Shown here in pieces: positions 1-64,000 of a DNA stretch of 64,000 bases (position 1 is its first letter; every line of letters begins with the position of its first letter). The notes below the pieces were generated by a model. It had not been told where the DNA came from and did no database searches. It saw nothing but the letters and a program-made list of their open reading frames with translations. A program made the position numbers and the translations under genes. The stretch comes from Streptomyces torulosus (GTDB lineage: Bacteria > Actinomycetota > Actinomycetes > Streptomycetales > Streptomycetaceae), in assembly GCF_001419765.1 (NCBI RefSeq), contig NZ_LIRK01000262.1, forward strand, positions 1 through 64,000. The letters are read 5' to 3'.

Positions 1-1
1 G

Positions 2-481
2 CCCCCGATCGACGCCACCCCCACCGAACAAAGCACCTACGATGCCCAGAACGCCGTACGCCTTCCCCAGGGGCGCAGATACAACAAAGCGGTAACCCTC
101 GTCACCGAGAACGACGAGGAACCCGAGACCATCATCATGCGCACCCTCGAAGACGACCTCATTCCGGCCTTCGAGTACAAACCCAGGTACGTCGGCAACC
201 GCCCCTGGGTCGACCTGTTCGACAATGCGCTGTCCGAAGTGATGGGTGAAGCCACGCCAGCAACGGACACCACCCTCCAGGGGCGGGACCCCGCGTCGGA
301 CGACATCGTCGGATCCGCCGAGAAGCCCGCCGACGCCGAACCCGGCCCCGCCGTAGAGGGGCACCCACAGCTGGCCGCGACCCAAGAAGCTCCACACGAG
401 CCTGCGAGCCCACCGGTTCAGGCAGGCTCACCGCCTCGACGGATACGCCCCCGACGGACCTCTGGGAAGGGGGCGAAGTGA
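2..481 (+). CDS. C-terminal part of an unrecognised protein, open at the left edge
   Basis: The reading frame is open from base 2 to a TGA at 479-481, so about 159 residues of a longer protein are visible. I do not recognise a family. The first ~80 residues look like an ordinary folded domain with acidic patches and an aromatic segment around FEYKPRYVGNRPWVDLF. The last ~70 residues are low-complexity (Pro, Ala, Glu, Gly) and end in a basic RRIRPRRTSGKG tail, as in many plasmid and integrative-element proteins of Streptomyces. The next gene starts inside the stop codon (GTGA overlap), so the two are translationally coupled. Placement in an element backbone is inference. Confidence 0.6.
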   Translation, partial: PPIDATPTEQSTYDAQNAVRLPQGRRYNKAVTLVTENDEEPETIIMRTLEDDLIPAFEYKPRYVGNRPWVDLFDNALSEVMGEATPATDTTLQGRDPASDDIVGSAEKPADAEPGPAVEGHPQLAATQEAPHEPASPPVQAGSPPRRIRPRRTSGKGAK

Positions 482-807
482 CCGTGGACGTCGACCAGCT
501 GTGCCCCTCCTGCGGCGTCGCCCCCGGGAACCTTCACGAGAAACGGTGCGACGTGGCCCGATGCGCCGCCACGGGAAGGCAGCGGAGCGGCTGCCACCAC
601 GGGGAGGGCTGCAACACCATGTGGACCGGTCAATACCCGGGGTTCGCCGAGGCCATCGAGTACGGGTACTTCGCGCGCCTGGTCCCCGGCGCGGGCTGGC
701 AGGAGTGTGCCGCCGACGCCCCGGATGCGATGCCGGACCTCAACCGGCTGTACCGCGACTGCCACTGGGATCCCCGTACCCAGCGCATGGTTCGTCACGC
801 TCGTTGA
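478..807 (+). CDS. Small Cys/His-rich zinc-binding protein, element-type hypothetical
   Basis: A 109-residue protein that starts at a GTG overlapping the previous stop. The N-terminus has a metal-site pattern: CPSCG, then an H four residues before C in HEKRC, then DVARC, then C-H-H-x-x-x-C around GCHHGEGC. This suggests one or two zinc sites. The rest is rich in Trp, Tyr and acidic residues (CNTMWTGQYPGFAEAIEYGYFARL). The Cys-rich start followed by DVARC is familiar from hypothetical proteins of Streptomyces plasmids, phages and integrative elements, but no function is known to me. Coupling to the upstream gene implies a joint role. It is followed by a hairpin terminator. Confidence 0.7.
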   Translation: MTVDVDQLCPSCGVAPGNLHEKRCDVARCAATGRQRSGCHHGEGCNTMWTGQYPGFAEAIEYGYFARLVPGAGWQECAADAPDAMPDLNRLYRDCHWDPRTQRMVRHAR

Positions 808-916
808 CCGGTTCGGGCCGGCCCCGGCAATAGCCGAAAGCGCCCCGTTGTAGCTCCGGCTGGCCGCCTGAACGGGTTGTCTTCTTCTACGAAGACGTTC
901 GGCTTGTGGTGATTGC

Positions 917-958
917 CATAGAGGCTCCGCCCCTACGCAGAGGGGAGGGGCCTCTATG
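917..958. terminator. Bidirectional hairpin terminator between convergent genes
   Basis: A perfect 9-bp inverted repeat (CATAGAGGC at 917-925 and GCCTCTATG at 950-958) encloses a GC-rich loop that can pair further. It lies between the convergent small zinc protein (ending 807) and the CoiA-like gene (ending 1036), so it could serve both. The flank after it (CTCTATGCGTTGGAA) resembles the flank of the hairpin at 6111-6139. Confidence 0.55.
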
Positions 959-1035
959 CGTTGGAACAAACGGAGAGCTGAGGATGCTACGCACCCAAGC
1001 GTTTTGAACGGACACTGGTAATGGTCGCCCAGGCC

Positions 1036-2253
1036 TCAAATGTTCTGTCCTGTTTCGACGGTGACGACTCGTGTTCCGGGCGGGGCTGCCTCTCTTAGGG
1101 CTGCGGCCTCGTCAGGGATGGTGAATAGCACCAAGCCGAGTTGCTCCACTAATTTCATGTCGAGTTTGGTGGGATCGGGACGAATCAGGCCGTACCAGCC
1201 CCTGGTCGACCCGGGCACGGCCGAGCCGATTGTGACTAGGACACCGCAGCCGAAGTGATAAGCGGTCGCAGTCAGATGAACGAATGCTGGCTTGCCGGTC
1301 TCGGCACGAGCCTGTGCCAACGCGGTGTCCTCCAGCCGCTGCCGGGCGGCGGGAGCTAGCGTCTCCTGCCACTCGCTGACAAAGGGGGCATTGGCCTCGG
1401 GGAACCGGCGAGCTGCGTACTCAATCTGCTGGGTGCGCCAACGCTCCCTGCCGACACGCTCCTCCTCTGCATAGGCCTCGGCCTCCGCAAGTGCACCCGC
1501 TGTCGCCCACAGCCATCGCCAGACGCCCGTGCTCCCCAGACTCATTGGACCTGCCGGGGCATGGGGCAGAAGGGCGGCATTGAGAACACGGACCACTACC
1601 TCCCTCAGAGGGGCCTCACAGTCGCCCTCCCAGTGTCCGTGCCGACCAGCCGGGCACGTACGATGGCCGTGGCTGCAGGTACATTCCTCGGTGACGAACC
1701 GTGCTGGACCGGCCTCCACGGCATAGCCTCCGCCGTCTGCGATTTTCACGAGCAGCGACGGGGCGGACCCCAGCCAATTCCTGGATTGGTTGGATACCCA
1801 GCACACCCCAATGTCGTCGGCAGCGTAGCGAGCAGTGCGCTCTTCTATGTCCGCGTTGGTGGTCGCGGATAGCTGAACCTCCCAGGCCCAGCGATTGGTG
1901 CCATCGGGACTGGCCGACAACACATCCGCCCGCCATCGTCCCTCGGGCCCGGCCGCTTCCACGGATGCCTGATGACCCGCAGCCCGAATGGCACTAGCCA
2001 GCGCCAGCTTCAGTCGGTGGTGTGCCACCGACTCGCCCGCCAGGGCACACCGCCGAGACGCTCCCGAATCATGTGCGAAGAACCGGATGCTGCCTGGGGA
2101 GAGTTTGGCGTGAACGCGATTGTGGCAGGCCGGACATAACAGGACCGGTCGAGGCCGTACCCTGTGCACGGTTGACCAATCCCGCCCGCATCCGAGATCC
2201 GATTGAGTTGCGTCCAGGATCCCGACGGCGGGATCAATTGCTGTAAGGCCCAT
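1036..2253 (-). CDS. Competence protein CoiA-like nuclease
   Basis: A 405-residue cytoplasmic protein resembling the CoiA-like family, a restriction-endonuclease-fold group linked to DNA processing. A CPAC zinc-type motif (C40, C43) in LLCPACHNRVHAKL is followed by the RFFAH region, the helix HHRLKLALA (H79, K82), RADV (D110) and WEVQ (E125, Q127). D110 and ExQ form the expected PD-(D/E)xK-like catalytic pattern. A second Cys/His cluster (CTCSHGHRTCPAGRHGHWEGDC) begins near residue 191. It starts only 24 bp after the subtilase stop on the same strand and so closes an AAA-subtilase-nuclease operon. Nuclease activity is inferred from family motifs. Confidence 0.72.
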   Translation of the reverse strand: MGLTAIDPAVGILDATQSDLGCGRDWSTVHRVRPRPVLLCPACHNRVHAKLSPGSIRFFAHDSGASRRCALAGESVAHHRLKLALASAIRAAGHQASVEAAGPEGRWRADVLSASPDGTNRWAWEVQLSATTNADIEERTARYAADDIGVCWVSNQSRNWLGSAPSLLVKIADGGGYAVEAGPARFVTEECTCSHGHRTCPAGRHGHWEGDCEAPLREVVVRVLNAALLPHAPAGPMSLGSTGVWRWLWATAGALAEAEAYAEEERVGRERWRTQQIEYAARRFPEANAPFVSEWQETLAPAARQRLEDTALAQARAETGKPAFVHLTATAYHFGCGVLVTIGSAVPGSTRGWYGLIRPDPTKLDMKLVEQLGLVLFTIPDEAAALREAAPPGTRVVTVETGQNI

Positions 2254-2277
2254 TTCTATCCCCCCGTTCCGTAATGC

Positions 2278-4908
2278 TTAGAACAGGCGTGCCTCGAGGG
2301 CGATGGCTGTGTCTGTTGTGGTGCTTAGTTCAACAGGGACGGAGACTCCGAGCTGGATCGCCGTGGGGGTATACAGATCGGCGCTGACCTCAGGCGTGGT
2401 CAAGGAGACCAGCAGGCCGTAGGTGACGCTCCGGCCGATGCGGTCGGAGCTGTTGTGGTACTTCCACCAGCCGCCAGCGGGGTAGACGGCAAGGACACCG
2501 CAGTCGGCCAGCTCCCGAGCAGTGCCTTTCCAGATGTCGGCGTGCAGGCAGCCGCGGTCGCGATTGGTTGGGCCGACGAGCCAGTTCTTGTCGGCGTCGA
2601 AAGGCCGGATGGTCGTACGGGCGTCATCTTCTGCCTGGGCGGCTCGGGCGATCCGTCTCTCGAACTCCTCCATGGGCTCAAATGGGCCTTTGAGAGCAAA
2701 GCGGAGACGATGGGAGGCATAGGTGTGCTGCCCGAGCATGCCGCGCCGACCGGGATTTGGCTCGATGAAGTAGGACAGCGTTACTCGCAGATGCACATCC
2801 TCGGCGTCCAGGTCCAGCAACTGCTCACGCGGCCAGGGAAGCTCGTGCAGTTTCAGCTCGCCAAGGCGCACCGCGCTGCCGTCGCGGACGAAGGGCTTCA
2901 AAGAACCCTGAACGATCATGGTGACTGCACTGGCGGTACTGGACAGCACTCGCTCTTGGCTGGGCACTCCCCAGCCGTAGCGTCGCAGCACGGTGCGGGC
3001 GAGCTGGCCCGCACCGATCTTGCGGCGGCCGTTGCGGTTATAGACGCCGTCGATCATGGCACTGGTCCACTGGGCTTCATGCACGAGCAGGCCACGGATG
3101 GTTTCTGCGCGCAGGTTGGGATAGCGGGTGTAAGCGAGGGCTGCAAGACGAGCAGCCTGCGCCGTCGCTGCGCTCGTGGCATCGATCGTGGTAAGCAACT
3201 GACCGAGGTGAGAGCGGGCAGTGGTGGTGAGAGAGACCGCATCGTGGCTGCTGACTTCGGTCAGGTCAGAATCGACCAGAAGGTTGCCTCCCTCCATCAC
3301 GACGTCGGGCTTCAGAGCCGCGGCGTCGCGGAACATCACAGAGGTGCGGCTGTGCGGGGACAGTAGTCCGGGCGCGGCAACCGCGCGGTAGCCGGCGAAG
3401 TCGGCGGCGGTAGGCACATGATCAAGCTCGGTGTGAGCGCCAACCGTGAGCGCATTCCAGGCCTGCGCAGGATCCTCAATCCGGGAGGTATCGCACAAGT
3501 CTAAATATGTGGCAATTCCACTTTCGTCGACCAGGTCGCTGGCGCGGTGATCGCGGACGTTGCCGGCAGAGACAACGATCAAGCGAGCTTGATCGGGTTC
3601 TGGTGGCCCGATCAGATCGATACGGTCGTGCGTCACCGTCACGTCGGTGCCAACTGCGAGAGCGTCTACCGCCGCAGACCACAGAGTCGCCGTTCCGTCA
3701 GTTCCGTTGATGCCCTGCCCGGACTCAGCTGTCACGGCCATGGCGAACACACGTGTCCGCAACTGCTCGGGATTCGCTGTTTCGGCTGTGGCGACCGCCG
3801 TCGCCGTCACCTCCCCGAACGGCCGCGGTGTGTCTGGGGCTCTTCGTGGAAGGATCTTGACCGACTCCAAATGATGGTCCAGCTGCACTGCCGCGGGCGA
3901 GGAGAGTGCGTCGTCAAGATTCCCGAAGGCAGCCAGACCGGCCATCCGCGTGCCATGCCCACGCGGGTCGTTATCGTCCGGCCCCTCTTCGCTGATGACG
4001 CTGTGAGCGCCGACCAGAACGGAGCGCAGCAAGGGATGCTCCTGGTCCACACCGGTATCAAGCAGCGTGATTGCGGGCGCGCCAGCTGCCGGAGGGCGAA
4101 GACGGCCGACGAGATCGACCACGAAGTCACGATGCAGGTCCCGCAGCTCACGGCTGTGGAACTCCTCAGTGAACGTCGGCTTGCGGATCTCAGACGGACA
4201 CGCGTTCGTGCGCAGGATCTGGGTCAGCCCGCGCACGCTGGTGCGCAATTGGGCGACCCGGAAACGCCCGATTCCAACGGTTCGCCGCAGCATCTTCCAG
4301 TCGTGGACCCGCGACAGGTGCCGAAGAGTCTCCACGGGGTCCGCCTCGCTGAGCGTGGGGTCAAGCCACAACTCCCACCACATCGCAGCACCGGGATCAG
4401 GAAGTGGATCTTCCTCCTGCCACAGACTCTCTACCGTGGCCTGTTCGATCTGCTCAATGTTGGCAACCAGTGCAGCATGCTTGGGTTTGCCGGACCGGGT
4501 GTTCTCGGTGAACTGGTCGATCTTCCGCAGAAGCATGGGCGCCGACCCGTCAGGCACCCACACCACGGCTTCCTGCGGCTTTTCCCCATCGGCCTCGTGG
4601 ACGCTCATGAGCGTCAGCCCTGATTTGTCGAGCGAGTCCAGCTTCAGCTCATGCTCTGGAGCCGCCTCCAACCGGATGGCGAACCCGTCCGCGCGATCAC
4701 GAGGATCCAACGAGTTGCGCGCGCTGAGGGCCTCCGCCTGCACATCCTCGATTTTGCTGATCAGCCGAGCCGAATGCCCAGGACGATCGGAGGAACGGTC
4801 AACCAGTATCTGCGCCTGTCCAGCCGCTCGGGGTGGCTTGGGCGTCAGAGTGCGCGGTGACCACGGAACTAGGAGATGGGGGACGCTCGGAGGGGGACCC
4901 TCAGGCAT
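2278..4908 (-). CDS. Cytoplasmic S8 (subtilisin-like) peptidase paired with an AAA+ ATPase
   Basis: An 876-residue serine peptidase with no signal peptide. The N-terminal ~270 residues form a family-specific extension. The catalytic core follows: TLLDTGVD (Asp284), DPRGHGT (His318), the oxyanion Asn450 in VVSAGN, and the nucleophile Ser579 in DATSAATAQAA, a variant of the usual GTSMATP. The last ~230 residues form a C-terminal domain. It starts inside the 3' end of the ATPase gene (8-bp overlap) with no clear ribosome site, so it is probably translated by coupling. Such S8/AAA pairs recur in bacterial accessory regions and are usually suspected of toxin/control or defence roles. The intact triad argues for an active protease; the target is unknown. 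Confidence 0.85.
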   Translation of the reverse strand: MPEGPPPSVPHLLVPWSPRTLTPKPPRAAGQAQILVDRSSDRPGHSARLISKIEDVQAEALSARNSLDPRDRADGFAIRLEAAPEHELKLDSLDKSGLTLMSVHEADGEKPQEAVVWVPDGSAPMLLRKIDQFTENTRSGKPKHAALVANIEQIEQATVESLWQEEDPLPDPGAAMWWELWLDPTLSEADPVETLRHLSRVHDWKMLRRTVGIGRFRVAQLRTSVRGLTQILRTNACPSEIRKPTFTEEFHSRELRDLHRDFVVDLVGRLRPPAAGAPAITLLDTGVDQEHPLLRSVLVGAHSVISEEGPDDNDPRGHGTRMAGLAAFGNLDDALSSPAAVQLDHHLESVKILPRRAPDTPRPFGEVTATAVATAETANPEQLRTRVFAMAVTAESGQGINGTDGTATLWSAAVDALAVGTDVTVTHDRIDLIGPPEPDQARLIVVSAGNVRDHRASDLVDESGIATYLDLCDTSRIEDPAQAWNALTVGAHTELDHVPTAADFAGYRAVAAPGLLSPHSRTSVMFRDAAALKPDVVMEGGNLLVDSDLTEVSSHDAVSLTTTARSHLGQLLTTIDATSAATAQAARLAALAYTRYPNLRAETIRGLLVHEAQWTSAMIDGVYNRNGRRKIGAGQLARTVLRRYGWGVPSQERVLSSTASAVTMIVQGSLKPFVRDGSAVRLGELKLHELPWPREQLLDLDAEDVHLRVTLSYFIEPNPGRRGMLGQHTYASHRLRFALKGPFEPMEEFERRIARAAQAEDDARTTIRPFDADKNWLVGPTNRDRGCLHADIWKGTARELADCGVLAVYPAGGWWKYHNSSDRIGRSVTYGLLVSLTTPEVSADLYTPTAIQLGVSVPVELSTTTDTAIALEARLF

Positions 4909-5881
4909 GACGCAGGAGGTGCCTTTCGTTCAGGGCGTCCCTCAACTGGTCGGCGTCGATCGTGTCGCTTCCCCCGAGGATCGCCCGCTTGGCGGCTGCC
5001 TCGGCAGCCTTGACCAGCTCAGCGTGACTCAGCTGCTCCGTGAGAGCAGAGAGATCTCCCCACGCTACCCCTGAGGTGTCCATCGCGGCGAGGCGTCGTC
5101 GCAAAACTTCGATCGCCTGGTCTGCCGAAGGCTGCCCATAGACGATCGCCAAGTCGAACCGGCGGAAAAGCGCACCGTCCAGCAAACGACGGTGATTGGT
5201 GGCTGCTACCACCAGGCTCTCCGCCGGAGCCTGATCCAAGAAGAGCAAAAACGAGTTCAGAATCCGACGAGCCTCGCCGACATCATTGCCATTGCCCCGG
5301 TCAGCACCCAGCGCATCGAACTCGTCAAACAAGTACACAGCCCGAGTCTGCGCTGCGGCATCGAACACCAGGCGCAGCTTCGAAGCCGTCTCCCCCATGA
5401 ACCGGCTGATCAGCCCATCCAAGCGGATCGTAAACAACGGCAGCCCCAGCTCCCGTGCCAACGCTGCCGCCGTCATGCTCTTGCCGGTGCCCGGCGGCCC
5501 AGACAACAGCAGTCGGTGTACCGGCGTGAACCCAAAACGCTCCAAACGGCCGCGCTGGCGCTGCTCATGCAGCACCTTCTCCAAGGCTGTGCGCGTTTCA
5601 TCGGCCAGGGTCATGTCGGCCAACCTGGTCTCTGGATAGTCTGCAGTGAGCAGGCTCGCCAGCTCCCCGCGCGGCTGCACGACAGGAGTAGGCGCGGGCT
5701 GACGGCTGATCTTCTCCGCGCGCGATGCGTCAATCAGCTCTCGCAACTCCGCCGCAAGACGGCTATGGCCCTGACGCGCGGACTTCGCCGCCACCTGCAG
5801 CGCAATGCTGTAGAACCGATCATCATCCCCAGCCGCATGCGCGCTGAGCAGTGCTTTGAGGTGATCGGCGCTCGCCGTCAC
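4901..5881 (-). CDS. AAA+ ATPase partner of the S8 peptidase
   Basis: A 326-residue classical AAA+ protein. The N-terminal ~80 residues are helical, resembling a substrate-adaptor region. Then come Walker A GPPGTGKS (128-135), the pore-loop-like RFMGETASKLR segment, Walker B YLFDEFDAL (183-191), a sensor AATNHRRLLD and an arginine-finger ALFRRFD. The small helical lid completes the module. Residues are intact, so ATP-driven remodelling is expected. It is the first gene of a three-gene leftward operon whose second gene overlaps it by 8 bp. By analogy with other AAA/subtilase pairs it may restrain, activate or feed the protease; which of these cannot be told from sequence. Confidence 0.85.
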   Translation of the reverse strand: MTASADHLKALLSAHAAGDDDRFYSIALQVAAKSARQGHSRLAAELRELIDASRAEKISRQPAPTPVVQPRGELASLLTADYPETRLADMTLADETRTALEKVLHEQRQRGRLERFGFTPVHRLLLSGPPGTGKSMTAAALARELGLPLFTIRLDGLISRFMGETASKLRLVFDAAAQTRAVYLFDEFDALGADRGNGNDVGEARRILNSFLLFLDQAPAESLVVAATNHRRLLDGALFRRFDLAIVYGQPSADQAIEVLRRRLAAMDTSGVAWGDLSALTEQLSHAELVKAAEAAAKRAILGGSDTIDADQLRDALNERHLLRHA

Positions 5882-6110
5882 GGTCCACGCCTCCCTCGCT
5901 CCTAGGTTCAGCCACCGTAACGCGAACCTCGGACAGTCAGCACCACTCCCGCCGACAGCCGGGCCTCATGGTAATTGTTCCCAGCCAGGGCCTAGGTCAG
6001 CGCGCCTTCCCCTGTCTGGCCGCCGACTCCGCGGGTGTCTCCTGGAGCGGCCGGCCACTAGCACTCGGACAAGCTCTGCGTAGACGTCTGGCCTGCGGAA
6101 AGGCCACAGG

Positions 6111-6139
6111 GGCTCCGCCCCGACACCCGGGGCGGAGCC
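6111..6139. terminator. Strong GC hairpin, terminator-like
   Basis: A perfect 11-bp inverted repeat: GGCTCCGCCCC at 6111-6121 and GGGGCGGAGCC at 6129-6139, with a 7-nt loop. It is followed by CTCTCTACGTTGGAAAGGG, matching the flank of the 917-958 hairpin (CTCTATGCGTTGGAA). No T-run follows, which is usual in Streptomyces. Confidence 0.5.
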
Positions 6140-6220
6140 TCTCTACGTTGGAAAGGGAATCCGCTGCGGACGGGTTCGACACCACCTCCGAGCTGACGTA
6201 AGCGCCCGATGACAGCCTGG

Positions 6221-6269
6221 TGTGCCCCACTGACACTCCGGCGCGGTGTCAGGACGCCGCTGGGGCACA
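6221..6269 (-). terminator. Nested hairpin downstream of the HEPN gene
   Basis: The outer arms TGTGCCCCA (6221-6229) and TGGGGCACA (6261-6269) are perfectly complementary and enclose an inner pair TGACAC (6231-6236) and GTGTCA (6246-6251). It starts 7 bp past the stop codon of the leftward HEPN gene, so a terminator role is the simplest reading. Confidence 0.5.
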
Positions 6270-6275
6270 AGTGCC

Positions 6276-7715
6276 TCACGGTGCGAGGTCTGGCGGGGCC
6301 TGACGCGGTGGAGTACGGGTGAAGAAGACCGTCAGTGGATCCGTGACTACGTTCTGGCGGACTGCGTCAGAGGTCAATGCCGTATCCAGACGCTTTCCTA
6401 GATCAGGGCCAGCCGCGGCTGCGGTGATCAGCCAGCGCAGAGTCACGTTCGTGGCAAGCTTCCGGAGATCATGCAGGTGCTGGACGTCTTCCCTCGTGTC
6501 GTCGCCGTGAGCATACTTCGACCGGCTGTCGTAGCTCGTGGACACCATGTCGAGCACTCGTTCGCGGGTCTCGTCGGTCATCCAGAGCATTGCCGCGCGC
6601 TGCTTGATCTTCTGGGCGACCCCGCTGTTCCCATTACCGGTCAGCAGCGCCTCCATCGCGATGACGTACTGCAGCGTGATCTCGTCTGCCTCCTCTTCCC
6701 AGATGGATCCGTCAATATGCGTGCGGTGGGAGGCGCGCACTAGGTGCTTTGCTGCACGCTCCAAGCGACGTGCCCGCTTTTTGCCAGCTTTCGTGGTGTC
6801 CGCCAGGACGATGTCGATCAGTGAATCAACGGCGTTACAGAAAGTGAGGAATCGGGGCATCTCCTCTTGCGACACCTCGTAGAGACCCCTTTGGCGCCGC
6901 TCCACTTCCACCTCTTCTCCCTGCTCATTGACGAAGATGTCCATCGTCCAGGGAACCGCACCGCTGCGGCGATCGATGCGTCGGCCACGCTCGACCACGA
7001 ACCAGGCATCCATGTGGCACGCCACATCGCTGCGCCACAACAGCAGGATGAACAGCGGCCGCCAGTGATGCAGCTCGGGCCGGGTTGGAAGGTCCATGAG
7101 CGGCCAGCGAAGGCCGTGGACCAGCTCCCCTTCCGGATCGTCACGGCACAGGAAGGCGGCACCGTCGAGCAACTTCGGGTCCATCTCAGACCGCTCCAAC
7201 ACGTCGCACACCGCCCGGGCCGTGGGCAGTGCCAGGAGCTGACGCAAGTCCTCGGCCGTCGCCGACTTTAAGCTGTACCCACCGACCGAGACCAAAGTGC
7301 CCTTGGGTATCTGGGCGTCCAGAAGAAGCCAGTCCTCTGGCATCGGCAACGGAGACTGGCAGAAGGTCACGAACTCCGCGACGGCGGTGCCCACCTGCAG
7401 GTCGTCGCTGTGCTGGTAGGACCGTGGACAGCACTGGTCGTTCACAGGTAGGCCGTTGGTGATGGCCTGCGCAGCCCGGGCGAGGCCGGTCATACCCAGT
7501 AGCGTCGCATCCCGTAGCTCTCCCTCGCTCGTGTAGAGATCTGGGCGCACAGTCAGCGGAACTGTCGCCTGTACTGCGGCCCGTACCGATGCCCATGCCG
7601 GGAAGCGGCTCATGGCATTCACGAGTGCGGCGCCGGACTCGATGGAAATCCCCGCCTGCCTCACCTCGTTGAACCAGGCATACAGACAGGTTGCCAAGTC
7701 CGGAGCGGTGTTCAT
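6276..7715 (-). CDS. Apea-like HEPN domain protein, putative RNase effector
   Basis: A 479-residue protein. The N-terminal ~290 residues are a family-specific sensor-like region with no motif I recognise. The C-terminal ~170 residues look like an Apea-type HEPN domain: a helix with a basic cluster (KKRARRLERAAKHL), the conserved segment LQYVIAMEALLTG, and the catalytic RxxxxH motif RSKYAH at 398-403. HEPN domains with an intact RxxxxH are usually metal-independent RNases of toxin, abortive-infection and CRISPR systems. It stands alone on the minus strand, 395 bp upstream of the ATPase-protease operon. Whether it works with that operon is unknown. Confidence 0.7.
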   Translation of the reverse strand: MNTAPDLATCLYAWFNEVRQAGISIESGAALVNAMSRFPAWASVRAAVQATVPLTVRPDLYTSEGELRDATLLGMTGLARAAQAITNGLPVNDQCCPRSYQHSDDLQVGTAVAEFVTFCQSPLPMPEDWLLLDAQIPKGTLVSVGGYSLKSATAEDLRQLLALPTARAVCDVLERSEMDPKLLDGAAFLCRDDPEGELVHGLRWPLMDLPTRPELHHWRPLFILLLWRSDVACHMDAWFVVERGRRIDRRSGAVPWTMDIFVNEQGEEVEVERRQRGLYEVSQEEMPRFLTFCNAVDSLIDIVLADTTKAGKKRARRLERAAKHLVRASHRTHIDGSIWEEEADEITLQYVIAMEALLTGNGNSGVAQKIKQRAAMLWMTDETRERVLDMVSTSYDSRSKYAHGDDTREDVQHLHDLRKLATNVTLRWLITAAAAGPDLGKRLDTALTSDAVRQNVVTDPLTVFFTRTPPRQAPPDLAP

Positions 7716-8129
7716 GCCGGCACGCTACCGACATTTGGGGCCATGGGTCACTCCAAATCCGGGGGTTGGTGTCGGTCGCTGAGGGTGAGACTGCGTCGCG
7801 CCCCGCCTCCTCGGCCAGTGGGCTCGACGTACACGAGGTGCTGGCGGGGTTGCCGTCGTGGATGCTTGGTCCCCCTTCTGGCCGGGAGCGGAGCATCTGC
7901 GCAGGGGAAGGGAAATCCGCTGCGTTCACCTTGGAGCGCCCTCTCCGAGCAGGTTAGACGGCTGCCCAAAGGCTGGGCTTGTCCATCCGCGAGGGTGTCG
8001 GGACGCAGTTGGGACGCAAGGATAGGAACAAACCGGCAAAGACGCAGGCGCGTAAACACGGTGCGCCCATTCTGACCTGCAGAAATGTCACGAATGGACG
8101 TTGATCGGCAAGGACCGCCAAGATCCTCA
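7716..8129. other. Non-coding end of an integrative element, with possible integrase tail
   Basis: No credible complete gene. Bases ~7906-8129 align over about 220 bp with ~26,398-26,621, both starting near AATCCGCTGCG and running into the tRNA fragment. In one rightward frame (stop at 8102-8104) the last ~45 codons read like the basic tail of an actinomycete tyrosine integrase (GVGTQLGRKDRNK). In the second copy a 1-nt deletion breaks that frame. The integrase reading is inference. Confidence 0.5.
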
Positions 8130-8179
8130 AAGGACTCATAATCCGTCGGCCGTGGGTTCGAGTCCCACCCGCCCCACCA
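8130..8179 (+). repeat. tRNA(CAT) 3'-half, attachment-site direct repeat, copy 1
   Basis: Fifty bases identical to 26,622-26,671. From 8132 it reads as the anticodon loop CTCATAA with its 3' stem, variable loop, T-arm (GTGGGTTCGAGTCCCAC), acceptor 3' strand and CCA of a CAT-anticodon tRNA (Met type). The 5' half of a tRNA is absent: the upstream bases do not restore the D-arm or the 5' acceptor strand. It is therefore a 3'-end copy left by tRNA-targeted integration, not a functional tRNA gene. Confidence 0.8.
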
Positions 8180-8456
8180 CTCGCTACGCGAGAAGAATCG
8201 ATCTGACCAGCAACTATGCGAGCTTGGCAGCGAGTTGGGGGACGCTCGTAGAGCGTCTCGATACGAGTCTTCATGATCGGCAGGACAGATTCGGGACGCC
8301 GATTACGGTCAAGTCGGTCATAGGGCCCATGGGGTGATTCGTGTCGGGGTGCAGCAGGCCCCGCTGATCCGTCCTGCGTCGGAAAGCAGCCCAAATGGAA
8401 ACGCCTCGGCATCCTGCGCACTCCCTTGAGCGGTCTGTCGCGGTCGGTGGGCGTAT

Positions 8457-8492
8457 GCAATGTTGGCGATGTATCTTGGATACATACATTGC
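8457..8492. promoter_or_regulatory. Probable VapB operator
   Basis: A perfect inverted repeat ATGTATC-TTG-GATACAT (8469-8485) is nested inside a second pair, GCAATGT (8457-8463) and ACATTGC (8486-8492). It is AT-rich against its surroundings and lies 20-55 bp upstream of the vapB start. This fits the usual autorepression of type II toxin-antitoxin operons. Confidence 0.6.
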
Positions 8493-8512
8493 GTATGTTG
8501 GAGGTGTCCCCG

Positions 8513-8746
8513 GTGGCCGTTACCCAGATTGATCTCGACGACGAGGCGCTGGCCGAGGCCATGCGGCTCATGGGTGCCACGACGAAGAAGGAGACCGTCA
8601 ACGCGGCTCTTCGGGACTACGTGGCGCGGATCAAGAGGCTGGAGGCCGCGGAGAAGCTGGCCGCGCGAGGTGAGCGCGGCGAGTTCGAGCAGGCCGCAGC
8701 GGTGCATGAAGCCGAGAAGCGTGCGCGACGCGAGGCCTTCGAGTGA
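8513..8746 (+). CDS. vapB: VapB-type antitoxin
   Basis: I choose the GTG at 8513 because GGAGG at 8500-8504 sits 8 bases before it; an ATG at 8495 would give a slightly longer form. The 77-residue product begins with a beta strand (VTQIDLDDEALAEAMRLMG) and a helix (TKKETVNAALRDYVARI), the ribbon-helix-helix pattern of VapB antitoxins. A charged C-terminal helix rich in E, A and R follows and would wrap the toxin. The toxin gene starts in its stop codon. It should neutralise VapC and autorepress through the palindrome just upstream. Confidence 0.85.
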   Translation: MAVTQIDLDDEALAEAMRLMGATTKKETVNAALRDYVARIKRLEAAEKLAARGERGEFEQAAAVHEAEKRARREAFE

Positions 8747-9150
8747 TCACGTATCTGGTGGACACCTCGGCTCTGTGGCACCTGTTCCGTACCCCGGGCG
8801 CACTGCGCCCCTGGGAGGGACACATCGCCGCCGGGGTGTTCCACATCTGCGAGCCGACACGAGCCGAATTCCTCTACTCGGCGACCAGCCCGTCTCACCG
8901 AGATGAGCTGGCCGAGGAGTTGGACGCGCTCTGTCTGCTCTCTCCGGTTCCGAAGAATGCCTGGCGGTGGGTCGACGCTGCCCAGTACAAACTGACCCAG
9001 AGGGGCCAGCACCGGGCGGCGGGAGCGATCGACCTGTTGGTGTGTGCGACGGCTGTGCACCATGGGCACACCGTCCTCCACGTGGACAATGACTTCGCGA
9101 CGGTGGCCGGAGTCCTCAAGGAAGTTCAGCAGCGAGACGCACGAGCCTGA
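8743..9150 (+). CDS. vapC: VapC-type PIN-domain RNase toxin
   Basis: A 135-residue PIN-domain protein. The acidic metal site is complete: D7 in YLVDTSAL, E42 in RAEFLY, D97 in GAIDLLVCATA, and D115/D117 in HVDNDFATVA. VapC toxins are Mg-dependent ribonucleases, usually of tRNA or rRNA. It overlaps vapB by GTGA. The pair is the first gene set after the first attachment-site copy, so it probably stabilises block B by addiction. Confidence 0.87.
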   Translation: MITYLVDTSALWHLFRTPGALRPWEGHIAAGVFHICEPTRAEFLYSATSPSHRDELAEELDALCLLSPVPKNAWRWVDAAQYKLTQRGQHRAAGAIDLLVCATAVHHGHTVLHVDNDFATVAGVLKEVQQRDARA

Positions 9151-9382
9151 TCTCCTGAGTCAGGATCACGTGTGTCGGTCTCTTGACCTCTTGGCGATCG
9201 ACGTCGCTGGGCGCATGGCTGTTCGCCGAAACTGGCTGTGAGGTGGCGGCCCCTGCTGTAACGGCCCAGCGGTGTGGGTGGTGCCCGGTCGGTCCGTCGT
9301 CCGGGCTTCCCTCGCACATCCCGGTTCGCTGCGGCCTCCTGCCGCATATCCTGCTCAACATAGGCGCGGATGGGAGGGACTT

Positions 9383-9604
9383 GTGGATCCGTCTGCTTTC
9401 GACCCGTCGGAGTTTGACCAGTGCCCCTGCGGCGGCGCATACCTGAGAAGGACCGTCGAGGTCAGGGTCGGGGGAGAGCCGTACCCGGTGGAGCAGGGCA
9501 GCTGCCCCGCCTGTGGTTCCCGGGTCTACAGTGCGGCGACTCTGTGCGCGGTGGAGGCAGCCATACGCGGGCGGACAGCGCCCAACTCCCCTGCGATGCC
9601 CTGA
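9383..9604 (+). CDS. Small YgiT/MqsA-like zinc-ribbon protein
   Basis: I choose the GTG at 9383, preceded by a GGGAGG ribosome site; this gives 73 residues. Two cysteine pairs frame a beta hairpin: CPCGG near residue 14 and CPACG near residue 39, with RRTVEVRVGG between. This is the layout of YgiT/MqsA-type zinc ribbons, which form the N-terminal half of some antitoxins. The DNA-binding HTH of MqsA is absent and no toxin lies beside it. Its stop abuts the stop of the convergent FHIPEP-like gene. The coding call is reasonable; the function is unknown. Confidence 0.55.
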   Translation: MDPSAFDPSEFDQCPCGGAYLRRTVEVRVGGEPYPVEQGSCPACGSRVYSAATLCAVEAAIRGRTAPNSPAMP

Positions 9605-11110
9605 TCATGTCGCCGCCCAGCCGATCCGCGCAACGGGCTGCACGTTGTAGTGCGGCGGCAGCTCGTCGTAGGACAGGACACTGAGCGGCGGATACAGGCC
9701 CCGCAGCAGAGCCGCGACGAGCTGTCGGACCGGCGCGAAGACGAGAAGGGCCGGCGCCTGGGCGGTCGGAGGCAGGTTGGCGAGTTCGGCACCGACGGCG
9801 CGGATCACCCTGGTGGTCAGGTCCGTTCGTATCGCCGGTTCATGGTCTGGCCCGGCCGCCGCGTACTCAACGACGGCGTCCTCGATCTCCTGGTCGAGGA
9901 GGTAGGCGACGACCGTCCGCGTATTGCGGGCGGCCTGGAACGAGATCTGATCGGCCAGTCCGGCGCGGACATGGGCCAGGAGGTCGCCGCCGTCGAGCTC
10001 GGGACGGCGCAGGAGCAGATGGCCGATCCTCGGCAGGTCGCGGATCGACACCTGTTCGCGCACGAGGTCGCGCAACAGGCCGGTCAGCCGGTCCCTGACG
10101 GGTTGTTCGGCCAGGAGTCCCGCGAGCGAAGGGAAGGCCCGGCCCAGTTCGCGAAGCGAATCGCCGACCCGTCGACCGGACACGACGGTGAACATCCAGC
10201 GACGCAGGAAGGTCGCGAAGTCCAGGATCAGATACCCGGCCGGTGTCCAAGTCGTCAGGCCCGCCGCCTTGAGTAGCGGGCCGTGCTCGTCCGCCACGAT
10301 CGCCGCCGGCTGGTGGGAGGCCGGATTGAGCGCCGCCTCGCCGGAGACACCCATGAGCCGCAGACGCTCGATGGTGTCGTTGACGAGGAGGGTCCCGGGG
10401 GGCAGCCCAATGGATGGTGTCATCCTGACCGCGTTGACACGGAAAGCGTAGGAACGAGGGTGCACGCCCGTGTCGAGTTCGCAGTGGAGAGGCGGCAGTG
10501 GTACACCGAGTTCCGAGAAGAGGCTGTCCGTCATGAAGGCGAACAGCTCCGCCAAGTCCTCCGAGGCCAACGTCTCGAGGTACTCGGGATGGATGCGCAC
10601 CTCGAGTACCTCGCCCACGCCATCGTCGACGCATGCCTCGACGGAGGTGCCGCCGCCCGGCCCGTCGTCCGCGCGGTGCGGTACGGCCATGCCCAGGTCG
10701 AGCATCGTCCGGTCGACCGGAGTCACGCCGAGCACGTGAGCGTGGACGGCTACGGTGTCCTGCACGATCCGCGTCACCACACCGATGAGCACGTTGTCAT
10801 CGGCGACGGCGGACAGATCCCGGCCGGACGGACCGGGGCCCAGCGGCTGATGCCGGTCATGGGACAGGGCGCGGTCGACGTCGCGGGCGGAGCAAGGACA
10901 CAGCACTCCGTCGATGTGCACTTCCAGGGTGCCTCCGAGCGGGTCCTCCGTCCCAGCCAGCCCGAGCTCCATGGGTCTGTCCGGGCAGAGCTCCTCCATC
11001 ACCGTGCCCAGCGCATGGGAGAGCCCGGCTTCCACGCCGGGGCCGCACCTGTCCAGCACGGCCGGCGGCAGTCGGATCTCGAACCGCACCATGTCGGTGT
11101 TCGGCGTCAC
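9605..11110 (-). CDS. FHIPEP/FlhA cytosolic-domain-like protein (cluster gene 4)
   Basis: I choose the GTG at 11,110, which overlaps the preceding stop (GTGA), giving 501 residues. The first ~160 residues are unrecognised. From ~165 to the end it matches the plan of the FlhA/FHIPEP cytosolic domain: LGVPLPPLHCELDTGVHPRSY, a beta segment LPPGTLLVND, AGYLILDFATFL, then the hallmark VSIRDLPRI (354-362), then the C-terminal pattern PALLVFAPVRQLVAALL with LSVLSYDELPP. In FlhA this domain docks export substrates, but here the membrane half is missing and no secretion gene is nearby. It is the last gene of the leftward arm. Confidence 0.72.
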   Translation of the reverse strand: MTPNTDMVRFEIRLPPAVLDRCGPGVEAGLSHALGTVMEELCPDRPMELGLAGTEDPLGGTLEVHIDGVLCPCSARDVDRALSHDRHQPLGPGPSGRDLSAVADDNVLIGVVTRIVQDTVAVHAHVLGVTPVDRTMLDLGMAVPHRADDGPGGGTSVEACVDDGVGEVLEVRIHPEYLETLASEDLAELFAFMTDSLFSELGVPLPPLHCELDTGVHPRSYAFRVNAVRMTPSIGLPPGTLLVNDTIERLRLMGVSGEAALNPASHQPAAIVADEHGPLLKAAGLTTWTPAGYLILDFATFLRRWMFTVVSGRRVGDSLRELGRAFPSLAGLLAEQPVRDRLTGLLRDLVREQVSIRDLPRIGHLLLRRPELDGGDLLAHVRAGLADQISFQAARNTRTVVAYLLDQEIEDAVVEYAAAGPDHEPAIRTDLTTRVIRAVGAELANLPPTAQAPALLVFAPVRQLVAALLRGLYPPLSVLSYDELPPHYNVQPVARIGWAAT

Positions 11111-13236
11111 CGCGACCTCAGCTCCCTGTAGGTGAAGGTGGTGATCAGCGGACTGTGCGCCCGCACGAGCGGGACGAGCAGTTCGCGCACCTGGTCGTCG
11201 GCGACTGCGAGTGACAGGAACGGACTGTGTTCGGTGACGGTCTCGCGGAGCCAGCTCAGCAGGCGCAAACGGGGTTCGCCACGCTCGGGGAGCCCCGAAG
11301 GAGACGCTTCCCACAAGTCGCTCTGGAGGTCCTCAGGGAGCATCAGCGCCTCCTCACGCGTGCCGGGGAGGTGATCGCGCATCCTGTCGCGGACGGCACG
11401 GTGCAGCTCACGGGGGTCGTCCCGGCGCACGAGTTCTTCCAGGATCACGTCCTGTTCGAGGAGGGGGACGCCTTCGCGGAGCAACTCCTGTACGAGCCAC
11501 AGCAGACGCAGTTGCAGCTTCGAGTCGGCGCGGACCCGATCCAGCAGCCCGGCCCCGTCCTGCGGCCACTCGGTGAGGAAGTGCTCCAGCAGATCGAGGC
11601 CGATCAGACGGTGCAGATGGCCACGGACGGTGTGCTCGAGCTGGCAACAGAGGAACTGCGCGGCGGTCAGCACCGTGTCGTCCGGGTCGGGCTCGTTGCG
11701 CGGAACGAGCCACCAGCGGCCCCGCTCACCAGTCAGGGGGTGATACGCCGCCGGGTACGCGATGGTGTCACCGGCCGGCCACCTGCCGCCGGCCTTGACG
11801 GCATAGGCGGGGTGGTCGGCCCCACCGTGAAGGACCGGGATCTCGTTCACCTGGACCGTGAACGAGCCCGGCGCGAGATCCGTGCTCGTGCGTGCGCGCA
11901 GGCTCGGCGGCTCCGGGACCGCCATGGACCTCTGCACGCGTTCGCGCATTTCCGGGACCAGCCTGTGGAGGAATTCGCCACCGTCCAATTGCGGGTCCAC
12001 CAGATGCCTCAGCGAGTCGTGCACCTCCATCACCAGCGGTGTCATCATCGGCAGCGACCGCTGCTCGGTGGGGGCGGTGAAGCCCAGGAGCCGGTCGAGG
12101 CCCTCGGCGAGCCGGGCGCGGACCGTCCGGTCGACCTCGCCCAGTGACCCGGGAACGTCCGCTGCCGCGACGAGACGGCTCAGGCGCAGGTATGCGCCGA
12201 TACTCTCGACGGGAGCCAGGATCCCGTCAGCCATCAGCTCGCCCGCGTACTCCTGTGACAGGCCCGCGATGTACAGCTGGTGAGCCGAAGACTGGTCGCC
12301 GTCACCCACCGCGTGGACGAGGTCTTGGCCGCGCATGGCGAATCGTGTTCTGGCGAGCTTGTGGCCGAACGGCTCCTCGTACGTCGCCGGACTGCCGGCC
12401 GCCTCGACCGCCTCCCGGTGGTCGAGTAGCTCCTGTTCCCTGATCAGCTCGTCCAGGGTGCGCACTGCTGCCTGGTGGGGCTTCGGTGCTCCGATACGCA
12501 GGTACAGGTAGTCGGCGCCGCGTAGATCGAGGGCCTGGCCGTGTCGGTCGCGCACGATGACCCGTCCGCCCTTCACCTCTCCGCCCGCCACGGCGGACAG
12601 ATCGCGCCCGAACAGGACGTTCTGCTCCGGCTCATCGATCAGGGCCGTATAACGCCCGGCGACGGCCACCCGGGTTCTGGGCGCGTCCAGGAGTGCCCCC
12701 GTCCGGTCGAGGATCTCCGTGGCGACCGCGTCGGAGCCAGCGGGGTCGGCAAGGTAGTCCAGTGTGCGGGCCAGTGCCATGATCGAGGTGACCACGTCGG
12801 AGGCGCGCGTTGCCGTGTCGACGCACAGCACCAGGACCGACACGTGGCTCACGGGGGCGCCGGGGTCGCCCAGCCGGATGCCGGCCGCGGTGAGCCCCAG
12901 CGGGTTGCTGCCGCCGTGCTCCCAGAAGGTGTCGGGGCCGATCACCACGAGTTCCTGACGGACGCTCAGGTCGGAGTGGGAGGTGTGGTGCGGCCCGATC
13001 GACGCACCGCGGCCCAGCAGACCCAGGAGCAGCAGGGCCCTGGTGCCGCGCGCGGAGGCAGGGGCGGCCACGGACAGCTCACCCAGCTCGACCTGGAACC
13101 GATCCGGGAGCGGCGGTGCGCTAGCGGTGGCGAGCGCCAGCGGCCGGCCGATCGTGGCCCCGCCGGCCCGGGTCAGCTGCCGCTCCCAGCGGTCCATGAT
13201 GCCGATGCGGTCGCCCGTGGTCCGAAAGCTAGGCAT
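11107..13236 (-). CDS. FHIPEP-like C-terminal domain protein with a novel N-terminus (cluster gene 3)
   Basis: A 709-residue protein with no signal or membrane segment. Residues 1-390 are not recognised; they contain a beta-rich stretch (HVSVLVLCVDTA) and helices. Residues ~395-709 repeat the FHIPEP-like plan of the next gene in weaker form: SFTVQVNEIPVLHGG, a Trp-rich strand (RGRWWLVPR), then REGVPLLEQDVILEEL at ~587-602 where FlhA has its RDLP helix, then FLSLAVADDQVRELLVPLV and ITTFTYREL (698-706) at the end. It overlaps its neighbours by 8 bp upstream and 4 bp downstream, so the products are made together. It may form hetero-oligomers with the other FHIPEP-like proteins; that is inference. 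Confidence 0.6.
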   Translation of the reverse strand: MPSFRTTGDRIGIMDRWERQLTRAGGATIGRPLALATASAPPLPDRFQVELGELSVAAPASARGTRALLLLGLLGRGASIGPHHTSHSDLSVRQELVVIGPDTFWEHGGSNPLGLTAAGIRLGDPGAPVSHVSVLVLCVDTATRASDVVTSIMALARTLDYLADPAGSDAVATEILDRTGALLDAPRTRVAVAGRYTALIDEPEQNVLFGRDLSAVAGGEVKGGRVIVRDRHGQALDLRGADYLYLRIGAPKPHQAAVRTLDELIREQELLDHREAVEAAGSPATYEEPFGHKLARTRFAMRGQDLVHAVGDGDQSSAHQLYIAGLSQEYAGELMADGILAPVESIGAYLRLSRLVAAADVPGSLGEVDRTVRARLAEGLDRLLGFTAPTEQRSLPMMTPLVMEVHDSLRHLVDPQLDGGEFLHRLVPEMRERVQRSMAVPEPPSLRARTSTDLAPGSFTVQVNEIPVLHGGADHPAYAVKAGGRWPAGDTIAYPAAYHPLTGERGRWWLVPRNEPDPDDTVLTAAQFLCCQLEHTVRGHLHRLIGLDLLEHFLTEWPQDGAGLLDRVRADSKLQLRLLWLVQELLREGVPLLEQDVILEELVRRDDPRELHRAVRDRMRDHLPGTREEALMLPEDLQSDLWEASPSGLPERGEPRLRLLSWLRETVTEHSPFLSLAVADDQVRELLVPLVRAHSPLITTFTYRELRSR

Positions 13237-15844
13237 GATGCTCCTCCTCCGACTCCAGTTCGGCCCGGTCGGCGCGCAGATCGCTCAGCAACCGGGTCAC
13301 GTCGGCCCTGAGGGATGCGTACAGGCCGGTGAGGATGGGGTGCGGCTCACGCTCCTGCTCCGGCCCGATCAGGTTCTCCGCGAGGGTGCGCAGGACGTCC
13401 GAGGCCCGTACGAGGCGGTCGCGCAGCGGAGCCAGTACTTCCTTCCGATGCGCCTCCCACCGAGCCACCAGCGTCTTCTCCTCCTCGAAGAAGGCGTGCA
13501 GGCGATCGGCCGTCCGGTCGTCCCCGGAGTCCAGAAAGGCCCACCACAGTTCGCTCAGTTCCAGCGCGCGGGGGCTGTCGCCGTTGTCGTACGCCCTGGA
13601 GACGGGCGGGTCGTCCGTGACGATCTCGGGTGTGAGCTTGCCGTACGAGAGCATCAGGTCGTCCACCTTCTGCCGCAGGTGCGCGATGGTGGCCAACCGG
13701 TGGCCGAACGACCGGGCGGAGGATGCGGAGGTGACGACGGCACCCAGATCCACCGTGGTGTCCTCCAGCGCCGCGTCCAGCTCCTCGACATGGGAAATCC
13801 AGCCGCTCGCCGGGGTCTCGGTACGCGGCCTCGACCGATAGCGCGCAAGGGCCTCCTCGATGGGGAAGTCGGTCGCCTGAAGCACCTCGCACAGCCGCTC
13901 CGCGTACAAGTGGGGGTGTGTGCCGAGGCGGCCTGCCTCGTGGTCGGTCGCCAGGTGCCGAGTCGCGCGTTCGCCCAATTGCCGGCGCTCCTCAGGAGTG
14001 ATGCGACACTGCAGCGCCACGGTCAGCTCGGCGTGGGACAGGTCGGTGTCCGTAGCCCAGACACCCTCTTCCTCAAGGATCGTCTGTGCTCGCTGATGCT
14101 CGCCGTGGAAGTCGTACTCCCTTGCCACCTGGAGCCGTTCGAACCGGTCACGGGACTGACGGAGCACGCGGTCGAGGACGGCGACGGTATTCTCCCGGTC
14201 GATGTCGTCGGGGCGCTCCTCGCGCAACCGGCGCTGCAGGATCGCCAGTTCCAGCAGCTCCGAACTGCTCTCGGCCCGGCTGCCCGCCAGCAGGAGTAAG
14301 TCCTCCGCGTCGTCCGTGCGCTGGTGCTTGGCAGCGAGATCACAGGCACGGACGAGGTCCTTGAACTCGAAGCGGCCGAGGCTGAGCATCCGCTCGAAGA
14401 GCGCGGTGGCGTAGTCGGTCCCGTCGGCACCCGTGGTCCTGGTGTCCAGGCCTACGTCGAGGACCGTCTCGGCGGTCTCCAGCAAGGCCAGGGGATCCTG
14501 CGAGTTCTCGGAGAGGACCAAGTCTACCAGGTAGCCGGCCGCCCGGGTGAACTGCGCGGCCGCCAACTCGCCGACGAGCCGCATCGCCGACCGGTGGTTT
14601 CCGGTCCGGGCGTAGCCGGTGAGCGAGGTCTCGATGGCCGTCGCCTTCTCGCCGCGGGCTTCCTGCGCCCGGGCCCGGTCCTCGTCCGGCCAGTTTGCGC
14701 CGGGGGCGGCCACGTACTTTATGTCGCCGGTCTCCGCGGCCAGCCAGGCGGCGATCGAGGCTGTGCGGGCGTCGTCCTCTTCGCCCGCCAGAGTTAGGGC
14801 CTCCTCACTGAGAGTCACCGCTTCAGGGACGAGGCTGACACCCTGGAACAGGGAGATTCCCAGCACCCATGACAGGTTCGTGGACGCCAGGCTCGCGATA
14901 GCGAAGCCGGCGCCCGCCGGGGCGCGGGACATGGACCGGCGGAGGTGGTGGTCGGCCTCGAAGTGATGGCGCCTGCGAAAGGCCAGCTTGCCGAGTTCTA
15001 GGTCGATGAGCCAGTCGTCCATGGGCTGCCACAGGCAGGCGTTGAGGAAAGCCGAGCAGCGTGCGAGCTCGGCCTGGTCGAGTTCGCCGTCCGTGCCCTG
15101 GAGGACCTCCAGGGTGGGCTTGTCAAGCTCCAGGTGCGGGCCGCCGCTGTCGCCGGAACGGACGATGATGCCGAGCATCGCCGCCCGGTGGCGGTGGTCG
15201 GGCCAGCTGGAGCACCGGTAGCGGGCTAGTGCGGCCTCCCACTGGCCCTGCCGCTCGTCGATCTTCCCGAGGAGGTCGAGCACCAGCGGACTGGACTGGT
15301 CGATGCCGGGGGCGGTCAGCACCGAGCGCGCCTCGTGCACGGCTCCGATCTCTACGAGTTCCAGGGTGTACTGGAAGACGAGGGGCAGAAAGGTGTGTCC
15401 GCCGCGGCGTTCGACCCGCTCACGGAGCCGGGCCAGCCGCTGGACGGGCGGTTGGTCCGGGCCGAGGACGGTGTACTCGGTGGGGAGCTCACCGGCCTCG
15501 GTGAGCAGGGACCTCCCCAGTCGGGTGAACCCGTTCCAGCACAGGATCTGCCCCCACACCGCGCGGAGTTCAGCGGTCGCGGGCTGTCCTTCAGCGGCCA
15601 GACGGTCCCGCAGCAAGGCTTGGGCGTCCTCGGCGGTCCGCTGGGCGGCCGGCTTGCCCGCCACCCTGCTGAGCCAGGAGAGGTAGCCGCTGACGGTGAC
15701 GGCCTGGCTCAGCAGGCGCAGCCGGACGTGCCTGTCGGTGGCGGCATTCAAACGCCTCAGCAACTCGTGGAGCGATGCCTGCCAGGTGGGCACGTCCGTG
15801 CTGGACAGAAAGGTCTCATAGGGATCAGCGGTCACGTTTCCCAC
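13229..15844 (-). CDS. Large helical-repeat (TPR-like) scaffold protein (cluster gene 2)
   Basis: An 871-residue protein starting at a GTG 4 bp after the STAND gene stop. It is almost entirely amphipathic helices in TPR-like pairs, for example LELVEIGAVHEARSVL, GQWEAALARYR and EYDFHGEHQRAQTILEEEG, which suggests an alpha-solenoid. The C-terminal ~150 residues are predicted coiled-coil or long-helix (LHAFFEEEKTLVARWEAHRK, then an Asp/Glu-rich end). I see no catalytic motif, and it is the one gene of this arm without a clear FHIPEP-like end. A scaffold or adaptor between the STAND protein and the FHIPEP-like pair is the natural guess. Confidence 0.6.
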   Translation of the reverse strand: MGNVTADPYETFLSSTDVPTWQASLHELLRRLNAATDRHVRLRLLSQAVTVSGYLSWLSRVAGKPAAQRTAEDAQALLRDRLAAEGQPATAELRAVWGQILCWNGFTRLGRSLLTEAGELPTEYTVLGPDQPPVQRLARLRERVERRGGHTFLPLVFQYTLELVEIGAVHEARSVLTAPGIDQSSPLVLDLLGKIDERQGQWEAALARYRCSSWPDHRHRAAMLGIIVRSGDSGGPHLELDKPTLEVLQGTDGELDQAELARCSAFLNACLWQPMDDWLIDLELGKLAFRRRHHFEADHHLRRSMSRAPAGAGFAIASLASTNLSWVLGISLFQGVSLVPEAVTLSEEALTLAGEEDDARTASIAAWLAAETGDIKYVAAPGANWPDEDRARAQEARGEKATAIETSLTGYARTGNHRSAMRLVGELAAAQFTRAAGYLVDLVLSENSQDPLALLETAETVLDVGLDTRTTGADGTDYATALFERMLSLGRFEFKDLVRACDLAAKHQRTDDAEDLLLLAGSRAESSSELLELAILQRRLREERPDDIDRENTVAVLDRVLRQSRDRFERLQVAREYDFHGEHQRAQTILEEEGVWATDTDLSHAELTVALQCRITPEERRQLGERATRHLATDHEAGRLGTHPHLYAERLCEVLQATDFPIEEALARYRSRPRTETPASGWISHVEELDAALEDTTVDLGAVVTSASSARSFGHRLATIAHLRQKVDDLMLSYGKLTPEIVTDDPPVSRAYDNGDSPRALELSELWWAFLDSGDDRTADRLHAFFEEEKTLVARWEAHRKEVLAPLRDRLVRASDVLRTLAENLIGPEQEREPHPILTGLYASLRADVTRLLSDLRADRAELESEEEHHA

Positions 15845-15848
15845 CGCC

Positions 15849-18800
15849 TCACTCCGTGACCGTGAGGGTTACCGAGCCGCCCAGTACCCGCGTGGTGCCC
15901 TCCTGCAACTCCAGAGGGCTCAGCACGCGAAGTCGCCGGTCGACCGGGAGCAGCAGCCGGGCGAGCGGGTACCGCAACGGGGCACTGGTGATCAGGACCG
16001 GATAACTGCGATCGTCGTCGCGCAGGGCGGCGGTGGCCACACGGCTGACCGCCTGGACCAGCCTTCTGGTCTGGGTGGGGTCCGCCAGCAGTGAGGGGCC
16101 GCCGCGCTGCCGAACCTGGTTGTTGAGCCGGTCCTGGAGCTGCCGCTCGAGTGTGATGACGGTGAGCCGTGTGGAGTCGCCGAGCGCGGAGCGGGAGACG
16201 TCGGCGCGCAGGAACACCCGGATCGGCGCGAGGAAGTCCGCGGGGTCGCGGCCGCGGCCGAGTCCGTTCAGCTTCCACAGCTCGGTGAGCAGTCCGTCCC
16301 GTCCGCTGTCCAGCCGGACCCCTTCCTCGACGAGGTTCACCATGATCTGGCGTACCAGGGAGCCGTTCACTTCGAAGCGGTGCCCACGGGAATTCGTCGT
16401 TGTCCCCTGCAGCTCATCGACCAGTTCCATGGCGAGGCCCCGGTCGAAGAGGCGGTCGAAGTTGCTGCGACAGTGCTCCTCCAGCCAGTCCAGCAGGGTG
16501 GCCTCGTTGTCCTTGGCCATCGTCGCGCCCAGCTCCCGCGCCTGCTCGGCGGGAAGCCAGACGAGTGCCCTGTCGGCACCGTCGTCCGAGCCGGGGCGGG
16601 GCTCGGGAAGCCCTTCGTGGGCCAGCTGCTCCCATCGGCGCCTGGCGAGCTGTACATGCCCCGGAGGGAAGAGGCCCCTCGAGACGCGCTGCCCACGGAT
16701 ACGGAGCTCCGCCTCGTCCCGCTCGCACTCCCCGGGGACCAGGCTCAGGTCGGGCAGCGGTGTGCCGATGCGCTCACGCAGTTGCTTGGACCACGCAGCC
16801 ATTTTCGCGGGGGAGACCTCGGCCGCCAGGTCCTTCCCCAGTACGAGGCCCAGTGCCGTGGCCGCCCGGCCACCGTGCGCCGCCATGGCGCGAGAGGGCA
16901 CGATGCCGTCGGTGCTCACCGCGGCGAGCCAGGCGTCGACGAGGTCCGGGGCGACCAGTTCGTCGGCGTGCTCCTGCACATACCAGTAGTCGGATGTCTT
17001 GAGCAGCTCGGCCGAGTGGCTCAGGGTGAGTACCAGCTCGCCGCGGTCGTGGTTGCAGGCCAGCACGACCAACTCGAGGGCCGTCCGCGGAAGGCGGCCC
17101 GGCTCCCCGCGTACCTTGGACAGGGCGATCTCCAGGAAGCCGGTGAGCACCTTCTTCCGGAAGCGCGCGGCGGACAGGGGCTCCGCCAGGATGTCCGCGA
17201 TGGCGCGGCGCACCGAACCGGTTTGCGGGCCGGACTCGGCCAGCACCATCTCGGTGAGGAACTCGTGTGCCGCACGTCCGTCCAGTTCGATCAGGTAGCG
17301 CAGGACCGCCTCACGGCTCCCGGCCGGGCAGTCTTCGAGCCATGCGCGGCAGAGTTTGATGCGCTCGGCTTGATCGGGGAACATCTGGGTGAACGCCCAC
17401 CGGCCGAGGTTGTCGTGCACGAGCGCGGAGAGCACGAAGCACTCCATGGCGCCCCGGCCCAGGGCACGGCGCGCGTCGGCATCCTGTCTCGGGAACAGAA
17501 GCTCGAAGTGACCAGTGCTGTCGACGGCGCTCCTCGTGTCGCGTGCGTCGCCACGCCCGCGGCCCGCCGCCGCGTAACTTTCGGCCACGACCTCGCGGTG
17601 TTCCATCAGCGCCTGTACGTCCTCGGCCGACAGCAACTGCTGCGTGTGTTCCCAACTGTGGGCGTACAGGGCGAGGCGGTCCAGGGCGCGCCATGTGGCG
17701 GGCGTACCGCCTGGGCGGCCGAAGCCGCGGATGTCCGCCCCGCCGTGCACCATGACGTCGCGCAGCAGATGGTCGCGCAGGTTGGCGTGGAAGAACTCGA
17801 CGAACCGCGGCCGACCCGCGAACGCGGAGCGGGTGCCGCCCGCTCGGACGTGGACCGTACGGCCGAGTGTGCCGAGCATCCACAGATGCTCGAGAACACC
17901 CGTCATACCGAGTTCGTGTACCCGTCGGGTCAGCTTGGGATTGACGAGTCGCAGCCGCCACCACACCTCCTCGACTCGGACGATCTCGGTACGCGCATGT
18001 GCCATGGCCAGGAGGAAGTACCAGGCGAGATCGTCCCGGGCGGCGGCCACCAGGTCGAGGTCGAACAGGTGCTCCCATGGTCGATGGTGGTCGAGGTCTC
18101 CAGTCGACAGTTCACCGCCGACATCCTGTGACAGCAGGTGGATGAGAGCGAGTGAGGTGTTGAGCGGGTGTCCCTTGACCTTCGAGACCAAGTACTGGGC
18201 GACGTCGCCGGGCAGAGTCAGATCGGAGCGGATCAACTCCTGCTCGCGGCACCATGCGACGCTCTTTTCCACGAAGTAGCGCTGTTCGCCGGCGTCTGTG
18301 ATCGCCTGCAGCACCTGGAACTCCAGCCGCGAGCGGGCCGCCTTCGCCGACGATCCGAGGAAGTCCGGCAGGTACTGCTTGCGGGAGGCGACGAAGAAGC
18401 GGACGCCCCGGTCCGCTCGGACCGTCTCGAGCAGGGCGACGAGGTTCTTCGAGACCTGCGCGAGCAGCTCCGAGTTCGGTTCGTCTCCGGACTCGAAAGT
18501 GCGCTCCAACTGGTCGATGAAGATGACCACTTCGTCGATTCCGTGAGGGGACCTGCGTAACCCGCGCACCGTCTCATGGAGGAACCCCCCGAGGTCGGTG
18601 GCCTCCGACAGGAGCAGGCCGGCGGCCTCGCCCAGCTTCTCCCGGATCGCGGCCACTGTTTCCCCGCGAATGCGGGCCTGGACGGCGGCCCACTCGGAGT
18701 TCGGGGCGTCGACCCGGTACCAGACCGCGATACGCGACGTCTGGCCGGCGATCGTCTCGTAGAGGTGGTGCAGGAAGCAGCTCTTGCCCGTCCCTCCGGC

Positions 18801-20669
18801 ACCGGACAGATAGAGGTGGAAACGCTCCTTCTGCCAGACGAGCTTGGTCGCCGAGTAACGTTCCTCGCCCACCGAGCGGTCGTAGTAGCGGTCGCCCGAC
18901 GAGATGGCGCGCAGATCCATCAGGTGGGGGAAGACCGCCGGCTCGACCTCACCGAAGGCCTGGGCGAACAGGGGGAGGCCCGCCCACGACCAGCAGTGCC
19001 AGGTCAGCGCCTGGCGCAGCAACGGCGCGTCGCCGCACTCGGCGGCTCGCCCGGCCACCAGGCTCCGGATCCCGGTCACGATGCTCGGTGCGGCAAGCCG
19101 GTCACCGTGGTCGCGAACGGCCGCCTCCAGCGCGTCGAGAAGTTCCGGGTGCGCCAGTCGAGGGTCGCCGACGGTCAGGAACGGCAGCAGGTCCAGCGTC
19201 TCGCGGACCGCGTCGGCTCCGATCTCCTCGGGTGTGAAGGACATTACGGCCCGCGTCGTCGCCGCCTTGTCCGCCCGTATCCCGTTCACCACGTCGGCCA
19301 GGCTTGTCCGGCCGTCGGTCAGCAGGGCGTCCGCGCTCGCGGTCGTCGTCGTCCGCGCCGCCGCCCGCTGTACGCGTATCTGGGCGTGCTGTGACCGTTG
19401 CCGGAGCGTGCGGGGCCGGCTGTCGGAGTCCACCGGGGTGAAGTAGGGGGCTCCGGCTCCGACCGCCAGGAATCCGTCCGCTCCGTCGCCGCCCGTGTAC
19501 GCCAGCGGGATCGCCGTCCGCAGCCGGTCGAGCAGTTCTCCGCGGCCGCACCAGGCCACCGGCTGACAGATGCCGGCCCGGCGCACTCTGTCGATGAGCC
19601 CCGCCAGTCGGCTCTGGGCTGCCACCAGCTCTTCCCAGATACGCCGCCCCACCTGCACCAGTTCGGGTACGTCGGCCTTCTCGGCCGCCGCTGCCGCGGC
19701 TGTGACACGATCGAGGACGTCGGTGCTGAGCGACACCGTCAGATGCCGCTGTGTCCGCGGGAACTCCGCCTCGGTCAGCGGTGCGTCCTCGGCCTCGACC
19801 GCAATCTGTATCGGGCTGCGGACCGGTGCCGCGCCGATCAGCAGCCGGTCCGTCTCGGCGCTGAAGGAGCTGCCCCCGAACCACCGGAGGGCGGGGGCGT
19901 CGTCATGGGCCGCGGTGGTCTTGATCGGTTCGTAGTCGGTGCCGGGCGGAGGCCGGTCGCCGAGGATCGCTTCGCGCAGGCGCTTCTTCAAAGAGTTGTA
20001 GGACTGCTTCGACTTCAAAATGCTGAAGTGATCCCCCGGGAGAGCAGCGGCTTCGGGGAAAACGCTCTGTGCCGAGGCCGGGGTAACGATACCGTCGCTC
20101 TCGCCCGCGAACACCGTGAACGGAATCCGGCAGGTACTCGCTGTCGCCTCCGGTGCGGCATAGACGACGTTCCGCAAGACCGCGCGCCGTGTGTTCTTGA
20201 TCTCCTCGTCAAAGGGCTTCAGCTGGTGTTCCTGCGGGTTGTTCCGGACGAGCAATTTCCGCAGGATCCCTCCGAACTCGGACCCGTCGTTCGGGCAGCC
20301 GAAAAGTACGATCCGCCGAATACGCTGCAGATCGAATCCCCGTTGTTCCGAGAGCATCACGGTGAGGTAGCGCTGGATGATGAGACCACCCTGACTGTGT
20401 CCCACCAGGACGAGACGCCCGAAGTTCTCGGCTTCGGTGTCCAGGAATTCCTTCAGACTTTCGGCGACCGTGCTGAAGGAGGGTATCGACTGCATGGGAT
20501 TCGGCTTGTAGAGGCTGGTTGCGTACTTGAACCTCAGAGGCGTCACCTCCTCGTTCAGGTCCGCGTCCTCGGCCAGGAATTCCCCAAGGGTGTCCCACGT
20601 CTCCGGCCCCGACATGAATCCGTGAACGAACACCACACCGAGCTCGTCCCGAACCGGTGACATCGCCAT
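15849..20669 (-). CDS. Alpha/beta-hydrolase - STAND NTPase - FHIPEP-like giant protein (cluster gene 1)
   Basis: A 1606-residue multidomain protein. Residues ~8-235 are a lipase-type alpha/beta hydrolase: VVFVHGF, nucleophile Ser92 in GHSQGG, Asp192 in GESDG, His214 in GDHFS. After a linker region (240-600) comes a STAND-like P-loop NTPase with Walker A GAGGTGKS (623-630), Walker B VVIFIDQLE (Asp719), an arginine-bearing FFVASRKQYL and a winged-helix-like segment KVKGHPLNTSLAL. A long helical region (~870-1250) follows. The last ~300 residues resemble the FHIPEP-like ends of the two downstream proteins (VEEGVRLDSGRDGLL near 1450; LRVLSPLEL near the end). The start ATG has AAGGGGG 3 bases upstream. 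STAND proteins usually oligomerise on sensing a trigger; a lipase head would be the effector. Confidence 0.75.
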   Translation of the reverse strand: MAMSPVRDELGVVFVHGFMSGPETWDTLGEFLAEDADLNEEVTPLRFKYATSLYKPNPMQSIPSFSTVAESLKEFLDTEAENFGRLVLVGHSQGGLIIQRYLTVMLSEQRGFDLQRIRRIVLFGCPNDGSEFGGILRKLLVRNNPQEHQLKPFDEEIKNTRRAVLRNVVYAAPEATASTCRIPFTVFAGESDGIVTPASAQSVFPEAAALPGDHFSILKSKQSYNSLKKRLREAILGDRPPPGTDYEPIKTTAAHDDAPALRWFGGSSFSAETDRLLIGAAPVRSPIQIAVEAEDAPLTEAEFPRTQRHLTVSLSTDVLDRVTAAAAAAEKADVPELVQVGRRIWEELVAAQSRLAGLIDRVRRAGICQPVAWCGRGELLDRLRTAIPLAYTGGDGADGFLAVGAGAPYFTPVDSDSRPRTLRQRSQHAQIRVQRAAARTTTTASADALLTDGRTSLADVVNGIRADKAATTRAVMSFTPEEIGADAVRETLDLLPFLTVGDPRLAHPELLDALEAAVRDHGDRLAAPSIVTGIRSLVAGRAAECGDAPLLRQALTWHCWSWAGLPLFAQAFGEVEPAVFPHLMDLRAISSGDRYYDRSVGEERYSATKLVWQKERFHLYLSGAGGTGKSCFLHHLYETIAGQTSRIAVWYRVDAPNSEWAAVQARIRGETVAAIREKLGEAAGLLLSEATDLGGFLHETVRGLRRSPHGIDEVVIFIDQLERTFESGDEPNSELLAQVSKNLVALLETVRADRGVRFFVASRKQYLPDFLGSSAKAARSRLEFQVLQAITDAGEQRYFVEKSVAWCREQELIRSDLTLPGDVAQYLVSKVKGHPLNTSLALIHLLSQDVGGELSTGDLDHHRPWEHLFDLDLVAAARDDLAWYFLLAMAHARTEIVRVEEVWWRLRLVNPKLTRRVHELGMTGVLEHLWMLGTLGRTVHVRAGGTRSAFAGRPRFVEFFHANLRDHLLRDVMVHGGADIRGFGRPGGTPATWRALDRLALYAHSWEHTQQLLSAEDVQALMEHREVVAESYAAAGRGRGDARDTRSAVDSTGHFELLFPRQDADARRALGRGAMECFVLSALVHDNLGRWAFTQMFPDQAERIKLCRAWLEDCPAGSREAVLRYLIELDGRAAHEFLTEMVLAESGPQTGSVRRAIADILAEPLSAARFRKKVLTGFLEIALSKVRGEPGRLPRTALELVVLACNHDRGELVLTLSHSAELLKTSDYWYVQEHADELVAPDLVDAWLAAVSTDGIVPSRAMAAHGGRAATALGLVLGKDLAAEVSPAKMAAWSKQLRERIGTPLPDLSLVPGECERDEAELRIRGQRVSRGLFPPGHVQLARRRWEQLAHEGLPEPRPGSDDGADRALVWLPAEQARELGATMAKDNEATLLDWLEEHCRSNFDRLFDRGLAMELVDELQGTTTNSRGHRFEVNGSLVRQIMVNLVEEGVRLDSGRDGLLTELWKLNGLGRGRDPADFLAPIRVFLRADVSRSALGDSTRLTVITLERQLQDRLNNQVRQRGGPSLLADPTQTRRLVQAVSRVATAALRDDDRSYPVLITSAPLRYPLARLLLPVDRRLRVLSPLELQEGTTRVLGGSVTLTVTE

Positions 20670-21069
20670 GCGTCCCCCTTACGCGAAAGTCGGCAGCGCA
20701 CGCATCACCCCCGCGCCGCTCCCGGGGAACTGGATGGTCCCCGTCAGATCTTTCCCCCGAAGACTCTAGTGCGCTCGCCCTGCCGAGTCAGTAGATCGGC
20801 CACATATGCCGTCCGTGGGCAGGTGGGCTGTCGACGATCAGGAGAGAGCCGGGGCCTGGGCTGCTCGGTGATGCGGCTGATTATGACTGGGGCGGAATTC
20901 GACTTCCAGCTTTTGCGGAAACTCAACGTACCCAGGGCGGATGTCGGTAGCGTGACGCGCACAACCCCACCGGTTACCCGGGGAGAGCTGCGGCCGTTGC
21001 GGCACCGGCCGCGCGCGGGGTCATTGTGGGGCGCAAAGGCGCACATGGGTGCGCAAGGGGGGCTCGTCC
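20670..21069. promoter_or_regulatory. 400-bp divergent intergenic region of the cluster
   Basis: This gap separates the leftward STAND arm from the rightward GTPase arm and must hold both promoters. I see ribosome sites at each end (AAGGGGG on the minus strand near 20,673; GGGGGG near 21,058 on the plus strand) but no convincing operator palindrome or sigma-factor consensus. Short ORFs in it are not supported. Confidence 0.5.
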
Positions 21070-23355
21070 ATGAGTGATATCAAAGAACGGCTCGACGCGG
21101 TGCTGCACAGGCGGCGGGAGTACCTTCCCGTGGTCGACGAACTGATCGACCGGTGGCGCCGGATCCTGCGACTCTCCCAGGAACTCGGCAACGGGGCCAC
21201 CGAGGGCGTTCCCGGCCTCGGGAAACAGGACGGCCCGGCATCGGACTCCCTGGACGCGACGGTGCTGGTGAGGGCAGCACAGGAGTGTCTCGAGGTACTC
21301 GCTACGGTCCGCAGCAGGGTCGCCCGGGACACCGTCGACATCGGCGTGAGCGGCCGGGCCCGCAACGGCAAGAGCACACTGCTCCAGTCGCTGTCCGGGC
21401 TGGGCGACGAGCAGATTCCCGCGGGCCGGGGGCAGCCCGTGACCGCTGTCCGCAGCCGGATCTACCACTCCGCGACCGACCGGGGCGCGCGGTTGACGAT
21501 GCACTCCGAGCAGTCGTTCCTCGACTCCGTGATCGCTCCGTTCCACACCGAACTCGGTCTCCATCCGGCCCCGCGCAATCTGACGGAGTTCGCGGACTAC
21601 GACTATCCGCGGGAGATCCGGGCGGAGGACGTCAAGGCCCAGCCCACGCTGGGTCCGATGCTGGCCCGGGTGCGCGAGGCCCAGGAGGCGCTCGACACCT
21701 ACCGGCACTGCCTCACCGGTGAGACCCGCAGTGTGGACCTGAAGGACATCAGGGAATGGGTGGCCTATCCGGAGGACGGACCGGGTCCCGTCAAGCGGTC
21801 CTATCTGGCCGTCAGGGACGCGGTGCTCACCTGCCCCTTCCCCTTCGAGGACGTCTCCGCGCTGGGGCTGGGGGACCTGCCGGGCCTGGGCGAACTGGTC
21901 CCCGAGGCGGAGGCCCACCACCTCGACGGCCTGCGCAACGAGGTGGACTTCGTCGTCGTCGTCAAACGGCCGACCGACACCAACGCCATGTGGGACAAGG
22001 CGGATGCCAACGCCCTCCAGCTCGTCGGCAGTGTCTGCACCGCGGTCGACGTACGCGACTTCGTCCTGATCCTGGTCAACACGGGCGACTGCCTGACGGA
22101 GAACGTCAAGGCGCTCGACGACGACCTGCGCCGACGGCTCAACGGCCCGGACACGCAACGCGCCTACTGGGTGATCCTCGCGGACGCCCAGGACCGCGAC
22201 GCCGTGCGCGACCACGTTCTCCGGCCGGTTCTGGAGCATCTGGCAAACGCGCTGCCGCGGATGGACGAGGCGGTTCTCCAGGATGCGGAAGCGCGCTGCC
22301 GTGAGCGCATGGACTTCATCACGAGAGAACTGGCCGCCTGGTCCGAGGCACTGCGTGCCCTCGCGGCGCCCACGGCCACGGAACAGACGATCGCCCGGGC
22401 CGAACTGCTGAGAGAGGAGGTGGCGGCCTCCACCCAGGCCTGGGTCGACACCCTGCGGGCCCGCGCCGGGGACGACTTCGAGGACACCGAGTTCCTGGAG
22501 CGCGTCTCGGAAGTGCACGAGGAAGTCCGCACCTGGGTGCTCACCGGGTTCGGCACCGGGGCCGAGCGGTGGCAGGAGCGGGCGCTGAACCGTGTGCGTG
22601 TCGACCGGGCGTCCCTGCCCTTCGCCTCCGCCGAGCTCAACCGGGTGCGAGTGGAGATCGCCCGCCGCTTCTCCGCCGTGGACGACCTCCTCCAGCAGCG
22701 CCTGGACGAGTACTGGGCGGGTCTCGTCGACGCGCTCGGGCCGCGCTTGGCCCTGCTGGTCGGCGACGCACACGGCGACGCGGACACCGGGCGGTCCCGG
22801 GCCTTCCTGCAAGCGCTGGCCGATGCCCTGCGGGAGGCCTACGACCCGTGCCCGGTCCTGGCCGAGACGATCGACTTCGCCCTGGACGTCCGCCTCGACT
22901 ACCGCACTCGGGTGCTGCCGAGCGTGCGCCGGGCGCTGGGCGTGCTGCATCCCGAACCGGACGATCCGGCACACGACTCGGGCCCGACCAGTCTGCTCGC
23001 AGTGCCGCGTACGGCCGAAGGCGCCGAGCTGCTGCTGGAAAGGATCACCCAGCTGGCCCGGCAGGCGGCGTACGACGCCCAGACGGTGCTCGCCCAGGAG
23101 CCGGCGACCGCCGCCCAGGCGCTCTTCGCGTACGCCGAGCAGTTCGAGGACTCCTTCGTACGGTCCGAGTCCTCCGAGGCCGAGTTCCGGCGCCTCGTGG
23201 GCGCGTTCCAGGACCGTATGTGGCCCGAGGACCGCACCGGGCACCGGGAGACGACGGAACGCGTCCGCCGCCTACGCGGCCTGGTGGCCGAGCTCGAACG
23301 CCTGCTCGGCGAGGGCCGGCCGGGCCGTATCACCACCGGGAGGGCAGCACGGTGA
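21070..23355 (+). CDS. Dynamin-like large GTPase (cluster gene 5)
   Basis: I choose the ATG at 21,070 (MSDIKER), 7 bases after a GGGGGG ribosome site; an upstream in-frame start at 21,049 is less likely. The 761-residue product has a GTPase core after ~90 helical residues: G1 GRARNGKST (95-103), G3 GDLPG (D269-G272), G4 NTGD (337-340). The remaining ~400 residues are long helices, as in dynamin-type and other large bacterial GTPases, and end with an Arg-rich helix. No membrane segment is seen. It is the first gene of the rightward arm, and the next gene begins in its stop codon. GTP-driven remodelling or a nucleotide switch is expected from the family; the role here is unknown. Confidence 0.72.
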   Translation: MSDIKERLDAVLHRRREYLPVVDELIDRWRRILRLSQELGNGATEGVPGLGKQDGPASDSLDATVLVRAAQECLEVLATVRSRVARDTVDIGVSGRARNGKSTLLQSLSGLGDEQIPAGRGQPVTAVRSRIYHSATDRGARLTMHSEQSFLDSVIAPFHTELGLHPAPRNLTEFADYDYPREIRAEDVKAQPTLGPMLARVREAQEALDTYRHCLTGETRSVDLKDIREWVAYPEDGPGPVKRSYLAVRDAVLTCPFPFEDVSALGLGDLPGLGELVPEAEAHHLDGLRNEVDFVVVVKRPTDTNAMWDKADANALQLVGSVCTAVDVRDFVLILVNTGDCLTENVKALDDDLRRRLNGPDTQRAYWVILADAQDRDAVRDHVLRPVLEHLANALPRMDEAVLQDAEARCRERMDFITRELAAWSEALRALAAPTATEQTIARAELLREEVAASTQAWVDTLRARAGDDFEDTEFLERVSEVHEEVRTWVLTGFGTGAERWQERALNRVRVDRASLPFASAELNRVRVEIARRFSAVDDLLQQRLDEYWAGLVDALGPRLALLVGDAHGDADTGRSRAFLQALADALREAYDPCPVLAETIDFALDVRLDYRTRVLPSVRRALGVLHPEPDDPAHDSGPTSLLAVPRTAEGAELLLERITQLARQAAYDAQTVLAQEPATAAQALFAYAEQFEDSFVRSESSEAEFRRLVGAFQDRMWPEDRTGHRETTERVRRLRGLVAELERLLGEGRPGRITTGRAAR

Positions 23356-24503
23356 CCCTGTCGTTCAAGGCATCGATGGTGGGCCCGTCGAGAGTGGGCA
23401 AGACGACCTTGCTCACCGCCGTTCTGGCCGAGACGGAGACCATGCTGGCGGGCAGCGGGATCAGCCTCGTCATGGACGAACAGACGGAGTTGCGGATCCG
23501 GCGCAACCGCGTGGAACTGCGCAGGGCCATCGAGGCGCGGGAGTTCGACGCCGCCTCGCTGAGCGGCAGCCAGTCGATGGCGCTGTACGAAGTGGGTCTG
23601 CAGGCGGTCGGGGAGAGCACACCGGGCATCCCGTTCAGCGTGCTCGACTATCCGGGCGAATGGCTGGACCCGTCGAAGCGTGCCCAGCATCCCCGTGCCA
23701 AGGCGCAGTGGGCCACGTGCGAGGCACATATCTCCGAAAGCCTGATGCTGCTCGTTCCGGTGGAGGCGGCCGTCCTGATGGAAGCGGTGACTCCCGCGCA
23801 GCGGCGGGCGGTCGCCGACCTGCTCGCCTTCGAGGACGTCGAGGCCATGGCCCGCAAGTGGGCGCGCGCCCGCAACCAGCCGGCCCACCAGGACGAGCCG
23901 GCCGTCCTGGTGCTCGCGCCGATCAAGTGCGAGAAGTACTTCGACGACAACGGCGGCAAGGGCCGGGACGCGGCACGGCTGCGGCAACTAGTGCGGGAGA
24001 AGTACCGGACGATCACGGAAGTGGTCCAGGCGGAGGCGAAGAACCGGGACATGAGGGTCATCTACGCCCCCATCGACACCTACGGCTGCGTGGACCTGAT
24101 GGAAGGGCAGTGGCACAAGCCGCTCGATGACGACGGACCCGAGCTGGACTTCCGCGGCCACTACCGGTTCCGGGAGATCCCGCCCATAGTGAGGCCCAAG
24201 GCGGCCGCCACCGTCATGCGTGAGCTGTGCCGGTGTGTGGTGTCGGGCCAGGACACCGCGGAACGCCGCCGGGCGGAATCCGCACGCGTCACCTACCAGG
24301 CGGCCCTGGAGCGCAAGTCGGAGCCCAAGGGATTCTGGGGTGCGCTCGACTACTACCTCCTGGGCGAGGCCCTCGACAACAGGAACCTCCGGTTGAGCAA
24401 TCAGCGGGTGATCGGAGAGGCCGCGCGACGCCAGGAAGAGCTCCAGGCCGTCCTCGAATGGATGGCCAAGCAGCCCGCCGACGAACGAGTGGAGGAGTGG
24501 TGA
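23352..24503 (+). CDS. Small GTPase of the double-GTPase/TRAFAC type (cluster gene 6)
   Basis: Starts at a GTG that overlaps the previous stop (GTGA); 383 residues. It opens directly with a P-loop, VGPSRVGKTTLL (GxxxxGKT at 11-18). An Asp-Tyr-Pro-Gly switch (D99 to G102, in LDYPGEW) follows. Then comes VLVLAPIKCEKYF, where a canonical NKxD would be expected but the specificity motif is divergent. A C-terminal segment predicts a helix pair and has no membrane span. It looks like the second partner of tandem GTPases seen in predicted bacterial conflict systems. Two consecutive GTPases translated together suggests a heteromeric switch. Assignment to a named family needs a profile search. Confidence 0.65.
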   Translation: MTLSFKASMVGPSRVGKTTLLTAVLAETETMLAGSGISLVMDEQTELRIRRNRVELRRAIEAREFDAASLSGSQSMALYEVGLQAVGESTPGIPFSVLDYPGEWLDPSKRAQHPRAKAQWATCEAHISESLMLLVPVEAAVLMEAVTPAQRRAVADLLAFEDVEAMARKWARARNQPAHQDEPAVLVLAPIKCEKYFDDNGGKGRDAARLRQLVREKYRTITEVVQAEAKNRDMRVIYAPIDTYGCVDLMEGQWHKPLDDDGPELDFRGHYRFREIPPIVRPKAAATVMRELCRCVVSGQDTAERRRAESARVTYQAALERKSEPKGFWGALDYYLLGEALDNRNLRLSNQRVIGEAARRQEELQAVLEWMAKQPADERVEEW

Positions 24504-25303
24504 GCGGTCGGACGCGTGCCTACCTGATGACGCGGGGCAAGATGCGGAACCAGGGGTACGGCTTCCTCGGCGAGGTCCCGCCGGAGGTGTGGTGGGAGCC
24601 GGTCGCCCCCTGGGTGATCCTGGAGAGCGAGGAACTCGTCGTCCGCCGGGGTGCGGACGGTGTCACCGGCCTGCTCATCAGCGGTGTCCCCTCCCAGCGC
24701 ACCGATGTGATCGGCACCCGCATCCGGCACACCGTGGTGCTCGACTACGCGCACCTGGAGCCCCGGCTCGCCCTGTGGCTGGTGCGGTGCGGACTGAGCG
24801 ACGTGGAGCGGACCGAGCTGGGAGAGGCTCTGGACACCGCCTTCGACGGCGACCTGGTACACGCCCTCATGTCCGATCCGAACGCCGACATCGAGGACCG
24901 GCTGCTCGGCGTGCTCCGGCGGGCAGCCGGGGACGTGACTGCGGAAGCCGGGGGCGACGACCTCCTCGGCTCGTGGACCGGCGCTGTCCGAGACGAGACG
25001 GCCGTCACGGCCTTTCTCGCCCGGGCCCGAAACCTCCTGGAGGACGGAGGGCCCGGATACGCCTTCACGACCCACGCAATCGGCAGCCCGGATGGCGCCC
25101 GCCGAGCGGCGAGGGCACTGGCCGGTACAACGGCCGTACTGCTCCATGAAAGTGACATACGAGGAGTCGAACCGCTGGGAAAAGTACCCGGCCAGGCGCC
25201 GCAGAGCCACGCCCCCACCGGGAGCTGGAAGGCGTATCTCGTGGCCGCTCTGGTGGTTCTGGCGGTGCTCCTGGGCGTCTGGTGGCTGGTCCGGCGGCTC
25301 TGA
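24500..25303 (+). CDS. C-terminally membrane-anchored protein of unknown family (cluster gene 7)
   Basis: A 267-residue protein starting at a GTG that overlaps the GTPase stop. The N-terminal ~140 residues form a mixed alpha/beta domain (FLGEVPPEVWWEPVAPWVILE, then GLLISGVPSQRTDVIGTRIRHTVVLDY) that I do not recognise. The last ~25 residues are a single hydrophobic helix ending in Arg (AYLVAALVVLAVLLGVWWLV, then RRL), so the bulk faces the cytoplasm as a tail-anchored protein. This would tether the GTPase arm to the membrane, in keeping with the lipase-like head in the other arm. The link is inference. Confidence 0.6.
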   Translation: MSGRTRAYLMTRGKMRNQGYGFLGEVPPEVWWEPVAPWVILESEELVVRRGADGVTGLLISGVPSQRTDVIGTRIRHTVVLDYAHLEPRLALWLVRCGLSDVERTELGEALDTAFDGDLVHALMSDPNADIEDRLLGVLRRAAGDVTAEAGGDDLLGSWTGAVRDETAVTAFLARARNLLEDGGPGYAFTTHAIGSPDGARRAARALAGTTAVLLHESDIRGVEPLGKVPGQAPQSHAPTGSWKAYLVAALVVLAVLLGVWWLVRRL

Positions 25304-25974
25304 CGGATGCGCTGGCGGGCGTCCGGGCCTTGTACAGGGAGGTCACCAAGGACATCGCACTGCCGCCGGGCTCCACGGATGACGGCCGTGCCGGTCACTT
25401 GGCCGTGGACATGCTCCTGCCCGCGGTGACGGGCAGCCTGACGACCGACCGCGAGTATCCCGGTGACGGGCGGATCGTGCTGCTCGAGCACAGGGGGAAG
25501 AACCTGGTCCGGGGGGCCTTCCGCTTCACGACGCACGACGCGCGCCAGTCGATCGGCTTCGAGTTCGACCACTCTCTCTCGAGTGAACTGCGCATCTTCG
25601 GTCATTTGTGGGATGAAGCCACCGAGCGCCGATTCGACCTTTTCCGCCTGCATCTCGCGGCTTTCCTCCGTGACGCCGTCGAAAGACTCCAGTGCGTGGA
25701 GGAGTTGTGTGCTGCGTCGGCCGGTGCGAGAACGTCCGATGAGCATGTGGCCCACGCGGAAGCCCTGTGGGCCCGCTCCCGGTTGCTGCTGATCCGCGAC
25801 GACATCGAGAAGGCCGCTCGCTGCGCGGTCGAGGGCGCCGAACACGCCGAGCGTTCCGCAGGGGCGCCCGGCTGCCATCTGGAGGCAGCCGGGCGATCGC
25901 TTGCGCGCGTCCTTGACGTACTGCATCAGTCCGGGACCGCCCAACAGGTCAGGCGGAGTCTGCGCGGCACATGA
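25282..25974 (+). CDS. Small orphan protein closing the cluster (cluster gene 8)
   Basis: The 230-residue frame starts at a GTG inside the end of the previous gene (22-bp overlap), or slightly later. The middle has beta strands (GRIVLLEHRGKNLVRGAFRF) and the second half is helical and Ala/Arg-rich. No signal peptide, membrane segment or catalytic motif is seen. The overlap, shared strand and matching codon use argue that it is real and part of the rightward arm. The family is unrecognised. Confidence 0.5.
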   Translation: MAGPAALTDALAGVRALYREVTKDIALPPGSTDDGRAGHLAVDMLLPAVTGSLTTDREYPGDGRIVLLEHRGKNLVRGAFRFTTHDARQSIGFEFDHSLSSELRIFGHLWDEATERRFDLFRLHLAAFLRDAVERLQCVEELCAASAGARTSDEHVAHAEALWARSRLLLIRDDIEKAARCAVEGAEHAERSAGAPGCHLEAAGRSLARVLDVLHQSGTAQQVRRSLRGT

Positions 25975-25998
25975 CACGAATGCGGGGCGCATCCCCGC

Positions 25999-26372
25999 TC
26001 AGTCCTCCGAAACTTCCCCGTCCCGGCGCGACAACTCGAAGGCCTCAGCGATCCGCAGCGACTCCAACGCCTCACGCCCGTCGCACGGATTGGCCTGCTC
26101 GCCTCGCACGACCTCCACGAAAGCAGCGATCTCCGCCTCGCGCGTGGGTCCGAAACGATCAAGGAACCCGGTCCACAGCTTGTGCCGCGGGCAGCGGAGC
26201 GTACGGCTCGGCCGCCGCGATCGGCGTACGGTCGTCCACGCCGACCACGAACGTGTCGAGGACGGCTTTCGCGGATCCGGTGCTGTCAGTGCGGACCAGG
26301 ACGTTGGTGCCGTGCCGGTGCGCGTCGGGAATCTGTGTGAGGGCCTGGTCGAACAACGCAATGTGATCGGTA
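25999..26372 (-). pseudogene. Fragment of a Gfo/Idh/MocA-type (inositol dehydrogenase-like) oxidoreductase
   Basis: Two frames on the minus strand together give the C-terminal third of such an enzyme. One has HIALFDQALTQIPDAHRHG and NVLVRTDSTGSAKAVLDT. After a frameshift near 26,170, the other continues EAEIAAFVEVVRGEQ and ALESLRIAEAFELSRRDG, the usual last helix of myo-inositol-2-dehydrogenase-like proteins. The N-terminal Rossmann half is absent. It lies just inside the right boundary of block B and is probably decayed cargo. Confidence 0.6.
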
Positions 26373-26397
26373 CAGGTTTCAGAGCCCTCTGACTCGT

Positions 26398-26621
26398 CGG
26401 AAAGGCAATCCGCTGCGAGCGAATCTGAGCCCCTTCCCCGAGCTGACCCCACCGTCCCGCCCTTGGCGGAGTCTGTCCGTCCTGGACGCGTTCGGGACGC
26501 GTGCAGGACGCAAGGTAGGAACAGACAGACAAAGACCGGAAGGGCCAACGTGGCTCACGGCGTGTGACCTGCGAAATCGCCATGAATGAGCGTTGATCGA
26601 CAAGGGTCGACAAGATCCTCT
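26398..26621. repeat. Element-end sequence, second copy
   Basis: About 220 bp collinear with 7906-8129: AATCCGCTGCG lies 215 bp before the tRNA fragment here and 216 bp in the first copy, and GGACGCAAGG, AGGAACA and CGTTGATCG recur in order. No complete gene. It is probably the integrase-proximal arm of the integrated element, with the integrase itself gone. Confidence 0.55.
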
Positions 26622-26671
26622 AAGGACTCATAATCCGTCGGCCGTGGGTTCGAGTCCCACCCGCCCCACCA
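26622..26671 (+). repeat. tRNA(CAT) 3'-half, attachment-site direct repeat, copy 2
   Basis: Identical over 50 bases to 8130-8179, 18.5 kb away, and in the same orientation. It again lacks the 5' half of the tRNA. A small hairpin (GCAGGTC/GACCTGC, 26,674-26,690) follows. It marks the right boundary of block B. Confidence 0.8.
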
Positions 26672-26871
26672 ATGCAGGTCTCTGACCTGCGGAAACGTTA
26701 ATTTTGTCCTGTTGGGGCGTCAACTTTGCTTGAACGGACTGAATCCGTTGCTCGCGAGTTCGACAGTGTTGCCGCCAAAGAGCGTCCGAACTGCTCTGAC
26801 CTGCGCAGATGTCTCGTCTCGCAGCCGGGGAAGTTGCCGCAGGTGGCCTCTGTGGGTGGCTGGGAAGCCTA

Positions 26872-26961
26872 AGTGCGTTGTGGCAAACCGGATCTCGTTC
26901 GAAGCCTGCGGCGCGGGTGATCATTCGGACAGGAATGCCAATGTGGTTGCGGGCATGAAAG
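26872..26961 (+). mobile_element. TnpB (IS200/IS605-type) 3'-end relic, copy 1
   Basis: About 90 bp shared with 36,800-36,893. In frame it encodes RISFEACGAGDHSDRNA, which resembles the zinc-ribbon end of TnpB proteins (CxxCG...DHADxNAA), with the paired cysteines partly lost. No longer TnpB frame is visible. It lies directly upstream of the IS5-type transposase. Confidence 0.5.
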
Positions 26962-26971
26962 AACGGGCCCC

Positions 26972-27850
26972 TTGGTAGTGACGCGGTTACGACACCAGCA
27001 CGACCAAGGAAGCCCGTTGCCTGATCAGTTGAGCAGTATCTCTGCGTCTGCGTCCACCGCGGTCACCCCTGGGTGTGACTGCTCCGTGCACCGGTTCGGC
27101 TCGATCGCGCCGGGACGGCGGGCAGGCTGCTATCCCAGTGACATGACGGATGCGGAATGGTCCGAGGTCCGCGCCGCGATGCCGGTGCCGGCCTGGCTCC
27201 TCAAGCGGGGCGGGCGTCCGGAGGAGTTCTGCCACCGCGAGATGCTCGACGCGGTGCGCTACCTCGTCGACAACGGCGTGAAGTGGACGGCTCTGCCGGT
27301 CGATTTCCCGTACTGGCGGGCGGTCTACGACTTCTTCCGCCGCTGGCGGTCCTACGGCTATGCGCGTGAACTGTACGAACGCCTGCGACGTTCGGCGAGG
27401 GATCGCGCAGGCCGCAACGCCGAGCCCAGTGGCGGGATCATCGACAGTCAGTCGGTGGACGCCTCCGAAACCGTCGGCGAGGACAGCCGCGGATACGACG
27501 GCGGCAAATCACGTGACGGGCGCAAGCGCCACATCCTGACCGACACCGAGGGCCTGCTCCTGGAAGTGACTGTGACCACGGCCGATGTGCACGACTCCAA
27601 GGCCGCCCCCGCACTGCTGGAGACATTCATGCAGCAGCCGGGCCGGCTGCTGAAGCTGGTGTGGGTCGACAGCGCCTACCAGGGTCGGGCGCTGGCGAAG
27701 GCGTTCGCCCGCCACGGCGTGCGCGTCGAGGTCGTACGCCGCTTGGACGGGCGGCGCGGATTTGTCGTACTGGCCCGCAGGCGGGTGGTGGAGCGCACGC
27801 TGAGCTGGCTGGCCCCCTCCCGCCGCCTCAACCGTGTCAACTCGCAGTAG
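26972..27850 (+). CDS. IS5-family DDE transposase, C-terminally truncated
   Basis: A 292-residue frame; the family-like part begins around 27,086-27,143 (PSDMTDAEWSEVRAAMP). Then come the RWRSYG and RLRRSARDRAGR region, first Asp in GGIIDSQSVDASE, GRKRHILTD, second Asp in VWVDSAYQG, and Glu in VVERTLSWL, so the DDE triad is present. IS5-type enzymes normally continue about 30 residues past RLNR (the DYERR...AII segment); here the frame ends at RLNRVNSQ. The element has lost its right end, and an unrelated gene follows, so it is probably immobile. Confidence 0.75.
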   Translation: MVVTRLRHQHDQGSPLPDQLSSISASASTAVTPGCDCSVHRFGSIAPGRRAGCYPSDMTDAEWSEVRAAMPVPAWLLKRGGRPEEFCHREMLDAVRYLVDNGVKWTALPVDFPYWRAVYDFFRRWRSYGYARELYERLRRSARDRAGRNAEPSGGIIDSQSVDASETVGEDSRGYDGGKSRDGRKRHILTDTEGLLLEVTVTTADVHDSKAAPALLETFMQQPGRLLKLVWVDSAYQGRALAKAFARHGVRVEVVRRLDGRRGFVVLARRRVVERTLSWLAPSRRLNRVNSQ

Positions 27851-28037
27851 TGCTCGAAGCATGACCGGGCACACCAGGACGGACAACGGCGGGGTTTCCG
27901 CCCACTGTGTGCAACGGGATCCTTTGGTGGTTGTTGTCCTTCCGGCATTGAGGGCTGGGTTTCCGCTGGTCAAGCATGGGGTCGGGGGTCTCGGGGAGTG
28001 GTGACGTGTCGAGTCGTCGCTCAGGTGGAGGTCGGGG

Positions 28038-28655
28038 ATGCCGTCGGTCGTGGGGCTGCTGGAACAGCGTGAGCTGACCGCTCGCCGTCGCATGGACGAG
28101 CTGCGGGAGGAGGCCGACCGCATCCAGGCTGAGCTGGTCGTGGTCGAGCGGGAGTGGAACGAGTGGGTCATCGCCCGCTCGCGTGTCGGCGAGGTCCTGG
28201 CCCCCGGCGATGACGAGGCCTGCGAGGAGCGGTCGGATCGCGGTGATCTGCCGGCAGCGCCCGGGACCTCGGGGGCCGCGAAGCCGAAATCGGTGGTACC
28301 GATGTGGCGTGCGGGACTGGTCTGGTCGGCACTGTCGGCGGACTACCAGCGGATCCTTCAGGTTCTCGCGGACCGGAACCGTCTCGGTCAAGGACCGTTG
28401 ACCTGCCAGGAGATGGCCGCCTGCTTCGGCCTGGACCCGGTGCCCGCGAAGATCGAGGCGTTGCGGTCGAAGGCGAAGCGGCTGGTGGCCCGGGGCTGGC
28501 TGGTCGAGTCGGCGCCGGGCCGGTTCACGCCCGCGAAGAGCGTGGCCGGGCCAGGCGGCGGGTCAAAGGAGAGCGGCCCTGTTGGACCGTTCTTCCCCCT
28601 TCCCCGTCTATCCGACGAAGGAGCTGGTCAAGCGGCTCCAAGCGGGCAGATGTGA
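28038..28655 (+). CDS. Coiled-coil/HTH protein interrupted by intron sequence
   Basis: A 205-residue frame. An N-terminal coiled coil (RELTARRRMDELREEADRI) is followed by an acidic linker. A winged-helix-like domain comes next (LTCQEMAACFGLDPVPAKIE, then RSKAKRLVARGWL). This architecture is common beside transposase genes in Streptomyces, where it may be a passenger or regulator of an IS. Here the last ~35 residues after VAGPGGGS are read from the inserted group II intron maturase region in another frame, so the natural C-terminus has been replaced. Family function unknown to me. Confidence 0.55.
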   Translation: MPSVVGLLEQRELTARRRMDELREEADRIQAELVVVEREWNEWVIARSRVGEVLAPGDDEACEERSDRGDLPAAPGTSGAAKPKSVVPMWRAGLVWSALSADYQRILQVLADRNRLGQGPLTCQEMAACFGLDPVPAKIEALRSKAKRLVARGWLVESAPGRFTPAKSVAGPGGGSKESGPVGPFFPLPRLSDEGAGQAAPSGQM

Positions 28656-28849
28656 GCTGTGTCAGCAGGCGGATACGAATGTGGAAGTCCATCACGTCCG
28701 CCAGCTGGCCGATCTCGAACGGGCCGGGGACCCACCACCGGAATGGGTACGGATCATGAGTCTCCAAGCGCCGCAAATCCCTTGTGGTCTGCGGAGCTTG
28801 TCATGACGGTATCCACGGGAGGCGGGCCGCAGAAACGCTCACGTTGTAG
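28594..28849 (+). pseudogene. 3' fragment of a group II intron maturase (HNH end)
   Basis: The frame reads TKELVKRLQAGRCELC, then VEVHHVRQLADLERAG and PEWVRIM. A one-base shift near 28,758 is needed to continue with RRKSLVVCGACHDGIHGRRA to a TAG at 28,847-28,849. CxxC...HH...CxxCH is the HNH endonuclease end of bacterial intron-encoded reverse transcriptases. The reverse transcriptase and maturase domains are missing, so only the tail survives. Confidence 0.75.
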
Positions 28850-28857
28850 TCACTGGA

Positions 28858-28948
28858 GAGCCGCGATGCCCGGAAACGGGCATGTCCGGTTCGGAGGGAG
28901 ACCATGCGGAAAAGGGCCAGCTCACAGCTGGTACCTCGCCGCGTGGTC
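28858..28948 (+). ncRNA. Group II intron domains V and VI (3' end of intron)
   Basis: Domain V is intact at 28,858-28,892: GAGCCG pairs with CGGTTC, and inside it ATGCCCG pairs with CGGGCAT across a GAAA tetraloop. The AGC catalytic triad is present at 28,859-28,861. Domain VI follows: GACCATGCGG (28,900-28,909) pairs with CCGCGTGGTC (28,939-28,948). The intron boundary should lie just after 28,948. With no 5' domains nearby this is a 5'-truncated intron remnant. Confidence 0.75.
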
Positions 28949-29180
28949 GCTGGGGACTCACCGGCGCCGAAGCAGTGCTGAAGAATTCGAGGCCGTCATG
29001 ACCACACCGGCCCCACAGGCCGCGTGACCGAACCTGTCACCCAAACCTGCAGCAGACCCAAGAGCATGCGATCCGCCGTTGCATGAAGACCGCGTGATGC
29101 GGCAGCCGCGCATCGCATACTTTGACTGTACTCTCCGCATTACAGTCAAAGAATTTTCCACTTCTGCCGACGCTGGCGCG
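28949..29180. terminator. Gap with terminator hairpin for the amidohydrolase gene
   Basis: No gene. A perfect 10-bp inverted repeat (TTTGACTGTA at 29,121-29,130; TACAGTCAAA at 29,141-29,150) lies 30 bp past the stop of the leftward amidohydrolase gene and is its likely terminator. Confidence 0.55.
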
Positions 29181-30305
29181 TCACTTCACGGGCACTTTTA
29201 TTCCAAACAGTTTTTCCGCATTTCGGAACGCAATTTTTTCCTTGGCTTCGCGTGGTAAATCGACTCCGCGGAACCAGTCGGTCTGCTCCTTTATGTCCGC
29301 GAACGGGTAGTCGGTTGCGAACATCACTCGATCCACGCTTATGTACTTCAGCAGGAGATCGAGCAGTTCGGTCTGGGGGAATGCGCTGGTTGTGACCCAG
29401 AAGTTGTCCTGGAAGTATTGCCCGATGGGCTTCTCGAGCGAGTCTTTGGTCGGCTCGCCCATGTCATTGACGATCCGCTCGTAGTAGAAGGGAAGACCTT
29501 CGCCCATGTGGCCGATGATGATTTTCAGTTTGGGGAATCTGTCGAAAACCCCGTACGCGATCATCCGAATGCATTGAGTCAGCACCTCCTGGTGCCAGCC
29601 ATATCCAGACCCACTGAAGATGTAGTCTTGGTACTCTTCCGTGTATTTAGACCGTGTGGTGCTGTAGTAGATCTTGAAGACCTCGTCAGCTGGATAGCCG
29701 GGATGCAGGTAGATCGGCACATCGAGAGCAACGGCACGTGCCAGCACAGGCTCGAAATCGGGATGATCGAGATACTTCTTCGCGATGTGTCCGTTGGTCA
29801 GTGCGCCCAAGAAGCCATCTTCCCGAACCGAGCGTTCCAGTTCGTCCGCCGCCGCCTCCGGGCTCTGTAAGGGCAAGGTGGCGAAAGCCTTGAAGCGGCC
29901 CGGATATTTGGCGATTGGCCCGTCTACGAGTTGCCGGTTAAGACGATAGGCAAGGTCGATGCCCCTTTGCCCAGGGACATTTTGTACGGAGGGTGTATGA
30001 GCAGAGAGGATTTGAACGTTGAGTCCCCCCGCATCCATATCGCCGATGCGGCGTTGGCCTAGATCCGAAAGACCAGTTTCCTCAAGGAACGCTATGTGAT
30101 CCTGATTGATGGAGTTCAGCTTCAACAACGTGGGAGTCGTAAAGGTCTCCTCCGTGCCGATGAAGGGCAGGTCCCGGTCTCGCAATGCAATGTCCGGAGT
30201 CTTGTTCCCGTCCGCTGCCGAAACGGCGGCATACGCGGACACGCCGGCACCAGCGCCAAGTGCCGTGGCAGCGGCTAGAAAGCCGCGACGTCCCATAGAC
30301 TTCAT
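29181..30305 (-). CDS. Exported amidohydrolase-2 family protein (ACMSD/resorcylate decarboxylase-like)
   Basis: A 374-residue protein with a Tat-type signal (MGRRGFLAAATALGAGAGVSAYA). The body follows the metal-dependent amidohydrolase-2 fold used by ACMSD and gamma-resorcylate-type decarboxylases. Visible elements are YLHPGYP (metal His), IIGHMGEGLPFYYERI (His) and MFATDYPFAD (metal Asp). The N-terminal metal motif is odd: relatives have EEHF, here residues 52-55 read EETF, so one histidine ligand is missing and catalysis may be changed. Base composition is clearly less GC-rich than the flanks, which suggests recent transfer. No partner gene is adjacent. Confidence 0.75.
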   Translation of the reverse strand: MKSMGRRGFLAAATALGAGAGVSAYAAVSAADGNKTPDIALRDRDLPFIGTEETFTTPTLLKLNSINQDHIAFLEETGLSDLGQRRIGDMDAGGLNVQILSAHTPSVQNVPGQRGIDLAYRLNRQLVDGPIAKYPGRFKAFATLPLQSPEAAADELERSVREDGFLGALTNGHIAKKYLDHPDFEPVLARAVALDVPIYLHPGYPADEVFKIYYSTTRSKYTEEYQDYIFSGSGYGWHQEVLTQCIRMIAYGVFDRFPKLKIIIGHMGEGLPFYYERIVNDMGEPTKDSLEKPIGQYFQDNFWVTTSAFPQTELLDLLLKYISVDRVMFATDYPFADIKEQTDWFRGVDLPREAKEKIAFRNAEKLFGIKVPVK

Positions 30306-30364
30306 GTCAGTCTCTCTTCAGGTGTTTGTGTGGTGTGGTATCCGTACGGCATCCGTCTGCGAGA

Positions 30365-30640
30365 TGCTTCAGTTCGACCCTTCGTCGTTACCAGACGCGC
30401 CCAGGTGTCCGCCCACGCCGCGTCCCCCGCTTCGACCTCGACGCCAGCCACGCAGGTCCCGCCGAAACACTGCCAGCCGAGACCAGGGGTCTTCGCGTCC
30501 TGCTCGCGCACCGCGGCAGCGCCGCCCGGCGGCACCCCGTACACGTCGGCGTGGTGCGCGATGGCAACGGTCTCCGGTGCGAATTGGGTCCCGGTCAGGA
30601 ACGCCGTCTCGGTCAGGCCCGGATCGCACTGTTGTCGGCG
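30365..30640 (-). pseudogene. Fragment resembling a copper type II monooxygenase-like protein
   Basis: On the minus strand one frame reads TETAFLTGTQFAPETVAIAHHADVYG with GLGWQCFGGT and AAWADTWARL (motifs quoted separately). These resemble a Streptomyces monooxygenase family with a HH copper-type site. No start or full length is present and neighbouring frames are broken. The assignment is tentative. Confidence 0.35.
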
Positions 30641-30711
30641 TGCGACCCGCGGGCGGCGACAGGGAACGCCGTCGCCAGCGCCCTGGTGGCCGCCCCGAAC
30701 CTCAACCGCCC

Positions 30712-30835
30712 GGGCGGCGCTTTCCCTGACGGCGCTGCGTCGACTGCCATCACTCGCCTCCTACATACGGGTTGCATCGCTTATCTGGATGCCTACTTCC
30801 TACCGAGCGAACCTGAGACGAACGTTAGAACCCGT
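30712..30835 (-). repeat. Inverted copy of the MMPL gene leader
   Basis: Read on the minus strand, about 115 bp match 32,127-32,245 at roughly 90% identity, including a GTATGTAGGAGG ribosome site and the first codons ATGGCAGTCGACGCAGC. Here the frame continues only 46 codons into unrelated sequence. The two copies face each other across 1.3 kb. Confidence 0.6.
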
Positions 30836-30893
30836 CCTTAAACCGTCGCGGTGCAGAGGCCGGACGGATGCTCGACGGCCGACGCTGTCGCAT

Positions 30894-31148
30894 ATGGCTC
30901 TCCACGCCCACTACCCGCTGATCGCCTTCGTTGGAGAGCGGCTCTTCGTCTATCGGACCGAGTTCGTCGCCCCACCCTCCTGGGCCGCCGCCCTCGGAAG
31001 TTTCGGCTTCACTCTCTTGACTGCGGCGGAACTCCTGTCCTCGCTGGAGGACGCAGACACTTCAGCTCTGTCCAAGGCGGAGTGGCGCCAGATCAAGCAC
31101 TGGCAGCCCGCGACTCTTGACGCGGCGATCTTCAACTCGTGGGACTGA
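30894..31148 (+). CDS. Small conserved hypothetical protein
   Basis: An 84-residue frame from ATG 30,894. It has a compact, ordinary composition (MALHAHYPLIAFVGERLFVY, then SWAAALGSFGFTLLTAAELL, and QIKHWQPATLDAAIFNSWD at the end). I have the impression of similar short proteins in other actinomycetes, starting MxLHAHYPLIA and ending in FNSWD, but I cannot name a function. No ribosome site is clear. It is flanked by decayed sequence, yet shows no internal stop, so it may be an intact survivor. Confidence 0.5.
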   Translation: MALHAHYPLIAFVGERLFVYRTEFVAPPSWAAALGSFGFTLLTAAELLSSLEDADTSALSKAEWRQIKHWQPATLDAAIFNSWD

Positions 31149-31389
31149 CGGGTCACTCAACCTGCGATGGCACGCGTTCAAGGTCCGGTGGCGCAGGACC
31201 ACCGTTCCACTCGTCGGCGCGTACACCGAGGCCCGGCGCTCCAACAGAGACGTCATGCCAAGTGCCGTTGTGGAGGCTGCCGTTCGCCTGCCAGGCGGGC
31301 GATACGTCCCCCACCGTGATCGTGTGTCTGCACCGCCTGCGCCCCCGCCGCCGACAGGGCCTCCGCCTCCGAACCGATGGCAACGGGCG

Positions 31390-31672
31390 CGGGCGCGATG
31401 GGCCGACCGGCACGCTCTGCCAGGCCTCGGGTGGACCCGGTCCCACGCCTGGGTTTCGGCCTTGCCGTAGTTGGTGGTGTCGGTGACGGTGGTGATCGCC
31501 GCCTCGGGTCAGGTCTCGGGGTTGGCGAAGCGGAACTCCTTGCCGTGCTTCGGCGGTCGCCCGCCCTGGGGACAGGCCAGGGCGTACTCCTTGATCGAGG
31601 GCTTCGGCAGCCGCATCACCCGGTCGCTGCGGATCCGCCCCACCAGCCCGACAGGAGCCCTGATGCGACCCG
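31390..31672 (-). pseudogene. DDE transposase fragment with an in-frame stop
   Basis: On the minus strand the sequence reads VGRIRSDRVMRLPKPSIKEY, then GGRPPKHGKEFRFANPET, then a TGA (31,509-31,511) where relatives have Trp, then AAITTVTDTTNYGKAETQAW and DRVHPR. This is the core of a transposase common in Streptomyces. Both ends are missing. Confidence 0.6.
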
Positions 31673-31694
31673 GCCCGCAGGAGGGCGCTGTGGG

Positions 31695-32122
31695 AGATGT
31701 TCTCCGACCTGATGGACCTCGACGACGCCCACCGGTACGTCGCCGACCCGCTCGCCGGCATGGACGCCCGGTACGACCTGGGCGACGACCACCGGTTCGT
31801 CGCCACCCTGTGCCCGGACATGAAGTTGACGCTAGAGCGGCCCGACCCGGACGTCGTCACCGCGGTGAACCGGTCGGCGGACCTGCTGCGTGAGGGGTGT
31901 GGGCCCCTGCTCGACCTCGTCGACCGTGTGGAGGCCCGCGACGCCGCGGCCGCGTGGAGCGGACGGGTCAACACCGTCACCGCCCGCTCGGGCCGGGTGG
32001 ACGTCGATGCGTTGCTCATCCGGCCCGACGGCCTCGTCGCCTGGGCCTTGCCCACCGGGCAGGACCTCGACGCCACCACGCTGGTGCGTGCGCTGGGCAC
32101 ATGGTTCGGCCGACCGGTCTGA
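31695..32122 (+). pseudogene. C-terminal fragment of a FAD-dependent aromatic hydroxylase
   Basis: About 140 codons: MFSDLMDLDDAHRYVADPLA, then ARYDLGDDHRFVATLCPDM, then VDALLIRPDGLVAWALP and ALGTWFG. This is the thioredoxin-like C-terminal domain of FAD monooxygenases such as polyketide or rifampicin hydroxylases. The FAD- and substrate-binding domains (about 380 residues) are absent upstream, where transposase debris lies instead. Confidence 0.65.
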
Positions 32123-32126
32123 GCAC

Positions 32127-32245
32127 CGCATTAACAGTCGTCTCAGGTTCGCTCCGTAGGAAGTCGGCATCCAGATGAGCGATGCAACCCGTATGTAGGA
32201 GGCTAGTGATGGCAGTCGACGCAGCGCCGTCCGGGGGAGCGCCGG
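32127..32245 (+). repeat. MMPL gene leader, direct partner of the inverted copy at 30,712-30,835
   Basis: Covers the 80-bp leader, the AGGAGG ribosome site and the first ~12 codons of the MMPL gene. Similarity ends soon after the start codon, so the shared unit is mainly regulatory sequence. Confidence 0.6.
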
Positions 32246-34359
32246 GGGGCCGGTTGGCGGGCCGGTGGGTGCCGTGGTTGGTGATTGGTTTGTGGTTGGT
32301 GCTGGCGGCGTTCATGGTGCCGCTGAGCGGAAAGTTGAGTTCGGTCACCACCGACAGCGCCGTGGACACCCTGCCGGCCGGTGCCGAGTCCACCAAGGTG
32401 GCAGCGCTGGACGACCGTCTCCCCGGCGGTGAGGACAGCACGTTCGTCTTCGTGTACCACCGGGCCGGCGGCATGACCGACGCCGACCGCGCGACGGTCG
32501 AGCGCCACTACGACACCCTTGCCAAGCGGTACCCGACGAAGGCGACGGCTGCGGTCGGCGAGGACGACGAGGGCTCACCGACGAGCCTCTCCACCGACCG
32601 CAAAGCAATGACGTTCACCCTCGAGGTGAGCACGGCCTACGGCCCACCGGAGGAGATCGTCGGCCCGTTGCGTGACGCCGCGAAGGACCGCCCCTCCGGT
32701 CTGGAACTGGACGTGACCGGCCCGGGCGCGATCGACGGCGACATGGATGCCGTCTTCGACGGCATCGACGTGCAGGTCCTCCTCACCACCATCGTCGTCG
32801 TCACGCTCCTGCTGATCCTCACCTACCGCAGCCCGGTGTTGTGGATCATCCCGCTGGTGGCCGTCGGCGCGGCCGCACTGACCTCGATGGGGACCGTCTA
32901 CCTGCTCGTCAAGGGCTTCGGCATCGTGGTCAACGACCAGAACTCGGCGCTGCTGACGATCCTGGTGTTCGGCGTTGGCACGGACTACGCGCTGTTGCTC
33001 ATCGCTCGATATCGGGAGGCACTGCACCACCATGAGAGCGTCCGGGTCGCGATGGTTCAAGCGCTACGCGGCGCGGCGCCGGCCATCGTCGCGTCCGCGG
33101 CCACCGTGGTCGCCGGCCTGCTCTGCCTGCTCGTCGCGGACCTGAACAGCACCAGCGGGTTGGGTCCGATCGGTGCGGCCGGCATCCTGTGCGCGCTGGT
33201 GGCCATGCTGACGCTGTTCCCGGCGGTGCTCGTGGTGCTCGGCAGGAGGATCTTCTGGCCGGCCATCCCGCGGTTCAGCACGGCCGTGGTGGAGAAGCCG
33301 GGGCTGTGGGGACGGCTCGGCACCGCAATCAGCCGCCGCCGGTGGTTGGCGACGCTCGGCTCGCTCGGATCCCTCGGCGTGCTCGCCCTCGGGCTGGCGG
33401 GCAACACCGGCGCCCTGCGGGAGCAGGACCAGTTCCTCTCCGCGCCGGAGTCGGTCACCGGCTTCACCGTTCTCCGCCAGCACTTCCCGGAGCTCGGCGG
33501 CCAGCCGATGGAGATCTTCACACGGCCGGCGCACCAGGAGCGGGTGCTCGACGTCGTCAAGGACACTCGCGGTGTGGCCCTGGCCATCCCGGAGCAGACC
33601 AGCGGTGGCTGGGCCAACATCTCCGTGTTCCCGAAGGACGCGCCGGACACCGCCGCGGAGTACGACACGATCAAGCGGGTGCGCACCGCCGTGCACGCGG
33701 TGAGCGGGGCGGAGGCGATCGTCGGCGGGCCGAGTGCGGAGAACCTCGACACCGAGGTGACCACCAAGCGCGACGAGAAGCTGGTGATCCCGCTGGTGCT
33801 CGCCGTCGTCCTGATCGTCCTCGGACTGCTGCTGCGCGCGATCCTGGCCCCGCTGGTCCTGATGACCACCGTCATCGTCTCATTCGCCGCAGCCTTCGGC
33901 GGCAGCGTGTTCGTCTTCGACACGATCCTCGGGTTCAAGGGCATCGACTATTCGGTGCCGCTGCTGGCATTCCTGTTCCTGGTGGCGCTCGGCGTCGACT
34001 ACAACATCTTCCTGACCAGCCGGGCCCGGGAGGAGACCGTGCGTCTCGGCACCAGAGAGGGCATGCTCAAAGCCCTCTCGGCCACCGGTGGCGTCATCAC
34101 CTCGGCAGGCCTGGTCCTGGCGGCCACGTTCGGGGTCCTCGTCACACTTCCGCTGGTGATGCTGGTCGAGGTCGGGTTCCTGGTGGCCTTCGGCGTGCTG
34201 CTCGACGCCCTGCTGGTGCGGTCGGTCCTGGTGCCCGCCCTCACCTTGCTGATCGGCCGCCGGATGTGGTGGCCGAGCCGGCTGTCCCGTCCAGCGGCAA
34301 AGCTGCCGGACGGTCAACAGCCGCTCGCCGACGAGGAGGAGCCCGCGCTGCAACGGTGA
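32209..34359 (+). CDS. MMPL-family RND-type membrane transporter
   Basis: I choose ATG 32,209, six bases after AGGAGG (32,197-32,202); 716 residues. It has the MMPL plan: a first membrane helix (VPWLVIGLWLVLAAFMVPL), a large external domain, a block of membrane helices with FGVGTDYALLLIARYRE, a second external domain, and a second block with GVDYNIFLTSRAREE. The two GxDY motifs are the proton-relay signature. Such pumps export lipids, antibiotics or siderophores in actinomycetes; the substrate is not visible here. It is convergent with a two-component system that may regulate it. Confidence 0.88.
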   Translation: MAVDAAPSGGAPGGRLAGRWVPWLVIGLWLVLAAFMVPLSGKLSSVTTDSAVDTLPAGAESTKVAALDDRLPGGEDSTFVFVYHRAGGMTDADRATVERHYDTLAKRYPTKATAAVGEDDEGSPTSLSTDRKAMTFTLEVSTAYGPPEEIVGPLRDAAKDRPSGLELDVTGPGAIDGDMDAVFDGIDVQVLLTTIVVVTLLLILTYRSPVLWIIPLVAVGAAALTSMGTVYLLVKGFGIVVNDQNSALLTILVFGVGTDYALLLIARYREALHHHESVRVAMVQALRGAAPAIVASAATVVAGLLCLLVADLNSTSGLGPIGAAGILCALVAMLTLFPAVLVVLGRRIFWPAIPRFSTAVVEKPGLWGRLGTAISRRRWLATLGSLGSLGVLALGLAGNTGALREQDQFLSAPESVTGFTVLRQHFPELGGQPMEIFTRPAHQERVLDVVKDTRGVALAIPEQTSGGWANISVFPKDAPDTAAEYDTIKRVRTAVHAVSGAEAIVGGPSAENLDTEVTTKRDEKLVIPLVLAVVLIVLGLLLRAILAPLVLMTTVIVSFAAAFGGSVFVFDTILGFKGIDYSVPLLAFLFLVALGVDYNIFLTSRAREETVRLGTREGMLKALSATGGVITSAGLVLAATFGVLVTLPLVMLVEVGFLVAFGVLLDALLVRSVLVPALTLLIGRRMWWPSRLSRPAAKLPDGQQPLADEEEPALQR

Positions 34360-34376
34360 GCGCGGCGGCACGGACG

Positions 34377-34412
34377 AGATCCGGGACGGGGACCCAGGCC
34401 CGCCCCGGATCT
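34377..34412. terminator. Terminator between the MMPL gene and the kinase gene
   Basis: AGATCCGGG (34,377-34,385) pairs with CCCGGATCT (34,404-34,412), with extra GC pairs inside, followed by TTGAT. It starts 18 bp past the MMPL stop. The rest of the 34,413-34,565 gap holds no gene. Confidence 0.6.
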
Positions 34413-34565
34413 TTGATGGGGCTCGACGGCCGCCGCCCTTTGGGCCTACGCCGTGCGGCCGGGGCTGGGGTCGGCGCACCGCGGTGTCCTGCCTTGACGG
34501 TGAGCCGCGCGGGGCCATGCCCGAGGGCCGCCGTCCCTTGTCCCGCGCCGCGCCGCCGGGGCGGG

Positions 34566-36017
34566 TCAACACGCCGCGGTGTCCTCCCCGGTGGTGAGCC
34601 GCGCGGGCGGGGCGGGCGGGGCCGCGGCCGGAAGGTCGATGCGAAGCAGCGCACCACCGCGTGCGGAGCGGGCGACGCTGGCCCGGCCGCCGTGGGCGTC
34701 GACGACCCGCTGCACGATCGACAGCCCCAGACCGGATCCCGGCAACGCCCGGGCGCTGTCGGCACGGTAGAACCGGTCGAACACCCGCGGTACGTCGGCG
34801 GCGTCGATGCCCGGCCCGGCGTCGTCGACCTCGAGCACCACCGACGCGTCCTCGGCACGGAGCCGGACCTGGACCGGCTGGTCCGCGGGGGACCACTTGC
34901 CAGCGTTGTCGATGAGGTTGAGCACCGCCCGCTCGAGCGCAGCGGGACGCCCGCTCACCCACACGGAGGTCACGTCGAGCGCGACCTCGACGTCGGGCGT
35001 GCGGGAACGTGCCCGGGTCGCGGCGGCCGCCACCACGTCGGCGAGGTCGAGCAGCTCGGTGTTCTCGTCGCTGACGTCACCGCGCGCCAGGTCGGTCAGC
35101 TCGGCGACAAGGGTGCTCAACTCGGCCACCTGGGCGCCGAGATCGGTCAGCAGCCGGGTCCGGCTCTCCGCCGGCAGTGCGCTGTCCAGGGTGCCGCGCC
35201 GATCGAGCCGGATCAGCAGCTCGACGTTGAGGCGCAGGCTGGTGAGCGGGGTCTTGAGCTCGTGGGCGGCGTCCTCGGCGAGCAGCCGCTGGGCCCGCCG
35301 GGAGTCCCGGAGCGCGGCGAGCATGTCGTTGATCGACTGGATCAGCCGCCGGATCTCCCCACCGCCCTCATCCGGGATGCCGGCGTCGAGATCCCGGGTG
35401 TGCGCGACACGTACCGCGGCGGCGGTCAGCCGGTCGATCGGTGCCAGCCCGGTCCGCGCCACGGTCCGCCCGACAAGGGCGCCGCCCACCACGCAGAACA
35501 GCCCGATCAGCAGCATGCCGAACCCGAACTGGTTGATCGGGCTGTCGTCGGCGACCTGGGCCACCTGGACCGCGCCGTCGCCCGCCCGCAGCGTGTAGAT
35601 GAGGTAGCCGTCCTCGTCGCTGTCGTCCGACTCCATCAGGTCGGCCGACGCGCCCTGCGCCACGCGCCCGGCGTGCTCGCTGACGGGGGGCAGGGCGGGT
35701 TGGCCGGCCGGCGTCCGGGTCGAGCCGTCGGGCAGGATGACCCGCACCAGCCGACCGGATCCGGGATACGGCGGTAGCTGGACCTGCGCCAGACCGGCGC
35801 GCTGCGCGTTCGTCGCCAGGACGCGGGAGTCGGCGCGCAGCTGATTCTTGGCGCTGTCCTGCAGCTCCCAGCCCAGTAGTTGGCTGGCCACCTGGAAGGC
35901 CACGAACACGCTGACCGCGATGGCCGTCGCCGCGATCACCGTCAGCCTGCTCCGCAGGGACCGCCGGCGCCACCATCGGGTCAGCCGGCGCGGTTCCCGG
36001 CTGGTGGGCCTGCTCAC
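34566..36017 (-). CDS. Sensor histidine kinase
   Basis: A 483-residue membrane kinase. Two membrane helices (about 24-46 and 163-183) flank an extracytoplasmic domain of ~115 residues with an acidic patch (ESDDSDEDG). A HAMP segment follows ([20 protein letters not shown]). The phosphoacceptor is His252 in [12 protein letters not shown]. The HATPase has the N box [10 protein letters not shown]1 DDAGPGI and G2 GSGLGLSIV. All key residues are present. It starts at a GTG overlapping the response regulator stop (GTGA). The signal is unknown; MMPL pump regulation is possible from position. Confidence 0.9.
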
Positions 36018-36706
36018 GGAGGAGTCTCCCGCAACGTGTATCCCAGGCCGCGCAGCGTGTAGATCAATCGCGGCTCACCCTCGGCCTCCATCTTGCGGCG
36101 CAGGTAGCTCACGTATACCTGGAGGTTGTTGGCGGTGGCGCTCATGTCGAAGCCCCAGATCGCCTCGAACAGCGCGTCGCGGGTCAAGACCCGGGTCGCG
36201 TTGCTCATGAGGACCTTTAGGAGGGAGAACTCGGTCCGGGTCAGGCGCAGCGGCCGCCCGCCCCGCCACGCCTCGAACCTGTCGGGATCGAGCCGGACGT
36301 CGGCGAACGACAGGATCTGCGACTCCCCGTCGGTCGGCGTGCGCCGGCGCAGCAGGGCCCGCACCCGGGCCAGCAACTCCTCGGTGGCGAACGGCTTGGG
36401 CAGGTAGTCGTCGGCGCCCGCGTCCAGCCCCGTGACCCGGTCGGAGACCTGGTCACGGGCGGTCAGCATCAGCACCGGCAGATCCCGACCCGCGGCCCGC
36501 AACCGCCGGCAGGTCTCCAACCCGCCGAGGCGGGGCATCATCACGTCGAGGATCAGCAGATCCAGCGTGTCGCCGTCGGCCCCAACGACCCCGTCGAGCA
36601 CGGCGAAACCGTTGGCGACGGTGCTGGTGTCGTAACCCTCGACCTGGAGCACCCGCTCCAGCGACTCACGGATGGCCGCTTCATCATCCGCGATCATGAT
36701 CCGCAC
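36014..36706 (-). CDS. OmpR-family response regulator
   Basis: A 230-residue regulator. The receiver has the acidic pair D7/D8, phosphoacceptor D54 in [13 protein letters not shown], and Lys in YLPKPF. The C-terminal winged helix ([18 protein letters not shown], then [11 protein letters not shown] and RGLGYTLRE) is typical of OmpR/PhoB. The GTG at 36,706 gives the complete receiver; a later ATG would clip its first strand. It is cotranscribed with the kinase and upstream of it. Confidence 0.92.
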
Positions 36707-36799
36707 GCCGGCCCGCCCCCTTCCAGTCGACGTTTTTGCCGCCCATTGTCCCCGATCAACCTGAGGCCAGGATTAGAGCGTCGCTGGGGACCGCGTTCT

Positions 36800-36893
36800 C
36801 AGTGCGTGGTGGCAAAGCGGATCTCGTTCGAAGCCTGCGGTGCGGGTGATCATTCGGACAGAGATGCCGGTGTGCTCGTAGGCATGAAGGGGA
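36800..36893 (+). mobile_element. TnpB (IS200/IS605-type) 3'-end relic, copy 2
   Basis: About 85% identical to 26,872-26,961. It encodes KRISFEACGAGDHSDRDA, again the degenerate zinc-ribbon tail of a TnpB-like protein, and ends about 30 bp before the next gene's start. Same orientation as copy 1, 9.9 kb away. Confidence 0.5.
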
Positions 36894-36926
36894 CACCGAT
36901 GAGGCGACTCCACCTAGGAGCACGCA

Positions 36927-37682
36927 ATGACCATCACCGACACCGGCACGGTGCGTTGGAACCCCGAGGCCCTCGACGAGATCCTCTCGAACGACGAGGG
37001 GCGGCCCATCCTGTTCACCAACGCCCGCATCCTGACGATGGACCCGCTGATCGGGACCATGACCGGCGCCGACCTCCTGTTCGTCGGCTCCCTGCTCGTG
37101 GGCGTCGGCCCGGGAATCATCACCGCCGCGGGCGACGACAACGCCATCGTCGTCGACTGCACCGGACTGACCATCGCCTCCGCCGTCGTCGACACCGTCG
37201 CGCTGGCCGGCGGCCGTGGCCACCGCTCGGAGTACGTCGCGACGCTGGCTCCGGGCAACATCCCCGACTTCCTGGTGGTGCCCGACGAACTCGCTGCCGC
37301 CGTGCCGAACGCGGTAGCCATGCTCATGACCCGGCCGGAGCAGGTCCGGGCGCTCGTCGCGGCCGGCCGGCCGGTCCTGTGGTCCGGCACCGACGTCCCC
37401 GGCCGGGCCGCCGCGCCCGAGGCGGGCATTCCGGCTGCCGAGGATCTGACCGGCAGTCCGCGTGTCGGCGTCTGGATCGACAGAAACGGCTTCCTGCACC
37501 AGGAGCTCACCGCCGACGGCCGCTACGACGAGATCCGGGGCGGGCGCCCGCACGCCTACCAGGGCAGGTACTGCATCGACGGCGACCGCATCGACTACCT
37601 GGACGACCTCGGCTTCTGGGCCTACGGAGAGTTCCAGGGCGACGAGCTGCGCCACGCGGGCTACGTCATGAAGCTCGGCTGA
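36927..37682 (+). CDS. Atu4866-domain protein fused to an amidohydrolase-like N-terminus
   Basis: A 251-residue protein. The first ~170 residues look like a shrunken metal-dependent hydrolase composite domain (LFTNARILTMDPLIGTMTGA, then VVDCTGLTIASAVVDTVAL), without the HxH and other metal ligands. The last ~80 residues match the Atu4866 small domain (GVWIDRNGFLHQELTADGRY, then GRYCIDGDRIDYLDDLGFWA, and HAGYVMKL). The combination is a fusion, or the remains of an amidohydrolase joined to Atu4866. The start ATG follows CACCTAGGAGCACGCA, a good ribosome site. Function unknown. Confidence 0.65.
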   Translation: MTITDTGTVRWNPEALDEILSNDEGRPILFTNARILTMDPLIGTMTGADLLFVGSLLVGVGPGIITAAGDDNAIVVDCTGLTIASAVVDTVALAGGRGHRSEYVATLAPGNIPDFLVVPDELAAAVPNAVAMLMTRPEQVRALVAAGRPVLWSGTDVPGRAAAPEAGIPAAEDLTGSPRVGVWIDRNGFLHQELTADGRYDEIRGGRPHAYQGRYCIDGDRIDYLDDLGFWAYGEFQGDELRHAGYVMKLG

Positions 37683-37739
37683 TCCTGCGCCGTTCAACGC
37701 CTCCCTGGTTCCGATCCTGCTGGTTCCGATCCTGGGTGC

Positions 37740-38175
37740 GCGGCACCTGGGGAAACCGCGGCCTGGTTGCCGCAGCGGGCACGGCCGAGGCTGGTGTTCG
37801 AGCACCTCGTCCGTCCCCCGGCGACCCACTTCCCAGCCCTCCGACAGGGAGCTGGCGTCGAGGAAGTCGGTGCGGAAGACGCCCGGCTCGACGACCATCG
37901 ACTGGATCCCGAACGGCGCCATCTCGGCGGAAAGCGCCTCACTGATGCCGGCGACGGCGAACTCGACGCGCAGTACAGGCTGACACCCGGCTCGCCCTCG
38001 AAACCGGAACGGGAACCGATGTGCACCAGCCGACCCGAACCCTGCTTGCGCATGACGGGCAGCACGGCGGGGGTGACGTTGATCAGACCGAAGACGTTGA
38101 GGTCGAACAGCGACCGGGCCTCCGCGTCGGTGATCTCCTCCAGTGCGCCGAGCAGGCCGCGGCCCAGCGGCAACC
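37740..38175 (-). pseudogene. Frameshifted, truncated short-chain dehydrogenase
   Basis: Minus-strand frames together give LDLNVFGLINVTPAVLP-like text (actual SLFDLNVFGLINVTPAVLPV), then SGRLVHIGSRSGFEGEPG and SLYCA. After a frameshift near 37,985 they give FAVAGISEALSAEMAPFGIQ and VVEPGVFRTDFL. This is the middle and C-terminal part of an SDR, with the catalytic Ser/Tyr region damaged at the shift. The NAD-binding start (TGxxxGIG) is missing. Confidence 0.65.
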
Positions 38176-38567
38176 AGTGGGGCCACGACGCCCAGTCGCA
38201 GCAGCAAGCGGCTCAGCCACGGACTGCGCCCTCCGGGACCGCGCCGCCCACACCAGCGAATCAGAAGCACGCAGAAACAGCGGCTCATAGCGCGCAAGAG
38301 GCATACCGTTGGCACCCTGAAATTATGCGCAAACGGAAAGACCGGGAAGCGGTCGAAAAGCCGCACCCGAGGACGCGGAAGACGTGTGACAGCTGACTCT
38401 CGATCCGCCGGAACCCGGCTGGGTACGGATTTCCGGCTATCTCCCGTCCGGAATTCCGGGGTAGGAGTGAGGAATGAGCGGCAGCAGTTCGGGGTGGGGC
38501 GCGTGCCGGTCCCGCCGGCGTACACGCGGGTCCGGAGCGGGAGACGGTGTTCCGGCTGTCTCCTGGT
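38176..38567. other. 392-bp gap, no gene seen
   Basis: Short frames on both strands lack coding character. The gap separates the broken SDR from the regulator fragment and probably held the SDR start and its promoter. Confidence 0.4.
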
Positions 38568-39278
38568 TCAGGCGCCGCGTCCGGGATTCTGCTGGTGAGG
38601 TACCTCGGGTGCGCTGGGGGAGCCCAGCAGGGCCAGACCGTCGGCGGAGGCTGAGCCCGGCTCGGCCTGCAGGATGATGAGTTGCTGTCCTGGGACGCTG
38701 CGGATGTAGAGGGCCTCGTGCCTCAACTCCAGGTCTCCCACGACGGAGTGGTGAATCTGCTTGACCTCATAGGGCGGGACCCGGGTGTACTCGCGTGCCC
38801 ACAGCGAGCGGAACTCACCGCTGCGCAGCGACAGTTCACCGACCAGCTCCAGGATGCGAGGATCCTCCGGCGCGCTCGCGGCGGTCTGCTGAAGGTCGGC
38901 GACCGCACGATCACGGGCCCGCTCCGGGCTCCGGTAGAAGGTCTTCGCCGCGGGGTCCAGGAAGAGCATGCGCAGTACGTTGTCGTGCTGCGCGAAGTCG
39001 CGGTAGAGAGCGTCAGCCAAGGCGTTGGCGGCCAGCAGGTCCTGGGCGTGGCCGATGATGAAGGCCGGAGTCCGGGTCCAGCTCTCGATCAGTTGCCGCA
39101 GGTGCGGGCGGACCCGCTCGACCCGGGAGGGAGACTTCGTGCGGCGGGCTGTCGGCTGGGCCAGATGGAACAGTTCCCTCTTGTCCACGTCTGTTGGTTG
39201 CCGACCTCGGTGATCGATGTCTCCGGGGCGCATCAGCAGTCCTTCCGGTGACGGGTTCGACCGTACGTACCGCCGCAC
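38568..39278 (-). CDS. MmyB-type regulator ligand domain lacking its HTH
   Basis: A 236-residue frame. From ~45 onward it is the MmyB-like ligand-binding (PAS-like) domain of XRE-family regulators: VRPHLRQLIESWTRTPAFII, then DLLAANALADALYRDF, then SGEFRSLWAREYTRVPPYEV and RSVPGQQLIILQAEPGS. The N-terminal helix-turn-helix (~80 residues) that normally precedes is absent; the first 40 residues are unrelated except KRELFHLAQP, which matches the linker. It is probably an N-terminally deleted gene. Such regulators often sit beside SDR genes, as here. Confidence 0.6.
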   Translation of the reverse strand: MRRYVRSNPSPEGLLMRPGDIDHRGRQPTDVDKRELFHLAQPTARRTKSPSRVERVRPHLRQLIESWTRTPAFIIGHAQDLLAANALADALYRDFAQHDNVLRMLFLDPAAKTFYRSPERARDRAVADLQQTAASAPEDPRILELVGELSLRSGEFRSLWAREYTRVPPYEVKQIHHSVVGDLELRHEALYIRSVPGQQLIILQAEPGSASADGLALLGSPSAPEVPHQQNPGRGA

Positions 39279-39484
39279 GACGCCTCATGGCTCGCGGGAT
39301 CGCTTGGACCAAGGCGGTTTCCACTGGGCCTGGCCGACCTGGCGTGCCTGGCGGCATGCTGGTGAATCGGGGAGTCCACGTTCACCGTCCATTTGATGCG
39401 AATTGCGCCGGTAGAGGTCCCCCGGCGGGAGTGACTTGGCCAAGCAGTCGTTTCCCCGGGCCGGAGCCTCGTTGCCCAGATGCC
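39279..39484. other. Short gap, no gene seen
   Basis: Contains the region where the lost HTH half of the MmyB regulator would be expected, but no frame there encodes an XRE-type helix-turn-helix. Confidence 0.35.
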
Positions 39485-39865
39485 CTACGCCACGGCGTTG
39501 AGCGCGGAGTGCAGGGCGTAGAGGACCGCAGGAAGTGCGCCTACGAGCCCGGTCACAGCCGCGATCGCCACGGGCAGCCGCTTGTTGACGTTGTCGGTCG
39601 AGCTGCGTGGAGGGCTCTGCGCCCTTCCGGGCGATACGGTGACGGATGCCGCGTTCGCGGAGCCCTCGGTGCGTGCGGGTGCCTCGTGGTCAGGGCCCTT
39701 CCCGGTGGGCCCTCGTCCGAGGGGTGCGACACCGAGGGCGCTCGGCCGTTCATCAGGCTGGCGCGACGGAAGGCGGAGCGAAGGCATATGGGCGGAGTTG
39801 TGGTCTACACCAGGCGCCTCTGTCTCACTATCCTCATCTGTGGCCAGTAGCACACCGTCCCCCAC
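39485..39865 (-). CDS. Hypothetical protein with a C-terminal membrane segment
   Basis: A 126-residue frame. The first ~90 residues are hydrophilic and disordered (SLRLPSRQPDERPS, then EGSANAASVTVSPGR). The end is a single hydrophobic helix (LPVAIAAVTGLVGALPAVLY). A competing frame on the other strand covers part of it. The membrane helix is the only support, so this is a weak call. Confidence 0.3.
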   Translation of the reverse strand: MGDGVLLATDEDSETEAPGVDHNSAHMPSLRLPSRQPDERPSALGVAPLGRGPTGKGPDHEAPARTEGSANAASVTVSPGRAQSPPRSSTDNVNKRLPVAIAAVTGLVGALPAVLYALHSALNAVA

Positions 39866-39955
39866 CCGGGTTGCGTGCTGGCGCGGGCGGCACCCCTGAA
39901 CCTGCCCAAGCAGCCGGGTGACCTTCCCGTTCGCCGCCCCTCCAGGAGGATCACG

Positions 39956-41092
39956 GTGAAAGTTCGTACCAGAAGCTCGGCGATCATCGGCACCCTTTGC
40001 CTCGTCGCTTCCCTCGCGTTAACCACGGCGTCCGCCGACGAGCCCGCCACCCCACGTCAGGCAGTGAAGGTCGCGCTCAAGAAAGTGGCCATGGCCAAGA
40101 ATCCGGTCGCCGGCACGGCCGGTCCCGGTGGCACGATCTGGATAGCCGAACGTGCAGGCACCGTGAGGGTCTTGGGAGATCAAGGGCTTGGCGAGCCCGT
40201 TCTCGACATATCCGCCGAGACCACCACCGATGGCGAACGCGGCTTGCTGGGCATCGCGTTCGACAACGGGTTCGCACATTTCTACATTTCGTTCACGAAC
40301 CGCAATGGCACCAGCACCGTGGACGAATTCGCCGTGCGGGACGGCAAGATCCAACCGGACACTCGGCGCACCGTCCTCACCCAGACGCAGCCCTACTCGA
40401 ACCACAACGGCGGCGACATCGCGTTCGGCCCCGACGGCTACCTCTACATCGCGTTCGGCGACGGAGGCTCAGGTGGCGACCCGCACGGCAACGGTCAGAA
40501 CCTCGGCACGCTGCTCGGCAAGCTTCTGCGGATCGACCCGAGCGGCGCCAAGCCGTACGCGATCCCGCCGGGCAACCCCTTCGTGGGCGACCCGAAAGCG
40601 AAGGACGAGATCTGGGCGTACGGGCTGCGCAACCCGTGGCGGTTCTCCTTCGACGCGGGCACGGGCGACCTGCTGATCGGCGACGTCGGCCAGAGCGCCT
40701 GGGAAGAGATCGACTGGGCCCCGGCAAGCAGCAAGGGCGGCGAGAACTACGGCTGGTCCCAGATGGAGGGCAACCATCCCTTCCGGGGCGGCATCGAGCC
40801 CGCGAACCACGTGCCGCCCATCCACGAGTACGGCCGCAATGGGCGGGGTTGCTCAGTGACCGGTGGATACGTCTATCGAGGCACAGCGATCCCGAACCTC
40901 AAGGGCCACTACGTGTTCAGCGACTACTGCGACGGCACCCTCCGCACTCTTCAGATGGAGAACGGCAAGGTGACCGGCGTGAACGACCTCGCAGTCAACG
41001 GCGGCTCGGTCGCCTCGTTCGTGCAGGACGGCAAGGGCGAGCTGTACGTGCTCGACCTGAGAGGCAGCGTCTCCCGCATCGACCCGGCGTAA
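39956..41092 (+). CDS. Secreted PQQ-dependent sugar (aldose) dehydrogenase
   Basis: I choose GTG 39,956, preceded by AGGAGGA (39,944-39,950), giving 378 residues with a Sec signal (VRTRSSAIIGTLCLVASLAL then ASA). The six-bladed propeller of soluble glucose/aldose dehydrogenases is clear: IWIAERAGTVRVL, ERGLLGIAFD, the PQQ/metal-site motif SNHNGGDIAFGPDGYLY, GDGGSGGDPHGNGQNLG, WAYGLRNPWRFSFD, GDVGQSAWEEID and ENYGW. The family oxidises sugars outside the cell using PQQ. It stands alone, followed by hairpins. Confidence 0.85.
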   Translation: MKVRTRSSAIIGTLCLVASLALTTASADEPATPRQAVKVALKKVAMAKNPVAGTAGPGGTIWIAERAGTVRVLGDQGLGEPVLDISAETTTDGERGLLGIAFDNGFAHFYISFTNRNGTSTVDEFAVRDGKIQPDTRRTVLTQTQPYSNHNGGDIAFGPDGYLYIAFGDGGSGGDPHGNGQNLGTLLGKLLRIDPSGAKPYAIPPGNPFVGDPKAKDEIWAYGLRNPWRFSFDAGTGDLLIGDVGQSAWEEIDWAPASSKGGENYGWSQMEGNHPFRGGIEPANHVPPIHEYGRNGRGCSVTGGYVYRGTAIPNLKGHYVFSDYCDGTLRTLQMENGKVTGVNDLAVNGGSVASFVQDGKGELYVLDLRGSVSRIDPA

Positions 41093-41110
41093 CGACTACG
41101 GGAAGAAGCC

Positions 41111-41134
41111 GCCGGGTAGCGAGTATCACCCGGG
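41111..41134 (+). terminator. Terminator hairpin after the sugar dehydrogenase gene
   Basis: CCGGGT (41,112-41,117) pairs with ACCCGG (41,128-41,133) about 20 bp past the stop. Short but well placed. Confidence 0.4.
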
Positions 41135-41284
41135 CTCACTGGATCGCCTCCGGGATCTCCGGCCCAGCATGCGGAACCTGTCTGCCCGGTCCGAGGACCT
41201 TGGCGTCCTTCGGGTGCGGTACCTGCACTTCGGCCGTCTTGCCGGACCACGCCGAGTCGGTGCTGTGTTCTCGGGCCAGCGGGC

Positions 41285-41316
41285 GGTGATCTTCACCCCA
41301 CCGAGTGAAGATCACC
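41285..41316. terminator. Perfect 12-bp stem hairpin
   Basis: GGTGATCTTCAC (41,285-41,296) and GTGAAGATCACC (41,305-41,316) are exactly complementary with an 8-nt loop. It could be a bidirectional terminator, or an inverted repeat left by an insertion; no T-run follows. Confidence 0.45.
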
Positions 41317-41339
41317 ATCCGTATCCAACAAGTGGATCA

Positions 41340-41560
41340 GAGCCAGTCCAACTGGCCGCTGACAGACTGCTGGCCCGAGGGCTGAACAACGCCGGACTCG
41401 TCGTCCACCTCCCCCTGTCGGAGGCCGGCGTCACGACCCACGTCGCCCGTATCCTTGCCAAACATGGACTCCGCGACCGCGTCCGAGCCGTCATCGTCGC
41501 CTACCGGACCGGACTCGTCAGTCCCACGATCAGAAGGCACCGTGTCGGCAGCGCGGGCCG
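41340..41560 (+). pseudogene. Remnant of a LuxR/NarL-type response regulator
   Basis: The frame reads ADRLLARGLNNAGLVVHLPL, then SEAGVTTHVARILAKHGLRD and RVRAVIVAYRTGLVSP. This is the HTH end of NarL-type regulators (SEATVKTHVARIL...LRDRVQAVVLAYE) with key helix residues changed. The receiver domain is gone. Confidence 0.6.
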
Positions 41561-41653
41561 GGCGGGCCGGGCAACCATGGTCGCGATCCCCGTCAGCGGT
41601 GATGCGGCCGCGAGGGTCGGCCACATCACCGGCGACGATGCCGCCGCCCGAGG

Positions 41654-44590
41654 TCAGTTGTAGACGTTGAACTCCGCGACCGACCACCAGCTACGCGCCA
41701 CGTTTCCGGTGTTGACGACCTTGATGTAGCGAGCTGTCTGCGTCGGGAAGGAGATCAGGTGGACTCGCTGGCCGTCCGCTACGGAAGAGACCTTGGTCCA
41801 GTCGGTTCCGTCCGTGGACACGTGTACGTCCGCGCTCCGCGCGTAGTCGCTCACGCTGGCGCCGACATCCAGCACGATCTTGTCGAAGGTCCGCGTCTGC
41901 CCCAGGTCCACTTGGATCCACAGACCGTCGTACTGCCCTGTCCCGGAGCTGTACCGGGTGTCGGAATTGCCGTCGAGCATGTTTCCGGGCGCGTCCCACT
42001 GGCTCGCGTCCGAGGCCGTGGCGGTCCAGCCTGTGCGTGGCAGCGCGGGGCCCAGGTCGATGACGTCGAACGACGATCCGCCCGCGTCCGCTCCGCCGGC
42101 TCCCTTCACGGAAACCGTGACCTTCCCCGCTGGTAGCCCCTTCGGGACGTAGGCGGTGATGCTGGTGTCCGACCAGGTGTCTATTTCGGCATAGGCTGAT
42201 CCGAAATAGACCGTACCCAGCCCCTGTGCATCGCCGAAGCCGGAACCGCGAATCGTGAACTTGGAGCGCGGCATGCCTCGCTCCGGCTTCAGATCGCTGA
42301 AGGTCGGCGAGGGGAAGCTCGGCACCTTCCTCGTCGTGAACATCGCCGAGGTGCCGCCCGGCAACGTGTAGGTGTACGACCCGTCGGTGGACATCTTGAA
42401 GCTCTTGCTGTCGCTGGTCCCGTTGAAGACCACGGTGACCTGCTCCCCCTTCCTGCCGGTCCAGGTCTTCAGTCGGAGGCCGTTCGACACCGCTGTCGGA
42501 GCTGTGATCGAGCCGGTTCCCCGCGAGGACCCGTACACCTCGATGTCGCCGATGGCCCACCAGAAACCGGATGCCGCGGTACTGACGATGCGAATGAACT
42601 GTGCCGTTCGGGTCGGCAAGGTGACGGCAATCTTCCCGATGCCCCCGCTGCCGCTCGCGATCGCGCTGCCCCAGTCGACGCCGTCGTCGGAAACGTAGAT
42701 CTGATACTTCGTGACGTAGTCGAACGAATTATTCACACCGGTGTCGAAGACGATCTTGTTGAAGCTCGTGGGGCTCCCCAGGTCGATCTGGAACCAGTCG
42801 CCGCTCGTCGGCCCGTGCCCGAGGCTCCACCTGGTGTCGATGTCACCGTCGATCGCGTTGGCCGCCACACCCCAGTCCGGCTGGGCGGAAGCCGTGGCGG
42901 TCCACTTGCCGCGACTCAGTGCCCTTCCTGTCGTCCGGACGGAAGCTCCGATCGGAAGGGAGTACGTGACCAGCTTGTTTCCGGTGCGGACGGTGTTCTG
43001 GTGGGGCAGCAGTGCCGGATCGTACGTGACGGTGACCGGACCAGACGCCGAGGTGAATGTGAAGTCGTGCGTCGGGTCCGGGACCTTGGTCGCTGCGGGG
43101 GCGTGGCCGCTCCGCGCGGGTCCGGAGTACATGAAGGTGACGGCGTCGCCGGCGTTCAGGGTGTAGTCGAACGAGTGCGTCCCGTCCGCGACGCTGAAGG
43201 TCTTCGCCGCCTTTCCCGAGTTGTGCGCGATCAGGACCTTCGATCCGTCCGGGTTCTGGAACGCGACGTTCTCTATGCTGCCTTCCCCGAAGGTGTTCGA
43301 GTAGATCCGGCGCGCTCCGGGCTTGACGAACCTGCTGGCGTGAGCGAGGGCGTGGTAGTCCACGTTGTAGGACACCCGCCCGCCGTCCGGATCGATGGTG
43401 AGCAGTCCCCGAAGCATGGGGATGCCGGCCGTGTCGCTGTTGAGCGGGCCCCGATCGGGGTCGAGTGCGATGTTCCACAGCATCACCCCGTTCGCCCAGT
43501 TGCGCGTCCCGTTGATGATCCACGTACCCAGTGCTTCGCTGAACGCCGTCTGGTCGCTGTCCTGCCACACGCCCCCGGTGGCCTCCGTGATGAAGGTTTC
43601 CTTGCCCGGGTAGTCGTTGTGGACCACCGTCTGGTAGGTCGGGTCGCCGCTGTAGATGTGCCATCCGGTTCCCGCGGTGTACCGCGAGGCCGCGGGGTCG
43701 CTGAAGATCGTCTCCGGGTACGAGGGCACGTCCCAGTTGTGGTCCCAGGCCAGGATCTTCGTGGAGATCCCGTTGGCTTCGAATGCCTTGCCGATCTCCT
43801 TGATCAGCTCGGCTTCCTGGTACGCGGACAGGAACATTCCGGGCCAGGTCGGAGTACCCATGGGTTCGTTCTGCGGGGAGATGTAGGAGATGGGCACGCC
43901 GGCTTCGCCATAGGCCTGCACGAACTTGACGAAGTAGTCGGCGAGCGCGGAGACGTACTCGCTCTTGAGGGTGCCTCCGATCATGGAGTCGGAGGTCTTC
44001 ATCCAGCCTGGTGGGCTCCACGGGTTGGCCATGACCTGGAGGGACGGGTTGAGTGACAGTGCCTGCCGCAGGGCCGGAACGATGTACGGCACGTCATGCT
44101 GGATGGAGAAGTTGGAGAGCGTCGGGTCTGTCTGGCCGGCGGGCATGTCGTTGTAGGAGTAGCTTCCGGACGCGTTGAAGTCCGTGGCGCCCATCGGAGA
44201 GCGGAGCAGGCTGAGGCCGATTCCCTTCGAGGGATCGAACAGCTTCTTCATCAGCTTGGTCCGCTCGGCGGGGGACAGCTTGTCGATGAGCCAGGCGGCG
44301 GAGTCGGTCATGGCCGCGCCGAAGCCGTGGACCTTCTGGTACTTGACGCTGTCGTCGATCTTGATCGTGAGTGGGTTGGCCGCTCTCCTCGCCTTGAACG
44401 GCACATCGTCCTGGCCGGCGACCCACTGGTCGGCCGATACGTCCGTCAGCCACACACGGACGGAATTGTCACGTGAGGCTTGCTTCAGCGGCGGGGCGGC
44501 GATGGCATTCCGGGACACCTGGGTCCACGCGGCGGCGACGCCGACCGCGGTGGCCAGGAACCGGCGTCGTCCGAGACCGTACGAGTTCAT
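41654..44590 (-). CDS. Secreted GH30 glycosidase with two discoidin-type modules
   Basis: A 978-residue protein with a Tat signal (GRRRFLATAVGVAAAWT). Residues ~75-480 are a GH30 (beta-1,6-glucanase/glucosylceramidase-like) catalytic barrel with its side domain. Acid/base is Glu242 in SPQNEP; the nucleophile is Glu336 in TFITEATGG. Then come an F5/8-type sugar-binding module (~560-690, WTATASAQPDWG...GDWFQIDLG), an IPT/TIG-like domain (~740-840, TFSDLKPERGMPRSKFTIRG) and a second F5/8 module (~850-978). The family cleaves beta-1,6- or beta-1,3-linked glucans or related glycosides. Located at the left end of the glycosidase locus, same strand as the sugar ABC operon. Confidence 0.85.
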   Translation of the reverse strand: MNSYGLGRRRFLATAVGVAAAWTQVSRNAIAAPPLKQASRDNSVRVWLTDVSADQWVAGQDDVPFKARRAANPLTIKIDDSVKYQKVHGFGAAMTDSAAWLIDKLSPAERTKLMKKLFDPSKGIGLSLLRSPMGATDFNASGSYSYNDMPAGQTDPTLSNFSIQHDVPYIVPALRQALSLNPSLQVMANPWSPPGWMKTSDSMIGGTLKSEYVSALADYFVKFVQAYGEAGVPISYISPQNEPMGTPTWPGMFLSAYQEAELIKEIGKAFEANGISTKILAWDHNWDVPSYPETIFSDPAASRYTAGTGWHIYSGDPTYQTVVHNDYPGKETFITEATGGVWQDSDQTAFSEALGTWIINGTRNWANGVMLWNIALDPDRGPLNSDTAGIPMLRGLLTIDPDGGRVSYNVDYHALAHASRFVKPGARRIYSNTFGEGSIENVAFQNPDGSKVLIAHNSGKAAKTFSVADGTHSFDYTLNAGDAVTFMYSGPARSGHAPAATKVPDPTHDFTFTSASGPVTVTYDPALLPHQNTVRTGNKLVTYSLPIGASVRTTGRALSRGKWTATASAQPDWGVAANAIDGDIDTRWSLGHGPTSGDWFQIDLGSPTSFNKIVFDTGVNNSFDYVTKYQIYVSDDGVDWGSAIASGSGGIGKIAVTLPTRTAQFIRIVSTAASGFWWAIGDIEVYGSSRGTGSITAPTAVSNGLRLKTWTGRKGEQVTVVFNGTSDSKSFKMSTDGSYTYTLPGGTSAMFTTRKVPSFPSPTFSDLKPERGMPRSKFTIRGSGFGDAQGLGTVYFGSAYAEIDTWSDTSITAYVPKGLPAGKVTVSVKGAGGADAGGSSFDVIDLGPALPRTGWTATASDASQWDAPGNMLDGNSDTRYSSGTGQYDGLWIQVDLGQTRTFDKIVLDVGASVSDYARSADVHVSTDGTDWTKVSSVADGQRVHLISFPTQTARYIKVVNTGNVARSWWSVAEFNVYN

Positions 44591-44682
44591 GGAAGATCCT
44601 CCTTCGGACCAGCTTGTTCAGTACGTGGGAGAGGGGGTGGGACACGGTGCCGAGGTGGGGGATCGACCGGTCGGAGTCGGTG

Positions 44683-46155
44683 CTACGGCGACGTCGGCGC
44701 CGATACCGCGGCGCCGGCGCTCGGCTCCTTGATCATGAGCGGGTGCAGTTCCCAGGCGTCGACCGCGAAGCCGAGGCGCGTGCCCGGCGCGGTGCGGGCC
44801 TGCAGTAGCCACGGGCTCTGCCCTGTGGGGTAGAAGCGCAGGGTGAGGACCTGACCGGTGGTGGTCAGGAAGATCTCGGCGATGGAGTGGTCGACGACCA
44901 CGCGCAGGTCGACGGGTCGGTCTGCCGGGCAGGGCATCCGGTGGGAGCCGCCGCGGGCCCGGCTGTCCAGTGAGGCGTGGTCACGGTCGACGACCAGGTC
45001 GCCCGCATCGACGTCGAGACGGATGTCGAGGTACTCGGCGCCGTCCGGGGTGGTGAGCAGCCGCAGAGCGGCGTTTCCGGTCGGCTCCAGACGGGCCGTC
45101 AGGTCGAAGGCGCGGCCCACCGTGCCCAGGTCCACCGGCTGCGGGCCGTCCGTCGCGCCTGCGGAGTGGAGGGTGTGCCGACCGCGCAGGCCGAGCAGTT
45201 CGGTGGCGGGCCGCTGGCGCAGTGTGCAGTCGTCGTGGACGTGGATCTCGCGGGGCAGCGTGAGGACGCCGGCCCATCCGTCCCCGACGGCCCAGGCTTC
45301 GTCGCGGGCCTCCCACGCCCAGTTCCACAGCAGCCACCGGTTGCCCGGTGCGCGCAGCAGGGCCGGTGCGTAGCAGTCGGGGCCGTGGTCGGCCGGTACC
45401 GGCGGGCCGGCTTCGAAGTGGCCGTCGTGCTCCTCGCCGATCAGCGCCGCGACCCTCAGCGGGCCGGTGGGCTCGGTCCACGTACCGAAGATGAGGGCGC
45501 CGCTCCCGTCGGCCGCCGGAAGGTACTGGGGGCATTCCCAGCCCTCGCCGGAATGCAGGCCGGTGTCGCCGACGGGCTCCGGGCGACGGGCCGCGAAGGG
45601 CCCTCGGCAGGTCCACGTCTCCAGGTCGGGCGAGTCGTACAGGAGGGCGGCGGCGCGGCCGTCCGCGAGGGCGGCGCCGACCAGCATCCGCCAGCCGTCG
45701 CCGTCCTGCCAGACATACGGGTCGCGGTACATCGTGCAGCCCTCGGGCAGCTCGGGGATGAGCAGTTCGCCCCGCGGGGTGAAGGTGCGGCCGCCGTCGT
45801 GTGAGACGGCGGCGGTGACCGGCTGGTGCTGGAAGGAGCGGTCCTCGCGGTGCGCGGAGTAGAAGGCGACCAGCCGTTCGCCGTCGGAGACGGCATTGCC
45901 CGAGAAGCAGCCGTCGGTGTCCGGGCCACCCGGGGTCGGGGAGAGGGCGATCGGCAGTGGCTCCCAGGTCAGCAGGTCGGGGCTGCGGAAGTGGCCCCAG
46001 TGCAGGTTCGCGTGCGTCGCTCCGTACGGGTTGTACTGGTAGCAGACGTGGTAGTGGCCGTCGTGGAAGACCAGTCCGTTGGGGTCGTTGATCCAGTTGT
46101 GGGGCGGGCGCAGGTGCGCCACGGGGCGGTGCGGATCGCGGGGTGTGGTGGACAC
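44683..46155 (-). CDS. Cytoplasmic GH32 beta-fructosidase
   Basis: A 490-residue GH32 enzyme without a signal peptide. The three catalytic motifs are present: NDPNG (nucleophile D24), RDP (D145, 144-146) and EC (acid/base E207 in GWECPQ). The five-bladed propeller is followed by the GH32 beta-sandwich (DLRVVVDHSIAEIFLTTTG). It should hydrolyse sucrose, kestose or short fructans inside the cell. Sequence similarity to the secreted GH32 at 53,842 is limited to the motifs. It follows the GH3 gene on the same strand and belongs with the ABC importer. Confidence 0.9.
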   Translation of the reverse strand: MSTTPRDPHRPVAHLRPPHNWINDPNGLVFHDGHYHVCYQYNPYGATHANLHWGHFRSPDLLTWEPLPIALSPTPGGPDTDGCFSGNAVSDGERLVAFYSAHREDRSFQHQPVTAAVSHDGGRTFTPRGELLIPELPEGCTMYRDPYVWQDGDGWRMLVGAALADGRAAALLYDSPDLETWTCRGPFAARRPEPVGDTGLHSGEGWECPQYLPAADGSGALIFGTWTEPTGPLRVAALIGEEHDGHFEAGPPVPADHGPDCYAPALLRAPGNRWLLWNWAWEARDEAWAVGDGWAGVLTLPREIHVHDDCTLRQRPATELLGLRGRHTLHSAGATDGPQPVDLGTVGRAFDLTARLEPTGNAALRLLTTPDGAEYLDIRLDVDAGDLVVDRDHASLDSRARGGSHRMPCPADRPVDLRVVVDHSIAEIFLTTTGQVLTLRFYPTGQSPWLLQARTAPGTRLGFAVDAWELHPLMIKEPSAGAAVSAPTSP

Positions 46156-46289
46156 ACGCGTGCCTTTCGGTATGTCTGGGTCCCGCCCCGCCGGCCCTCG
46201 ATTCGGCGGGGCGGCCGGGTCGGCGGGGCGGGGGTCTTCGAGCCCGCGTACGGCCTTGAGGTCCGGATGCGGTCAAGTCCGGGACGCGG

Positions 46290-48587
46290 TCAGCTTCGGA
46301 TGCGGAATCGTGCGCTCAGCTGCTGCTCCCGTCGGGAGCTGGGCCCGACGCGGAGTGCGAACTCGCCCGGTTCGACCACGCGGCGGTTGTCGGCCGTGAC
46401 GAGTGAGCACTGCGCGGCAGGGATGCTGACGTCGGCGTCCAGGCTTTCGCCGGGAGGGATCTCGACCTGGGTGAACGCCTTCAGCTCCTGCTCGGCCCAG
46501 GTGACGCTGGTGGTCAGGTCGCTGATGTACGCCTGGACCGTCTCCAGGGCCGGACGGCTGCCGCTGTTGGTGAGTCGTACCGTCGCGTGGACGGTGCCGT
46601 CGGCGGGGATGTCCGGGTCGTGGACGACGAGGTCGGAGTAGCTGACGGCGGTGTAGGAGAGGCCCTCGCCGAACGCGAACAGGGGGTCCTGGGTGAGGTC
46701 GGCGTAGCGGTTCCCGTGCTGGCCCCGCACCTGGTTGTAGAAGACCGGCTGCTGCCCGACGTGGCGTGCGAAGGAGACGGGCAGCCGGCCGCTGGGTTCG
46801 ATGAGCCCGAGGAGCAGTTCGGCGACGGCGCGGCCGCCGCGCATGCCCGGGTTGAACGCCTCGATGAGTGCGGCCGCGTTCAGTGCCGAGTCCGGGAGGG
46901 TGCTCGGCTTGGACTGGGCGAGTACGACGATCATGGGCGTGCCGGTGGAGGCGACCGCGTCCAGCAGTGCGATCTGGCCTCCCTGGAGGTCGAGCGTGGC
47001 TGTGGAGCGCACCTCTCCGGTGAGGGCGATGGTGTCCCCCACGACCACGACGGCGTAGTCGGCGGCCTGGGCGGCGGCGGTGGCCTCCTCAAGTTGCGTC
47101 TGGTCGACGGGGGCGGGGGTGAAGACGTCCGGCTGTGGTTGGCCGTCCGGGCCGAGGGACCACCCGGTGTTCTGGTCGGGGCTCGCGATGTCGGCTCCGC
47201 GTGCGTGCGTGATGGTCCAGTCGGCGGGTGCCACGGCGCGAAGGCCGTCGAGCACCGTCTCCACCGACTCGCGGGGATGTCCTTCGGGCATCCACGGAAC
47301 CTGGCCGGTGGCTCCCGCCCAGTCGCCGAGCATGGCTTCCGTGCTGTCGGCGTTGGGGCCGATCACCGCGATCGTCCGCGGAGTACCCCGGCTCACCGCG
47401 CGGCCGGTTCCGTCCTGGGGCAGCCCGCCTTCCAGGGGCAGGACTCCTTCGTTGCGCAGCAGCACCAGGGAGCGTCGGGCGGTCTCGAGGTTGAGGTCGG
47501 CGTGGGTGCGACAGCCGATCACCTGCGCCTGCCGCTCGGGGTCGGGGGCGCGCGGGTCCTCGAAGAGCCCGAGTTCGAACTTCAGCCGCAGCACCCGCCG
47601 CACCGCGTCATCGATCTGCTGCTCTTCGACCAGGCCGCGGGCGACCGCCTCCTGCGCGCCCTCGAAGAAGGCGGGGGTGGCCATGACGAGGTCGTTCCCG
47701 GAGTTGACGGCGACCGCCGCCGCTTCGGCGTAGTCGGCGCAGGTCCGCTGGTCGTAGACCATCCGGCCGACGTTGTCCCAGTCGGTCACCAGCGTGCCGG
47801 TGAAGCCCCACTCGCCCTTGAGCACGTCGTTGATCAGCCACTCGTTCGCGGTGATGGGCACCCCGTCGATCGACTGGTACCCGAGCATGAGGGCCCGGCA
47901 GCCGGCCCGGACCGCCTGCTCGAACGGCGGCAGGAACCACGAGCGCAGCTTGCGCGGGCTGAGATCGGCCTCGCTCGCGTCGCGCCCGCCGAGGGTCTCG
48001 GAGTAGCCCGCGAAGTGCTTGGCGTACGCCAGCACGGCGGTCGGGTCGCTGAGTCCCTCGCCCTGATAGCCGCGCACCATCGCCGCCCCGAGTTCGCCGA
48101 TCAGGAACGGGTCCTCGCCGAACGTCTCGTTGATCCGGCCCCAGCGCAGGTCCCGGGTGATGCACAGAACCGGGGAGAACGTCCCGTGGATTCCGGTCGC
48201 CGCGATCTCGGTCGCGGCCGCACGGGCCACCCGGTGGAGCAGGGCGGGGTCCCAGGCGCAGGCCATGGCCAGCTGGGTCGGGAAGATCGTCGCGCCGGGC
48301 CAGAACGAGTGACCGTGGATGCCGTCGTCGGCGGTCAGCAGCGGAATGCCGAGCCGTGTCCGCCGGGCCAGTTCCATGGCCTGCGGCATCAGGTCGGGAG
48401 ACACGTGCAGGACCGATCCGGCCAGCTTGGCCGACACGATGTCCGCCAGGTCCCCGTGTTGTGCGTCGAGCATCAGCAGCTGCCCGACTTTCTCCGGCAG
48501 GGTCATCCGTGACAGCAGGTCTTCGGTTCTCGCTTCCACGGTCGCTTCCGGGTCCAGGTACACGATGGTGCGGACCGGCTGTCCCAC
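46290..48587 (-). CDS. GH3 beta-glucosidase-type enzyme, cytoplasmic
   Basis: I choose GTG 48,587 (VGQPVRTIVYL), preceded by GGAG; upstream codons in the frame are low-quality and cross the promoter. The 765-residue product has no signal. It shows the GH3 N-domain (LLSRMTLPEKVGQLL; KHFAGYSETLGGRD; nucleophile Asp in LVTDWDNVGRMV), the second domain (RRSLVLLRNEGVLPL; VIGPNADSTEAMLGDWAG) and a fibronectin-III-like end. The KHFAGYSETLGGRD and TDWDNV motifs are intact. It would cleave beta-glucosides or beta-xylosides imported by the adjacent ABC system. Confidence 0.88.
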   Translation of the reverse strand: MGQPVRTIVYLDPEATVEARTEDLLSRMTLPEKVGQLLMLDAQHGDLADIVSAKLAGSVLHVSPDLMPQAMELARRTRLGIPLLTADDGIHGHSFWPGATIFPTQLAMACAWDPALLHRVARAAATEIAATGIHGTFSPVLCITRDLRWGRINETFGEDPFLIGELGAAMVRGYQGEGLSDPTAVLAYAKHFAGYSETLGGRDASEADLSPRKLRSWFLPPFEQAVRAGCRALMLGYQSIDGVPITANEWLINDVLKGEWGFTGTLVTDWDNVGRMVYDQRTCADYAEAAAVAVNSGNDLVMATPAFFEGAQEAVARGLVEEQQIDDAVRRVLRLKFELGLFEDPRAPDPERQAQVIGCRTHADLNLETARRSLVLLRNEGVLPLEGGLPQDGTGRAVSRGTPRTIAVIGPNADSTEAMLGDWAGATGQVPWMPEGHPRESVETVLDGLRAVAPADWTITHARGADIASPDQNTGWSLGPDGQPQPDVFTPAPVDQTQLEEATAAAQAADYAVVVVGDTIALTGEVRSTATLDLQGGQIALLDAVASTGTPMIVVLAQSKPSTLPDSALNAAALIEAFNPGMRGGRAVAELLLGLIEPSGRLPVSFARHVGQQPVFYNQVRGQHGNRYADLTQDPLFAFGEGLSYTAVSYSDLVVHDPDIPADGTVHATVRLTNSGSRPALETVQAYISDLTTSVTWAEQELKAFTQVEIPPGESLDADVSIPAAQCSLVTADNRRVVEPGEFALRVGPSSRREQQLSARFRIRS

Positions 48588-48652
48588 GTTTAACTCCCAG
48601 TGATGTGTGGTGAGGGGCGGAGAGTCGATGTCCGGCGGCGGTCGCCGGGGCG

Positions 48653-49543
48653 TCACTTCAGGCCTGTGGTGGCGATGCCGGCCACGAACTGGCGCTGGAA
48701 GACGAGGAAGACGACCATCACCGGCAGCAGGACCACCACGGCACCGGCGAGCAGGATGCCGAAGCGGGTGAAGGACTGCCCGCTGCTGGCCAGGGCGAGG
48801 CCGACGGGAAGGGTGTACTGGCTCTCGTTCTGGGCCACGACCAGGGGCCACAGGAAGTTGTTCCAGGAGCCGAGGAAGGTGATGATCCCGAGGGTGGCGA
48901 GGGCCGGCTTGGTCAGCGGAAGGATGATCTTCCAGTAGATGGCCAGTTCGCGGCAGCCGTCGACACGGGCGGCGTCGATCAGCTCGTCGGGCAGGGTGGA
49001 GATGAACTGCCGCATCAGGAACACCCCGAAGGGGCCGGCCAGGAACGGCAGGATCAGCCCGAACAGGGAGCCGGACAACTGCATGTTGGACACCAGCACG
49101 TACAGGGGGACGAAGGTGACCAGACCGGGAATCATGAGCGTCCCCATGACCAGCAGGAAGACGGCGCGCTGTCCGCGGAACTCCAGTTTGGCCAGGGCGT
49201 ATCCGAGCATCGAGCAGAAGAGGAGGTTGCCCGCGGTGACGGCGAGGGCCACGGTCACGGAGTTGGCGAACATGCTCGTGAAGTCGAGCCTGCTGAACAG
49301 CTCACCGTAGTTGGCCGTGGTGGGCGCCGTGGGTATCAGCACGGGCGGCACCCTGCGGATGTCGGCCTCGGGCTTGAAGGAGCCGGAGAGCATCCACAGG
49401 AACGGCGCGATCATGAGCAGCAGGGCACCGGCGAGCGGTATGTACAGCCAGGGTTGACCCCAGGTCCGGCGGATGCGGCGGCGCCTCAGTACACGGTCCG
49501 TGCCGGGGTGGTGCGGTGTGGGACGAGTGGAGAGGGTGCTCAT
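48653..49543 (-). CDS. ABC sugar transporter permease, MalG type
   Basis: A 296-residue CUT1 permease with six membrane helices (first LYIPLAGALLLMIAPFLWML). The EAA loop appears near ELIDAARVDGCRELAIYWKI, ending ILPLTKPALATLGI. It starts 6 bp after the MalF-type gene stop. The ATPase subunit is not in the operon; Streptomyces CUT1 importers usually share a distant MsiK-type ATPase. Confidence 0.9.
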   Translation of the reverse strand: MSTLSTRPTPHHPGTDRVLRRRRIRRTWGQPWLYIPLAGALLLMIAPFLWMLSGSFKPEADIRRVPPVLIPTAPTTANYGELFSRLDFTSMFANSVTVALAVTAGNLLFCSMLGYALAKLEFRGQRAVFLLVMGTLMIPGLVTFVPLYVLVSNMQLSGSLFGLILPFLAGPFGVFLMRQFISTLPDELIDAARVDGCRELAIYWKIILPLTKPALATLGIITFLGSWNNFLWPLVVAQNESQYTLPVGLALASSGQSFTRFGILLAGAVVVLLPVMVVFLVFQRQFVAGIATTGLK

Positions 49544-49549
49544 GGGTCG

Positions 49550-50536
49550 TCAGTCCTTGTCTCGCAGCACGCGGAACTGCAGCACGGTCAGCGCCACGAT
49601 GAGGACGAAGATGACGTAGCTGGCGGCCGACGCCATCTCGTAGTTGCCGTTGCCGAACTGCTTGTAGGCGTACAACGTGGCCGACAGGGTGGAGTCCAGC
49701 GGTCCTCCGTCGGTCATCACGAACGGCTCGTCGAAGAACTGCAGATAGCCGATGCCCGTGGTCACGGCGGTCAGCAGCAGGGCCGGACGCAGGAGCGGGA
49801 AGGTGACCCGCCAGAACCGCTGCCACGCCCCGGCGCCGTCGAGTTCGGCCGCCTCCATCAGGGACTGGGGGACGGACTGCAGACCCGCCAGCATGATGAT
49901 CATGACGGTGCCGAGGTTGCGCCACACCGCCATCACGATCATGACGGGCAGAGCGAAGCGGGTGTCCGCCAGCCAGGCCGGTCCGTCGATCCCGAACCAG
50001 CCGAGGACGAGGTTCACCAGGCCCGCGCGAGGTTCGAGGAGCGTCTTCCACACCACGGCGACGGCGACGATGCTGGTGATCACCGGCAGGTAGAAGCCGA
50101 CCCGGAAGACGGCCCTGAAGCGCCGGATGCCGCGGTCGAGGGCGACCGCCGCGGCAAGCCCGGCGGCCAGCGTCAGCGGCAGGGCCACCAGGACGAACAC
50201 GGCCGTGTTGCGCAGGGCCGTGAAGAACTGTTCGTCCTGGAAGAGCCGCACGTAGTTGTCGAGGCCGATGAACGACACGTTCAGGGGTGTGCGCAGGTCG
50301 GAGCTGCTGGTGTCGGTCAGGCTCATCAGCAGCGACCAGACGAGCGGCAGCAGCATGAAGGTCGCGAACAGCGCGAGGAAGGGCGCGGCGAGGATCCAGG
50401 CGGCCCGGGCCTGCCTGCCCCGTGCCAGGCCCCGGAGCGGGAGGCGCCGGCGTTCGGCACGTCGCTCCGGCCCCGCGGTGCTCTGCTGGTTGGTGTCGCC
50501 CCGCCCGGGGAGCGTTTTCGTGGACATGGATGTCAT
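49550..50536 (-). CDS. ABC sugar transporter permease, MalF type
   Basis: A 328-residue CUT1 permease with six membrane helices (first AWILAAPFLALFATFMLLP). The EAA loop reads SLMEAAELDGAGAWQRFWRV, followed by TFPLLRPAL. An in-frame ATG three codons in is an alternative start. It sits between the solute-binding protein gene (35 bp upstream) and the MalG-type gene. Confidence 0.9.
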   Translation of the reverse strand: MTSMSTKTLPGRGDTNQQSTAGPERRAERRRLPLRGLARGRQARAAWILAAPFLALFATFMLLPLVWSLLMSLTDTSSSDLRTPLNVSFIGLDNYVRLFQDEQFFTALRNTAVFVLVALPLTLAAGLAAAVALDRGIRRFRAVFRVGFYLPVITSIVAVAVVWKTLLEPRAGLVNLVLGWFGIDGPAWLADTRFALPVMIVMAVWRNLGTVMIIMLAGLQSVPQSLMEAAELDGAGAWQRFWRVTFPLLRPALLLTAVTTGIGYLQFFDEPFVMTDGGPLDSTLSATLYAYKQFGNGNYEMASAASYVIFVLIVALTVLQFRVLRDKD

Positions 50537-50570
50537 CCGTCCGTACGAGGGCTGCTCATGGCGGTGGTGC

Positions 50571-51869
50571 TCAGCGACCGGTGCCGATGCTGCTGGCCTT
50601 GGACTGCAGCGCCTTCTGCACCTCGGCGACGGTGGCCTTGCCGAGGGCCAGCTTCTCCAGTTCGGAGTCGATGGCGTCGGCGATCTGCTGCCAGGTCGTG
50701 AGGGCGGGCGGCGCCTTGCTGACCTTGAGCTGCTCGTCGAACGGCTTCATGTTCTCGTCCGCGCTCAGGTTCCCGTCCGACCACGCCTGGGGCGAGGCAG
50801 GCAGGCCGCCGGTGGCCTTGACATAGGCCGCGAGGTTGGCGGGCTCGGTCAGGAACCGGGCGAACTTCCATGCCGCGTCGGGGTTCTCCGCCTCCTTGAA
50901 CACCGCCAGGTCGGTGCCGCCGGCGAACCCGGCCGGCTGCTCGGAGTACGGCACCGGCATGGTCTTCCACTTGCCGTCCAGCTCCGGGGCGTCCTTGTGG
51001 AAGCTGGCACCGGCCCACGCGGCCTGCTGATAGGTGGCGATCAGCCCGTCCCGGAAGCCCTGCACACCGTCCGACCTGTCGGTCGGCGCCAGGCCCTTCT
51101 GCGGGACGCTCGCCCAGTACTCCAGCGCCTTGGCGACCTCGGGCGTGTCGAAGGTGAACTTCTCGGTCTTGGCGTCGTAGATGTCACCGCCCTGCTGCCA
51201 GACCATCGGCACCCAGAAGACCCAGGAGTTGAAGCCCATCACCAGCCCGGCGGCATGGCGCAGCTTGGGGTTCTGCTTCCCGGCTGTGGCCTGGATGGCC
51301 TTGAGGTCCTTCAGATACCCCTCCCGGTCGCCGGCCAGGGCACCCTTGATACCGGCCTTCTCGGTGAGGTCGGTCCGGTAGTAGACCACCGTGGTGTCGG
51401 CGGTGAACGGGACGCCGTAGGAGGTGTCCTTGTACTTGGTGGTGTCCCACTGGCCGGGGTAGAAGTCCGACGACTTGATCGACGTCGGGGTGGCCTGGAA
51501 GCCGTTCATGGCGGCCATCTCGGCCATCCAGGTGCTCCCGATCATGGACATGTCCGGTGTGTTGCCGCCGGCTATCGCGGTGGTCAGCTTGTCGTGGGCG
51601 CCGTCCCACGGGACCGCGGTGATCTTGACGTCGGCGTCCGGGTTCTCCTGCTCGAACTTCTCGGCCAGGTCCTTCAGGGCGGGTTCGATGTCGCCCAGGT
51701 TCCACATGACCACGGTCCCCTTGGCCTTGCCCGCGCCGATCTCGGCGGGCGCGTCCTTGCCGGGACCGGAGTCCTCGCTCCGGCCACAGCCGGTGGCCAC
51801 CAGGGCTGCCGTGACGGTGACGCACAGGACCTGGACGGTTCTGACAGCGTGACGGGTCGATATACGCAT
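50571..51869 (-). CDS. ABC sugar-binding lipoprotein
   Basis: I choose ATG 51,869, with AAGGAG upstream; the frame extends further but without coding character. A lipoprotein signal ends at VATGC (Cys28). The 432-residue protein has the CUT1 solute-binding features: VVMWNLGDIEPALKDLAEKF, a QENPDADVKITAVPWDGAHD segment, and GYLKDLKAIQ with W-rich C-terminal helices. As the first gene of the operon it sets specificity; fructans or beta-glucosides are suggested by the neighbours. Confidence 0.88.
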   Translation of the reverse strand: MRISTRHAVRTVQVLCVTVTAALVATGCGRSEDSGPGKDAPAEIGAGKAKGTVVMWNLGDIEPALKDLAEKFEQENPDADVKITAVPWDGAHDKLTTAIAGGNTPDMSMIGSTWMAEMAAMNGFQATPTSIKSSDFYPGQWDTTKYKDTSYGVPFTADTTVVYYRTDLTEKAGIKGALAGDREGYLKDLKAIQATAGKQNPKLRHAAGLVMGFNSWVFWVPMVWQQGGDIYDAKTEKFTFDTPEVAKALEYWASVPQKGLAPTDRSDGVQGFRDGLIATYQQAAWAGASFHKDAPELDGKWKTMPVPYSEQPAGFAGGTDLAVFKEAENPDAAWKFARFLTEPANLAAYVKATGGLPASPQAWSDGNLSADENMKPFDEQLKVSKAPPALTTWQQIADAIDSELEKLALGKATVAEVQKALQSKASSIGTGR

Positions 51870-52292
51870 GGTGCGGCTCCTTGCCAGTGAGCGATACGGA
51901 AGCGGGTGTGCCGGCGAGCGGCGAAGTGGGGGAGCGGACGTGCGCTCGGACGCGTGGTCCCACGAGTGGGGACCGTGTGCGGAGAGAGCGGCATCGACGG
52001 TCAGACGCAAGACGCGGGTCGCGGCAGGGAAGTCCGACGCTGAGTGGGACGACGGCCCGGCGGGATGTGCCAGGCGCATCGATCGGTGTCCGGGATCAGG
52101 AACGCGCGAGAAAGAGGGTGCGTGTGTGCGCTGCCACGCCAACGCAGGCGCGGCCGAACGGAGTGGTGAGGAGGGGGAGGCCGAAGAGGGTTCGCCGAGA
52201 CCTCGGGAGGACAGGGGCGGTGTGTCACACAGCGGCGACACACCGCCCGACCACGAAGCGCCGACCGGCCGGGCGCATCGCGGTGAGGAGCG
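51870..52292. promoter_or_regulatory. 423-bp gap upstream of the sugar ABC operon
   Basis: No gene. It must hold the promoter of the binding-protein operon and the 3' end of the lacI transcript. I see GCATCGATC near 52,076, a partial match to the palindrome upstream of the secreted GH32 gene, but no full repeat. A hairpin-like GC-rich stretch lies near 52,216-52,260. Confidence 0.4.
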
Positions 52293-53300
52293 TCAGTTCG
52301 CGCTCGGCCCCAAGGTCGAGCCACGCACCACGAGGCTGGTGGGAATGATGCGCGAGGTGGCGGCTTCCGGAGATCTGCGCACATGGTCCAGCAGCAGACG
52401 CGCCGCTGCCTCACCCATCTCCCGCATCGGCTGGCGGATGGTGGTCAGCGCCGGATAGGTGTAGGACGCCACCTCGACGTCATCGAACCCCACCACGGCG
52501 ACATCCTGCGGAACACGAAGGCCGGCCTCGTTCAAGGCCACGAGCACACCTGCCGCGGAGGGGTCGTTGTGCCCGAAGACCGCGTCGAACTCCACGCCGT
52601 CCGCGAGAGCTTTCGCGACCGCGGCCCGGCTGGTGTCGAAGAGGAAGTCGCCGCAGACGATGCTGCGCCGGTCGAGCTCGATCCCGGCCTGCGCATAGAC
52701 ATCGACGAAGCCGCCCAACCGTTCCTCGGTACAGCCGAACCCCTCGGGGCCTGTCACCACCAGAGGGCGACGACGGCCGATGTCCAGCAGATGGCGTGCC
52801 GCCTGTTCACCGCCCTCCCTGTTGGTGGTGGCCACGTAGGGGAACCCCGGCCGGTGAAAGCGGTCATCGATCAGCACCATCGGCAGCCCCGCTTCGTGCA
52901 GTTCCGTGATGTATCCCAGGGCGCCCTCGGGCTCTATCACCAGCAGACCGTCGAACGACTTCGCGGCGACCTGCAGGCCCAGTCTGCGCAGCGACTCCTC
53001 ACCGCGGCTACAGGTCAGCATGCGCAGACCGAACCCCTCGGTCTCCAGTGTCTCGACGACTGCCTGCACGATGCCGGCCCAGGCCCATGCCATGTCAGGG
53101 ACCAGCATGCCGATCATCTGCGTCGTGCCGCGGGCGAGCCCCACGGCCCCGGCGCTCGGCACGTAGCCCAGCTCCGAGATCGCCTTGCGGACCTTCAAGA
53201 CGGTGTTCTCGTTGATCTCGCCCTTGCTGTTCAGCACCCGCGAAACCGTCGTCTTGCTCACTCCGGCCCGCGTGGCCACGTCGGCGATGGTGACTCCCAT
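52293..53300 (-). CDS. LacI-family transcriptional regulator of the fructan locus
   Basis: I choose ATG 53,300, preceded by GGGAGGTGAC; 335 residues. The LacI HTH is at the start (VTIADVATRAGVSKTTVSRV, then LNSKGEINENTVLKVRKA). The effector domain follows (IGMLVPDMAWAWAGIVQAVV, then DGLLVIEP, and GFDDVEVASYTYPALTTIRQ). All helix-turn-helix and hinge residues are in place. It lies between the leftward ABC operon and the rightward secreted GH32 gene and most likely represses both in the absence of a fructan-derived sugar. Confidence 0.9.
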   Translation of the reverse strand: MGVTIADVATRAGVSKTTVSRVLNSKGEINENTVLKVRKAISELGYVPSAGAVGLARGTTQMIGMLVPDMAWAWAGIVQAVVETLETEGFGLRMLTCSRGEESLRRLGLQVAAKSFDGLLVIEPEGALGYITELHEAGLPMVLIDDRFHRPGFPYVATTNREGGEQAARHLLDIGRRRPLVVTGPEGFGCTEERLGGFVDVYAQAGIELDRRSIVCGDFLFDTSRAAVAKALADGVEFDAVFGHNDPSAAGVLVALNEAGLRVPQDVAVVGFDDVEVASYTYPALTTIRQPMREMGEAAARLLLDHVRRSPEAATSRIIPTSLVVRGSTLGPSAN

Positions 53301-53373
53301 GTCACCTCCCTTCTCTCCCGGTAGAGGCGGAAGACGTCCTCCCGCGCCGAAGGGCCGATCGTACAGCGACCCT

Positions 53374-53427
53374 CGGAACCGGTACCGGAAGCGGTTCCGG
53401 AACCGGTTTCGGTACCGGTTCCGGAAG
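53374..53427. repeat. Nine tandem CGGNNN hexamers forming a near-perfect 50-bp palindrome
   Basis: The run is CGGAAC, CGGTAC, CGGAAG, CGGTTC, CGGAAC, CGGTTT, CGGTAC, CGGTTC, CGGAAG. Bases 53,374-53,387 are the exact reverse complement of 53,410-53,423, around the centre TTCCGGAA. It lies 74 bp upstream of the lacI start. Confidence 0.8.
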
Positions 53428-53701
53428 TGAAGCACCGAGAGGACCGACCGGTCAACACATCGGAAACAAATCGCCTGGCCGGCCGGTCGCGACCTCGCCG
53501 ATGCCCCGGAAGGCAGCAGGAAGTCGCCCGGCTTTACCTGCTCTGACCTGCACGGTTGCGGCACGGGATCCGCCGGGCCTCGCACGTGTGGGCACAGTTC
53601 GCGACCGCCGACGACGCCCGAGGGTCGTAGCCCGTATCGGAGCGATCGCGTCAGAACCGTTGACGCACTGGCCGGATTGCGCTTCATAATCGGGCACTCG
53701 C

Positions 53702-53731
53702 TGTCATCGATGACATAAGTCAACGATGACA
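53702..53731. promoter_or_regulatory. Candidate LacI-family operator upstream of the secreted GH32
   Basis: A perfect 14-bp palindrome TGTCATCGATGACA (53,702-53,715) is followed by a second half-site TCAACGATGACA (53,720-53,731). The central ATCGAT and even symmetry fit LacI-type operators. It lies 110-140 bp before the GH32 start, in the divergent region with lacI. Confidence 0.5.
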
Positions 53732-53841
53732 CTCCAGTCGGCTGCGTGGACGTCGCCGTCGCTGGGATGCCAACTTTCGATCCGCCCGCGCCATGGCCGC
53801 GGTCACCGCTGCGCGGACGGTCCGCGGGACAAGGAGTCACC

Positions 53842-56403
53842 ATGAGCTCTGCACGTGTATCGGGGCATGCCCGCATGCGACTTATGGCGGCGGTGGCGAC
53901 CGTCTGCGCCCTGTCGGCGGCCCCGCTCGCCCCCCGGGCCGTCGCCGCCGACACGCCGCCGTACACCGAGACCCACAGACCCCGGTTCCACTTCACCCCG
54001 GAGAAGAACTGGATGAACGACCCCAACGGCCTCGTCTACTACAAGGGCGAATACCACCTCTTCTACCAGTACAACCCGAACGGGAACTCCTGGGGCGACA
54101 TGTCCTGGGGGCACGCGGTGAGCAAGGACCTCGTGCACTGGGAGGAGTTGCCGCTCGCCCTGTCGCACGACGACGAGGAGATGGTCTTCTCCGGCAGCGC
54201 GGTCGTCGACCGGAACAACACCACCGGCTTCGGAACCAAGAAGAACCCGCCCATGGTGGCGATCTACACCAGCGCCTACAAGAACGGCGGCAAGCAGGCC
54301 CAGTCGCTCGCCTACAGCACCGACCGCGGCCGCACCTGGACCAAGTACCAGGGCAATCCCGTCATCGACATCGGGTCCAAGGACTTCCGCGACCCGAAGG
54401 TCCAGTGGTACGCACCGACCAAGAGCTGGCTCATGACGGTCTCGCTGTCCGAAGAGCACAAGGTGCGGTTCTACTCGTCGAAGAACCTCAAGGACTGGAG
54501 CCTGCTCAGCGAGTTCGGGCCGCAGGGCGCGACGGGCGGCGAGTGGGAGTGCCCGGACCTGTTCCCCCTCGCGGTCGACGGGGACAGGAAGAACATCAAG
54601 TGGGTCCTGGTCGTCAACATCAACCCCGGTGGCATCGCGGGTGGTTCGGGATCGCAGTACTTCATCGGTGACTTCGACGGCAAGAAGTTCACCGCCGAGG
54701 ACAAGGGCACGTACACCCCGCCCGTGGGCACCGTGATGCAGGGCTTCGAGAGCGCGGGCTTCGAGGAGTGGACGACGGCCGGCACGGCGTTCGGACAGGG
54801 ACCGGCCGCCGGGGCCGTCGACTGGCAGGGGGCCGTCTCCGGCTTCGAGGGCAAGGGCCTCGCCAACAGCTTCCACGGCGGTGACGGCGCCACCGGCGTT
54901 CTCACCTCCCCCTCCTTCACCGTCGACAGCCCCTACCTGAACTTCAAGATCGGTGGCGGGAGGCATCCGCACGAAGCCGGAACCGTTCTGGACGCGTCTC
55001 CGCCCGAGGGCAAGGTCCTCGCCGACTTCGAGGGCGGCACCTACGGCGACTGGACGGCGACCGGGGACGCCTTCGGCACCGTACCGGCCACCGGCACCCT
55101 CCCCGACCAGGGCCAGGTCTCCGGCTTCCTGGGGGAGGGGCTGGCCAACACCTTCCTGAACGGCGACTCCACCACGGGCGCCCTCACCTCGCCCGAGTTC
55201 ACCCTCGACAGAAAGCACATCAACTTCCTCATCGGCGGCGGCAACCACCCGGCCGGCTCCGACCACCCCACCGCGATCGAACTCCTCGTGGACGGCCAGG
55301 TCGTCCGCAGTGCCACCGGGAAGGACGCCGAAGCACTCAACTGGGCGTCCTGGGACGTCAGCGCCCTCGCCGGCAAGAAGGCGCGGATCAGGATCGTCGA
55401 CGACAACACCGGCGGCTGGGGCCACATCAACGTCGACCACATCGTGCTCTCCGACACCACGGCCCCGCGCGTCTCCACCGAGACGTCCGTCAACCTGATC
55501 GTCGACGGCGAGGTCGTCCGCAGCGCCACCGGAGCCGGCAGCGAAACCCTCGACTGGGCCTCATTCGACCTGCGCCCCTACACCGGCAAGCAGGCACGGA
55601 TCCAGGTCGTCGACATGAACACCGGCGGCTGGGGCCACGTCATGGCCGACCAGTTCACCGCCGCCGACAAGCCCGCCAAGTCCGTCCTGCAACGGGCCGA
55701 CTGGACCGACCACGGCAAGGACTACTACGCGGCGGTCTCCTGGGAGAACGCGCCGGGCGGCAAGCGGTACATGATCGGCTGGATGAACAACTGGGACTAC
55801 GGCCTCTCCGTCCCCACCTCCCCCTGGCGCGGCGCGCAGAGCATCCCCCGGGAGATGGCCCTGCGCACGGTCGACGGCCGGATCCGGCTGACCAGCAAGC
55901 CGGTGAGCAGCCTGGAGTCTCTCAGGAACAAGCGCCCGGCGACGGCGTCCGGCGTCACCGTCAAGAACACCAGCAAGGCTGTGCTCAGCCGAACGGCCAA
56001 GGGCAGGGCGCTCGACATCGAGGCGACCTTCTCCCTGAAGGACGCCGACCGCTTCGGTCTGAAGGTGCGCACCGGCGCGGGCGGCGAGGAGACCGTCATC
56101 GGCTACGACGCCACGACTCAGGAGCTGTACGTCGACCGCTCCCGCTCCGGCGCCGTGGACTTCCACGACGCCTTCTCCACCGGCGTCCAGACCGCACCCC
56201 TGAATCCCAAGAAGGGCAAGATCAAGCTACGTGTCCTCGTGGACTCGTCGTCCATCGAGGTCTTCGGCGGCAACGGCGAGACCGTGATCACCGATCAGGT
56301 CTTCCCCGACCTGTCCGGCACAGGCGTCGAGGTCTTCGCCGAAGGCGGCACTGCCACCCTCAACCACCTGGAGGCGTGGCAGCTGAGCTCCATCTGGAGA
56401 TGA
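53842..56403 (+). CDS. Secreted GH32 fructanase (levanase/inulinase) with nested inserted modules
   Basis: I choose ATG 53,842 after AAGGAG; 853 residues. A signal peptide (MAAVATVCALSAAPLAPRAVAA) precedes the propeller: NDPNG (nucleophile D60), RDP (183-185) and EC (E236). After blade-level residue ~298 there is a large insert to ~608 made of two copies of one sandwich module, one nested inside the other (299-383 and 545-608 enclosing 392-541). The propeller then resumes (KDYYAAVSWENAPGGKRYMI) and the GH32 sandwich ends the protein (LRVLVDSSSIEVFGGNG). It should cut levan or inulin outside the cell. Confidence 0.88.
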   Translation: MSSARVSGHARMRLMAAVATVCALSAAPLAPRAVAADTPPYTETHRPRFHFTPEKNWMNDPNGLVYYKGEYHLFYQYNPNGNSWGDMSWGHAVSKDLVHWEELPLALSHDDEEMVFSGSAVVDRNNTTGFGTKKNPPMVAIYTSAYKNGGKQAQSLAYSTDRGRTWTKYQGNPVIDIGSKDFRDPKVQWYAPTKSWLMTVSLSEEHKVRFYSSKNLKDWSLLSEFGPQGATGGEWECPDLFPLAVDGDRKNIKWVLVVNINPGGIAGGSGSQYFIGDFDGKKFTAEDKGTYTPPVGTVMQGFESAGFEEWTTAGTAFGQGPAAGAVDWQGAVSGFEGKGLANSFHGGDGATGVLTSPSFTVDSPYLNFKIGGGRHPHEAGTVLDASPPEGKVLADFEGGTYGDWTATGDAFGTVPATGTLPDQGQVSGFLGEGLANTFLNGDSTTGALTSPEFTLDRKHINFLIGGGNHPAGSDHPTAIELLVDGQVVRSATGKDAEALNWASWDVSALAGKKARIRIVDDNTGGWGHINVDHIVLSDTTAPRVSTETSVNLIVDGEVVRSATGAGSETLDWASFDLRPYTGKQARIQVVDMNTGGWGHVMADQFTAADKPAKSVLQRADWTDHGKDYYAAVSWENAPGGKRYMIGWMNNWDYGLSVPTSPWRGAQSIPREMALRTVDGRIRLTSKPVSSLESLRNKRPATASGVTVKNTSKAVLSRTAKGRALDIEATFSLKDADRFGLKVRTGAGGEETVIGYDATTQELYVDRSRSGAVDFHDAFSTGVQTAPLNPKKGKIKLRVLVDSSSIEVFGGNGETVITDQVFPDLSGTGVEVFAEGGTATLNHLEAWQLSSIWR

Positions 56404-56516
56404 TGAGCCGTCAGCGGACGGAGCCGTGGTACGTACCCGCCCGTATGCTCGGCACCGATGTCGTCGGCCTTGCCCTCGACGTCTTATCCGCGGGAGGGGC
56501 GAACCACTGTGAGTCG

Positions 56517-56561
56517 GACCCGGGTGTCGGCGCCTCCGGCGGAGTGCCGACACCCTGGGTC
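56517..56561. terminator. Strong terminator between convergent glycosidase genes
   Basis: GACC-GGGTGTCGGC pairs with GCCGACACCC-GGGTC (56,517-56,531 and 56,546-56,561), with one bulged base and a 14-nt loop. It serves the secreted GH32 gene and possibly the convergent GH43 gene. Confidence 0.65.
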
Positions 56562-56606
56562 TCCTGCCCCGGGCGGTGACGGTCGGTAGCGGCCGGCTGA
56601 CGGCAG

Positions 56607-58103
56607 TCAGGTGGTGGGCACGATCCGCCACTGCTGGCAGTTGTTGTTCAGCCAGGTCCACTGGCGGACATCGGTTCCGTTGGCGGTGCCGCAGTTCGCG
56701 ACGTCGGCGACCTTGCCGCTGTTCTCGTTCATGATCCGTACGTAGTCACCCGTGGCCGTGTACACCAGGCGGAACTTCTGGCAGTTGTTGTTCAGCCAGG
56801 ACCACTGCCGGATGTCGGTGCCGTCGGCCGTCCCGCAGTTGGCGGTGTCCATGACCTTGCCGGTCGAGACGTTGACCAGCCGGTTGGTGTCGTTGCCCAG
56901 GTCCTCGATCCGCCACTTCTGGTTGGCGCCGCCGTCGCAGGTCCACTGGATGATGTTGGTGCCGTCGGCGGTGTTGGCGCCCGCGACGTCCAGGCACTTG
57001 CCGCTGTTGCGGTTCACGAGCGTGTACGCGGTCGGGGTGGCCGCCGTCTCTCCGGAGGGGCCCGGCAGGGTGGTGCCGAGGGCCACGGGGGTGCCGAAGT
57101 CCGGTGTGCCGTCGGCGTTCCAGGTGAACTTCTGGGCCCTGGTGGTGCGTTCGTTGCCGCAGCGGTCGGTGGTGGAGTCGTTGGCGTGGTAGACGATCCA
57201 GTTCTCGGTGCCGTCGGGAGAGGTGAAGAAGCCGTTGTGCCCTGGGCCGTAGACGCTCGCCGCGTCGTCGCGGCTGAAGACCGGTGTCGGCTTCTTCGTC
57301 CACGCGGCGGGGTTCAGCGGGTCGCTGCCGGTCAGTTCCAGCTGGCCGAGCTGGTAGTCGGGGGTGTCGCAGGCGCTCGCGGCGTAGATGAGGAAGGTGC
57401 GTCCGTCACGCTGCAGCGCCTCCGGGCCTTCGTTGATGGCTGCCTTGTGGGTCTCCCAGCTGAGGGTCGGCGTGGAGATGACCGTCCAGTTCCCGCTGAC
57501 GGTGTACGGGTTGGTCATCTGGGCGATGACCAGGCCGGGTGGCGTGCTGCTGTTCGTTCTGCCGCTGCCGACCAGGTAACTCTGACCGTTCACCCGCAGG
57601 ACGCTCGCGTCGATCAGCCAGTTGGTCGGGTAGAGGTTGGCACCCGTGATCATCGACTTGTACGTGTAGGGGCCCATCGGGTCCGTGCCGGCGCTCTCCA
57701 GGACGTGTGTGCGCTGGGTGCCGTTCGCCCCGCAGCACGGGGTGCCGCTCTGCCCGGCGGAGTAGTACAGGTACCAGTGGCCGTCGGAGAAGTGGATCTC
57801 CGGGGCCCAGATGTTGGAGTTGCGGGTGGGGGTGGTGTCCGACCAGATCTGGACGCTGGGGGCGGTGGCGAGGCCGGCGAGGGTGGGCGACTTGCGCATG
57901 CCCAGGACGCCGGTGAACGTCGTCGTGACGAGGTAGTAGTTGCCGTCGTAGTACTCCAGCCAGGGATCGGCGCCCTTCACCGACTTGAGCGGGTTCGTAT
58001 AGGGGCGGCCGTCCACCGCGGACGCGGGGCCCTGTGCGCAGACCAGCGCGGTGAGCAGGGCCACGGCGCCGGCCAGCCACGACCTGAGATGGCGACGGAT
58101 CAC
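56607..58103 (-). CDS. Secreted GH43 arabinosidase/xylosidase with CBM13
   Basis: A 498-residue protein starting at GTG 58,103 after GGAAGGAAG, with a Sec signal (SWLAGAVALLTALVCAQGPASA). The GH43 propeller has the base Asp46 in KGADPWLEYYDG, NIWAPEIHFSDGHWYLYYS and the acid region INEGPEALQRDG. Residues ~365-498 are a ricin-type CBM13 trefoil with three QxW repeats (NIIQWTCDGG, DIRQWSWLNN, DVRQWTWLNN). The enzyme trims arabinan or arabinoxylan outside the cell. It follows the next GH43 gene on the same strand by 74 bp. Confidence 0.87.
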   Translation of the reverse strand: MIRRHLRSWLAGAVALLTALVCAQGPASAVDGRPYTNPLKSVKGADPWLEYYDGNYYLVTTTFTGVLGMRKSPTLAGLATAPSVQIWSDTTPTRNSNIWAPEIHFSDGHWYLYYSAGQSGTPCCGANGTQRTHVLESAGTDPMGPYTYKSMITGANLYPTNWLIDASVLRVNGQSYLVGSGRTNSSTPPGLVIAQMTNPYTVSGNWTVISTPTLSWETHKAAINEGPEALQRDGRTFLIYAASACDTPDYQLGQLELTGSDPLNPAAWTKKPTPVFSRDDAASVYGPGHNGFFTSPDGTENWIVYHANDSTTDRCGNERTTRAQKFTWNADGTPDFGTPVALGTTLPGPSGETAATPTAYTLVNRNSGKCLDVAGANTADGTNIIQWTCDGGANQKWRIEDLGNDTNRLVNVSTGKVMDTANCGTADGTDIRQWSWLNNNCQKFRLVYTATGDYVRIMNENSGKVADVANCGTANGTDVRQWTWLNNNCQQWRIVPTT

Positions 58104-58177
58104 GGTACTTCCTTCCGGGCATGGGAAGGGGACGCCGGCGCTCTGCAGGAGGCGCCGGCGTCCCCGTCGGTGTCGGG

Positions 58178-59608
58178 TCAGTTCGTCACGCGGAAGGTGG
58201 CGTCGGCGCGTCCTGTCGCGGTGGTGATCGGGTCGAGCTTCAGGTAGTAGGCGTAGTGGCGGATGTACCGGTCCGGGTGGTTGTAGGACTGGAAGGAGGA
58301 CCAGGTGGAGTCGGCGAGGCCGGCGACCTGGCGGAAGGTGGCGTCCGCTGCGAACTGGGCGGTGCCGTCATTGCGGACCAGCTGGAAGTCGTTGTTGGCG
58401 TGCCGCAGGAAGTAGCCGCGGTAGTTCACCGACTCGAAGGAGACGGTGCCGGTGCCGGCCAGGCCGGGCCGCAGCCGGAACTGGGCGTCGGGGCCGGTGA
58501 TGTTCTGGTCGATGCGCACGTCGAAGTTGGCGTGCCGCACGTACCGGTCCTGGAAGTTGAACGACTGGAGACGCTTGGCCGGGGTGTCGCTCCAGCGGGC
58601 GAGGACGCGGGTCTCCTCGGCGGCGGTGAGGTCCAGGATCGAGCCGTGACGCTTCTTGTTGACGCCCATGTTGTAGCTGCCCGCCGCCGGCAGCTGGTAG
58701 CTGCCGGGGACGGACGGGTTGGTCGTGGTGACCGGCATGTACCCGCGGCCGGAGGCGTACTGGTCGAGGTAGAGGGCCCACTCGTTGCGGTCGCGGAACT
58801 TCATCCACATCGGGCCCTCGACCTGGGCGCCGGTCAGCCCGATGCCGGAGAGGTTGCCGAGGTTGGTCCACGTCCCGAGGATCGAGTTGCTGCCCTCGAG
58901 GGTGATCTGGCCGTCACCGGAGGCCCGCACGTAGCGGTAGTTGCCGACACCGGCCGGCACCTCGACGATCTGGGTGTCGATGATCTCCTGGGCACCGGGG
59001 CGGTCGATGTAGATCTGCGGGGTGGTGATGGTGCGGAAGTCGCTGGTGCGGGCGTAGTAGATGCGGTGCTTCGCCTTGCCGTTGAGGGGCACGTTCGTCG
59101 CCCAGTACAGGACGTAGTCGTTGGTCTCGGGGTCCCACACCGCCTCGGGCGCCCAGGCGTTGCGCGCGTCGGGGATCGCGCCGGCGACGTTGAGCAGCCA
59201 CGGCTCCGACCAGTTGATCAGGTCGGTCGACTCCCACACCACGAGGTTGCGGCTGCCGTTGAACACGGCGGCCTCCCAGTTCTGCCCGCAGCTGATGCAC
59301 AGGTCGGTCGCGATGATCCAGTACTTCTCACCGTCAGGGGACCGCACCAGTGCGGGGTCGCGCACACCCTTCGTACCGACCGTGGAGCGAAGGGCTATTC
59401 CGCCGCCGTTGAGCTCGGACCAGTTCAGGCCGTCCGTGCTGTACGAGAAGTAGATCTGCTGGCCGTTCGAGCCCTCCCCGATGAAGTGCGTCATCAGATA
59501 GCCCGGTTCGGCGGCGGCCGCCCGCTCGGGTGCGGCCAGGGATTGAGAGGTGAAGAGCAGACAGGCGGCGACCAGTATCGCCGCCAGCCGCGAGAGAAGC
59601 GTGCGCAT
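58178..59608 (-). CDS. Secreted GH43 arabinofuranosidase with CBM42 (AbfB)
   Basis: I choose ATG 59,608, which gives a Sec signal (RLAAILVAACLLFTSQSLAA); the longer frame upstream is not coding-like. The 476-residue enzyme has a GH43 propeller (GVRDPALVRSPDGEKYWIIA, NAWAPEAVWDPETNDYVLYW, and VEGPMWMKFRDRNEWALYLD with the acid Glu). Residues ~340-476 are an AbfB/CBM42 trefoil with its arabinose-site repeats (DRYVRHANFDVRI, GYFLRHANNDFQL, DRYIRHYAYYLKL). Exo-arabinofuranosidases of Streptomyces share this layout. Confidence 0.87.
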   Translation of the reverse strand: MRTLLSRLAAILVAACLLFTSQSLAAPERAAAAEPGYLMTHFIGEGSNGQQIYFSYSTDGLNWSELNGGGIALRSTVGTKGVRDPALVRSPDGEKYWIIATDLCISCGQNWEAAVFNGSRNLVVWESTDLINWSEPWLLNVAGAIPDARNAWAPEAVWDPETNDYVLYWATNVPLNGKAKHRIYYARTSDFRTITTPQIYIDRPGAQEIIDTQIVEVPAGVGNYRYVRASGDGQITLEGSNSILGTWTNLGNLSGIGLTGAQVEGPMWMKFRDRNEWALYLDQYASGRGYMPVTTTNPSVPGSYQLPAAGSYNMGVNKKRHGSILDLTAAEETRVLARWSDTPAKRLQSFNFQDRYVRHANFDVRIDQNITGPDAQFRLRPGLAGTGTVSFESVNYRGYFLRHANNDFQLVRNDGTAQFAADATFRQVAGLADSTWSSFQSYNHPDRYIRHYAYYLKLDPITTATGRADATFRVTN

Positions 59609-59820
59609 GTGCGTTTCCCGTCTTTCTGCGGGTGCCGGGACAGGCGAAAGGCATCCGGCGAGTACGCGTATGGTTCGAAATGCCGGACATTGTTCGTGAA
59701 TTCGGCGAAAAGTTAGAGGTGGGTAAGAGTGAGTGTCAAGAGACAAGTCACGAACGGTGGTGCGCGGGAGTCGTACACACAGGAGACGCACCGGCGTGTC
59801 GCGCATAACGGAAAGGGCAG
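59609..59820. promoter_or_regulatory. Promoter region of the GH43 pair
   Basis: About 210 bp upstream of the GH43-CBM42 gene. It is AT-richer than the genes (for example TTCGGCGAAAAGTTAGAGG) and should contain the promoter; no clear operator was found. Confidence 0.35.
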
Positions 59821-59855
59821 GGCGGGCCGCACAGAGATGTCTGGTGCGGCCCGCC
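59821..59855 (-). terminator. Terminator of the GH51 gene
   Basis: A perfect 12-bp inverted repeat: GGCGGGCCGCAC (59,821-59,832) and GTGCGGCCCGCC (59,844-59,855), 16 bp past the GH51 stop. Confidence 0.7.
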
Positions 59856-59871
59856 GTAGGTCGGCCGAGGG

Positions 59872-62175
59872 TCAGCCGAGGGTGAGGACGGTGACCGAGT
59901 AGGCCGGGACGGTGCGGGCGAAGGCCGCGCTCACACCGCTGATCGACGTGGTGGTCGGGGTGATCCTGTCGGGGTCGCCGATGGTGTTGGTGTCGGTGGG
60001 GCTTGCGGAGCTGAGCGTGGTGGCCGTGCCGGTGGAGGGCAGGGTGCCCGCGCCGGAGAGGTTGACGTTCACGATCTGCGCGGCGGAGGAGGGGTTGACC
60101 AGCGTGACGTAGATCTTTCCGGTGGCGGAGTCCTTGGTGACCACGGTGTTGACGGTGCTGGTGCCGGCGTAGGAAGCGGGCAGCACCTGGTTGCCGTGGG
60201 CGTCGGCCATCATCTTCTGGACGTAGTAGGCCGGTGAGTTGTAGCTGGTCAGGGCGTTGAAGCCGATCAGGTTCGGGGTCCACGTGGGGTCGTTGACGTT
60301 GACCAGCAGCGGGGCGTAGGCCTCGTGGGTCACCACGTCGGAGTTGCGCAGCATCCCGGCGAGCCAGGAGGCGTCACCGAGGGCGGCGTTCAGGTTCGGA
60401 GTCGGGCTGCCCTCTCTGGTCGCCCACTCCCCGACCATGATCTTCGTCGGGGAGGTGCGGGAGGTGTTGTCGTAGAACGAGGAGTGGCTGTTCATCCACT
60501 CGGCGTTCCGGTAGTAGTGATCGTCCTGGATGTCGGCGGTGCGGGCCGTCACCCTGGCGGTGGAAATGAGCTTGATCGACGGGTACTTGGCCTTGATGGC
60601 GTCGTAGAACTGGGCGAAGCGGCCGTTGTCGCCGTCGTAGCTGCCCGACTTGTCGAAGAAGTCCTCGTTGCCGATCTCGACATACTTGACGTCGAACGGA
60701 GCCGGGTGGCCGTCGGCGGCGCGCCGGGCACCCCAGGTGGTGCTGGTGGAGCCGGTGGCGTACTCGATCTCGTCCAGCGCGTCCTGCACATACGGTCCGA
60801 GGTCCGACAGCGCCACGTGGGTGCCGTTGAGGTGGTAGCCGGCGTAGACGGCCAGGACCGGCTCGGCGCCGATGTCCTCGGCCCATTCGAGGTACTCCAG
60901 CAGGCCGAGGCCGTCCGTGGACCAGTAGCCCCAGGCGTCGTTCTGGTGGCCGGGGCGGGTCCAGACGGGACCGATGGTGTCCTTCCAGTTGAACCGGGTG
61001 GCCAGGGTCCTCCCCTCGAGGTAGTTGCCGCCCGGCTCGCGGATGAAGGAGGGCTTGAGGCCCGCGATCTTCTCCATCAGGTCGGGACGCAGACCGTTGG
61101 CACGGTCCTTGTAGGTCGGCGGGAAGAGGGAGACGTTGTCCAGCCAGACGGTGGAGCCGGCGCCGCTGGTGGCGGAGACGACGAACCGGTTGGTGGCGGT
61201 GGTGGGGGCGTCGGCGGAGGCGGTGAGGCTGACGGTGAACTGCTTCCAGGAGGTGGTCAGTCCGGTGATGGTGCCCGAGGCGTGGACGGTGCCGCCGGTG
61301 CTCTCGACGTCGACGGTGAGCGGGCCGGTGAAGCCGGGGCTCGCCTTGGCGAACAGCGAGGCGGTGTATTTCTGATTCGGGCGGACCGGGATGCCCCAGA
61401 AGCCGCCGTTGGCCACACCGGCCCGGGCGGAGCCGGACGCGTTGTTGATGGTCAGTCTGAGCGACCGGGTGAGAGCGGTGTTGAGGGGGTTGTCGGCGTC
61501 CAGGGCGATGGCGGAGCCGCCGACGGCGGACCAGCCGGTGGGGGAGGTGGTGCTCGCCATCATGGAGCGGTTCTGGATCAGCTCGGGGTACAGGCCGCCC
61601 TCACCGGAGTGGTTGATGTCCTCGGTCATCACGCCGAAGAACGTCGAGGGCACGCTGTGCGCGGGGTGGGCGACGTCCACGTTCAGGGTGCCGCCGCTGC
61701 CGCCGGACAGCGCCGCGACCTCGGAGCCGGTGAGGGCGTGGTCGAAGAGCTGCACTTCGTCGACCGCGCCGTTGAGGAAGTCCACCGGCCTGCCGCCGAA
61801 GCGCCCTCGGCCGATGGCGGTGGTGCCGGTGGCCTTCCAGTTCCCGGTGTGGGCGACGGTGGACTGCAGCAGCCCGTTGACGTACAGGCGCAGTTGTCCG
61901 GCGGCGACGTCGTCCACGCCCACCAGGTGGTACCAGGTGCCGGTGGCGGGGGCGGAGGTGGCGTCGGCGCGGGTCTCGGCGGCGGTGGTGCTGTCCGAGG
62001 CGCGCCGGGTGAAGGCGAACCTGTGGGTGACGCCGCTGAGCTGGAGGTAGAAGCCGCTGACGTTCGTTCCGTCGACACTCACCGCGGTCTCGTTACTGTG
62101 CAGTTGTGTTGGGTTGGTTTCCTCGCCGCATTGCTGGTCACTCAACGGAGAGGCATACAGCCATGCAGCTTCCAT
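59872..62175 (-). CDS. GH51 alpha-L-arabinofuranosidase, 5'-truncated
   Basis: The frame gives 767 residues, but the true homology begins near residue 27 (TAVSVDGTNVSGFYLQLSG), part-way into a LamG/concanavalin-type module. The signal peptide and first half of that module are missing. Downstream are a CBM4_9-like domain and the GH51 barrel with acid/base Glu in KYVEIGNEDFF (near 500), nucleophile Glu in IMVGEWATREG (near 582) and the C-terminal sandwich. The catalytic part is complete. Export is not expected from this frame. The junction coincides with the divergent GH97 gene, as if that gene's region had replaced the 5' end. Confidence 0.7.
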   Translation of the reverse strand: MEAAWLYASPLSDQQCGEETNPTQLHSNETAVSVDGTNVSGFYLQLSGVTHRFAFTRRASDSTTAAETRADATSAPATGTWYHLVGVDDVAAGQLRLYVNGLLQSTVAHTGNWKATGTTAIGRGRFGGRPVDFLNGAVDEVQLFDHALTGSEVAALSGGSGGTLNVDVAHPAHSVPSTFFGVMTEDINHSGEGGLYPELIQNRSMMASTTSPTGWSAVGGSAIALDADNPLNTALTRSLRLTINNASGSARAGVANGGFWGIPVRPNQKYTASLFAKASPGFTGPLTVDVESTGGTVHASGTITGLTTSWKQFTVSLTASADAPTTATNRFVVSATSGAGSTVWLDNVSLFPPTYKDRANGLRPDLMEKIAGLKPSFIREPGGNYLEGRTLATRFNWKDTIGPVWTRPGHQNDAWGYWSTDGLGLLEYLEWAEDIGAEPVLAVYAGYHLNGTHVALSDLGPYVQDALDEIEYATGSTSTTWGARRAADGHPAPFDVKYVEIGNEDFFDKSGSYDGDNGRFAQFYDAIKAKYPSIKLISTARVTARTADIQDDHYYRNAEWMNSHSSFYDNTSRTSPTKIMVGEWATREGSPTPNLNAALGDASWLAGMLRNSDVVTHEAYAPLLVNVNDPTWTPNLIGFNALTSYNSPAYYVQKMMADAHGNQVLPASYAGTSTVNTVVTKDSATGKIYVTLVNPSSAAQIVNVNLSGAGTLPSTGTATTLSSASPTDTNTIGDPDRITPTTTSISGVSAAFARTVPAYSVTVLTLG

Positions 62176-64000
62176 CGCCTTCGGTGTCCCGCCGAGGACT
62201 ACTCAAGGGCGCGGCCGTCGCCGCCGGTTCGGCCGCGGTCGGCATCGGTACGACGGGTACGGCCGCGGCGGCGGACACCTCCGTCACCGCGACGGCCCCC
62301 GACGGCAGCACCACGATCACGATGTCCCCGACCGGCGGCGCTCTGAGCTGGTCGGCCAAGCGCAGGGGCGCGACCGTCGTGAACAGCTCGGCCCTCGGCC
62401 TGAAGCTGAGCGACGGGACGATGCTCGGCCGTAGCGGCACGGTCATCACCAACTACCAGCACTGGACCACCGACAAGACCTGGACGCCGACCTACGGCCG
62501 CAACGCGACCGTTCGCGACTGGTACCAGGAGATGCGCTGGAACCTCCGGGACACCGCCACCCTCATCAACTTCAGCGTCCAGATCCGCGCCTACCCCAGC
62601 GGTGTCGCCTTCCGGTACGTGCTGCTCGACAAGGGCACCGCCACCATCGCCGACGAGCTGACGACGTTCGTCTTCCCCGACAGCACGCTCGTCCACAGCG
62701 CCCGGGACGAGGCCGCGTACAACCCGGTCGCCCCGGGCTCGATCCCGGTCACCGGAACCTCCGGCACCGACAACGGCCCGCTGACCGACCTGCCGCTGAC
62801 CGCGACGTACGCGAGCGGCGGGCTGATCGCCTGCATCTGCGAGTCGTCCCGGGTCAACTTCCCCCGCCTGATGCTGAGCTCGGTGTCCGGGCAGCCGAAC
62901 ACGCTGGCCACCTATCTGATGGAGCACACCGCCCGCGGGAGCGGGCCGGTCCAGACGACCTCCACGGTGACCACTCCGTTCGCCACCCCCTGGCGCGCGG
63001 TGGTGACCGGCTCCCACCACGCCGAACTGGTCGACAACGCCGAGCTGGTGCTCAACCTCGCGCCCGCCAACGTGCTGACCGACACCTCGTGGATCAAGCC
63101 CGGCAAGGTCTTCCGCTGCCAGCTCACCACCGCCGCCGGACTGGCCGGCGTCGACTTCGCCGTCGCCCGCGGGATGCAGTACATCGAGTACGACTCCGGG
63201 TGGTACGGCCCCGAGCGCGGCACCACCGACGCCACCAGGTCCATCCCCGAGATCGACCTGCCCAGGGTCCTCTCCTACGCCGCCGACAAGGGCGTCGGCC
63301 TGCTGCTCTACATCAACCCCATGGCGATGGCCGATGTCGACGGCTTGTTCAGCCTCTACAAGAGCTGGGGTGTCGCGGGCGTCAAACTCGGCTTCATCAA
63401 CGACGGCACCCAGGCGATGACGAACCAGATCATCGCCTGGGCGAAGACGGCGGCCACGTACAACCTGCTGATCGACATGCACGACGACGTCCGCCCGTTC
63501 GGCTTCGAGCGCACCTACCCGAACTGGGTCAGCATGGAGGGCGTACGCGGCAACGAGCAGTTCCCGACGGCGAGCCACAACGTCACGCTGCCCTTCGCCC
63601 GCAACGTCGGCGGCCCGATGGACTACACCATCTGCTACGGGCAGTCGCGCGACAAGACGACCAACGCGCACCAGATGGCGATGGCGGCGGCCTACTACCA
63701 GCCGCTCAACTTCATCTACTGGTACGACTCCCCGTCGAAGTTCTCCAACACCGCCAACTGGCCCGGACTGCCGTGGTTCGACGCCATCCCCACCACCTGG
63801 GACGAGAGCCACACCCTCACCGGCTCGATCGGCCAGCACATCGCGGTCGCCCGCCGCAAGGGCACCACCTGGTACCTGGGCGCGATGACCAACGAGTCGG
63901 CCCGGACGCTGTCGCTCCCGCTGTCCTTCCTCGGCGGCGGCAACTGGACGGCGACGGTCTACGCCGACGGCACGCCCGGCACCTCCGCCTACCAGACGCC
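62163..64000 (+). CDS. GH97 glycoside hydrolase with Tat signal, open at the right edge
   Basis: The frame is open from ATG 62,163 to the window end (612 residues seen). A Tat-type signal (SRRGLLKGAAVAAGSAAVG) is followed by the GH97 N-terminal sandwich and the barrel. Family marks are YIEYDSGWYGPERG, GVGLLLYINP, GVAGVKLGFINDGTQA, a Asp/Glu-rich strand DMHDDVRPFGFERTYPNW then EGVRGNE, and LPFARNVGGPMDYTICYG. GH97 enzymes are alpha-glucosidases or alpha-galactosidases; which cannot be told from this partial view. It is divergent from the GH51 gene, whose frame overlaps its first bases. Confidence 0.82.
   Translation, partial: MQLPSPSVSRRGLLKGAAVAAGSAAVGIGTTGTAAAADTSVTATAPDGSTTITMSPTGGALSWSAKRRGATVVNSSALGLKLSDGTMLGRSGTVITNYQHWTTDKTWTPTYGRNATVRDWYQEMRWNLRDTATLINFSVQIRAYPSGVAFRYVLLDKGTATIADELTTFVFPDSTLVHSARDEAAYNPVAPGSIPVTGTSGTDNGPLTDLPLTATYASGGLIACICESSRVNFPRLMLSSVSGQPNTLATYLMEHTARGSGPVQTTSTVTTPFATPWRAVVTGSHHAELVDNAELVLNLAPANVLTDTSWIKPGKVFRCQLTTAAGLAGVDFAVARGMQYIEYDSGWYGPERGTTDATRSIPEIDLPRVLSYAADKGVGLLLYINPMAMADVDGLFSLYKSWGVAGVKLGFINDGTQAMTNQIIAWAKTAATYNLLIDMHDDVRPFGFERTYPNWVSMEGVRGNEQFPTASHNVTLPFARNVGGPMDYTICYGQSRDKTTNAHQMAMAAAYYQPLNFIYWYDSPSKFSNTANWPGLPWFDAIPTTWDESHTLTGSIGQHIAVARRKGTTWYLGAMTNESARTLSLPLSFLGGGNWTATVYADGTPGTSAYQT

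Follow-up and report, generated by a model that had tools for sequence, protein, structure and literature searches.

We found that the two adjacent GTPase genes GTPA and GTPB of Streptomyces torulosus form, judging from the DNA alone, the leading half of an operon whose distribution is patchy. With a probability of about 0.48, we infer that this operon encodes a membrane-associated two-GTPase switch, which would gate exchangeable effectors and would be related to, but distinct from, the DO-GTPase/GAP1 conflict systems. The window, by which we mean the whole stretch of 64,000 nucleotides that was analysed, contains the following features.

15849..20669, minus strand: divergent neighbour and possible effector, 1606 aa, with alpha/beta hydrolase, STAND-type ATPase and FlhA-C-like (FHIPEP) parts
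21070..23355, plus strand: GTPA, a 761-aa dynamin-superfamily-like large GTPase
21343..21378, plus strand: G1/P-loop of GTPA, GVSGRARNGKST (residues 92–103); G-x4-GKS in 19/19 sequences
21874..21885, plus strand: G3 of GTPA, DLPG (residues 269–272); D-x-PG in 19/19
22078..22089, plus strand: G4 position of GTPA, NTGD (residues 337–340); Asn in 19/19, fourth-position Asp in 3/19
23352..23355, plus strand: GTGA stop/start overlap of GTPA and GTPB, from the ORF ends and the junction comparison
23352..24503, plus strand: GTPB, a 383-aa DO-GTPase2/YcjX-related GTPase with a GTG start
23382..23405, plus strand: G1/P-loop of GTPB, GPSRVGKT (residues 11–18); GK[ST] in 16/16
23646..23657, plus strand: G3 of GTPB, DYPG (residues 99–102); the next Glu is kept in only 2/16
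23919..23939, plus strand: G4 variant of GTPB, PIKCEKY (residues 190–196); KCE invariant, 16/16
24500..25303, plus strand: P3, 267 aa, no assigned family, hydrophobic C-terminal tail; GTGA overlap with GTPB
25300..25974, plus strand: P4, about 224 aa, fast-evolving, no family match; alternative start GTG at 25282

A sequence-only reading had pointed to adjacent, translationally coupled GTPase genes of different size, and the open reading frames of 761 and 383 aa, which share the GTGA at 23352–23355, confirm this. The operon runs beyond that pair to about 25974 and includes P3 and P4. An overlap of exactly 4 nt joins GTPA and GTPB at 12 of the 15 junctions, window included, a count that leans on start choice because in L016, L017, L019 and L059, where the gene caller favoured a later ATG, the in-frame GTG/TTG at the overlap was used instead. 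The exceptions are L050 with 1 nt (here GTPA was started at 9001 instead of the annotated 9064), L053 with a 51-nt gap and L022 with an inserted gene. GTPA, GTPB and P3 diverge in step across the loci, with distance correlations of 0.95–0.97 that 0/5000 permutations reach. Both GTPases are kept as proteins (dN/dS of about 0.2–0.3 versus two relatives). A hydropathy peak of at least 1.98 lies towards the C-terminus of P3 in 14/16 sequences. P4 evolves fast, and homologues of the window protein were found only in L015–L019 and L059.

GTPA consists of N-terminal helices, a GTPase domain at about residues 88–400 and a helical C-terminal half. G1 and G3 had been described as clear, and indeed both are present in 19/19 sequences. 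The G4 that had been named with them did not stand: the Asn alone is kept, Asp occurs in 3/19, and the guanine specificity motif [N/T]KxD is found in 0/19 (the table of 19 leaves out L056 Pseudanabaena, L058 Anabaena (short/split) and Nostoc carneum). About 170 residues holding several predicted helices separate G1 from G3. Dynamin_N matched 10/10 GTPA members at E<=0.5, all of them sub-threshold (best 4.8e-4); the window protein reached 11.7 bits against a cut-off of 27 and was not listed when the window's genome was searched with Dynamin_N at E<=0.001. At the level of fold, Foldseek listed 32 chains at E<=0.001, and each of them belongs to the dynamin superfamily; the query TM values of 0.18–0.29 come from a weak model, whose mean pLDDT is 59.4 and whose C-terminal half is mostly below 50. 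In VIA, the first 17 rows were dynamin-superfamily proteins (Z 11.6–15.3, rmsd 5.4–10.7), and the next row scored 10.8. The description of GTPA as dynamin-like is thus supported mainly by the modelled fold, and by sequence only below the Dynamin_N cut-off. We consider GTPA to be dynamin-superfamily-like; GTP-dependent assembly and membrane binding would be expected of such a protein.

GTPB carries GK[ST] in every sequence, with the first P-loop Gly replaced by Ala in L050, L022, L061 and L053, and DxxG in 16/16 (DxPG in 15, DPSG in L053). With P-loop GK[ST] and DxxG present throughout (GTPA 19/19, GTPB 16/16), both families agree with P-loop (TRAFAC) GTPases in these two motifs. The intact P-loop and DxPG that had been reported for GTPB were found again, as was the departure of APIKCEKY from N/TKxD; 16/16 sequences, however, have P-x-KCE-x-Y. 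KCE is therefore a family-wide variant and not decay. Consequently, the proposed division into an active switch and a regulatory or altered-specificity partner is not supported as worded: any eroded G4 would be that of GTPA, and the GTPB variant is strictly conserved. Either protein could nevertheless be a pseudo-GTPase: GTPA would bind nucleotide without guanine specificity, or GTPB would be a non-hydrolysing regulator. The lone Asn in the G4 of GTPA, the Glu that takes the place of the G4 Asp in GTPB and the lack of a conserved residue directly after its DxxG would fit this idea, which is compatible with the other readings; the P-loop Lys and the G3 Asp, present in every examined sequence of both families, and the purifying selection on GTPA and GTPB speak against it, and we regard it as rather unlikely.

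GTPB is linked to a family through its relatives. The window protein scored 13.6 bits against DO-GTPase2 (PF19993; cut-off 27) and was missing from the matches that this profile gave in the window's genome at E<=0.001. DO-GTPase2 matched 8/9 GTPB members sub-threshold, and MMR_HSR1 and Roc also gave weak matches to 8/9. The Aulosira homologue is above the DO-GTPase2 cut-off (36.4 vs 27 bits), and the homologue from the Streptomyces genome G001 reached 27.2 bits with neighbours in frame and 26.0 as a gene. Comparison by hhalign of 15 of the 16 GTPB sequences (L059 left out) with the DO-GTPase2 set gave 95.6% at E 1e-8, while P3 and P4 reached 0.1–0.2% against the same set; this reference comprises 11 of 13 matched rows, without the G001 homologue and one piece that lacks a P-loop. 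DUF463 (YcjX) matched 2/9 members sub-threshold (best 3e-4). In VIA, YcjX was the top row with Z 12.5 over 256 residues, with many other GTPases within 1 Z, and it was absent from the best 50 rows of Foldseek. Together, GTPB is probably best described as a divergent DO-GTPase2/YcjX-type GTPase, with the window protein itself below the Pfam cut-off. NCBIfam gave a match of GTPB to the P-loop alone and nothing for GTPA, P3 and P4. PADLOC returned no clear match for the four operon proteins, with PDC-S01 over 25 P-loop residues of GTPB at E 0.0036 and nothing else for that protein, and no match at E<=0.1 for GTPA, P3 and P4. Single-sequence searches of the PDB were uninformative, and the matches found there with profiles were weak and fell almost entirely in P-loop regions.

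The distribution is patchy. GTPA was found in 6/199 and GTPB in 11/392 Streptomyces genomes. Across the phylum (396 genomes), the GTPA profile found the window's own genome only, and GTPB was present in two, one of these being a 62-residue match at E 5e-4. G001, which is 79% complete, has GTPB and P3 and gave no GTPA match. DynA and DynB form the core septation dynamin pair, and adjacent GTPase genes in Streptomyces with a dynamin-like GTPA could suggest a sporulation or cell-division pair of this kind. However, a family present in 6/199 Streptomyces genomes is unlike a conserved septation pair, GTPB is not dynamin-like, and the window's genome has another adjacent pair above the Dynamin_N cut-off on contig C135. 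We rejected this explanation, which is largely refuted, because of the distribution.

Cyanobacterial plasmids of Aulosira, Stanieria, Nostoc and Calothrix encode GTPA homologues with about 28–34% identity over 330–410 residues. On the Aulosira plasmid, as in the window, GTPA is accompanied by a KCE-bearing GTPB and by a third gene whose product contains a hydrophobic segment. Elsewhere the partners of GTPA differ: Stanieria has a DO-GTPase-like gene, Nostoc has three GTPase-like genes on the opposite strand, and two Calothrix plasmids contain GTPA with no GTPase annotated nearby. Some of the plasmid homologues are annotated as ‘dynamin family protein’. P3 agrees with the third gene of Nonomuraea and Aulosira in position, size and hydrophobic segment; homology remains unproven because hhalign gave 23%. 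By eye, a 992-aa gene of Stanieria looked GAP1-N1-like; its sole Pfam match was PX at E 0.035, and we do not claim it. A phage origin was also considered and set aside, as tblastn gave no match for GTPA or GTPB in the phage collection and the four operon proteins had no PHROGs match at E<=0.01.

Effector-type genes lie near the operon at 9/16 loci, and none were seen among the inspected genes at the other 7/16 (the Pfam scans covered selected large neighbours, none of them from L022, and in L053 GTPB alone). CHAT (caspase-like) genes are located within 4.5 kb of GTPB in 4/10 Streptomyces genomes, where 0.08 would be expected within 10 kb; this comparison is post hoc, made on loci at which CHAT had already been seen, and its control covers 10 of the 11 GTPB genomes (G727, a partial match, left out). 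Nonomuraea has two CHAT genes just upstream, and in L019 and L023 a CHAT gene is apparently inside the operon. A TIR-STAND neighbour was found in L015 and a patatin neighbour in L021. L059 has an RHS/HINT polymorphic-toxin-like gene about 2 kb upstream of GTPA, which was excluded from the effector count. No shared adaptor domain was detected among the effector genes compared. CHAT and STAND genes may generally cluster in islands, and the closeness may reflect a shared habitat. In the window, position makes the 1606-aa neighbour a possible member of the system, as a single case. Its STAND/AAA matches are below their cut-offs, and it gains no independent support as an effector because all matches outside the window's genome (199 Streptomyces genomes) cover only the hydrolase part, within residues 5–252. 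The suggestion that paired GTPases occur in conflict systems has accordingly been a good lead, given the DO-GTPase2 link through relatives and the effector-type genes at 9/16 loci, although the canonical system is not the one found here (see below).

The same neighbourhoods could be read without any killing. GTPA, like B. subtilis DynA, and GTPB, like YcjX, would then form a membrane-stress or repair module, with the CHAT, TIR and STAND genes as island passengers. Both GTPases do resemble membrane-stress proteins. Phage lysis is delayed by DynA, which forms clusters on the membrane (PMC8844932), and a DO-GTPase-family protein is predicted to act in membrane-related stress, with the YcjX structure paper cited alongside (PMC11237479); the 7/16 loci that have no effector-type neighbour point in the same direction. 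The patchy spread, the fast-evolving P4, the CHAT enrichment and the CHAT genes apparently within the operons of L019 and L023 fit conflict better than housekeeping, and we therefore hold a pure repair function to be fairly unlikely.

For the preferred two-GTPase switch, we propose that GTPA and GTPB operate jointly on the inner side of the membrane, with P3 as a putative tether. GTPA assembly or P4 would sense a disturbance of the membrane, such as one caused by phage infection, and the nucleotide state of the GTPA/GTPB pair would change as a result. This change could release or activate the exchangeable effector next door, which may be a CHAT protease, a TIR-STAND protein or a patatin, and in the window possibly the hydrolase-STAND-FlhA-C protein. 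The effector would then damage or kill the infected compartment of the multicellular hypha or filament. Its mode of action would parallel that of the GTPase-centric conflict systems of Kaur et al. 2020, with a dynamin-like partner replacing GAP1. One may speculate further, with considerable doubt, about an undescribed immune-switch family, in which mitofusin/dynamin-type and KCE-bearing YcjX-type GTPases would combine into a heteromeric sensor at the membrane and license exchangeable killers, mostly CHAT proteases. In animals, dynamin-family GBPs act upstream of caspases; an immune-switch family of this type might be parallel to them, by analogy only. If our reading is right, two membrane-stress GTPase families are joined in one immune-type switch of multicellular bacteria, GTPase-centric conflict systems are no longer confined to the GAP1 core, a GTPase family comes to light whose non-canonical specificity motif (KCE) is strictly conserved, and a compact operon is available for testing dynamin-like gating of a caspase-like protease.

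Finally, we compared the operon with known systems. The main text of Kaur et al. 2020 (PMC7159879) never uses the term ‘dynamin’, and neither do two related papers. We found no description of a dynamin/DO-GTPase pairing in the mostly open-access literature that we searched, supplements aside, and the search returned no published phenotype for this operon. YcjX (DUF463; PDB 6nz4–6nz6) is the top VIA match of GTPB with 246–256 residues aligned; it differs in its gene neighbours and shares about 11–13% identity. Bacterial dynamin-like proteins (SynDLP, BDLP, IniA, the C. jejuni DLP pair and B. subtilis DynA) are the best structural matches of GTPA and have in common with it a GTPase domain and long helices. 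Their genes are often paired in operons (PMC6104087), whereas the partner of GTPA is not a dynamin; the G4 of GTPA has no conserved Asp, and the G1–G3 stretch of GTPA is long and carries several predicted helices. The remaining candidate is a canonical DO-GTPase/GAP1 conflict system, System 2 of Kaur et al. 2020. By profile, GTPB is related to DO-GTPase2, and the effector types given in that paper (TIR, caspase-superfamily peptidases, alpha/beta hydrolase) overlap with those of our loci. However, the Walker-B Glu, read as the Glu after DxxG, is present in 2/16 GTPB and in 11/11 reference DO-GTPase2 sequences, and searches of two genomes at E<=0.001, the window's own and G001, gave no match to GAP1-M. 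P3, which by eye had looked like a divergent GAP1-N domain, reached 0.1% by hhalign against nine GAP1-N2 sequences (9 of 10 loci, L072 left out), a low-power test in which it is not detectably GAP1-N2. Lacking a conserved Walker-B Glu and, in the two genomes searched, a GAP1 partner, this is not a canonical double-GTPase (DO-GTPase) system, and we consider that assignment very improbable. In its DO-GTPase2-related core, its two GTPases, its membrane-linked components and its variable effectors, the operon nevertheless resembles the DO-GTPase/GAP1 systems; it differs in that the second GTPase is dynamin-like and not a paralogue of GTPB, and in that G4 reads KCE in place of the KxD found in 11/11 reference DO-GTPase2 sequences.

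The two consecutive GTPase genes proposed in the sequence-only reading are real and share a GTGA overlap. In the 9.85 Mb genome carrying them, the feature moreover extends to an operon, whose genes are as follows:

21070-23355, plus strand: GTPA, 761-aa ORF, dynamin-superfamily-like large GTPase
23352-24503, plus strand: GTPB, 383-aa ORF with a GTG start, DO-GTPase2/YcjX-related GTPase
24500-25303, plus strand: P3, 267 aa, GTGA overlap with GTPB
~25300-25974, plus strand: P4, fourth gene, follows P3, start codon uncertain

Relatives of GTPA, GTPB and P3 keep this gene order in seven named loci (L015-L021), and GTPA and GTPB overlap by exactly 4 nt at 12 of 15 junctions, a count that depends partly on our choice of GTPB start codons. 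The pairwise distances of the three proteins correlate at 0.95-0.97, a level reached by none of 5000 permutations. Against the loci L015 and L059, GTPA has a dN/dS of ~0.3 and GTPB one of ~0.2; against L015 alone, the values of P3 and P4 are ~0.4 and ~0.8. We therefore regard GTPA, GTPB and P3 as constrained genes and P4 as the most variable. Exceptions to the pair are the Streptomyces genome G001 (79% complete), which has GTPB and P3 with no GTPA match, and two Calothrix plasmids, which have GTPA with no annotated GTPase nearby. In one genome of the genus, a transposase-like gene (IS110-like by eye; L022, 7115-8308) splits GTPA from GTPB. An IS4/5-type transposase downstream of the operon (window 27143-27850) fits a mobile region. 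Directly upstream of GTPA, L016 (6069-6461) and L059 (6134-6526) carry a 130-aa gene that is closely similar by eye.

The G-x4-GKS and DxPG motifs of GTPA are invariant in 19 sequences, the window included, from Streptomyces to cyanobacteria. Its G4 had been called clear; we find it loose, since only the Asn is kept, the position-4 Asp occurs in 3 of 19 and N/TKxD in 0 of 19. The GTPB motif, described as divergent, is indeed a variant, but GK[ST], DxxG and P-x-KCE-x-Y are all invariant in 16 of 16 sequences. The contrast drawn between the two proteins is thus reversed. KCE looks like a G4 with Glu replacing Asp, because GTPase genes of a Nostoc plasmid carry TKCD and SKCE, apparently at the same position (by eye), and one reference DO-GTPase2 has SKCD.

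Dynamin_N matches all 10 aligned GTPA members, weakly (11.7 bits for the window protein vs a cut-off of 27), and GTPA was absent from the whole-genome Dynamin_N results at E<=0.001. The AlphaFold2 model has a mean pLDDT of 59.4 and an unreliable C-terminal half. With Foldseek, all 32 chains at E<=0.001 belong to the dynamin superfamily (among them SynDLP, BDLP, IniA, mitofusins/Fzo1, the C. jejuni pair, Drp1 and OPA1), at low whole-length TM-scores. VIA-align, which re-examines Foldseek's own list, gave dynamin-superfamily structures in the top 17 rows (Z 11.6-15.3, rmsd 5.4-10.7), and translation GTPases came next (Z 10.8). A dynamin-type fold is likely.

DO-GTPase2 matches 8 of 9 GTPB members and DUF463 (YcjX) 2 of 9, all below cut-offs; MMR_HSR1 and Roc each match 8 of 9, weakly; the DO-GTPase2 search of the window's genome gave no match at E<=0.001. 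On sequence grounds two homologues bridge GTPB to DO-GTPase2. One, from Aulosira and carrying KCE, reaches 36.4 against a cut-off of 27; the other, from Streptomyces, matches the GTPB profile at E 4.9e-83 and scores 27.2 together with its in-frame neighbours, or 26.0 when the gene is scored by itself. With hhalign, 15 GTPB against 11 DO-GTPase2 sequences gave 95.6% (E 1e-8), and the P3 and P4 controls against the same 11 gave 0.1-0.2%. For the GTPB model (pLDDT 72.7), YcjX fills the top VIA rows (Z 12.2-12.5 over 246-256 residues) with many GTPases within 1 Z; the first 50 Foldseek rows are led by mitofusin and EF-Tu and do not include YcjX. Directly after DxxG, 11 of 11 reference DO-GTPase2 sequences have a Glu, which we take for the Walker-B Glu described by Kaur et al.; 2 of 16 GTPB have it, and the window's genome has no GAP1-M. 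Because of these two points, GTPB is best classed as a relative of the DO-GTPase class and not as a standard member. A 2024 paper (PMC11237479) that cites the YcjX structure mentions a DO-GTPase-family protein with a predicted role in membrane-related stress.

Both genes are rare. Within the genus, GTPA turned up in 6 of 199 genomes and GTPB in 11 of 392, one of the latter matches being partial (E 6e-6). Of 396 genomes searched across the phylum, only the window's own gave a GTPA match; at E<=0.001 GTPB matched two, this same genome and one with a 62-residue match at 5e-4. Further named holders include Kitasatospora, Paractinoplanes, Streptacidiphilus and a Nonomuraea record, and GTPA also occurs on plasmids of Nostoc, Calothrix, Aulosira, Stanieria, Anabaena and Pseudanabaena. 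Many of these organisms are filamentous or multicellular. On the Stanieria plasmid pSTA7437.02 (L054, 7851-15757), downstream of a GTPA homologue come a sub-threshold DO-GTPase-like gene, one of 992 aa and one that probably encodes a membrane protein; this set may possibly link the GTPA/GTPB family to GAP1-type systems.

P3 has a hydrophobic peak toward its C-terminus, with a 19-residue mean of 1.98-3.17 by plain hydropathy in 14 of 16 P3 and P3-like proteins, a set that includes the Nonomuraea and Aulosira third genes, whose homology is unproven; the L021 and L060 proteins peak below this range. The highest 19-residue means are 1.83 for GTPA and 1.82 for GTPB. The P4 of the window has detected homologues in L015-L019 and L059 only, and L050, L022 and L061 have another fourth gene, related among these three and unlike P4.

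CHAT (caspase-like protease) genes lie near GTPB in 5 of 16 loci (L017, L019, L023, L055, L060). The candidate effectors are arranged as follows:

L019: CHAT, 4-nt overlap with P4
L023: CHAT, same strand, overlapping genes
L055: CHAT, two genes, upstream of GTPA
L060: CHAT, divergent, WD40 fusion
L015: TIR protein with an AAA/STAND-like part
L021: patatin, directly upstream
L050: nSTAND-WD40 gene beyond the operon, opposite strand
Window: hydrolase-STAND-FlhA-C protein, divergent, 400 bp between

No effector-type neighbour was seen among the inspected, partly scanned genes of L016, L018, L020, L022, L053, L059 and L061. As a control, ten Streptomyces genomes with GTPB (~87 Mb) hold 33 CHAT matches; CHAT lies <=4.5 kb from GTPB in 4 of the 10, with 0.08 expected within 10 kb either side (Poisson ~1e-6, post hoc and ignoring the clustering of such genes in islands). 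In one genome (L059, 3-4835), a polymorphic-toxin-like protein with RHS-repeat, ricin-lectin and Pretoxin-HINT parts lies ~2 kb upstream of GTPA.

Beside the operon, three genes of one divergent cluster (window 9605-11110, 11107-13197 and 15849-20669, minus strand) encode the cytoplasmic domain of FlhA/SctV (FHIPEP C-terminal) but not its membrane part, and one of them carries it as a fusion with an alpha/beta hydrolase and STAND-type ATPase. Exactly these three genes were the only FHIPEP matches, all in the window's own genome, among 150 genomes of the genus. Of 116 plasmid relatives, 15 were listed, and those with an annotation are SctV proteins of type III secretion (26-29% identity). The repeated, non-catalytic domains could be homotypic adaptors. 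For the 871-aa protein of the same cluster (13229-15844, minus strand), Pfam gave nothing at E<=0.01, and the plasmid collection contained no relative.

In summary, the motif argument of the sequence-only reading is partly wrong, and its lead to conflict systems is a good one. The operon is centred on GTPases, has a dynamin-like partner, lacks GAP1 and probably serves in immunity or membrane stress. GTPA and GTPB would form a membrane-side switch with P3 as its anchor; P4 or GTPA would sense a perturbation, and the change of nucleotide state would release the adjacent effector. We give this reading, a membrane-associated two-GTPase switch gating exchangeable effectors, slightly under an even chance (about 0.48), a value lowered slightly in view of the limited spread of P4 homologues among the loci and the post hoc nature of the CHAT test. 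Animal GBPs and caspases offer a comparison with such a GTPase-effector operon by analogy only. Precedents come from two papers: for the dynamin part, B. subtilis DynA forms clusters at the membrane and delays lysis by phage (PMC8844932), and the logic of a switch plus variable effectors is found in Kaur et al. 2020 (PMC7159879).
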